Source: Pseudomonadota bacterium (lineage in GTDB: Bacteria; Pseudomonadota; Alphaproteobacteria; Caulobacterales; Caulobacteraceae). Taken from it: a stretch of DNA of 35,341 nt. A program made the position numbers and the translations under genes. Numbering within the stretch: position 1 is the stretch's first letter; each line of letters begins with the position of its first letter. Below the pieces are notes generated by a model. That model had not been told where the DNA came from, did not search any database, and worked only from the letters and a program-made list of their open reading frames with translations. The DNA is taken from assembly GCA_021808285.1 (NCBI GenBank), contig JAKBBV010000028.1, positions 1 to 35,341 of the forward strand, given 5' to 3'. Positions 1 to 35,341 of the stretch are shown here, piece by piece.

Positions 1-1
1 A

Positions 2-385
2 TCGGAAGGCCGGTCTCCGGAGAGCGGTCTTCCGATCCTGGGCATCTGTCTGGGGCACCAGCTCCTGGCGCTCAGCCTCGGCGCCGAGACAGCCAAGATG
101 GAGCAGGGCCACCATGGCGCCAACCACCCCGTGCGCGACTTGACCACAGGCAAGGTGGAGATCGTGTCGATGAACCACGGCTTCACCGTGCGCAGAGAGA
201 CCCTACCGGAATCGCTGGAGGAGACGCACGTGTCGCTGTTCGATGGCACCAATGCCGGCCTGAAGCTGAAGGACCGTCCAGTAGTCTCCGTCCAGCATCA
301 TCCCGAGGCATCCCCCGGTCCGACCGACTCCCTGGGCCTGTTCCAGCGCTTCGTCGACCTGGCCCGAGTCCACGCCAGGAGCTGA
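2..385 (+). CDS. carA: Carbamoyl-phosphate synthase small subunit, 3' part (window edge)
   Basis: This is the C-terminal 127 residues of CarA, the class I glutamine amidotransferase subunit that hydrolyses glutamine and passes ammonia to CarB. The frame is open from the window edge, so the true start lies outside. The nucleophile elbow GICLGHQ is visible, with the Cys codon at 47-49. The catalytic His-x-Glu of HHPEASPGP is at 299-307. The GHHGxNHPV stretch typical of CarA lies between them. No lesion is seen. carB follows on the same strand after 129 nt, as in many bacteria. Identification is firm; only the missing N-terminal domain is unseen. Confidence 0.95.
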
Positions 386-437
386 GCGCAGAGCCCGGCT
401 GGCCCGGCCGGTTCAGGCGATTGCGCTTCCCGACGCG

Positions 438-453
438 CGCCGCTAAAGCGGCG
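438..453 (+). terminator. Short hairpin between carA and carB
   Basis: CGCCGC and GCGGCG arms form a perfect 6-bp stem around a TAAA loop. No run of T follows, only TCTTAG. It may be a weak attenuator or processing hairpin between carA and carB, or it may be chance in GC-rich DNA. Confidence 0.25.
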
Positions 454-514
454 TCTTAGCCTTCAACTCCAGACCCTAAGGGGACGCGCACGACCTCGAT
501 GCGCGCCATGAGCC

Positions 515-3814
<3,300 letters not shown>

Positions 3815-3833
3815 GGCGGGAGAGGGTCCCGCC
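3815..3833. terminator. Hairpin between convergent carB and doxDA
   Basis: GGCGGGA and TCCCGCC form a perfect 7-bp stem with a 5-nt loop, beginning directly after the carB stop codon and ending 29 nt before the convergent gene's stop. There is no T-tract on either side, so it is at best a weak bidirectional terminator. Confidence 0.35.
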
Positions 3834-3862
3834 CCCCCGGGCTCGGGCCGCCGCAGCTCCCC

Positions 3863-5005
3863 TCAGCCGCCAATGGGCGCGACGAAGGCCTGGCCGTCCA
3901 CGTCGGTGAGCTTCAGATAAGCGGCCTGGGGCGCGGGCCCCGGCGTGGGAGGGGCCGCGCTCGCGGACGCGGCTCCAGCCGTCGCCGCGGCGGCAGGCGG
4001 CGTCAGGGTGATAGTGGCCGCCGCCCCCACGGGCGCGCGCAGACCGAACGGTCCGGGGCTGAACTTGTTGTAGGGATAGTCGTTGGCGAAAGCGGACTTG
4101 GGCGTCTTGGCTAGCGCCTTGGCGTCCCATTGGACGATGGGCTTCTTGCCGGCGTCCAGCAGGGCGGCCTGCATGACATGCACCGGCGCCTCGGGCGTGC
4201 CGGCGTCGAGATAGACGTGGAAGCGCACGCCGCCGCCCGGAAGCACGACAGCCTTGGTCAAGGTCAAGTGGTGCTTGGTTGGACTGACCGGTCCTCCATG
4301 GAAGGGCGAGATCACCGAGCCGCGATAGTAGTTGTAGGTCCCGACATTATAGATCGCCACGAAGGCGAACACCGCCAGGCCCAGTCGCCGATAGGCGCCC
4401 AGGGAGAGGGGCAGCGGCAGGGCTCCGCCGAACCAGCGGAACCAGGCCTGGCCGGCCAGGGCGGCTCGGCTCCTGAGCAGGCGGCCATCCAGCGAGTAGG
4501 CCCCTCCCCCGCCCAGGAACAAGGTCGCGCCCATGGCCAGGTTGCAGGCGGCCATGGTCCATTCGTCGATGCAGGTGGCGCCCTGCCAGCCGAACATGGC
4601 CATGAGCAGGACAGAAAGCCCCATGGAGACCAGGGCCGCCAGACGGGTCAGGAGACCGACCATGAGCATGGCCCCGAAGACCAGCTCCACGGCGCTGAAG
4701 ACGATCACGCCCGCATAGAGCAGGGCGAAGTGGGTGAGCATGTAGCTCATCAGATGGTCGAGGCCGAACAGGGCGCCGGGCATCGCCGTCTGGAACTTGT
4801 TGGCCATCCAGCTCGTGGCGTGGGGATCGAGCTTGGCGGGCGCGTAGATGAAGCGCCGCGACCCTCCGCCCCAATAGATGAAGCCCTGGATGAATCGCAC
4901 CGAGAGCATGGCGACACCGGCGGTCCACCAGTCGCTGGCGGTGTCGGTGCGGGCGTTCTTGGGGCCTTCAAGCGCCTTATCGAAGGCCTGGGCGGCGTCC
5001 GTCAT
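3863..5005 (-). CDS. doxD: DoxD-DoxA fusion, thiosulfate:quinone oxidoreductase-like membrane protein
   Basis: The 380-aa protein resembles a fusion of the two thiosulfate:quinone oxidoreductase subunits known from Acidianus. The N-terminal half (residues about 28-180) is DoxD-like, with several hydrophobic membrane segments and the family-style stretch GWQGATCIDEWT. A linker and one more membrane segment (about 205-225) lead to a DoxA-like extracytoplasmic domain. The C-terminus carries an Ala/Pro-rich insert. The expected role is oxidation of thiosulfate, or a related sulfur compound, with electron transfer to quinone. ATG at 5005 is chosen because AAAGGGGA precedes it and homology begins there; the frame is open further upstream without meaning. 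It is the last gene of a three-gene cassette. Family is confident; the substrate is inferred. Confidence 0.85.
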   Translation of the reverse strand: MTDAAQAFDKALEGPKNARTDTASDWWTAGVAMLSVRFIQGFIYWGGGSRRFIYAPAKLDPHATSWMANKFQTAMPGALFGLDHLMSYMLTHFALLYAGVIVFSAVELVFGAMLMVGLLTRLAALVSMGLSVLLMAMFGWQGATCIDEWTMAACNLAMGATLFLGGGGAYSLDGRLLRSRAALAGQAWFRWFGGALPLPLSLGAYRRLGLAVFAFVAIYNVGTYNYYRGSVISPFHGGPVSPTKHHLTLTKAVVLPGGGVRFHVYLDAGTPEAPVHVMQAALLDAGKKPIVQWDAKALAKTPKSAFANDYPYNKFSPGPFGLRAPVGAAATITLTPPAAAATAGAASASAAPPTPGPAPQAAYLKLTDVDGQAFVAPIGG

Positions 5006-5022
5006 CTGAAATCCCCTTTGTC

Positions 5023-5045
5023 CAGTCCCTGTATGCAGTCCCTGT
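5023..5045. repeat. Two direct copies of CAGTCCCTGT in the doxDA leader
   Basis: CAGTCCCTGT occurs at 5023-5032 and 5036-5045, a 13-bp period. It lies just upstream of the doxDA Shine-Dalgarno, in the 97-nt gap after the solute-binding protein gene. It could be a local duplication or a binding site. Confidence 0.6.
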
Positions 5046-5102
5046 GTCCTGGGCCATGGCCCCGTTCGCCGGCTAGCAAGACGCCCCTCCGGCGGCCGAC
5101 GG

Positions 5103-6128
5103 TCAAGGGGCTGGCGACTCGCCCTCATAGGGCTTGAAGCCATAGCGCTCGAAGATCTCAAGCGCCTGGGGCGAGCGGATGAACTCCAGCCACAGGCGCG
5201 CCGCCTCGGGGTGGTTTGCGCCCGCGACGATCGCCCCGGCATAGATGGCGGTGGCGTTCTGTTCGGCCGGGATGTCCACGTTCGCGATCGGATCGCCAAC
5301 CTGTTCCTGGAACATCGCCTCGGACTTCCAGGTGACGCCCGCCTGGGCGCGGCCCTGCATGAGGAAGAGCGGCGTCTGGCGGTGATGGATATGGGTGAGC
5401 TCGGTGGTTCCGTCCGCCACCTTGGTCTTGTAGACCTGCCTGACCAGGGCCTCCCCGCCAGCCTTGGCGAGCGCCGCCTTGATCTGGCGCGCCACGCCTT
5501 CGAACTCCGGATTGGGCATGGCCAGGCGGATGTCGGGCCGGCCCAGATCGGCGAGCCCGGTCACATGGGCGGGATTTCCCGCCGGGACCATGATGGTCAG
5601 GTTATTGGTGGCGTAGGGAACGGCCTCTCCGGTGAGGACCCCGGCGGCGATCTGTTTGCGCACCGCCTGCAGCCCCGCCAGGTAGACATCGGCCTGGGCG
5701 CGCCAGGTCATATTGCCCGAGGTGATCCGCCCGCCCGCCTTGATCTGCCGGATCAGGAGGCCCGGCGGGATCGTCTCCCAGTAGAGGCGGCCCTTGAACT
5801 GCGGGTGCGCCTCCTCGAACGCCTTCACCAGCGGCGCCATGGCGAAGAAATAGTTGCCGCCGACGAAGAGGACGAGCTTGGGATCGGTCAGGTCGCCGTG
5901 AAAGTCGGCCAGGTCATCGACCTGGGGAATGGTGAATTCGAGTCCGCGGTCGGCGGCGTCGCTGTTGGCGCCGTGCTGCCAGGGCGGAAAGACGGCGTCC
6001 TTGGCCGGGGACGGCGCGCAGGGAGGCTCGCTCAGCGACGGCTGGGCCATGGCGGCCATGGTCCCCAGAAGGCCCGCCGCAACCACGAGCCCCGCACCCC
6101 ATCTTCGGCGAAGCGAAACATGACCCAT
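5103..6128 (-). CDS. Periplasmic type-2 solute-binding protein (ModA/sulfate-binding-like), orphan
   Basis: A 341-aa protein with a Sec-type signal peptide (hydrophobic residues 11-28, then AMA-Q) and a type-2 periplasmic-binding fold resembling ABC oxyanion binders. Visible features are LVLFVGGNYFFAMAPLVKAFEEAHP near the mature N-terminus, TNNLTIMVPAGNP in the middle and an unusual THIHHRQTP segment. No permease or ATPase gene is adjacent, so it may deliver or sense a ligand rather than feed a transporter. It starts 8 nt after the DsrE-like gene stops and is followed by doxDA, which suggests a sulfur oxyanion ligand. The ligand is inference. Confidence 0.8.
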   Translation of the reverse strand: MGHVSLRRRWGAGLVVAAGLLGTMAAMAQPSLSEPPCAPSPAKDAVFPPWQHGANSDAADRGLEFTIPQVDDLADFHGDLTDPKLVLFVGGNYFFAMAPLVKAFEEAHPQFKGRLYWETIPPGLLIRQIKAGGRITSGNMTWRAQADVYLAGLQAVRKQIAAGVLTGEAVPYATNNLTIMVPAGNPAHVTGLADLGRPDIRLAMPNPEFEGVARQIKAALAKAGGEALVRQVYKTKVADGTTELTHIHHRQTPLFLMQGRAQAGVTWKSEAMFQEQVGDPIANVDIPAEQNATAIYAGAIVAGANHPEAARLWLEFIRSPQALEIFERYGFKPYEGESPAP

Positions 6129-6136
6129 ATTATGAC

Positions 6137-6931
6137 CTATTTCATATAGTGGTAGCCGGCCTGCTGGAACTCAGGGATGGTCGCGACCATCCCGGGCGTG
6201 AGCACGACGCCGGGGGCGAGGTGGTTGGTCAGTTCGGCGGCCATCTGCTCGTGGCTGAGGTGATCGGGATTGAGCCCTTCCTTGATCAGGCGCGCGCTCA
6301 TCTCCCAGAGGGCCAGATGGCAGGCCATGAACACCGCCCCGCGCGCCATGAGGGCGGCGACCGTATTGCCGGCGGTGGAATAGGCCCCTTTTTCGCTCTC
6401 AGGATCGCGATCAGCCTCGGCCGCACGGTCCAGATCGAGGAAGGTATTGGTGGCCGGAGCGCCCATGGGTTTAGCCAGCTTGGCCAGGCCGTACTTGTCC
6501 CACATGGCCTGATCGAGCAGGGAAAGCTGGGCCGGGCCATGGGTGGCCGACACCAGCAGGAAATCCGGATGCTTGAACGACCAGATCTGGACGTTCATGG
6601 CGTTGCGCATGCCGTTGACCCAGGGGCCGGAGAGCTCGGTGTTGTCCCAGATCTGGCGAGGGCCGCCCTGATAGGACAGCAGCGCCGCCATGGCCTCGTG
6701 ATCCCAGTACTGGCGATCTTCCAGGATCATGGGCACGGTCTTGTAGTCGCGCCGCCCGCGAGCCCTGGCGAGCTGTTCGGCGAGGTCCTTGAGCTTGGCG
6801 GCGCCGGGAGGAGCCAGCGGAGCGGCTTGCGCAGAGGGCGCCGCCTGAGCGAGAGCGGCCGCCGCGGCGCCGCCAGCAAGGACCACGCCGAACCCGGCCA
6901 AGGCCGCGCGCCGATCAGGAGTGGGCTGCAT
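6137..6931 (-). CDS. Exported DsrE/F-like protein
   Basis: A 264-aa protein with a Tat-like leader (DRRAALAGFG, then an Ala-rich stretch) and a C-terminal half resembling the DsrE/DsrF sulfur-relay fold. The ending PGVVLTPGMV...FQQAGYHYMK is characteristic. A single cysteine, C204 in VFMACHLAL, sits where DsrE-type proteins carry their sulfur-binding Cys. Most characterised DsrE proteins are cytoplasmic, so export is notable. Start at 6931 is chosen because GGAGGAG lies 8 nt upstream and the Tat motif follows; a longer frame to 7003 lacks support. It is the first gene of the cassette with the solute-binding protein and doxDA. A periplasmic sulfane-sulfur carrier is a reasonable inference, not shown. 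Confidence 0.75.
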   Translation of the reverse strand: MQPTPDRRAALAGFGVVLAGGAAAAALAQAAPSAQAAPLAPPGAAKLKDLAEQLARARGRRDYKTVPMILEDRQYWDHEAMAALLSYQGGPRQIWDNTELSGPWVNGMRNAMNVQIWSFKHPDFLLVSATHGPAQLSLLDQAMWDKYGLAKLAKPMGAPATNTFLDLDRAAEADRDPESEKGAYSTAGNTVAALMARGAVFMACHLALWEMSARLIKEGLNPDHLSHEQMAAELTNHLAPGVVLTPGMVATIPEFQQAGYHYMK

Positions 6932-7012
6932 GATGTGTCTCCTCCGCGTGGGGCTGCGCGGCTTTCCGGGCAGGACGCATGCAGCGGACAAAGCCTCCGG
7001 CAATCCATAAGG

Positions 7013-7061
7013 TCCAACGATTTAATCTGCTGGCAATCATCGATGGCGTCGAACGATTGAA
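7013..7061. promoter_or_regulatory. Paired 13-bp direct repeat upstream of the sulfur cassette
   Basis: TCCAACGATTTAA (7013-7025) and TCGAACGATTGAA (7049-7061) match at 11 of 13 positions and are 36 bp apart. They lie 82-130 nt upstream of the first cassette gene in an AT-richer patch. They could be regulator sites for the minus-strand operon. No promoter hexamers can be assigned with confidence. Confidence 0.35.
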
Positions 7062-7133
7062 TAGGGCGAAAGCCGATCTGAAGGCCGCACGCCCTTCAGC
7101 AGCGGTAGGCGGAGCTTCGCGGGGCGCCGCGTC

Positions 7134-7168
7134 GACCCCGCGCACCCGTCAGAGTCGACGGCGGGGTC
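7134..7168 (-). terminator. Inverted repeat just downstream of the NADH dehydrogenase gene
   Basis: GACCCCGC (7134-7141) and GCGGGGTC (7161-7168) form a perfect 8-bp stem with a 19-nt loop, 5 nt past the stop of the minus-strand gene. The absence of T residues makes termination uncertain. Confidence 0.3.
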
Positions 7169-7173
7169 CGCGA

Positions 7174-8484
7174 TCAGTCGTCCGCCATACTCCGGCCAAA
7201 GCGGAAATGTGTGATGTCCGCCGAGAACAGCATCGCCCAAGTCCACTCCGCCCAAAGTCTGAGCTTACGTCCCGCCGTGGGCATCTGGCTGAGATAAAAG
7301 GCGCGCCACAGCAGCCAGGCGAGCAGACCCGACAAGCGATAGCCGAAGACGGCGGCCACGCCGCTCAAGCGGCCCACGGTCGCCAATTGCCCACGGGGGC
7401 GATATCGAAACGGACGGGTCGGTTGCGACGCCAGGACGGCGCGCAGATTATCCGCCACATGAGCCCCCTGGCGAACGGCGAACTGAGCGGTGGGCGGGCA
7501 TGGCTGTTCGTCCCAGCTGTTGACGACGCTGGCGCAGTCGCCGATGGCCCAGAGGCCGTCGAAGCCCGGAACGGAGAAGTCGGGATTCACCAGGATGCGG
7601 CCGCGGCTCAGCTCAAGATCGAGGCGCTCGACGAGACCTTGGGGGCGATTTCCCGCCGAAGCGATCAGAGTTCGGGCGCGAAGGCGCTCGCCGGTAGAGA
7701 GCGCAAGGCCATGAGCCGTCGCCTCCGCCGCGCCGGTCTTCAGCAGGCATTTAACGCCGCGACGCTCCAATGACCGCCGCGCCGCTTCCCCAAGACTGGG
7801 AGGCAACTCCGGCAGGAGGCGGTCCTGATTCTGGACCACGGACACGGTCAGTTCCTCAAGTCTGACGCGGGGATAGTAGGTGCGGACGCTGCGCAGGAAG
7901 TCGGCCAGCTCACCCGCGACCTCGACGCCCGAGAAGCCGCCCCCGACGATGACGAAGTGTCCGAGTTCGGCGCGGACAGCAACGTCGCTTTCGAGTTCGA
8001 TCTGCGCCAGCCGCCGAAGCACGACGTTGCGGATTTCCAGGGCGTCTCCCACGGTCTTTATCGGCAGGGCGTGCTCGGCCAGCCCCGGCAGGAAGTCCGT
8101 GCGCGCCCGGTTGCCCACCGCGAGCACGAGCTGATCGAAGGCGAGCGTGATCGGCCCGGCCAGGGTGTGACAGGCGAGGGAGCCGGCGGCGAGGTCTATG
8201 GCCTCGACCCTACCCATGACAAACTGAGTCCGGTCCGAGGGCCGGACCACCTGTCGCAGAGGCGCGACGACGTGTTCGGGGAAAATCGACGCGCCGATGA
8301 CTTCCGCGAGCAGGGGATTGAAGGTGGTGTAGCTCTCCTCGCTCAGGAGCAGCAGTCGAACGCCTTCCGGCAGATCACGCGCGAGAGACCGCGCGAGTGC
8401 GCACCCCGCGAAGCCACCCCCCACGACGACAAGGTTGCGTCGCGCGGGCTGTTCCGAAGCCCAGATCATCTTGTCGGGAGTCAT
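7174..8484 (-). CDS. Type II NADH dehydrogenase (NAD(P)/FAD-dependent oxidoreductase)
   Basis: A 436-aa NDH-2-like flavoprotein expected to oxidise NADH and reduce quinone without proton pumping. There are two dinucleotide-binding motifs: GGGFAG near residue 22 for FAD, and VIVGGGFSGVEVAGEL about 160 residues later for NADH. The C-terminal FAD motif LWAIGDCASV and a hydrophobic C-terminal anchor (about 365-400) complete the fold. Start at 8484 is preferred because its ATGA overlaps the bdhA stop by 4 nt; ATG at 8496 would add four residues. As the last gene of the ketone operon, it could reoxidise the NADH made by BdhA. Confidence 0.87.
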   Translation of the reverse strand: MTPDKMIWASEQPARRNLVVVGGGFAGCALARSLARDLPEGVRLLLLSEESYTTFNPLLAEVIGASIFPEHVVAPLRQVVRPSDRTQFVMGRVEAIDLAAGSLACHTLAGPITLAFDQLVLAVGNRARTDFLPGLAEHALPIKTVGDALEIRNVVLRRLAQIELESDVAVRAELGHFVIVGGGFSGVEVAGELADFLRSVRTYYPRVRLEELTVSVVQNQDRLLPELPPSLGEAARRSLERRGVKCLLKTGAAEATAHGLALSTGERLRARTLIASAGNRPQGLVERLDLELSRGRILVNPDFSVPGFDGLWAIGDCASVVNSWDEQPCPPTAQFAVRQGAHVADNLRAVLASQPTRPFRYRPRGQLATVGRLSGVAAVFGYRLSGLLAWLLWRAFYLSQMPTAGRKLRLWAEWTWAMLFSADITHFRFGRSMADD

Positions 8485-9263
8485 TCGGCGGTCCATCCGC
8501 CGTCGATGGTGAGAATGGCGCCGGTGATGGACGCGGCCGCCTCGCTGGCGAGAAAACCGACCAGGCCCGCAACCTGCCCCACGGTGACGAACGCCTTGGT
8601 CGGCTGAGCCGCCAGAAGCACGTCCCGGATCACCTCCGCTTCGGTCAATCCCCGGGCCCGGGCGTTTTCGGGCACCTGCTTCTCAACCAGCGGCGTCCAG
8701 ACGTAGCCAGGGCAGACAGCGTTGGCCGTGACCCCGTGTTCGGCGGCCTCCAGAGCGATGGTCTTTGTCAGACCCGCCACGCCGTGCTTCGCCGCGACAT
8801 AGGCGCTCTTGAACGGCGAGGCGACCAGGGCGTGAGCCGAGGCGATGTTGATGATCCGCCCCCAACCCTTCTGCTTCATGACAGGAAGCGCGCAGGCGGC
8901 CGTATGAAACGCAGAGGACAGGTTGATGGCGAGGATCGCATCCCAGGTCGCGGGGGGAAACGCCTCTATCGGCGCCACATGCTGTATGCCCGCATTGTTG
9001 ACCAGGACATCCACGCTTCCGAAATGATCGATAGCGCCTGTGATCAGGCCGCGCACGGCATCCGCCTGGGACATGTCCGCGGAGTCATACCGCGCCACGG
9101 CGCCGCTCCGGCGCTCCAGATCACAGCGCAGGGCCTCGATATCGTCTGCGTCGCCGAAGCCGTTGATGACCACTGACGCGCCCAGATCGGCGAGGCTCTC
9201 AGCTATGGCCCGGCCGATGCCGCTGGTGGAGCCCGTAACGACCGCCGTCTTCCCCTTCAGCAT
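8481..9263 (-). CDS. bdhA: 3-hydroxybutyrate dehydrogenase, short-chain dehydrogenase
   Basis: A 260-aa SDR enzyme expected to interconvert (R)-3-hydroxybutyrate and acetoacetate with NAD. TGSTSGIG (residues 10-17) binds the cofactor and NNAG is at 89-92. The catalytic set is S142, Y155 and K159 (YVAAK). The ending SITGAILTIDGGWTAE is typical of bacterial BDH. ATG at 9263 gives the canonical MLKGKTAVVTG start with GGAG 9 nt upstream. Starts at 9269, 9278 or 9311 are possible, and 9311 would form a TGATG junction with the upstream gene. The product sits between acetoacetate decarboxylase and NDH-2, consistent with ketone-body use. Confidence 0.9.
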   Translation of the reverse strand: MLKGKTAVVTGSTSGIGRAIAESLADLGASVVINGFGDADDIEALRCDLERRSGAVARYDSADMSQADAVRGLITGAIDHFGSVDVLVNNAGIQHVAPIEAFPPATWDAILAINLSSAFHTAACALPVMKQKGWGRIINIASAHALVASPFKSAYVAAKHGVAGLTKTIALEAAEHGVTANAVCPGYVWTPLVEKQVPENARARGLTEAEVIRDVLLAAQPTKAFVTVGQVAGLVGFLASEAAASITGAILTIDGGWTAE

Positions 9264-9310
9264 TCCCATCGTCTCCATGGTTTCCGGATCATTCGGGTTC
9301 GACGTCCGCA

Positions 9311-10054
9311 TCAGCGGGGGTCGAGATAGTCGTGAACGACGGTTCCGAGATTGAGGGTCAGGTCGGCGATCAGGTGGATGGCAGAGACGACCTCCCGCAC
9401 GGGCAGGGCGCTGACCGGAGCCAGGGCGTGAGGGTGCAGGTCGAGGGCGGCGGGACCTTTCCAGGCGCCCTTGAGGCGGATGTCGCCCAACTGAAAGCGA
9501 ACCAGCTCGCAGACGCGCGGCGAGCCGTCCACATGCGGGATGATCTTGAGGAGAAAGCCGGGCTCCCTCAGCCCCTTGAGCGCGACCTCGTCCTCGATCG
9601 CCTCGTGTTTGTAGCCCATGGTCCCGGTGGCCACCCGGACCGAGCCATAGTCGAGCGTACCCAGCAAGGTGTCGTGTTCGACCCTGAGGGTGGGGCGAGC
9701 CAACTTCTTGGGGAAGCCCCACAGCTCGCGCCCTCCGGCGATGGGGGGATCGTCGTCCAGATACATGGCGTGGGTGTAACCGCCGGTCTCGCCCTGGAAG
9801 CGGACAGGAATGACCTGGCCGGACTCGGTATAGTCGCCGAAACCGGTGCTGTCGGGCATGCGGATGAACTCATACTTGACCAGGGGAGCGGCCAGTTCGA
9901 GCGGCTTTGGGACGACCCTCTCCAGAAGCTCCGGATCGGTCCTGTAGGTGATGATAAGGTATTCCCGGTTGAGAAACCGGTACGGGCCGGGCGGATAGGC
10001 CGGGCTCGTCAGGGGCATGGAAAAGGCCCGGGCGCGAACCTCACTCGCCTTCAT
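9311..10054 (-). CDS. adc: Acetoacetate decarboxylase, catalytic residues intact
   Basis: A 247-aa protein of the acetoacetate decarboxylase family, which converts acetoacetate to acetone and CO2 through a lysine Schiff base. Aligned by memory to the Clostridium acetobutylicum enzyme, it keeps the Schiff-base lysine and its neighbour (GFPKKLA, K116-K117, equivalent to K115-K116). It also keeps E77 in DYTESGQ (E76), E62 (E61) and R30 (R29). The length matches the family. ATG at 10054 is preceded by GGAGGAGA and overlaps the upstream paralogue's stop as ATGA. It is the second of two tandem family members and probably the active one. Confidence 0.9.
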
Positions 10055-10818
10055 GGCGCCTCTCCTCCGCAATCAGGATCCTGCAGATAGTCATGCGCCA
10101 CCGTCCCCAGATCGAGGGTGAAGTCGGCAAGAACGTGAAGACCGGAGATCACCTCCCGAACCGGGAGCGCGCAAAGCGGGGCTAGGGCATGGGGCTGCAG
10201 GTCCAGCGAGGCGGGGGCGCGCCAGGCGCCCTTGATGATCATATCGCTGCGGGTCACGCGAACCAGCTCGCAGATGCGCGGCGATCCATCCACATGCGGG
10301 ATGATCTTGAGAAGGTAGCCAGGCTCCGCAAAGGCCTTGCGCGCCGCCTCTTCGCCAACCGCCTCATGCTTGTAACCCATGCTGGCCGTAGCCACGCGCT
10401 CAGGGCCGTAGTCGAGCGCGCCCAGCAGCACATCGTGGGCCACTTCGAGGCGGGGCGCAGCCAGCTTCTGGGGAAAGCCCCACAGCTCGCGCCCACCGGA
10501 GATCGGCGCGTGCACATCGAGGAACATGCAGTGGGTATAGCTCCCCCTCTCTTCGCCAAGCCGCACTGGGATCGTCTGAGCGGCGGCGGCGTAGCGTCCG
10601 AACCCCGTCCCCCCCGCCATGCGCACGAACTCCATGCGCACAAGCCCCCCCTCAAGAACCTGCAGCGGTTCCGGCGTCACGGCGCAGATCGCCTCCGGAT
10701 CCGTGCGATAGGTGATGATCAGATGTTCGCGATCGGTGAACCGATAGGGGCCCGGCGGATAGGACGGGCTCATCAGGGGCATGGCGAAGGCCGCCTGACA
10801 AAGCTCAGCGGGCGTCAT
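10051..10818 (-). CDS. Acetoacetate decarboxylase paralogue lacking the Schiff-base lysine
   Basis: A 255-aa protein clearly of the acetoacetate decarboxylase family (RGPYRF-like N-terminus, [24 protein letters not shown]). Two active-site positions differ from the clostridial enzyme: the Schiff-base lysine is glutamine (GFPQKLA, Q117 for K115), and E76 is alanine (YAAAAQ, A78). The flanking lysine (K118), R30 and E63 remain. The reverse-complement codons at the lysine site read CCC CAG AAG, so the Gln is unambiguous in this sequence. The protein may be a non-decarboxylating family member, a partner for the downstream intact copy, or an enzyme for another oxo-acid. It overlaps both neighbours by 4 nt. 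Confidence 0.87.
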
Positions 10819-12017
10819 GGCTTCGAGGTCCTGGCGGCGGCTTCGGAGGCGGCAGGGCTGGAGGCGACAAGCCGGGAATGGACAACGTCGAAGACTCGCG
10901 CGCCGGCATGGCCAAAGTTGGGCTCAAGCCATGGCGAGGCGACCAGCGTCTCGGCCATATCGGCAGCGCCCTGAGCCCATCGCGCCAGCATGGCGGCTCG
11001 GCTGAACTCGTAGTCCTTGGCTGAGCTCTGCCGAGAGCCGGGCCTGAAGATGAGATGAACGACGTCCATCTCCGTCTCGCAACTGAAGTCCAGAAGTTTG
11101 CGGGCCGCGGCCGAGTCGCGAAATGACTCGGGGATCTCGGAGAGAAACGCGTTGATGGCGAAGCGGATCTCATGCTTGCCGGTAAATACGTCCGTATTCA
11201 TCCGTGTGCGGCTTGAAAACCTGACGTCCTTCTCACGCTCCGATATCTCCTCTAGCGTCTCGGGCAGATCCCCTCTGGCCTTGAACAGATCGACCTGGAA
11301 GATGATCCGACTGTCGCGCGGAAAGTAGTCGATAACGTGATGGAGCGGCGTGTTCGAGACGATGCCGCCATCCCAATAGTGTTCTCCATCAATCTCCACG
11401 GGTGGAAAAGCCGGAGGCAGGGCGGCGCTAGCCATCACATGAGCCGGCGTGATCCGCGTGGTCTCGCTGTCGAAATAGACGAACTCCGCGCTTCTGACGT
11501 TGACGGCGCCGACGCTGAGCCGCGTGGTCCCGGGGGCGTTGATCCGGTCAAAATCAACCAGCTCCTCCAGCGTGCTGCGCAGGAGAGAGGTGTCGTAGTA
11601 GCTCGTCCCCGATCTTCGTCCGAGCAGATCCAGAGGCCGGCGGGGCGCGAAAAAGCCGGGCTGCCCGAAGGCTAGGGCCCATAGGGCTCCGGCCGGAACG
11701 GGCCAGTCGAATCCGATGTCGGGCCAGGAGGCCGAGGGCGCGGTGATCCGCTCCCAGAACGCCCTCAATCGCGTCACGCGATCCTGGGGCGCATTGCCCG
11801 CGATGATCGCTCCGTTGATCGCGCCGATGGAGATTCCCGCCACCCAGTCGGGTGCGTAGTCAGAGGCGGCCAGGGCCTCGAACGCTCCAGCTTGATAGCT
11901 TCCGAGCGCGCCTCCCCCCTGAAGCACGAGCGCGACCTTCCGATCATAGTCTTCGGGTTTTGGGGGATAGGCGGGAGCTGGGCGCGCGCCCTTTGATCCT
12001 GCGTCAGGGGCTGTCAC
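10815..12017 (-). CDS. Patatin-like hydrolase with DUF3734-type C-terminus
   Basis: A 400-aa patatin-family Ser-Asp hydrolase. The oxyanion loop GGGALG (34-39), nucleophile elbow GISIG with S63, and catalytic Asp in WDGG (D216) are all present. A C-terminal region of about 150 aa resembles the DUF3734 extension. There is no signal peptide. The start is GTG at 12017, which overlaps the phasin stop as GTGA; the frame runs open far upstream but only as a shadow. Patatin-like proteins next to phasin and hydroxybutyrate dehydrogenase are plausibly involved in PHB granule or lipid breakdown. The substrate is not determined by sequence. Confidence 0.85.
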   Translation of the reverse strand: MTAPDAGSKGARPAPAYPPKPEDYDRKVALVLQGGGALGSYQAGAFEALAASDYAPDWVAGISIGAINGAIIAGNAPQDRVTRLRAFWERITAPSASWPDIGFDWPVPAGALWALAFGQPGFFAPRRPLDLLGRRSGTSYYDTSLLRSTLEELVDFDRINAPGTTRLSVGAVNVRSAEFVYFDSETTRITPAHVMASAALPPAFPPVEIDGEHYWDGGIVSNTPLHHVIDYFPRDSRIIFQVDLFKARGDLPETLEEISEREKDVRFSSRTRMNTDVFTGKHEIRFAINAFLSEIPESFRDSAAARKLLDFSCETEMDVVHLIFRPGSRQSSAKDYEFSRAAMLARWAQGAADMAETLVASPWLEPNFGHAGARVFDVVHSRLVASSPAASEAAARTSKP

Positions 12018-12409
12018 AGCGATGCCCCTGTCCCCGCCGCCGGATCGTCTGCCGCCGCGGTCGACGCGTGGGACAACGCCTGCTCCCAGAGCTGGAACGT
12101 GCGCTGGAGCTCGAGGCTCAACACCTCCGTTTCCGCCTGAAGTCTCACGATGCTGGCCGAAAAGACGTCGCGCATCACCTGTGACACGGCCATGGGCTCG
12201 GTGGCGCGATTGAGGTCTTGGGCGAAAGTCATGGCCCGCTCGAACGCGGCCTGACGACGGTCGACCCAGTTCACGACAAGGCGGCCCTGGTTCTCGATCA
12301 GTCGCCTCTGGATCTCCAGAAGGGCGTTCGAACTCTGGGCCCAGGTCCTGACCGGGTCGCCGACCGGCGAAGAGGGCCGTCGATTTGGGATCGCTTGCGG
12401 GTTTGGCAT
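12014..12409 (-). CDS. Phasin-like PHA granule-associated protein
   Basis: A 131-aa, mostly helical, Gln/Arg/Glu-rich protein with the look of the phasin family (PHA granule coat proteins). Residues 22-112 form a continuous amphipathic helical stretch, flanked by a Pro-rich N-terminus and an Ala/Asp-rich tail. AAGGA lies 8 nt upstream of ATG 12409. It is the first gene of the operon, and its stop overlaps the GTG start of the patatin gene. Phasin at the head of ketone-body genes suggests PHB turnover. The call rests on overall composition rather than on a sharp motif. Confidence 0.7.
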   Translation of the reverse strand: MPNPQAIPNRRPSSPVGDPVRTWAQSSNALLEIQRRLIENQGRLVVNWVDRRQAAFERAMTFAQDLNRATEPMAVSQVMRDVFSASIVRLQAETEVLSLELQRTFQLWEQALSHASTAAADDPAAGTGASL

Positions 12410-12767
12410 GGCGGGGGTCCTTCATGCGAAAGGGAGACGCGGAAACCGGGAACCCGATGTCGCGCGCCGAATAACGAGCTATTCGACGCGACCGCGGCAA
12501 AGGTTTCAGGCCGAGCTCGCCGGACGCGCGCGAGCCGGACGCTGCGGTCGAAAACGCGGACGGGAGGCGCCCAAAAGCGCGGCTCGGACCCCGACCCGCA
12601 GGCGCCGTCCCCCCTAAGGGAATGACACGAAATTGCGCCCCCGTGTCCGGAATTGCGGTGTTCGCGGCCGCACGGCTCCCGGGCCCGGCGCACTCGGGTA
12701 ACACTCCGACTTGCGGCTGCAGCACTGGGCTCAGGGGAAGGGTCCCGTCAGCCGAGGGAAGACTCGT
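12410..12767. other. Divergent regulatory gap between phasin and ECF sigma genes
   Basis: No convincing gene is seen. AATTGCG occurs twice in direct orientation (12631-12637 and 12651-12657), spaced 20 bp, about two helical turns. CTGCAG is at 12717-12722. Both flanking genes must be promoted from here, so these are candidate operators. Confidence 0.4.
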
Positions 12768-13304
12768 ATGTCGTGTTGCGACTTTCAGACCTTGATGAGA
12801 GCGGCACAGGGAGGCGACGAGGCCATGTATCGTGAGCTGTTGCAGCGCCTCAGGCCGGTCCTCAGGCGATTCTTCACAACGAAGCTGCCAAGCTCAGCGG
12901 TTGAAGACGCCGTCCAGGACACCCTGATCTGCGTTCATCTCAAACGTCACACCTACGACGCGAGCCGACCGTTTGAGCCCTGGCTCATGACCATAGCCCG
13001 GTATCGCTGGATCGAGCGCGTGCGCGTGTCGAAACGCGCGCGCTTTGTGGAGCTTTCGGACGCGACCTCGGTCTTCGACCATCATGATGCGGTGATGAGC
13101 CGGCGGATTCTGCACGAGATGCTGTCCGACCTTAAGCCCGCTCAACGTCACGTCATCCGCCTTGTCCGCCTCGAAGGACAGTCGATCGCGGACGCCGCGC
13201 GCGCCACGGGTCAGTCCAGCGCCCTGGTCAAGACGAACATCCACCGGGGTCTCCGGCAACTGGCGACACGCGCCGCCAGCTTCTTCGCCACCGGCGCCGC
13301 CTGA
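12768..13304 (+). CDS. ECF-type RNA polymerase sigma factor
   Basis: A 178-aa extracytoplasmic-function sigma factor with region 2 at about 15-90 (AVEDAVQDTLICVH, then PWLMTIARYRWIERVR) and region 4 at about 118-170 (LKPAQRHVIRLV, then a helix-turn-helix ending VKTNIHRGLRQL). There is no obvious region 3, as expected for ECF factors. ATG at 12768 is chosen because GAGGGA lies 8 nt upstream; a longer frame from 12711 starts with TTG and adds unmatched sequence. No anti-sigma gene is adjacent. The downstream gene is a convergent AraC regulator 10 nt away. The regulon is unknown; the divergent phasin operon is one candidate. Confidence 0.9.
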   Translation: MSCCDFQTLMRAAQGGDEAMYRELLQRLRPVLRRFFTTKLPSSAVEDAVQDTLICVHLKRHTYDASRPFEPWLMTIARYRWIERVRVSKRARFVELSDATSVFDHHDAVMSRRILHEMLSDLKPAQRHVIRLVRLEGQSIADAARATGQSSALVKTNIHRGLRQLATRAASFFATGAA

Positions 13305-13314
13305 ACGTTGCGTC

Positions 13315-14211
13315 CTATCCGCGCCGTCGCACGCCTTGAAAGCGAAATGTCGAGGGGCGCGCGCCCTCCGCCTCGAAGAGCCGCCTTGAAAGGTGTGAGG
13401 CGCCGGAGAAGCCGGCGCTCTGCGCGATCGCGCTGATCGGGAGATCCGTCTCGAGGAGCAGACGCTTGGCGCGATCAAGCCGCCGAGCCATGACAAAGGC
13501 GTGAGGGGTCTGTCCGGTGGCCTTGGTAAAGGCTCTCAGGAAGTGGAACCGGCTGAGGTGGGCCAGATCGGAGAGGGTGTCCAAGGACAGATCCCGGTCG
13601 AGGTGGGTCTCGACGTAGTCTTTGATTTCCGCCAGCCGACGAGGCGGCAGGACGTGCTGAGCGGGGCGGAGGCCGGCGGCGACATTACTGTGTCCACGGA
13701 GGACTTGGGCCAGAAAGGATTCGGTGATGACCTCGAGCGCCAACGGGCTGAGACGATCCGCGCGGCACCCGTGAAGAAGGGTCTGGAACAGGGCTGCGAG
13801 AAGGGGATCTTCGACTCCGACTTCCGGACTGAGACGCACCTGGGCGCCATCGCGGTCGAACGCGGTTTCGGCCAGCCTGCAGAGCCGCACCGGCGGGATG
13901 TAGAGATGGGCGTATTCGATCGGGCCCTGGGTCGACCATGAATATCCAGAGCCGGAGGGGATGACCGTGATCGACTCGCAGGACGTCTCCCTGACCAGAG
14001 TCGGACCGTCGCAGGCGCGCCGGACGCGTTTGGCTCCGCCGAGGTGGAGAACGACATAATGCTCGCTGAGGGGCGGCTGGGCGAAGTCGGGCCGCGTGCC
14101 CCTGAACCACCGCAGCGAGCATCCCTGGGTCTCAAGAGGGACGTCCAACAAGGCGGGGCATTCCGCGTCCGGCGACCACGCGTCGCGTTGAAGAAGCGGT
14201 TGGGACGTCAT
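13315..14211 (-). CDS. AraC-family transcriptional regulator
   Basis: A 298-aa regulator with a cupin-like N-terminal sensing domain (about 20-170) and a C-terminal AraC/XylS DNA-binding domain (about 190-295). Two helix-turn-helix units are visible: SLDTLSDLAHLSRFHFLRAF, and the PISAIAQSAGFSGASHLSRR segment, followed by FRFQ. The start at 14211 has only a weak CGCCGAG upstream. It is divergent from the FAD oxidoreductase gene across 256 nt, the usual arrangement for a regulator and its target. The effector is unknown. Confidence 0.9.
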   Translation of the reverse strand: MTSQPLLQRDAWSPDAECPALLDVPLETQGCSLRWFRGTRPDFAQPPLSEHYVVLHLGGAKRVRRACDGPTLVRETSCESITVIPSGSGYSWSTQGPIEYAHLYIPPVRLCRLAETAFDRDGAQVRLSPEVGVEDPLLAALFQTLLHGCRADRLSPLALEVITESFLAQVLRGHSNVAAGLRPAQHVLPPRRLAEIKDYVETHLDRDLSLDTLSDLAHLSRFHFLRAFTKATGQTPHAFVMARRLDRAKRLLLETDLPISAIAQSAGFSGASHLSRRLFEAEGARPSTFRFQGVRRRG

Positions 14212-14467
14212 CTCGGCGTGAAAATACCCCGGCTTTTTTTACAACGATACCGTAATGCGCGACTAAGACGGTTTTCTGACAAGCCGTCGACACCGGGCAG
14301 CGGCCATTGGCCTCGAACCGTGTAAAGGCCGCGCCGACCCGCCGTGACCACGTCGCTCCATGTCTCGTTCACCGCAGTCCGGGTGTCGTGTGAGCCCGCT
14401 GCGGGATCGTGGGGCTTAGATCCGGGCCCCTGTTCGCTCCCCGTGTGATGGCAGCTATACGGCGGGC

Positions 14468-15889
14468 ATGGCGACGTCCCCTTCCCACCCCCGACATCAC
14501 CGCCGAGGCGTGCTGCAAGGCGCAGGCGCCGCTGTGGCTGTGGGAGGCGCTGCGCTGGGCCTCAATGCGATTTCACCGGGAATCTGGCCGGAAAGGCCGC
14601 TGTTCGGGCTCAATCGCAGTCACTGGGCCCGCGCCCTCCCCGCGCCCAATCCGCCGCCGACCCGCGACCTGGACGCCGACTTTGTCGTCATTGGCGGAGG
14701 TTTCACGGGCCTCTCGGCCGCCTATTACCTGCGCCAGGTTCTCCCCCAGGCGAAGGTCGTCCTGCTCGAGGCCGTGCGCTGCGGAAACGGCGCTTCGGCG
14801 CGCAACGGGGCGATGCTGCAGACCTCCACGGAAGACACCTATATGGAGCCGGACGTGGACCCGGTCTTCCACCGTCGACTCTACGCTGTCACCCGCGACA
14901 ACATTGAGCGGATCCGGCGGCTGCAAGCCGTCACGGGCGTGGACTGCGAGCTCGACACCCGCGGCGCCCTCCAGGTGGCCTTCACCCAGCGGGACGCCCA
15001 GGCCATGCCGCGAATCGCCGCAAAGCTGCGCGCCGCGGGTCTTCCCGTGGACGACTGGGGCGCGGAGGATGTCGCTCAGGCCCTCGGAACGCGGGCCTAT
15101 CACGGCGGCCTCTACGAACCGGCCAGCGGTCAGGTTCACCCTGGAAAGCTGGTCGCGCTGTGGAAACGCGCCGCAGAGCTGTCGGGCGCCGAGATCTATG
15201 AGGGCGCGGCAGTGACGGCGGTCGACGAGGGGCCACGTCTGTCCTTGCATCTCGCCAACGGGATCACCGCCAGGTCGCCGCATGTCGTTCTGGCGACCAA
15301 TGTCTACACCTCAAGGTTGGGCTATCTGCGCGCCGCTGTGGCGCCCATCGTCAATCACGTGGCCATCACCCCGCCGCTGGGCCCGTCTGAGCTCGCCGCA
15401 TTGGGATGGTCGCGGCGCATCCCGTTCAACGACAGTCGCACGAATGTGGTCTATGCGGGCCTCACCCGCGACAACCGCGTCCATATCGGCGGCGGCGTCG
15501 AGCAATATGAGTTTGACGACGGCCTGGCCGACCCGGCGGACCACGGCGCCGCCCTTGGCTTTCTTCGCCGCGAGCTCGCGCGGCTCTATCCGTCCCTGGC
15601 CGACGCGCCCTTTGAAAGATCCTGGTGGGGTTTTGTGGATATGAGCGTGACCGGCGCCTCGTCCGTCGGTCGCATGGGCCGCCATGGAAACATCCTCTAC
15701 GCCATCGGGCTTTCCGGCCAGGGCGTGAACTTCACCTCGGTGCTTGGACGGGTCCTTGGCGACATCGCCGCCGGGAAGGAACGCGGCTGGTCCTGGCTAC
15801 CCTACCTCAATCATCTGCCCCCCTACGTGCCTAACGAGCCGTTCAGGTGGCTTGGGGTCGAGGCCGGAATCGGACTCTTGTCGCGATAA
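14468..15889 (+). CDS. Exported FAD-dependent amine/amino-acid oxidoreductase (DadA/PuuB-like)
   Basis: A 473-aa protein with a Tat-type leader (HRRGVLQGAGAAVAVGG) and an FAD dinucleotide fold starting at about 71 (DFVVIGGGFTGLSAAY). A C-terminal flavin-binding segment follows (IGLSGQGVNFTSVLGRVLG). The architecture resembles the DAO superfamily, including gamma-glutamylputrescine oxidase and D-amino-acid dehydrogenase. Cofactor loading before Tat export would fit a periplasmic flavoenzyme. It starts at ATG 14468 with a weak GGCGGG upstream. A serine hydrolase gene follows 84 nt later on the same strand, and the divergent AraC gene probably controls both. The substrate cannot be named. Confidence 0.85.
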   Translation: MATSPSHPRHHRRGVLQGAGAAVAVGGAALGLNAISPGIWPERPLFGLNRSHWARALPAPNPPPTRDLDADFVVIGGGFTGLSAAYYLRQVLPQAKVVLLEAVRCGNGASARNGAMLQTSTEDTYMEPDVDPVFHRRLYAVTRDNIERIRRLQAVTGVDCELDTRGALQVAFTQRDAQAMPRIAAKLRAAGLPVDDWGAEDVAQALGTRAYHGGLYEPASGQVHPGKLVALWKRAAELSGAEIYEGAAVTAVDEGPRLSLHLANGITARSPHVVLATNVYTSRLGYLRAAVAPIVNHVAITPPLGPSELAALGWSRRIPFNDSRTNVVYAGLTRDNRVHIGGGVEQYEFDDGLADPADHGAALGFLRRELARLYPSLADAPFERSWWGFVDMSVTGASSVGRMGRHGNILYAIGLSGQGVNFTSVLGRVLGDIAAGKERGWSWLPYLNHLPPYVPNEPFRWLGVEAGIGLLSR

Positions 15890-15973
15890 GCGTTCGTGGA
15901 CGCCTCGGATCGACCGCCGCCTCGGCCCGGACGGCCGCGGCTGCTTGGAAGCGCGGCTGCTTGGAGGAATGAG

Positions 15974-17161
15974 ATGCGCACACGCGGTGTCGCCCTGGGC
16001 GTTCTGGGCGCCGTCCTGGTCGTCGGCGGGCTCTGGTGGGCCAGCCTGGACAAAGAGACACGCGGCCTGATCGCGACCCTACCCACCAATGCGGATGTCC
16101 TGGGATGGAAGCTCACCCAGCGCGACGCGGCGTTTCGGGCCATGGATCGGATCACCCTCCTGGCGGCCCATTCCACCATCGCCCCGTCAGATCACCCCCT
16201 GGCCCTGCCGGCGGGAAGGCCGCTGAACATCCCTGGCGTCGCGGCCTATATGGCCAGCCAGCGCGACGCCGCCCTGATCGTGGTTCAGGACGGCAGGATC
16301 CGCTTCGAGTGCTATGGCCTGGGCTTTGGCCCGGATGGGCGCTGGACCAGCTTTTCAGTGGCCAAGTCCTTCACCTCGACCCTGGTCGGGGCCGCGATCC
16401 AGGACGGATTCATCAGGAGCCTCGACGACAAGGTCAGCCTCTATATCCCCGGGCTGCGCGGATCGGCCTATGACGAAGTCTCGGTGCGCCAGCTCCTCAC
16501 CATGAGTTCGGGCGTGCGCTGGAACGAGGATTACGAGAACCCCAATTCCGACGTCTCGCGTTTCAATGACGCCAAGCCGGATCCCGGCCTGGACGCCACG
16601 GTGAGCTATATGCGCCGCCTGCCCCGCGCCCACCCGGCGGGAACGGTGTGGAACTACAGCACCGGCGAGGCAAACTTGATTGGCGTGCTGGTGGCTTCGG
16701 CGACGCACAAGACGCTCAGCCAGTACCTGGAGGAGAAAATCTGGCGCCCCGTGGGCATGGCGGACGAGGCCACCTGGCTGCTGAGCAAGACCGGCCGCGA
16801 GATCGCCGGCTGCTGCCTGCAGGCCTCGACGCGCGACTTCGCCCGCTTCGGCCTATTTGTGCTCGCCAATGGCCGCGCGGGCGGACGCCAGATCACGCCG
16901 CCCGACTGGTTCGCTCAGGCGACGCGCAAGCAGGAGGACATCGGCGAGCCCGGCATGGGCTATGGCTTCCAGTGGTGGACCTATGACGACGGATCCTTCG
17001 CCGCCGAGGGCATTTTTGGTCAGGGCATCTTCATCGACCCCAAGCGCCATCTGGTGATCGCCAGCAACGCCGACTGGCCCCGAGCCGATGCGGGCCCGGA
17101 GCCCGTCGCCCGCGAAGCCTTCTACCGCAGGGTTCAGGCCCTGATCGACGCGGGGGGCTGA
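15974..17161 (+). CDS. Membrane-anchored serine hydrolase (class C beta-lactamase/NylB-like)
   Basis: A 395-aa protein with an N-terminal membrane anchor (residues 6-24) and a penicillin-binding/class C beta-lactamase fold. The SxxK motif is S128-V-A-K131. The Tyr motif is Y228-S-T rather than Y-x-N, as in esterase and amide-hydrolase branches such as 6-aminohexanoate-dimer hydrolase. A segment GIFGQGIFIDP near the end replaces the KTG box. GGAGGA lies 5 nt upstream of ATG 15974; an upstream in-frame start at 15896 is not supported. Likely an esterase or amidase rather than a beta-lactamase. Its position after the FAD oxidoreductase suggests one pathway. Confidence 0.85.
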   Translation: MRTRGVALGVLGAVLVVGGLWWASLDKETRGLIATLPTNADVLGWKLTQRDAAFRAMDRITLLAAHSTIAPSDHPLALPAGRPLNIPGVAAYMASQRDAALIVVQDGRIRFECYGLGFGPDGRWTSFSVAKSFTSTLVGAAIQDGFIRSLDDKVSLYIPGLRGSAYDEVSVRQLLTMSSGVRWNEDYENPNSDVSRFNDAKPDPGLDATVSYMRRLPRAHPAGTVWNYSTGEANLIGVLVASATHKTLSQYLEEKIWRPVGMADEATWLLSKTGREIAGCCLQASTRDFARFGLFVLANGRAGGRQITPPDWFAQATRKQEDIGEPGMGYGFQWWTYDDGSFAAEGIFGQGIFIDPKRHLVIASNADWPRADAGPEPVAREAFYRRVQALIDAGG

Positions 17162-17580
17162 GCGTGATCGGATCGATCGGCGCGCCGCGACAGCTGAGTT
17201 GCCCTGAGACCTCTAAGATGAGGTTCGGGCCCGTCGGGAGCTCGCCGGACACCAGGGCCGCCGCCTGCTCTGGCTGGCGCAGCTGACGCTCCGCCGGGTT
17301 GGAGGCGACGCCCCCGATCGTGGCCGGTACGACGACAGTACGACGACAGGCGGCACGACGTGGATGATCTCCTGCGCCGGCTCCCGCTGGACGTGAAACC
17401 TCTCTCTGCTCCGGCTCGCCCCCTGCCGCGGGGCTGTGCCGGTCGACACGATTCAAGGCGTTGGCGACAAGGAGCCAACCCGAGGGGCAATGGCGAACAG
17501 GGCGGCGAAAACGCGCAGTGTGCGCATTGCCGATAAAATCCGCCGTCACGGCATTCCCTCCCGGTTTTCGGCGGCCCCGA
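17162..17580. other. Gene-poor gap with an 11-bp tandem duplication
   Basis: No frame here shows recognisable protein. TACGACGACAG is directly duplicated at 17328-17338 and 17339-17349. Short reverse-strand frames (for example around 17213-17449) read as somewhat protein-like fragments, but they overlap each other and end nowhere sensible. This could be decayed coding DNA. Confidence 0.4.
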
Positions 17581-17609
17581 TTGACCCGGTCCATTAGGTG
17601 TATATACAC
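17581..17609 (+). promoter_or_regulatory. Promoter with palindromic operator for the MarR-amidase operon
   Basis: A TTGACC box (17581-17586) is followed at 16 bp by TATACA (17603-17608). The perfect 12-bp palindrome GTGTATATACAC (17598-17609) covers the -10 region. A start site near 17615 would leave about 4 nt before ATG 17619, so the MarR mRNA may be essentially leaderless. The palindrome is a good candidate site for MarR autorepression. Confidence 0.6.
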
Positions 17610-17618
17610 TTTAATTCC

Positions 17619-18098
17619 ATGGACGCCTCATCCGACCTGTTCGAGACGACCCAATGCCTTTGCCTGGCGTCGCGACGCGCGGCGCGCGCCATCACACGGC
17701 GGTTTGACCGTGAGCTGAGTCCCCACGGGATTCGGGCGACGCAGTTCACCCTGCTGTCCGCCCTCTCGCTCAAGGGACCCTCGACGATAGGAGACCTGGC
17801 CGAGCGGCTCGGCGCGGACCGCACGACCTTGACGCGCAACCTCGCGGTCGCCGGCGCGCGCGGCCTCGTCAGCATAGCCGCGGGCGAAGATGCCCGTTCG
17901 CGACTCGCCGCGATCACCCCGGAAGGGCGCCGCATCCTGACTGAGGCTTTCGCCGCCTGGCGCCGTGTTCAAGCGTCCCTGACCGACGCCCTTGGCGATG
18001 AAGCCGCTCAGGGCCTCCGGCGCCTTTCCGATGGACCGTCCCTGGCCCGGCGTTCCGAAGCCCACCCCCGTCACCGCCTGGAGACACGCGCAGGATGA
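17619..18098 (+). CDS. MarR-family transcriptional regulator
   Basis: A 159-aa winged-helix regulator. Residues about 38-105 hold the DNA-binding part (TQFTLLSAL, then STIGDLAERLGADRTTLTRN and a wing with EDARSRLAAITPEGR). ATG 17619 gives the family-typical N-terminus; there is no Shine-Dalgarno, consistent with leaderless translation. The stop overlaps the amidase start (ATGA at 18095), so the two genes are coupled. The palindrome at its promoter suggests it represses its own operon until a ligand, perhaps an amide or aromatic compound, is present. Confidence 0.88.
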   Translation: MDASSDLFETTQCLCLASRRAARAITRRFDRELSPHGIRATQFTLLSALSLKGPSTIGDLAERLGADRTTLTRNLAVAGARGLVSIAAGEDARSRLAAITPEGRRILTEAFAAWRRVQASLTDALGDEAAQGLRRLSDGPSLARRSEAHPRHRLETRAG

Positions 18099-19306
18099 CC
18101 TCCGTTGAGTCCATCGCATCGCTTCGTCACGGCGTGGCGTCCGGGGCGGTCTCCATCTCGGACGTCAAGCGCCGGGTCGCAGACCGCGTGTCCGCTCACA
18201 GCGCTCTTAACGCCTTCATCACGGTCATGATTGGAGACGCGGCCGATGACGCCGATCCGCACCTGCCTCTCGCAGGAATACCTATTGGCGTCAAAGACTT
18301 CTTCGATACGGCCGGGATCCGCACGACTGCGGGCTTTGTTCATTTCGCCAATCGCATTCCCGCTGAGGACGCGGTCCTGGTTCGCAAGCTGCGGGCGGCC
18401 GGCGCCATGCTGGTGGGCAAGACCAACATGCATTGCCTTGGCATGGGCACAACATCGCTCGAGAGCCACTTTGGGCCGGTGCGCAATCCGCTGATGCCCG
18501 ATCACGTCGCCGGCGGTTCCTCCGGTGGGTCCGCCGCCGCGGTCGCCGCGGGACTATGCCTGGCGACGATCGACACCGACGCTGCCGGTTCGGCGCGACT
18601 TCCGGCCGCCTGTTGCGGGGTCGCAGCCTTCAAACCCAGTTTCGGGATGCTGTCGGGAGAGGGCGTTCTAAAGGGAGAGCCGGCTGACCCCGCCATTCTC
18701 AAACTCAGCCACGCGAGCCTCATCGCGCGAGACGCGCACGACGCCGCAGTAGTGTTCATGCTTCTGGCCGACGGCGAGCCTGGAGTGCGAAGGGCGGGTC
18801 GCCGGGTGGGAATAGCGGCGAACGCCATGGGCGACCCATCCGTGAAGGCGGCCTTCGAGGCGAGCCTGCCCGCGCTCCTCGCGCCGGCGGCCTCAACGCG
18901 CGCCTGTCTCATTCCCTTTGACGAGGCGCAATTTGACGTCACGGGCCTCGAAGATGCCCGGAACCGGATTAACGACCAGCTCTTCTCCGAGATTGACCTG
19001 CTGGTCCTACCCACGCTCGCAGGGCCCGTCCCCACCATTGCCGAGGCCCAGCGTATTGGGGAAATGGCGGTCTCCACCGCGAATACTTTTTTTGCGAACT
19101 ATTTTGGTCTGCCGGCGATTGCCATCCCGATCAAGGTTGAGGGCTTTCCGGCTCCCATTTCCGTTCAGATTATCGGCCCCCGAGGCGCTGACCTGGCCGT
19201 GCTCGACTACGCCAAGGCGGTCGAGGCCGCGCTACCCCCGGCGATGACTTTCCCCAGGTTTTGGGAACAGCCCGCTCCGGCCGGCAACGGATCGGCGCCG
19301 CGATAG
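18095..19306 (+). CDS. Amidase-signature family hydrolase
   Basis: A 403-aa amidase-signature enzyme. The triad elements are visible: catalytic Lys K67 in GVKDFFDT, the cis-Ser in AGGSSGGSAAAVAAG (142/143), and the nucleophile S166 in DTDAAGSARLP. The last motif usually reads DTGGS, so the glycine pair is relaxed here to AG. The protein is shorter than the 450-500 aa of many relatives, with a compact middle between residues about 215 and 300. It is co-translated with MarR. The substrate is unknown: an amide, or possibly an allophanate or aryl ester. Confidence 0.88.
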   Translation: MTSVESIASLRHGVASGAVSISDVKRRVADRVSAHSALNAFITVMIGDAADDADPHLPLAGIPIGVKDFFDTAGIRTTAGFVHFANRIPAEDAVLVRKLRAAGAMLVGKTNMHCLGMGTTSLESHFGPVRNPLMPDHVAGGSSGGSAAAVAAGLCLATIDTDAAGSARLPAACCGVAAFKPSFGMLSGEGVLKGEPADPAILKLSHASLIARDAHDAAVVFMLLADGEPGVRRAGRRVGIAANAMGDPSVKAAFEASLPALLAPAASTRACLIPFDEAQFDVTGLEDARNRINDQLFSEIDLLVLPTLAGPVPTIAEAQRIGEMAVSTANTFFANYFGLPAIAIPIKVEGFPAPISVQIIGPRGADLAVLDYAKAVEAALPPAMTFPRFWEQPAPAGNGSAPR

Positions 19307-19445
19307 AGCAAGGCCAGATAGTCCGAATAGGCGTAGTTCCGGCCGCGTCGCCCTACAGCCGACCCCATGCCAATTGGATGAAAATGGATGGACAATAGGC
19401 GGCGTCGACCTCATAGAATCGGGTGTCAACGGATGGCGCAATGGC

Positions 19446-20497
19446 ATGGCGCTCGACACCGCTTCCCTTCGCATCACACCCGAGATCCTGTCGCTGATCG
19501 CCGAGATCGACGAGTTCACGGGCGCCTGGAGGGCGATCGGCCGGATCGCGCCGCAGCGGCTTTCCGGGCTGCGCCGCGTCGCGACAACGAGAGCATCGGC
19601 TCCTCGACGCGCATCGAGGGCGCCCGGCTCAGCGACCGGGAGGTCGAGGCGCTGTTGGCCAACATCCGCATCGGCGCGTTCACCACGCGCGACGAGCAGG
19701 AGGTCGCCGGCTATGCGGCGGTCATGGAGACGGTCTTTAGCGCCTATGACGCCGTCACGCTGACCGAGAACCATATCCGCCAACTCCATCGCGACCTGCT
19801 GGCCCATTCGACCAAGGACGAGCGGCGCCGCGGCTCTTACAAGACACTCTCCAACCACGTCGAAGCCTTCGACGAGGACGGCAAGAGCCTCGGTGTGGTG
19901 TTCGAGACCGCCACGCCCTTCGACACGCCGCCCCGGATGGCCGAGCTGGTCGAATGGGCGGCCGGGAGGGAGAAGGACAAGAGCCTTCACCCATTGCTGG
20001 TCATCGCGGTGTTCGTGGTGGTGTTCCTGGAGATTCACCCCTTTCAGGACGGCAACGGCCGCCTCTCACGCATCCTGACCACGCTGATGCTGCTTCGGGC
20101 CGGCTATGCCTACGTGCCTTACAGCTCGCTGGAGAGCGTGATCGAGCAGAGCAAGGAGGGCTACTACCTGTCCCTGCGGCGGACCCAAGCGACGGTCCGC
20201 ACGGCCGAACCGGATTGGAACCCTTGGCTGGAGTTCTTCCTGCGGGCGTTGCAGCGCCAGAAACAGCGGCTCGAAAGGAAGATGGAGCGCGAGCGGATCA
20301 TGCTCGCCCAGGTGCCGGAAATGTCGGTGATGATCCTGGAGCTGGCGCGCGAGCATGGCCGGGTCACGGTGGCCGAGGCCGTGAGGGTCAGCGGCGCCAG
20401 CCGCAACACGATCAAGGATCATCTGAAGGCGCTGGTCGAGCAAGGACATCTGACCTTGCACGGAGCCGGCCGGGGCGCATGGTATGGGCTTGCCTGA
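19446..20497 (+). pseudogene. fic: Fic family AMP-transferase, interrupted by a single-base frameshift
   Basis: Two overlapping frames together make one Fic protein of about 350 aa. The N-terminal part (from ATG 19446, MALDTASLRITPEIL) is in one frame and the rest in another. The switch is at about 19584-19588, where one base seems missing between GCG ACA and GAG AGC. After it come the inhibitory-helix motif STRIEG, the catalytic HPFQDGNGR (20036-20062) and a C-terminal winged-helix domain ending WYGLA. Fic enzymes transfer AMP to target proteins. The catalytic core is intact, but it has no good start of its own, so the gene is probably dead unless the base is a sequencing error or frameshifting occurs. 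Confidence 0.8.
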
Positions 20498-20643
20498 CAC
20501 GCTTGCATTCGCCGGACGCGCACCGCTCGTCCGGGCTGTCGTCTTGCTGCGCTCCGGCAAGAGAGCGGCTCCATCGGATCGGAACCCGGGCCGCCGCCTC
20601 CGGCGGAAAATCAGGCCTAGCCGGTGTTCAGAGTTCTGTACTG

Positions 20644-20657
20644 AAATTGGCGCGCCC
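20644..20657. repeat. Short imperfect copy of the tRNA-Arg 3' end
   Basis: AAATTGGCGCGCCC here matches 21773-21786 (AAATTGGCGCACCC) at 13 of 14 positions. The second copy spans the CCA end and acceptor arm of tRNA-Arg. The two copies flank the YhaV-PrlF genes. It might be an old attachment-site remnant, but it is short. Confidence 0.3.
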
Positions 20658-20772
20658 CCGTTAGCGATGATGAGAACTACCTCTACGCCATAGCCCCTTG
20701 AATTCGGCCGCGCCCTCTTAATCGCCCCACGCAGACGCCGCCCTTTCCCCTCTTCCCGGCCAGACCTAAGTC

Positions 20773-21255
20773 TCAGGCGAGCGGTCGGTGGGCTGCAAGT
20801 CGAGCGCGCGTCGGCGCCGCCTTGGCCGACGCGAGCAGCGCATCCCAATCGTCGGGTGGGTTGCCCGCCTTCAGCATCTTGGCAAACACCGCATAAGCAT
20901 CCGCGCGGCTGCCATAGGCGCGCTTTGTCTGCTCGTCGTTGACCCAGGCGAGCACGATCACTCTGGCGGTTGAGTTGAAGCGGAAGAACAGCCGGTACTG
21001 CTGGTAGAACTTCGCCCGCCGCCAGTGCTTGCGCCCCGATCCGAGCGTCTCGCCCTGCTCGAAGCGCTTGTGCGCGGGGTCGGCCGGGATGTCCTCGAAC
21101 GCCAGCTTCAGGACCGCCGCGAGCATTTTCGCGTCGCGGCCGGAGCGGTAGTCTTCCGGGTCTTTCTCGCGCGCTCGCTCGACCGCCGCCGTGAGCGCTT
21201 CGAGCTGATCCAGGAACAGCGGGTGCGCGTAGACCTCCCAGCCGCCGACCTTCAC
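20773..21255 (-). CDS. yhaV: YhaV-family toxin of a type II toxin-antitoxin system
   Basis: A 160-aa protein close to the 154-aa E. coli YhaV ribonuclease toxin, a RelE-superfamily mRNA/rRNA cleaving enzyme. Family features are GWEVYAHPLF at the N-terminus, the HWRRAKFYQQYRLFFRF core strand with basic residues, and VIVLAWVNDEQTKRAYGS, followed by a C-terminal NPPDDWDALL segment. The start is GTG at 21255, 9 nt after the antitoxin stop, in the antitoxin-first order usual for this pair. No lesion is seen, so the toxin is probably functional. It lies between a broken fic gene and tRNA-Arg. Confidence 0.93.
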   Translation of the reverse strand: MKVGGWEVYAHPLFLDQLEALTAAVERAREKDPEDYRSGRDAKMLAAVLKLAFEDIPADPAHKRFEQGETLGSGRKHWRRAKFYQQYRLFFRFNSTARVIVLAWVNDEQTKRAYGSRADAYAVFAKMLKAGNPPDDWDALLASAKAAPTRARLAAHRPLA

Positions 21256-21264
21256 GGTCTGCGC

Positions 21265-21561
21265 TCAGAGCGCCGCGTCGAGGTCGATCTCGACGCCGTC
21301 GACCAGCTCTCGGGCACGCTGAACGAGCGCGTCCGGCACGCCCTGTAGGCGCTCCGGCTTTGCAGCGATGTCGCGCTCCAACAGGTCGAGGAAACCGGCG
21401 AGCACCGGATCGTCGCTCTCCTGTTCGGGACGCCGACGGACGACCACCTCCTCGCCGCGCACCTCGTAGGCGAGGGTGTCGCCGCGACGCAGGCCAAGCG
21501 CCTCGCGCACGCCCTTCGGGATCGTGGTCTGAAACCGCTCGGTGACGGAGCTCTGAATCAT
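21265..21561 (-). CDS. prlF: PrlF-family antitoxin (AbrB/SpoVT-type)
   Basis: A 98-aa protein with an N-terminal swapped-hairpin AbrB-like DNA-binding domain (SSVTERFQTTIPKGVREALGL, then GDTLAYEV) and an acidic helical C-terminus expected to neutralise YhaV. ATG 21561 is chosen because GAGAGG precedes it and the domain starts at once; upstream in-frame codons to 21690 are non-coding. PrlF-YhaV complexes normally autorepress, and two inverted repeats lie immediately upstream. Confidence 0.92.
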   Translation of the reverse strand: MIQSSVTERFQTTIPKGVREALGLRRGDTLAYEVRGEEVVVRRRPEQESDDPVLAGFLDLLERDIAAKPERLQGVPDALVQRARELVDGVEIDLDAAL

Positions 21562-21566
21562 AATCG

Positions 21567-21598
21567 CCTCTCGACCTGAGAGGTAATGCAAATGCATT
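21567..21598 (-). promoter_or_regulatory. Two inverted repeats at the prlF-yhaV promoter
   Basis: AATGCA-AA-TGCATT (21585-21598) is a 14-bp inverted repeat and CCTCTC-GACCT-GAGAGG (21567-21583) a second. The second includes the antitoxin ribosome-binding site, so as RNA it could mask translation and as DNA serve as operator. Either fits autoregulation of a toxin-antitoxin operon. Confidence 0.5.
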
Positions 21599-21776
21599 GT
21601 GGAAACAAGTCGAATCGGTCGTGCTCTGGCGTAGGTCCGTATCGAACAGGCGCGCACGGCGGCGCGCTCCGTTGCATTCGGCTGGCTCAACCCCTTCTTA
21701 AAATGAACATCAGGGTTTTAGGGCCGAACCGGCCCAAACCAGATCGCGCTCAGACGTTGATGGTAAAAGAGAAAAT

Positions 21777-21853
21777 TGGCGCACCCGACACGATTCGAAC
21801 GTGTGACCTTTGCCTTCGGAGGGCAACGCTCTATCCAGCTGAGCTACGGGTGC
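21777..21853 (-). tRNA. tRNA-Arg (anticodon CCG)
   Basis: The reverse strand gives a complete 77-nt cloverleaf. The acceptor GCACCCG pairs with CGGGTGC. The D-arm is AGCTCAGCTGGATAGAGC, and the anticodon stem TTGCC/GGCAA holds the loop CTCCGAA with anticodon CCG. The T-arm has GTTCGAATC, and the CCA end is encoded. The anticodon reads CGG arginine codons. Its 3' end faces the toxin-antitoxin and fic genes. Confidence 0.97.
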
Positions 21854-21972
21854 ATGGGCCGTGGCGGGCTTTAGCCGATATTCGGGCCACCGCAAACCGT
21901 CTCCGCCGCACCGATTGCGAGAGTCCGCCGCCTGCCCTGGCGCTCCGACGAAGCCTCGCCGGGCAGGCGCCC

Positions 21973-22815
21973 TTACTGCTTGTGCGCGGTCTGGACGATC
22001 ACCTCGCCGGTCAGGAGGTCCTGGTCGGTGGTGGTCAGGGTCACGTCGTCGGGCGAAATCACCATGGTGAAGACGTCGGACTTCCGGCCGCCGCGCCAGT
22101 CCGTTTCCACATAGTGGCGATCGTCCAGTCTCCGCACCGAGACCTGAGTGTGGCCGGGATCGTTGGTCTGGGCCGCCAGGGCGCCGTTGAACGGGGCGTC
22201 ATAGGTCATGCCTGCGCCGTTGCTCCATTCCAGGCGATCGCCCAGGTCACGAAAACGGTTGAGCTGAAAACCGGACTCGGTGCGGTCGAGCTTCTGGCGC
22301 CGCCAGGTTCCCGACAGCGGCAGGTCGCCCGGGGGCGCGGGCCCGTCGCGGGAGAAAGTGACGCTGAAATTAAGGTCCTCGCCCCCCTTGGGCAGAAGAC
22401 GATAGCGCGACTCGGTCAGGGTCTGGGCGTCCGGGGACAAGGTCCATCGGGTGCGCGCCACCGGACGTCCGCCGCGATAGACCGTCGTCTCCACGACGCC
22501 CGGTCCGATCACCTTGGCCGAAATCGAATCCCCCGGCCCCTGGCCGGAGGCCAAGGGGTGCGGGGCGCCGTCGACCAGCGTCGTCAGACCGCCTCGGTCA
22601 GAGAGGTGAAAGAACTGCGTCGCGCTCACGGTCAGGGTTTCAGGCCGGCCCATCCAGCGCACGGAGGAGAGGTCCGTCACCCAGACCCCATCGATCGGCC
22701 GCGCTTCGGCCAGCCCCGGACCGAGCAGGGCGCAGCCCATAAGCGCCGCGACGGCTGTCCACGGCGGCCAGCGCTCGCCCCGACGTCCTCCACCGTCATT
22801 CCACCGCCCAGACAT
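21973..22815 (-). CDS. Exported protein of unknown function with two similar halves
   Basis: A 280-aa protein with a signal peptide (hydrophobic residues about 20-36, then AEA-R). The mature part appears to hold two related beta-rich units. [23 protein letters not shown] and SPDAQTLT in the first parallel [22 protein letters not shown] and SPDDVTLT in the second, suggesting an internal duplication with a lipocalin-like style. I do not recognise a named family. The start at 22815 has only a weak AGCGGGG upstream. It is divergent from pdxH. Confidence 0.75.
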
Positions 22816-22990
22816 GCCCCGCTACCCACCCGCAAGGATGATGACGCCATCCCGACACCTAAACGGAATTGGCGTGATTTGGTTCAAATGTCCTCGATCG
22901 CAACCCCTCGGCCGCCTCCGGATCCCGTCGCGGAGGTCGCGGCGGGGTCCCGCCGGCGCCGCGGACATGCTAAACCCCTTTCCAGCGCCC

Positions 22991-23656
22991 ATGACCCACG
23001 CCTCCCTGATCCCCCCCTCCCCGGCCGAGGACGACTATCTAGACGCCGTGGCCACGTCCCCGCCTCAACCCCAGATCGAGGGTGAGGACCCTTTCGTCCT
23101 GTTCGCCGAGTGGCTGGAGGCGGCCCAGGCCAAGGAGGTCAACGATCCCAACGCCATGTGCCTCGCCACGGTGGACGCCGAGGGCCTGCCCGACGCGCGC
23201 ATGGTGCTGCTCAAGGGGCTCGATGAGCGGGGTTTCGTCTTTTACACCAATCGCCTCAGCGCCAAGGGGCGCGAGCTGGACGCCCACCCCAAAGCGGCCC
23301 TCAGCTTCCACTGGAAGTCGCTGCGCCGCGCGGTGCGGGTTCGCGGCGAGGTCGAGACCACGACGGACGCGGAGGCCGACGCCTATTTCGCCACTCGCGC
23401 GCGGTCGGCGCGGATCGGCGCCTGGGCCTCGAAGCAGTCGCAGCCTCTGGAAGAGCGCCTGGCCCTGGAAAAGCGGATCGCCGCGGAGGGCGCTCGGTTC
23501 GGCCTGGGCGCCGTGCCCCGACCGCCGCACTGGATCGGCTATCGCGTCCTGCCCCACTCCATCGAGTTCTGGCGCGACCGGCCTTTCCGGCTGCACGAGC
23601 GGCTGGTTTTCGCCCGCACGGCGACAGGCTGGACCCAGGCGCGGCTATATCCTTAG
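22991..23656 (+). CDS. pdxH: Pyridoxamine 5'-phosphate oxidase
   Basis: A 221-aa FMN enzyme that oxidises pyridoxine/pyridoxamine phosphate to pyridoxal 5'-phosphate. Family landmarks are [23 protein letters not shown], the FMN-binding [38 protein letters not shown] region, [15 protein letters not shown]-like phosphate binding, and the C-terminal [11 protein letters not shown]...EFW followed by RLYP. Start 22991 ([11 protein letters not shown]) gives the usual length; ATG 22967 is an alternative, and neither has a clear Shine-Dalgarno. Open frame upstream to 22814 overlaps the divergent gene and is not coding. Confidence 0.95.
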
Positions 23657-23713
23657 GCCGCGACCAGCGGCGCCGTCGCCCGGTCGGACGCGGCCAGAAC
23701 CATGGACCCCTTT

Positions 23714-23727
23714 GCGCGCCGGCGCGC
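23714..23727. repeat. 14-bp perfect palindrome between pdxH and the acyl-CoA synthetase gene
   Basis: GCGCGCCGGCGCGC is self-complementary and follows a CTTT. It could help terminate pdxH or be a regulator site; GC-rich sequence makes chance plausible. Confidence 0.4.
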
Positions 23728-23810
23728 TGAACCTTAAAGATCAGGCGAGCGGATCTCGGGGTCGCGAAAGGCGCCTAAGCGGAAACCCGCGCGGAGGATG
23801 AGGAGACGCC

Positions 23811-25466
<1,656 letters not shown>

Positions 25467-25473
25467 GGGGCGA

Positions 25474-26376
25474 TCAGCCCGCCAGACGATAAACGCTCTC
25501 CAGCGCCGCCTCTCCCTCGGCGACAGCCTCGCCGCGCCGGACGAGCTCGATCAGATGCGCGTGCAAGGAGCGCGCGGCGGCCGGCCAGAGGCGGGAGTCC
25601 ACGCCGGCATAGAGGACCGGGACCATGTCGCGGATATGGAGGACCCCCGCGCCGAGCTGGGCCAGGACCTGCCTCTCGCGCTCGCGCCGGTGCTCGGCAT
25701 AGGCGGCGATGAAGGGGTCGACCTCGCGGATGGGCGGGCCGTGGGTCGGCCACAGAGTGGCGAATCCGCGGCCGCGGATCAGATCGAGGCTGGCGAAATA
25801 ATCGCCCATGTCGCCGTCCGGCGGGGTGATGACGGTGGTCGACCAGCCCATGATGTGGTCGCCGCTGAAGAGCGCGTTTTCCTCCTGCAGGGCATAGCAG
25901 ATATGGTTGGAGGTGTGACCGGGCGTGGGAATCGCCTCCAGGGTCCAGCCCTCACCCGCGATCACGGCCCCGCCGCAAACCGAGATATCGGGGGTAAAGG
26001 CGTCATGGCCGGCCTCGGTCTTCACCTCCTCCACGCCCGCCCCTCCGGCCGCCGAGGGGGAGACGGCGCAGCCATAGACCGGGGCGCCGGTCGCGGCTGA
26101 CAGGGCCCGCGCCAGAGGCGAGTGGTCGGCGTGGTGATGGGTCACGAGGATGTGGCTGACGCGCTCGCCGGCGAGGGCGGCCAGGAGAGCAGCCAGGTGA
26201 TCCTCCATTTCCGGCCCGGGGTCGATCACCGCGACGGCGCCGCGTCCGACGATATAGGTGCCCGTGCCCTTGAAGGTGAAAGGACCGGGATTGGCGGCCG
26301 TGACCCTTCGGATCAGCGGCGAGACCTGATCGCAGCGCCCGTATTCTAGGTCCATCTCGCGAACGAACGGGATCAT
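25474..26376 (-). CDS. Metallo-beta-lactamase-fold hydrolase (LACTB2-like)
   Basis: A 300-aa MBL-fold protein with the metal site HHHADH (H80, H82, D84, H85), PTPGHTSNH, FSGDHIMGWSTT and a final PTHGPP. A C-terminal winged-helix-like tail (from about 235) matches LACTB2-type members, which include nucleases and thioester hydrolases. GGAGG sits 7 nt upstream of ATG 26376; the frame continues to 26409 without support. Adjacent to an acyl-CoA ligase, but convergent, so not an operon. The substrate is open. Confidence 0.88.
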   Translation of the reverse strand: MIPFVREMDLEYGRCDQVSPLIRRVTAANPGPFTFKGTGTYIVGRGAVAVIDPGPEMEDHLAALLAALAGERVSHILVTHHHADHSPLARALSAATGAPVYGCAVSPSAAGGAGVEEVKTEAGHDAFTPDISVCGGAVIAGEGWTLEAIPTPGHTSNHICYALQEENALFSGDHIMGWSTTVITPPDGDMGDYFASLDLIRGRGFATLWPTHGPPIREVDPFIAAYAEHRRERERQVLAQLGAGVLHIRDMVPVLYAGVDSRLWPAAARSLHAHLIELVRRGEAVAEGEAALESVYRLAG

Positions 26377-26522
26377 CGACGTCCTCCCCGGACACAAAGA
26401 CGGACACAAAAATGCGACGCAACCGCGTCCAAATGAGGCGATCGGGTCGAGATTGGGTTGTCAGCAGCGCGCCAAGTCCCGAAGATCGGCCAGAACTTTA
26501 GGATTGCCTAGGAGTGATAAGG

Positions 26523-26828
26523 ATGAAATTCGCCCTCAGCATCGCCGCCGGCGCCCTGCTCTTGGCCGCCGCCGCCCAGGCCCAGCCGGTCAATGGCGCG
26601 CCCAACAGCCTGACAGTGCCGACGACGGCCACGTCGAGCCCCGCCGTTCCGCCCCAGGTCCCCGGCCCGGCGGGCGACAAGAAGAAGGACCCCGTGATCT
26701 GCAAGCATCAGGAGGAGATCGGGTCACGCCTGGGCGGCAAGAGCATCTGCATGCGAAAGTCGCAATGGGCGCAGCAGGCGTATGACGCTCAGCACGACAC
26801 CCAGCTGTTCCAGCAGCAGCCGCACTGA
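26523..26828 (+). CDS. Small exported protein with CKxxxExGSRL motif
   Basis: A 101-aa protein with a signal peptide ending AAAQA-Q (about residue 20). A Pro/Thr-rich stretch leads to a conserved-looking motif with two cysteines, C60 and C76 (ICKHQEEIGSRLGG, then CMRKSQW), and a Gln-rich tail. Similar small secreted proteins are common in Caulobacterales and Sphingomonadales; none has a function I can name. ATG 26523 follows AGGAG; GTG at 26514 is an alternative. It is divergent from the MBL gene. Confidence 0.75.
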   Translation: MKFALSIAAGALLLAAAAQAQPVNGAPNSLTVPTTATSSPAVPPQVPGPAGDKKKDPVICKHQEEIGSRLGGKSICMRKSQWAQQAYDAQHDTQLFQQQPH

Positions 26829-26867
26829 GCGGCTGAACCGGGCGGCGCGTCCTACCCTGTCAGGCGA

Positions 26868-27269
26868 TCACTCGCCCAGAACCACGCTGAGGTCGTAGCC
26901 GGCCGCGGCGCCGCGGCGTCGCAGGTCATCGTGGTCGTCACGGTCAGCGCGGCCGAGCGCCCAGGTCAGGATCGAGCGCGTGCCCGATCGGCAAAAGGCC
27001 AGGGTCTTGCCGCCAGCGTCGCAGGCGGCGCGCATGGCATCCACCTGGGCGGCTTGCGGCCGTCCGGCGACCGGGATGGCGATATAACCGAGCCCAGCGG
27101 CGCGGGCGGCGGCCTCGATCTGCGCCCCGGCCGGCTGATCCGGCCCCTCCCCATCGGGGCGGTTGTTGATGATCAGGGCGATGCCGAGCGCCCTGGCCGT
27201 CTCGATATCCTCTGGGCGGATCTGGGGCGAGACCCAGAAAGCGTCGGTCACCTGGCGAAAGTCGGGCAT
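26868..27269 (-). CDS. DUF442/TIGR01244-type phosphatase-like or sulfurtransferase domain protein
   Basis: A 133-aa protein of the family often fused to rhodanese or MBL domains (Blh-like). The catalytic-type Cys is C93 in AFCRSGTRS. The spacing is one residue shorter than in the classic CX5R tyrosine phosphatase loop, as is usual for this family. N-terminal VTDAFWVSPQIRPEDI and INNRPDGEG also fit. AAGGAG lies 5 nt upstream of ATG 27269. A role in sulfide or persulfide metabolism is possible. It lies upstream of nothing in the same direction; the next minus-strand gene is 32 nt before it. Confidence 0.85.
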   Translation of the reverse strand: MPDFRQVTDAFWVSPQIRPEDIETARALGIALIINNRPDGEGPDQPAGAQIEAAARAAGLGYIAIPVAGRPQAAQVDAMRAACDAGGKTLAFCRSGTRSILTWALGRADRDDHDDLRRRGAAAGYDLSVVLGE

Positions 27270-27301
27270 GCGTCTCCTTGTCCTGCTGGAAGCGAGGGGG
27301 G

Positions 27302-27835
27302 CTACTGGATTCGGCGGGCGCGAATGGCCTCCTGGCCGTCCACCTTGAGGAAGAAGCTGCCGAGCGTGCCCCTTTTGATCAGCACGGACGAGCCGGGATG
27401 GGGGTCGTGGGACAGCTCGAAGTCGTCCGTCTGGTCCCACACCGCGCCGTCATCGAGGGTCAGCAGCCAATGGCCGTCCTGATCGTGGCCGACGCGAGCG
27501 ACCTTGGCGGTGATCTGGTCCTCACCCTCACCTTTTTCGCCGCGGTCGAAGATGTCGAGGGACGGCAGGGTGAGCCCGAAGGTCTGACGGCGAACCGCCT
27601 TTCTCTGTGACCTGTCGATTGTCATGAGATCGCCAGCGGACTGGGCCGCCTGCATGGCCGCCACGGTCTTGTCGTAGCAGGCGAGGCGCTGGGCATCGTC
27701 GGCGATCGCTCGGCAATCCGTGACCGCTTTCACCGCCGCGGCGGTGGCCGCAGGCCGGGGCGCAGCCCGCGCCGTTCCGGCGCATACCGTCGCCATGAGC
27801 CCCATCAGGACCAGGCTGTGGAAGTTGGACCTCAT
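27302..27835 (-). CDS. Exported protein of unknown function with CxxI-RLACYD motif
   Basis: A 177-aa protein with a signal peptide ending TARA-A (about residue 24). The mature N-terminus has DCRAIADDAQRLACYD with C41 and C53, a motif shared by many small envelope proteins. A predicted beta-rich C-terminal half follows (WLLTLDDGAVWDQTDDF and SSVLIKRGTLGSFFLKVDG). AAAGG precedes ATG 27835. It probably shares a transcript with the DUF442-type gene 32 nt downstream. Function unknown. Confidence 0.78.
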   Translation of the reverse strand: MRSNFHSLVLMGLMATVCAGTARAAPRPAATAAAVKAVTDCRAIADDAQRLACYDKTVAAMQAAQSAGDLMTIDRSQRKAVRRQTFGLTLPSLDIFDRGEKGEGEDQITAKVARVGHDQDGHWLLTLDDGAVWDQTDDFELSHDPHPGSSVLIKRGTLGSFFLKVDGQEAIRARRIQ

Positions 27836-27950
27836 GCGGCGCCTTTCTGGGTTCGGAGGGGGCGGCCCCGTCGTCGTCCCCCTCAATCTAGCCCAATCGC
27901 GGCGACATTGGCGCGGACTATTTCTGCGCTGTGCGCTCTAGTTATATGTC

Positions 27951-27996
27951 CGTAATTTTCGCAACTGTCGCGCTTTATTTCGTAATGTGTCGTAAT
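27951..27996. repeat. Three CGTAAT repeats phased at 30 and 10 bp
   Basis: CGTAAT starts at 27951, 27981 and 27991, spaced three and one helical turns, so all three lie on one DNA face. They lie about 250-290 nt upstream of the receptor start. They may be regulator-binding half-sites. Confidence 0.4.
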
Positions 27997-28054
27997 ATAT
28001 GCTCCCGTTTGCAAGTATTGGGCATCCTAATTCAATAGCGTAACTTGCTATATC

Positions 28055-28072
28055 TGTGACTGAAAAGTGACA
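28055..28072. promoter_or_regulatory. PhoB-box-like direct repeat upstream of the first receptor
   Basis: TGTGACTGAAAAGTGACA contains GTGAC twice with an 11-bp period. On the reverse strand it reads ATGTCAC-TTTT-CAGTCAC, similar to the PHO box (CTGTCAT-N4-CTGTCAY). A near copy (16 of 18) is placed likewise before the second receptor. It lies 188 nt before the start codon. Confidence 0.5.
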
Positions 28073-28242
28073 TATGCGGTCTGATGTTGGCGAGAAGCTG
28101 TCCTTCTCGTTGACCATACTTCTTACACGTCGATATCTACGGCGAGTCGGGGTCGTCGACCCTGAATTGCCATGGCTACCGCGCCGCCACCCCGCCAGGG
28201 TCTGAAAAGGCGTCGCGGACCGACAATCGGAGGGATTAACAC

Positions 28243-31200
28243 TTGAGCAACCCAATCCGGCGCAGCCGCCTGCTGGCGTCCTCAATGATCACCGGCATCG
28301 CCGTTGCCGCCATGGGCGCGAGCGGCGCCTTTGCCGCCGACGCTCCCGCATCGTCTCGCTCCGCGCCCATGAACACCACGGGCGGCGAGTCCGCCGTCGC
28401 TGCGCCGACGGGCGGCGCGACGCAGGTGCAGGAGTTCGTTGTGACCGGCTCGCGCATCCCGCAGCCGAACCTGTCCAGCATCAGCCCGGTCACCGCGGTG
28501 AACAGCCAGGAACTGAAGCTCGAAGGCACGACCCGGGTCGAGGACCTGATCAACCAGCTGCCGCAAGTCACCGCCAGCCAGGGCGGCTTCCTCTCCAATG
28601 GAGCCACCGGGACGGCGACGCTCGACCTTCGCGGCCTCGGCCCCAAGCGCAACGTTGTCCTGATCGACGGGACGCGCCTTGGTCCGGGCGACCCGTTTGA
28701 TCCGGTGGCCGACATCAACTTCATTCCCGCGCCGCTGATCGACCGCGTCGACGTTCTGACCGGCGGGGCCTCGGCGGTGTACGGCGCCGACGCCGTGGCC
28801 GGCGTCACCAACTTCATCATGAAGAAGAACTTCACCGGCCTGGAGATGACGGCGAACTTCGCCGGCTATGAGCACTCCAACGGCGACACCAAGTCGCAGG
28901 CGGCCAACAACGCCCTCGGCTTCACCCCGCCCACGGGAACGGTCTTCGATGGCGGCACGGTGGACATCTCGGCCATCTTCGGCGCCAACAGCCCCGACGG
29001 TAAGGGGAATGTCGAAGGCTATGTGGAGTACCGGCACATCGATCCGGTGTCCGAGGCCACGCGCGACTACAGCAACTGCACGATCAAGGTGACGGGCCAG
29101 AACTTCGCCTGCGGCGGCTCAGCCACGGCTGCCAACGCCACCCTGCTCACCTACGACGCCAACTTCAACCCGACGGGCCAATATCAGGTGTCGCCCACGG
29201 GCCATGGAGCCTTGAACCCGTTCACGGGCGCAGGAAACCAACTCTACAACTACGCGCCGCTGAACTACTTCCAGCGTGACGACCGCCGTTATTCGGGCGG
29301 ATTCTTCGCCCATTACGACGTGACGCCGCACATCACCGCCTACGCCAACTTCATGTTCATGGACGACTACTCCACAGCCCAGATCGCCGGCTCCGGCGAC
29401 TTCGCCCAGACGGCGTCGATCCCTTGTAACAACCCGCTGCTCTCCGCCCAGGAAGTCAATGCCCTGTGCGTGACGCCGGGCTATTCCACGGCGGCGGCCC
29501 CGACCGTGGGCACGGCGACCAACGACTTCATCCTGCGCCGCAATATTGAGGGCGGTCCGCGCGTCAGCGTGCTGCAGCACACCGACTATCGCGCCCAGGT
29601 GGGATTGAAGGGCGATATCGGCGGCGCCTGGCATTTTGACGTCTATGGCCAGTTCTACGACTCCCTGTTCCAGAGCCAGGCCGAGGGCTATTTCTCCAAC
29701 TCCCGGATCCAGAACGCCCTCAACGCGGTCCCAGGCTCGACCCCAGGATCGGCCGTCTGCGCCAATGCCACGGCCGTGGCCGCCGGGTGCGTGCCCTACA
29801 ACCCGTTCACGCCGGGCGGCGTCACGCCGGCCCAGCTGGCCTATCTCCAAGTGCCGGGAGAAGAGACGGGCTCGACCTCCGAGGCAGTGGTCGAGGGTGA
29901 TCTGACCGGCGACCTTGGCGTCTACGGGATCAAGAGCCCCTGGGCCAAGGAAGGCGTCGGCGTGTCCTTCGGCGCCGACTATCGGCGTGAGACCTTGAAC
30001 CTCCTGCCCGACGCCGAACTCCAGGCCGGCGACCTTGCCGGCTCGGGCAGCGCAACGCTCCCGGTCAACGGCGCGTTCGACGTCAAGGAGGTCTACGGCG
30101 AAGCCCGCATCCCGATCGTGAACGACATGCCGTTCATGAAGGAATTGACGGCTGACGTGGGTTACCGCTTCTCCGACTACAGCGACGTCGGCACCACCAG
30201 CACCTACAAGATCAGCGCCGAGTGGGCGATCAACGACGACATCCGGATCCGCGGCGGCTTCAACCGCGCCGTGCGGGCGCCGAACGTCGACGAGCTCTAC
30301 TCGGCCCAGACCGTGGGACTGGACGGCAACACCGACCCCTGCGCCGGCGCGACGCCGACCTTCACCGCAGCCGAATGCGCCCGCACCGGGGTCTCCGCGG
30401 CGCAGTATGGCAACATCAGCGCCAACCCGGCCAACCAGTATAACGGCCTTCTGGGCGGCAACCCCAACCTGAAGCCGGAAACAGCCGACACCTATACGAT
30501 CGGCGCGGTGTTCACGCCCGTGGATCTGGTGCGCGGGCTGAGCTTCTCGGTAGACTACTTCAACATCAAGATCACCAACGTGATCCAGAGCTATGGAGCC
30601 GACAGCATCCTGCAGCAGTGCGGGCTGACGGGCGACACCACCTATTGCAGCCTGATCCACCGCATGCCGGGAACCGGGTCGCTGTGGCTGAGCCCCACGG
30701 GCTACGTCACCGACACCCTGCAGAACCTGGGCTTCCTGCAGACCGCCGGTCTCGACTTCACCCTGGACTACCACTTCCGGTTCGCCGACTTCGGCCTTCC
30801 GGACTGGGGCGGACTGACCCTGAACTTCCTCGGCACCTACACCAACAACCTGACCGAACAGGGTGCGCCCGGCACCTCTCCGGTGCAGTGCGCCGGCCGC
30901 TATGGCGACATCTGCGGCGGCACGCCGGATCAGGGGGTGCCCGAGCCGTTCTTCAAGGCCAAGACGCGTCTGACGTGGGAAACCCCGGTGGACGGGCTGA
31001 GCGCCTCGATCGACTGGCGCTACATCGGTGGGGTCAACATCGATACCGGCATCACCGGGACGGCCGACTCGAACATCCCCTCCTACAGCTACTTCGATCT
31101 CGCCGCTCAGTGGAGGGTCAAGGACAAGTACACGTTCAGCGTCGGCGTGAACAACATCTTCGACATCCAGCCGCCGATCATCGGCTCCGCCGAGCTCCCC

Positions 31201-31287
31201 AGCGTCGTCGGCAACGGCAACACCTTCCCGCAGATTTACGATCCGCTGGGACGCTACATGTTCGCCCAGGTCACGGCGGACTTCTGA
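28243..31287 (+). CDS. TonB-dependent outer-membrane receptor, copy 1
   Basis: A 1014-aa outer-membrane transporter. The signal peptide (to about residue 31) is followed by an exposed linker with a TonB-box-like QEFVVTGSRI and a plug domain (about 70-190, including DLRGLGPKRNVVLIDGTR and GGASAVYGADAVAGVTNF). A long 22-strand-type barrel ends in aromatic Phe (FAQVTADF). Several extracellular segments carry cysteine pairs. The start is TTG 28243, with GGAGGG 8 nt upstream; the same TTG arrangement is seen in the downstream paralogue. The substrate is unknown; large receptors of this type in Caulobacterales import siderophores, vitamins or oligosaccharides. Confidence 0.94.
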   Translation: MSNPIRRSRLLASSMITGIAVAAMGASGAFAADAPASSRSAPMNTTGGESAVAAPTGGATQVQEFVVTGSRIPQPNLSSISPVTAVNSQELKLEGTTRVEDLINQLPQVTASQGGFLSNGATGTATLDLRGLGPKRNVVLIDGTRLGPGDPFDPVADINFIPAPLIDRVDVLTGGASAVYGADAVAGVTNFIMKKNFTGLEMTANFAGYEHSNGDTKSQAANNALGFTPPTGTVFDGGTVDISAIFGANSPDGKGNVEGYVEYRHIDPVSEATRDYSNCTIKVTGQNFACGGSATAANATLLTYDANFNPTGQYQVSPTGHGALNPFTGAGNQLYNYAPLNYFQRDDRRYSGGFFAHYDVTPHITAYANFMFMDDYSTAQIAGSGDFAQTASIPCNNPLLSAQEVNALCVTPGYSTAAAPTVGTATNDFILRRNIEGGPRVSVLQHTDYRAQVGLKGDIGGAWHFDVYGQFYDSLFQSQAEGYFSNSRIQNALNAVPGSTPGSAVCANATAVAAGCVPYNPFTPGGVTPAQLAYLQVPGEETGSTSEAVVEGDLTGDLGVYGIKSPWAKEGVGVSFGADYRRETLNLLPDAELQAGDLAGSGSATLPVNGAFDVKEVYGEARIPIVNDMPFMKELTADVGYRFSDYSDVGTTSTYKISAEWAINDDIRIRGGFNRAVRAPNVDELYSAQTVGLDGNTDPCAGATPTFTAAECARTGVSAAQYGNISANPANQYNGLLGGNPNLKPETADTYTIGAVFTPVDLVRGLSFSVDYFNIKITNVIQSYGADSILQQCGLTGDTTYCSLIHRMPGTGSLWLSPTGYVTDTLQNLGFLQTAGLDFTLDYHFRFADFGLPDWGGLTLNFLGTYTNNLTEQGAPGTSPVQCAGRYGDICGGTPDQGVPEPFFKAKTRLTWETPVDGLSASIDWRYIGGVNIDTGITGTADSNIPSYSYFDLAAQWRVKDKYTFSVGVNNIFDIQPPIIGSAELPSVVGNGNTFPQIYDPLGRYMFAQVTADF

Positions 31288-31318
31288 CACCTTCCTCGCC
31301 AGCCTTCCAAGCCGGCGC

Positions 31319-31444
31319 GGGCGGCGGACTTCGGTCCGCCGCCCTTTTCTTTGTTCAGGACGACCCTGGCGGCGAACTTCGGTCCGGCCCCTTTTTGCCC
31401 AGGGCGACCCTGGCGGCGGACTTCGGTCCGGCGCCCCATCTTTT
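31319..31444 (+). terminator. Three-unit UUCG-loop terminator array after receptor 1
   Basis: Three successive hairpins share a TTCG loop. Unit 1 (31319-31352) is a perfect 11-bp stem, GGGCGGCGGAC with GTCCGCCGCCC, followed by TTTTCTTT. Unit 2 (about 31366-31397) has mismatches but ends CTTTTT. Unit 3 (31412-31444) has one mismatch and ends in TTTT. Loop spacing is 48 and 44 bp, and the linkers (CAGGACGACCCT type) are related, so the units arose by tandem duplication. Unit 1 is a textbook intrinsic terminator. Confidence 0.85.
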
Positions 31445-31941
31445 GCCGGACGGGGCCCCGGCGGCGGATGTCTTTAGAAGGCGCTCGCCCCACGGACCGC
31501 CTCGCCCCATCCGCCGCTCCATCCCGGGGCGAATCCCGCTCCCTCCGTAGTCGCGCGCGACGTGAGCGTGCGGGGCGGAATCAAACCCGTCCCTGCCGAT
31601 CGGCGGCCGAGGCCGCCCTTGCCCCGTAGAGCTTACCCGCGCCGGGCGAGCGTGCGCGGGTGCGGCGTCGAGCGATGATCGCTATCGCCTCTCCTCACGG
31701 GCCTGGGCTAGGCGCAGTAGGACGCACAAGAGCCCGCCGAACGCCAAGGCGCTTCGCCCCCTGGACGGCCCGGTCCGCCCCGGGCGCGTTCCCACGTCGC
31801 CGCTGCAACAGGCCGGCAAGACCACAGTGCTGGATGCGCCTGCGGCGAGGCGCCTGGAAAGGGGCGCGCAAGGCGTCGCGCGAGTCCCTTGAGGGCGAAA
31901 GCGACGCTTCCTTTGCGACACGCTCTCCGCATGGCGTCGGA
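31445..31941. other. Gene-free gap between the two receptor genes
   Basis: No frame reads as a plausible protein on either strand and no RNA gene is recognised. The beginning holds GC-rich sequence resembling a worn continuation of the terminator repeat (CCCCGGCGGCGGAT near 31460). Confidence 0.5.
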
Positions 31942-31959
31942 TGTGACCGAAAGGTGACA
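31942..31959. promoter_or_regulatory. PhoB-box-like direct repeat upstream of the second receptor
   Basis: TGTGACCGAAAGGTGACA matches the element before receptor 1 at 16 of 18 positions, with GTGAC again repeated at 11-bp period. It is 195 nt before the TTG start, against 188 nt in copy 1. Flanking leader sequence is otherwise mostly dissimilar, which argues for selection on this site. Confidence 0.55.
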
Positions 31960-32136
31960 CTTCCGCCGTGAAACTGTCTTCATTGGGCGAAACGGGGTTG
32001 CGGTTTCCTTCCGTCCGGATACTTCGTGGCTTTCCCGTTTCGGGCGGTTACGGGGATGAGTGCGCGTGAAACCCGATTCGATCGCGCCTCATCCTGTCGC
32101 AACCTCTCGATCTGAGTCACAATTCGGAGGCAATCC

Positions 32137-35133
32137 TTGACCCAATCCCTTTGGCGCAATCGCCTGCTGACCTCATCCATGATCAGCGGCGTGGCCATGG
32201 CCGCACTCAGCTCAGGCGTGGCTTTTGCTCAGTCTGCTCCCATGAACACGACAGGCGGTTCCTCCGCTGTGGCGGCGCCATCCGCCGGCGCGACCCAGGT
32301 TCAGGAGTTCGTGGTCACCGGTTCGCGTATCCCGCAGCCGAACCTTTCCAGCCTCAGCCCGGTCACGGCGGTGAACAGCCAGGAACTGAAGCTTGAAGGC
32401 ACCACCCGGGTCGAGGACCTGATCAACCAGCTGCCGTCGGTTCTGCCGAGCCAAGGCGCCATGCTCTCCAACGGCGCCACCGGCACGGCGACCATCGACC
32501 TTCGCGGACTGCGCCCGAAGCGGAACCTCGTGCTGATCGACGGCACCCGCCTGGGCGCCGGCGACCCCGGCGATCCCGTGGCCGACGTCAACTTCATTCC
32601 GACCCCCCTGGTGGAGCGTGTGGACGTCCTCACGGGCGGCGCTTCGGCGGTGTACGGCGCTGACGCCGTGGCCGGCGTGACCAACTTCATCATGAAGAAG
32701 AACTTCACCGGTCTGGAGCTCACGGCCAATTTCGCAGGCTATGAGCACAGCAATGGCGACGCCAAGTCGCAAGCGGCCAACAATGCGCTCAATTATAATC
32801 CGCCCACGGGCACCTTCTTCGGCGGCGGCACGGTCAATATTTCGGCGATTTTCGGCGCCAATAGCCCCGATGGAAAGGGCAATGTCGAAGGTTACCTCGA
32901 ATACCAGCACTACGACCCGGTCACTCAGGCCGCCTTCGACTACAGCAACTGCACCATCAAGGTGAAGGGCCAGAACTTCGTCTGCGCCGGTTCGGCGACC
33001 AACCGCTACACGACGATCCTGACCTACGACGCCAATTTCAACTCGACAGGCGCCTTTCAGGTTGCTCCGACCGGCCAGGGCCAGCTCAATCCCTACACCG
33101 GGGCTCCCAACCAGCTCTACAACTACGCGCCCTACAACTATTTCCAGCGGTCGGACCGGCGCTATGAGGGCGGCTTCTTCGCCCACTATGACGTGACGCC
33201 GCACCTCACGGCCTACGCCAACTTCATGTTCATGGACGACAAGACCGAGGCGCAGATCGCCCCTTCAGGCGACTTCGGCCAGACGGCGTCCATTCCCTGT
33301 AACAACCCCTTCCTGTCGTCCGCAGAAGTCACCGCGCTTTGCGTGACCCCCGGCTATTCGAATGCCGCCACCCCCACCCAGGGCACGGCGACCAACGACT
33401 TCCTGCTGCGGCGGAACGTCGAAGGCGGCGACCGGATCCAGGTCATCGAGCACACCGACTATCGGGCCCAAGTCGGCCTGAAGGGGGATATCGACTCCAA
33501 CTGGCACTTCGACGCCTATGGACAGTACTATGACGCCATCCTCTCCAGCGTCGCCGAGGGTTATATCTCCAACAGCCGCCTGGTGAACGCGCTCGACGCC
33601 GTCCCCGGCCCCAACGGGACCGCGGTCTGCGCCAATCCGACGGCCGTGGCCGCCGGCTGCGTGCCCTACAACCCCTTCACCCCGGGCGGCGTGACCCCGG
33701 CCCAGCTCAACTACCTGCAGGAGCCGGGCATCATCACCGGCAACACGAGCGAAGCGATCGTCGAGGCCGACATCAACGGCGACCTCGGCGCCTACGGGAT
33801 CAAGAGCCCCTGGGCCAAGGAAGGCGTGGGCGTGTCCTTCGGCGCCGACTATCGCCGCGAGACCCTCAACTCCCTGCCCGACGCGGCCTACCAGTCCAAC
33901 GACCTGGGCGGCGGCGGCGGCAAGGTTCTTCCGGTGGCCGGCGCCTTCAGCGTCAAGGAAATCTACGGCGAAGCCCGGATCCCGATCGTCAACGACATGC
34001 CTTTCATGAAGGAATTGACGGCTGACGTGGGTTACCGCTTCTCCGACTATTCGGACGTTGGAACGACCAACACCTACAAGATCAACGGCGAGTGGGCCAT
34101 CAACGACGACATCCGTATCCGGGGCGGCTTCAACCGCGCCGTCCGGGCGCCGAACGTGGTCGAGCTCTACTCCACCCAGTCGGTGGCGCTCGACGGCAAC
34201 TTCGACCCCTGCGCCACCTCCACTCCGGCCTACACCCAGGCCCAGTGCGCGCGGACGGGGGTCTCGGCCGCCCAGTACGGCAATATCAGCGCCAACCCGG
34301 CGGCCCAGTATAACGGCCTCGTCGGCGGCAACCCGAACCTGAAGCCGGAAACCGCCGACACCTACACCATCGGCGCGGTCATCACGCCGGTGGATCTGGT
34401 CAAGGGGATGAGCCTGTCGGTCGACTACTTCAACATCAACATCACCAATGTGATCCAGTCGATCGGGTTCCAGAACATCCTCACCGACTGCGCGACCCAG
34501 GATCAGTACTGCAACCTGATTCAGCGCCAGCCGGGCACCGGTTCACTCTGGCTGAGCCCGAACGGCTATGTGGTGGACACGCTCCAGAACCTGGGCTTCC
34601 TGAAGACCAACGCTCTGGACTTCACCTTCGACTATCACTTCCGCTTCTCCGACTTCAATCTGCCGGATTGGGGCGGCCTGACCCTGAACTTCCTCGGCAC
34701 CTACACCAACGAGTATGCGACCCAGGCTTCGAGCACGACGCCGGTGTTGCAGTGCGCTGGCAAGTATGGCGTGACCTGCGGCATCCCGCAGCCCTTCTTC
34801 AAGGGCAAGACGCGTCTGACCTGGCAGACCCCGGTGGATGGTCTCGAGGCCTCACTCGACTGGCGCTATATTGGCGGAGTGAACCTGGACAATGGAGCGA
34901 CCGGCACCGCCGACTCGCACATCCCGTCCTACAGCTACTTCGACCTCTCGGCCCTGTGGCGGGTGAAGGACAAGTACACGTTCAGCATCGGCGTGAACAA
35001 CATCTTCGATATCCAGCCTCCGGTGATCGGCGCCAACGAGCTGCTCGGCACCTTCGGGAACGGCAACACCTTCCCGCAGGTCTACGACGCCCTCGGCCGT
35101 TACCTGTTCGCCCAGGTCACCGCCGACTTCTGA
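32137..35133 (+). CDS. TonB-dependent outer-membrane receptor, copy 2
   Basis: A 998-aa paralogue of the preceding receptor, closely similar along the plug and barrel. Differences are in the signal peptide (MTQSLWRNRLLTSSMISG) and several likely extracellular loops, such as the Cys-containing segment around 34480-34520. The C-terminus is FAQVTADF. TTG 32137 follows GGAGGCAATCC. Stretches of near-identical nucleotides, for example 34003-34049, exactly match copy 1 (30133-30179), suggesting recent duplication or gene conversion. It probably transports a related but distinct ligand, perhaps under the same control. Confidence 0.94.
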   Translation: MTQSLWRNRLLTSSMISGVAMAALSSGVAFAQSAPMNTTGGSSAVAAPSAGATQVQEFVVTGSRIPQPNLSSLSPVTAVNSQELKLEGTTRVEDLINQLPSVLPSQGAMLSNGATGTATIDLRGLRPKRNLVLIDGTRLGAGDPGDPVADVNFIPTPLVERVDVLTGGASAVYGADAVAGVTNFIMKKNFTGLELTANFAGYEHSNGDAKSQAANNALNYNPPTGTFFGGGTVNISAIFGANSPDGKGNVEGYLEYQHYDPVTQAAFDYSNCTIKVKGQNFVCAGSATNRYTTILTYDANFNSTGAFQVAPTGQGQLNPYTGAPNQLYNYAPYNYFQRSDRRYEGGFFAHYDVTPHLTAYANFMFMDDKTEAQIAPSGDFGQTASIPCNNPFLSSAEVTALCVTPGYSNAATPTQGTATNDFLLRRNVEGGDRIQVIEHTDYRAQVGLKGDIDSNWHFDAYGQYYDAILSSVAEGYISNSRLVNALDAVPGPNGTAVCANPTAVAAGCVPYNPFTPGGVTPAQLNYLQEPGIITGNTSEAIVEADINGDLGAYGIKSPWAKEGVGVSFGADYRRETLNSLPDAAYQSNDLGGGGGKVLPVAGAFSVKEIYGEARIPIVNDMPFMKELTADVGYRFSDYSDVGTTNTYKINGEWAINDDIRIRGGFNRAVRAPNVVELYSTQSVALDGNFDPCATSTPAYTQAQCARTGVSAAQYGNISANPAAQYNGLVGGNPNLKPETADTYTIGAVITPVDLVKGMSLSVDYFNINITNVIQSIGFQNILTDCATQDQYCNLIQRQPGTGSLWLSPNGYVVDTLQNLGFLKTNALDFTFDYHFRFSDFNLPDWGGLTLNFLGTYTNEYATQASSTTPVLQCAGKYGVTCGIPQPFFKGKTRLTWQTPVDGLEASLDWRYIGGVNLDNGATGTADSHIPSYSYFDLSALWRVKDKYTFSIGVNNIFDIQPPVIGANELLGTFGNGNTFPQVYDALGRYLFAQVTADF

Positions 35134-35166
35134 TCTGGAAATTACCTCCGTCCTTGCGGCGGGCCC

Positions 35167-35291
35167 GGGCGGCGGATTTCGGTCCGCCGCCCTTTCTTTT
35201 GTCTAAGACGACTCTGGCGGCGGATTTCGGTCCGCCGCCCTTTCTTTTGTCTAAGACGACTCTGGCGGCGGATTTCGGTCCGCCGCCCTTT
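35167..35291 (+). terminator. Three-unit 48-bp-period terminator array after receptor 2
   Basis: Hairpins with a TTCG loop lie at 35167-35192, 35216-35239 and 35264-35287. The stems are 10-11 bp (GGCGGCGGAT with GTCCGCCGCC, a T-G pair closing the loop). The first two are followed by TTTCTTTT and the third by a shortened TTTGTC. The first two 48-bp units are identical in sequence. Unit and linker (CTAAGACGACTCT) are homologous to the array after receptor 1. Confidence 0.88.
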
Positions 35292-35341
35292 GTCTGAGCG
35301 CTGCGGGTGAGGCGCACGCCATTTGTGCCCTATTTGCGACA

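Follow-up and report, generated by a model that had tools for sequence, protein, structure and literature searches.

Tandem UUCG-loop terminator units behind two TonB-dependent receptor genes of a Caulobacteraceae bacterium: probable local duplication of an ordinary terminator

Two TonB-dependent receptor genes lie in tandem in the window (the whole stretch of 35,341 nucleotides that was analysed, contig JAKBBV010000028.1 of assembly GCA_021808285.1), and each is followed by a series of copies of one terminator-like unit. The locus raises the question of whether such a series is a device kept by selection, a spreading repeat family, or an ordinary terminator that has multiplied where it stood. 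We favor the last as the probable answer: the arrays would be Rho-independent terminators duplicated in tandem in place, with the gene-proximal copy doing most of the work and the extra copies being mostly neutral.

Receptor genes and the two arrays

The receptor genes (R1 and R2) and the units of the arrays that follow them (array A after R1, array B after R2) were located as follows.

28243..31287, + strand: receptor gene R1, TonB-dependent receptor of 1014 aa (open reading frame; TTG start per ORF tool)
31320-31367, + strand: array A unit 1 (A1), 48 bp (sequence reading)
31319..31344, + strand: A1 hairpin, 11-bp unbroken stem and TTCG loop, then T-tract (terminator scan, folding)
31345..31367, + strand: A1 T-tract and linker, ending GACGACCCT (sequence reading)
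31368..31411, + strand: array A unit 2 (A2), 44 bp, stem disrupted through substitutions and a deletion (repeat finder, folding)
31412..31459, + strand: array A unit 3 (A3), 48 bp, one stem mismatch and a poor T-tract (repeat finder, folding)
31460-31468, + strand: 9-base beginning of a fourth array A unit (sequence reading)
32137..35133, + strand: receptor gene R2, TonB-dependent receptor of 998 aa (open reading frame; TTG start per ORF tool)
35168..35215, + strand: array B unit 1 (B1), with T-tract and linker GACGACTCT (repeat finder, scan, folding)
35167-35192, + strand: B1 hairpin, unbroken stem with U-G closing pair (scan, folding)
35216..35263, + strand: array B unit 2 (B2), same sequence as B1 (repeat finder, comparison, folding)
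35264..35291, + strand: array B unit 3 (B3), same stem, shorter T-tract and divergent tail TTTGTCTGAG (repeat finder, comparison, folding)
35154..35341, + strand: contig-end region overlapping contig C105 of the same genome (sequence comparison)

R1 scored above the cut-off for the Pfam families Plug (PF07715) and TonB_dep_Rec_b-barrel (PF00593), and R2 was 79% identical to R1 by protein comparison. DNA similarity between the two begins at about the start codon, spans the array and ends at the array end. A third receptor gene (R3), arranged head to tail with R1 and R2, lies on C105 and is followed by a single terminator of the array type. The order of the R1/R2 duplication and the split from the relative G001 was not settled by a protein tree of 17 rows, which omitted the genus rows G015, G013b and G005 (for G015 and G013b the longest open reading frame chosen was not the receptor frame); three codon-position trees (6 sequences, 753 columns) gave conflicting topologies for the timing of the duplication.

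The unit consists of a GC-rich stem, a TTCG loop, a T-tract and a GACGACYCT linker, and about three copies of these 48 bp stand head to tail 3' of R1 and of R2. Sequence, Tandem Repeats Finder and folding all bear out this anatomy, which had been predicted as that of tandem intrinsic terminators. Tandem Repeats Finder reported array A at 31320-31447 (period 44, 83% matches) and 31320-31468 (period 48, 74%) and array B at 35168-35291 (period 48, 2.6 copies, 100% matches, score 248); all remaining rows had scores ≤46. As expected of a tandem repeat, the units run head to tail at a fixed period, with the exception of the 44-bp period of one array A unit, and DNA and pattern searches of the own genome did not find them elsewhere. 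The A1 hairpin starts after 31 nt beyond the R1 stop codon and the B1 hairpin after 33 nt beyond that of R2. A T-rich tract directly follows the stem in A1, B1 and B2, and is weaker in B3 and poor in A3. Of 12 aligned linker bases, 10 agree between the two arrays, a match equalled in 7 of 1000 shuffles, and this sharing, despite only 64% identity of R1 and R2 at third codon positions, asks for constraint or recent exchange.

Predicted folding was compared with 200 shuffles for each unit. None was as stable as A1 (-26.9 kcal/mol), B1 (-24.4 kcal/mol), B2 and B3 (-20.7 kcal/mol each) or A3 (-18.8 kcal/mol, with one stem mismatch), whereas 134 were as stable as A2 (-8.3 kcal/mol), so that A2 no longer qualifies as a terminator hairpin. 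Stems are unbroken in four of the six hairpins, and these four (A1, B1, B2 and B3) are the GC-rich, stable hairpins downstream of a gene that characterize intrinsic terminators; A2 is broken and A3 impaired. A terminator scan of 15342-35341 listed a hairpin with a T-run at the same four units and at neither A2 nor A3, although the scan is weak by itself, since shuffled sequences already gave 12.3 sites on average and the real one 20. The R3 terminator slice was folded without part of its stem, and its value of -16.1 kcal/mol is not comparable with those of the other units. The original prediction of three terminators after each receptor thus stands for array B as it appears in the window and not for array A, whose units are good (A1), broken (A2) and impaired (A3); its description of the first array as degenerating, with one period shortened to 44, and of units 1 and 2 of the second as identical (B1 = B2 over 48 bp) proved accurate. 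The three intact stems of array B are, as a counterpoint to the neutral reading, also expected under selection for several terminators.

When folded whole, array B gave a long nested structure (0 of 200 shuffles as good, z -5.8) because its near-palindromic units can pair with one another; we set this structure aside as a by-product, as the units would fold singly during transcription. Array A folded whole did not stand out from shuffles in this way (16 of 200 as good). An Rfam search of 28000-35341 returned BjrC80 as the sole match (23.7 bits, E 0.25), below the gathering score of 80, and an Rfam RNA was rejected.

Receptor 3' ends in relatives and the origin of the copies

The units resemble UUCG-tetraloop intrinsic terminators in having a GC-rich stem, a C(UUCG)G or U(UUCG)G loop and a T-tract shortly past the stop codon, and the stem core GGCGGCGGA...TCCGCCGCC was also found 3' of several relatives of the R1-R3 receptor family. 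They differ in being repeated in tandem every 48 bp, linker included, whereas one terminator per gene is common in the set examined. Among 40 distinct 3' ends of the receptor family (own three included), a single hairpin with a T-rich tail was the commonest state (24), followed by no hairpin (12), a second, unrelated hairpin farther downstream (2) and three hairpins (2, both the window's). Both G001 receptors, arranged as R1-R3, have one terminator each; that of G001b, the ortholog of R3, has the same stem core and a CTCG loop. Unit matches in relatives were single and short, several of them being lone terminators. The tandem pattern occurred in 4 of 299 family genomes and was convincing only in the own genome; the other three had one match each, in which no T-tract immediately followed the first half of the stem, and this rate equals that of the reversed-pattern control. 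Because a single copy is usual in the relatives examined, the arrays appear to be a commonplace product of local slippage rather than a novel type of element.

A vestigial second unit was sought by aligning the two linkers and B1 to five downstream tails with 500 shuffles each. The tails of G001a, R3, after A3 and after B3 held no convincing remnant of the unit (best: linker B against the tail after B3, 11 of 500 shuffles as good). The G001b tail was matched by both linkers (0 and 2 of 500 shuffles as good) and was rejected as a vestige, since the match covers the T-tract part alone and not the GACGACYCT part.

Under local duplication, RNA polymerase leaving a receptor gene would transcribe the first GC-rich hairpin 31-33 nt past the stop codon and stop on its T-tract, the gene-proximal unit probably providing most of the termination. 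The duplicated segment would be the 48 bp of stem, T-tract and downstream linker, multiplied through slippage during replication or through unequal recombination. Since the arrays have their junction and linker in common, the tandem duplication may have had a single origin that predates the divergence of R1 and R2, or gene conversion may have carried it from one to the other. The copies of array A would since have been decaying and array B would have been recently re-homogenised or re-expanded (B1 = B2), with the extra copies near-neutral and offering, at most, minor additional protection from transcription running on into the following receptor gene. If so ordinary, the locus is a clean natural example of an intrinsic terminator multiplying in place and then decaying with its gene-proximal copy kept. 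The array may, as first proposed, have been a recombination substrate behind the receptor duplication, in line with the extent of DNA similarity between R1 and R2.

We consider it unlikely that the copies are instead kept by selection, either as serial terminators insulating head-to-tail receptors or as stacked 3' hairpins shielding the mRNA from exonucleases. Retention of three unbroken stems in array B is in its favor, as is the head-to-tail order of three receptors, in which read-through would matter; however, unit 2 of array A has been lost, as has most of its unit 3, a two-unit array B is also present in the assembly, and the abundance of the receptor transcripts was an assumption of the original prediction. 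The suggested need for very tight insulation is likewise weakened by the decay of A2 and A3 and by the single terminators at R3, at both G001 receptors and at most relatives having any. Known double terminators (e.g. rrnB T1-T2) usually consist of unlike hairpins. The arrays share with clustered or tandem terminators the presence of more than one hairpin after a gene, such that termination could add up, and differ from them in being copies of one unit, one of which is broken. Two-thirds of the predicted termination units in PMC8355165 are clusters of short hairpins, so a neutral reading may underestimate how often several hairpins per gene are useful. PMC8355165 also reports that hairpins within 15 bases cooperate in termination and cites greater efficiency for a pair of tandem hairpins downstream of M. 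smegmatis gyrA; PMC11696848 reports that strong terminators accompany higher upstream transcript abundance. The hairpins of array B are separated by gaps of 23 and 24 bases, which exceed the limit of <15 bases given in PMC8355165. A limited literature search on tandem, UUCG or Caulobacter terminators led to PMC8355165, and tandem copies of one terminator may already have been reported.

Copy number at the contig end

The window's contig (C9) stops 50 bp past array B. Its final 126 bases equal C105 (reversed) from base 15, and 35154-35243 (90 bases) equal the first 90 bases of C105, with the result that array B has three units on C9 and two on C105 within one genome assembly. This disagreement makes its copy number variable or unsure and could reflect a strain mixture or assembly ambiguity. 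Identity of B1 and B2 over 48 bp, a different tail on B3 and a two-unit version on C105 would be expected if the tandem repeat had been moving recently. Variable-number tandem repeats (VNTRs) are intergenic tandem repeats of variable number; array B is like them in its head-to-tail 48-bp units, two of them identical, and its two or three copies in one assembly, and unlike them in that its units hold a likely terminator and its apparent copy variation lies between contigs of an assembly.

That B3 is an assembly product is very unlikely in our view. The contig end just past the array and the two units on the continuing contig suggest a possible miscount of the units by a short-read assembler, the exact repetition of B1 in B2 fits such an error, and a contig of a congener, as opposed to the own genome, carries k141 in its title, pointing to a k-mer assembly. 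Against this, the units of array A have diverged and so cannot be assembly-made, and the 124 bp of array B would fit a common read length. Arrays of this kind are places where an assembly may be interrupted or count repeats wrongly. Similarly improbable is a variable-number terminator acting as a rheostat, in which one to three units would alter receptor-to-receptor read-through and 48-bp slippage would tune the receptor ratio in a population; if copy number truly varied among cells and altered read-through, this would amount to terminator-based variation of surface receptors.

Occurrence of the unit elsewhere

A self-expanding repeat family had also been proposed, with the proviso that a unit confined to this locus, with transcripts all ending at its first copy, would be a local slippage product. 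Searched with the stem pattern, the own genome gave nine matches, of which seven lie in the receptor cluster and one each on contigs C14 and C102; the reversed-pattern control had five. DNA search, in which 40 of 91 and 14 of 21 candidates from the own genome were scored, placed the unit only on C9 and C105, the stem was not found as a terminator outside the receptor cluster by DNA and pattern searches of the own genome, and plasmid and phage collections searched with array B gave no match. Within these searches the first half of the proviso therefore applies, and the proposal of a self-expanding family is not supported.

REP/BIME-type elements are dispersed palindromes; the unit resembles them in being palindromic, 3'-flanking and present in several copies, but in the own genome it is found in one gene cluster only. 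A self-expanding or mobile family of this kind is close to refuted: a palindromic stem in tandem, with two arrays and a single copy in one genome, speaks for it, whereas dispersed copies were not found in the own genome, matches in relatives are the short, single ones described above, and all copies found in the own genome adjoin the 3' ends of homologous genes.

Strong intrinsic terminators under a strict definition are sparse in the own genome (5 in 290,928 sampled bases), so that slips at two of so few would not be favored by chance, unless one event was copied.

Tandem receptor genes and their 3' arrays

The window is contig C9 of a 2.9 Mb genome assembled in 105 contigs. At its right end two TonB-dependent receptor genes, whose proteins are 79% identical and whose Plug and beta-barrel domains score above the Pfam cut-offs, lie adjacent in tandem:

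28243-31287, R1, TonB-dependent receptor gene
32137-35133, R2, TonB-dependent receptor gene

Downstream of both genes a 48-bp unit is repeated in tandem (array A, units A1-A3, after R1; array B, units B1-B3, after R2). The unit has the layout of a candidate intrinsic terminator: stem GGCGGCGGAY, loop TTCG, stem GTCCGCCGCC, T-tract and a linker with a GACGACYCT end. Array A comprises units of 48, 44 and 48 bp plus a nine-base remnant, and the shortened period of the original prediction is its middle unit. The predicted identity of units 1 and 2 in array B was confirmed; its unit 3 has the same stem and another tail, and every stem of this array is closed by a U-G pair in place of C-G.

Units were folded singly, each against 200 shuffles. 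A1 gave the strongest fold (-26.9 kcal/mol; equalled by 0 of 200 shuffles), and B1 (-24.4 kcal/mol), B2 and B3 (both -20.7 kcal/mol) each beat 200 of 200. A3 retained its hairpin with one mismatch (-18.8; 0 of 200 as stable) and has a poor T-tract; the fold of A2 (-8.3) was not above its shuffles, 134 of 200 being as stable. When arrays were folded whole, no shuffle of 200 was as good as array B, and the stability of array A was not clearly above shuffles (16 of 200 as good). From the single-unit folds we therefore count one good predicted terminator after R1 and three after R2: the notion of three terminators after each receptor holds for R2 and fails for R1, and the suggested degeneration of the array after R1 is borne out by A2 and A3.

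Copy number and history of the arrays

The window ends 50 bases past array B, and its last 126 bases are present exactly, in reverse, in contig C105 of the same genome. C105 holds two array B units, not three, between identical flanks, so the copy number of three is not firm; the difference reflects either mixed cells in the sampled population or assembler uncertainty over the repeat. Next on C105 comes a third receptor gene, R3, whose one terminator shares the stem of the arrays, and after it lie genes for a TPR/2OG-Fe(II) oxygenase and a TPR/sulfotransferase protein. Joined in reverse through the overlap at 35216-35341, it extends the receptor series to a third tandem gene. Contig C56 of a near relative, G001, shows the same gene order (judged from ORFs); of its two receptors the first is truncated at the contig's end, and each has one terminator.

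DNA similarity between R1 and R2 (28249-31436 versus 32139-35288, 78%) begins near the start codon, continues to the array ends and goes no further. Aligned with each other, the arrays agree at 104 of 121 bases (a match equalled by 0 of 1000 shuffles) and the linker alone at 10 of 12 (by 7 of 1000); similarity was within shuffle range both between stop codon and array (612 of 1000 as good) and past the arrays (243 of 1000). The long alignments of R3 with R1 and with R2 both stop within the first terminator's T-tract. Because the linker/stem junction is identical in arrays A and B, the first unit duplication probably predates the separation of R1 and R2, or was exchanged between them. Third codon positions of the two genes are only 64% identical, so the linker, over its few bases, is better kept than these. 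Later homogenisation of array B is indicated by the identity of B1 and B2 and by the closing pair that its three units share. On whether the R1/R2 duplication came before or after the split from G001, three codon-position trees disagree in topology.

Distribution of the unit and of strong terminators

A self-expanding repeat family, as originally proposed, is not borne out: when array A or B was used as a DNA query against the own genome, only C9 and C105 matched (candidates scored after the first look: 40 of 91 and 14 of 21), and plasmid and phage collections gave no match. Among 60 other genomes searched, nine gave one or more short matches (best E 6.6e-7). Pattern GCGGNNTTCGGNCCGC matched the own genome nine times (seven in the receptor cluster, singles on C14 and C102), and its reversed control five times. 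A two-stem tandem pattern, which requires perfect cores and which decayed arrays, array A included, escape, matched 4 of 299 family genomes: the own genome three times (C9 twice, C105 once) and, once each, G011, G024 and G161, in which the matched letters lack a T-tract directly after the first half. These last three are at chance level, since the reversed control gave ten matches in nine of the same 299 genomes.

To count as strict, a terminator needed an uninterrupted stem of 8 or more pairs (G-T allowed; 6 G-C), followed by 10 bases with 5 or more T. By this measure both sampled genomes contain few strong intrinsic terminators, and tandem terminators of such strength are rare in the samples taken.

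Table. Strict terminators; tandem pairs
Own genome, sample L091-L110 (290,928 bases): 5; 0
Another family genome (400,000 bases): 13; 0
Other own-genome receptor places (12 of 18 sampled): 1; 0
Other G001 receptor places (13 of 16 sampled): 1; 0
G001 C56: 2; 0
Named loci L020-L055: 24; 0
Window: 6; 2
C105: 4; 1

Receptor 3' ends were collected from 54 sources (the window, C105, G001 C56, 36 named loci L020-L055 and 15 genus loci) by a script that selected receptor ORFs scoring more than 300 bits and having 120 or more bases past the stop; one duplicate was removed and L019 omitted (same contig as L018). Of the 40 distinct ends, three of them from the own genome, 24 carry a single hairpin and a T-rich tail, and two (L026, L071) have a second, unlike hairpin at least 80 bases further. 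Twelve have none, although in at least three of these (L020 first ORF, L033, L034) the ORF end is not receptor-like and in L083 the downstream sequence is only 123 bases. Three hairpins occur at two ends, both the window's; at the R1 end the script counted units 1 and 3 plus another hairpin immediately past unit 3, and passed over unit 2. The core GGCGGCGGA...TCCGCCGCC recurs in several relatives around different loops (GAAA, GCGA, CAAAA, GCAG), so a single predicted terminator is common after this receptor subfamily and its loop is free to vary. Few as strict terminators are in the own genome, 13 of 15 same-genus ends outside it have at least one hairpin under a laxer definition, some with weak T-tracts.

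Predicted stop site and further units

The gene-proximal unit 1 is the predicted stop site for most receptor transcripts, and the further units would be products of local repeat turnover, a reading that we consider probable. Retention of the extra units by selection is a serious rival that we judge unlikely. Array B is intact, and two publications support, respectively, an additive effect of neighbouring hairpins, such hairpins being found in two-thirds of the units predicted there (PMC8355165), and an influence of strong terminators on the transcripts upstream of them (PMC11696848); against this, units of array A have decayed, R3 and the G001 receptors have a single unit, and C105 gives a two-unit version of array B.

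Elsewhere the window encodes:

12711-13304, + strand, ECF-type sigma factor gene (Pfam sigma-70 regions 2 and 4)
19388-20497, + strand, Fic-domain protein with a winged-helix-like C-terminal stretch
20773-21690, - strand, PrlF/YhaV toxin-antitoxin pair (PF15937, PF11663)
21777-21853, - strand, tRNA-Arg (ccg), adjoining the toxin-antitoxin pair
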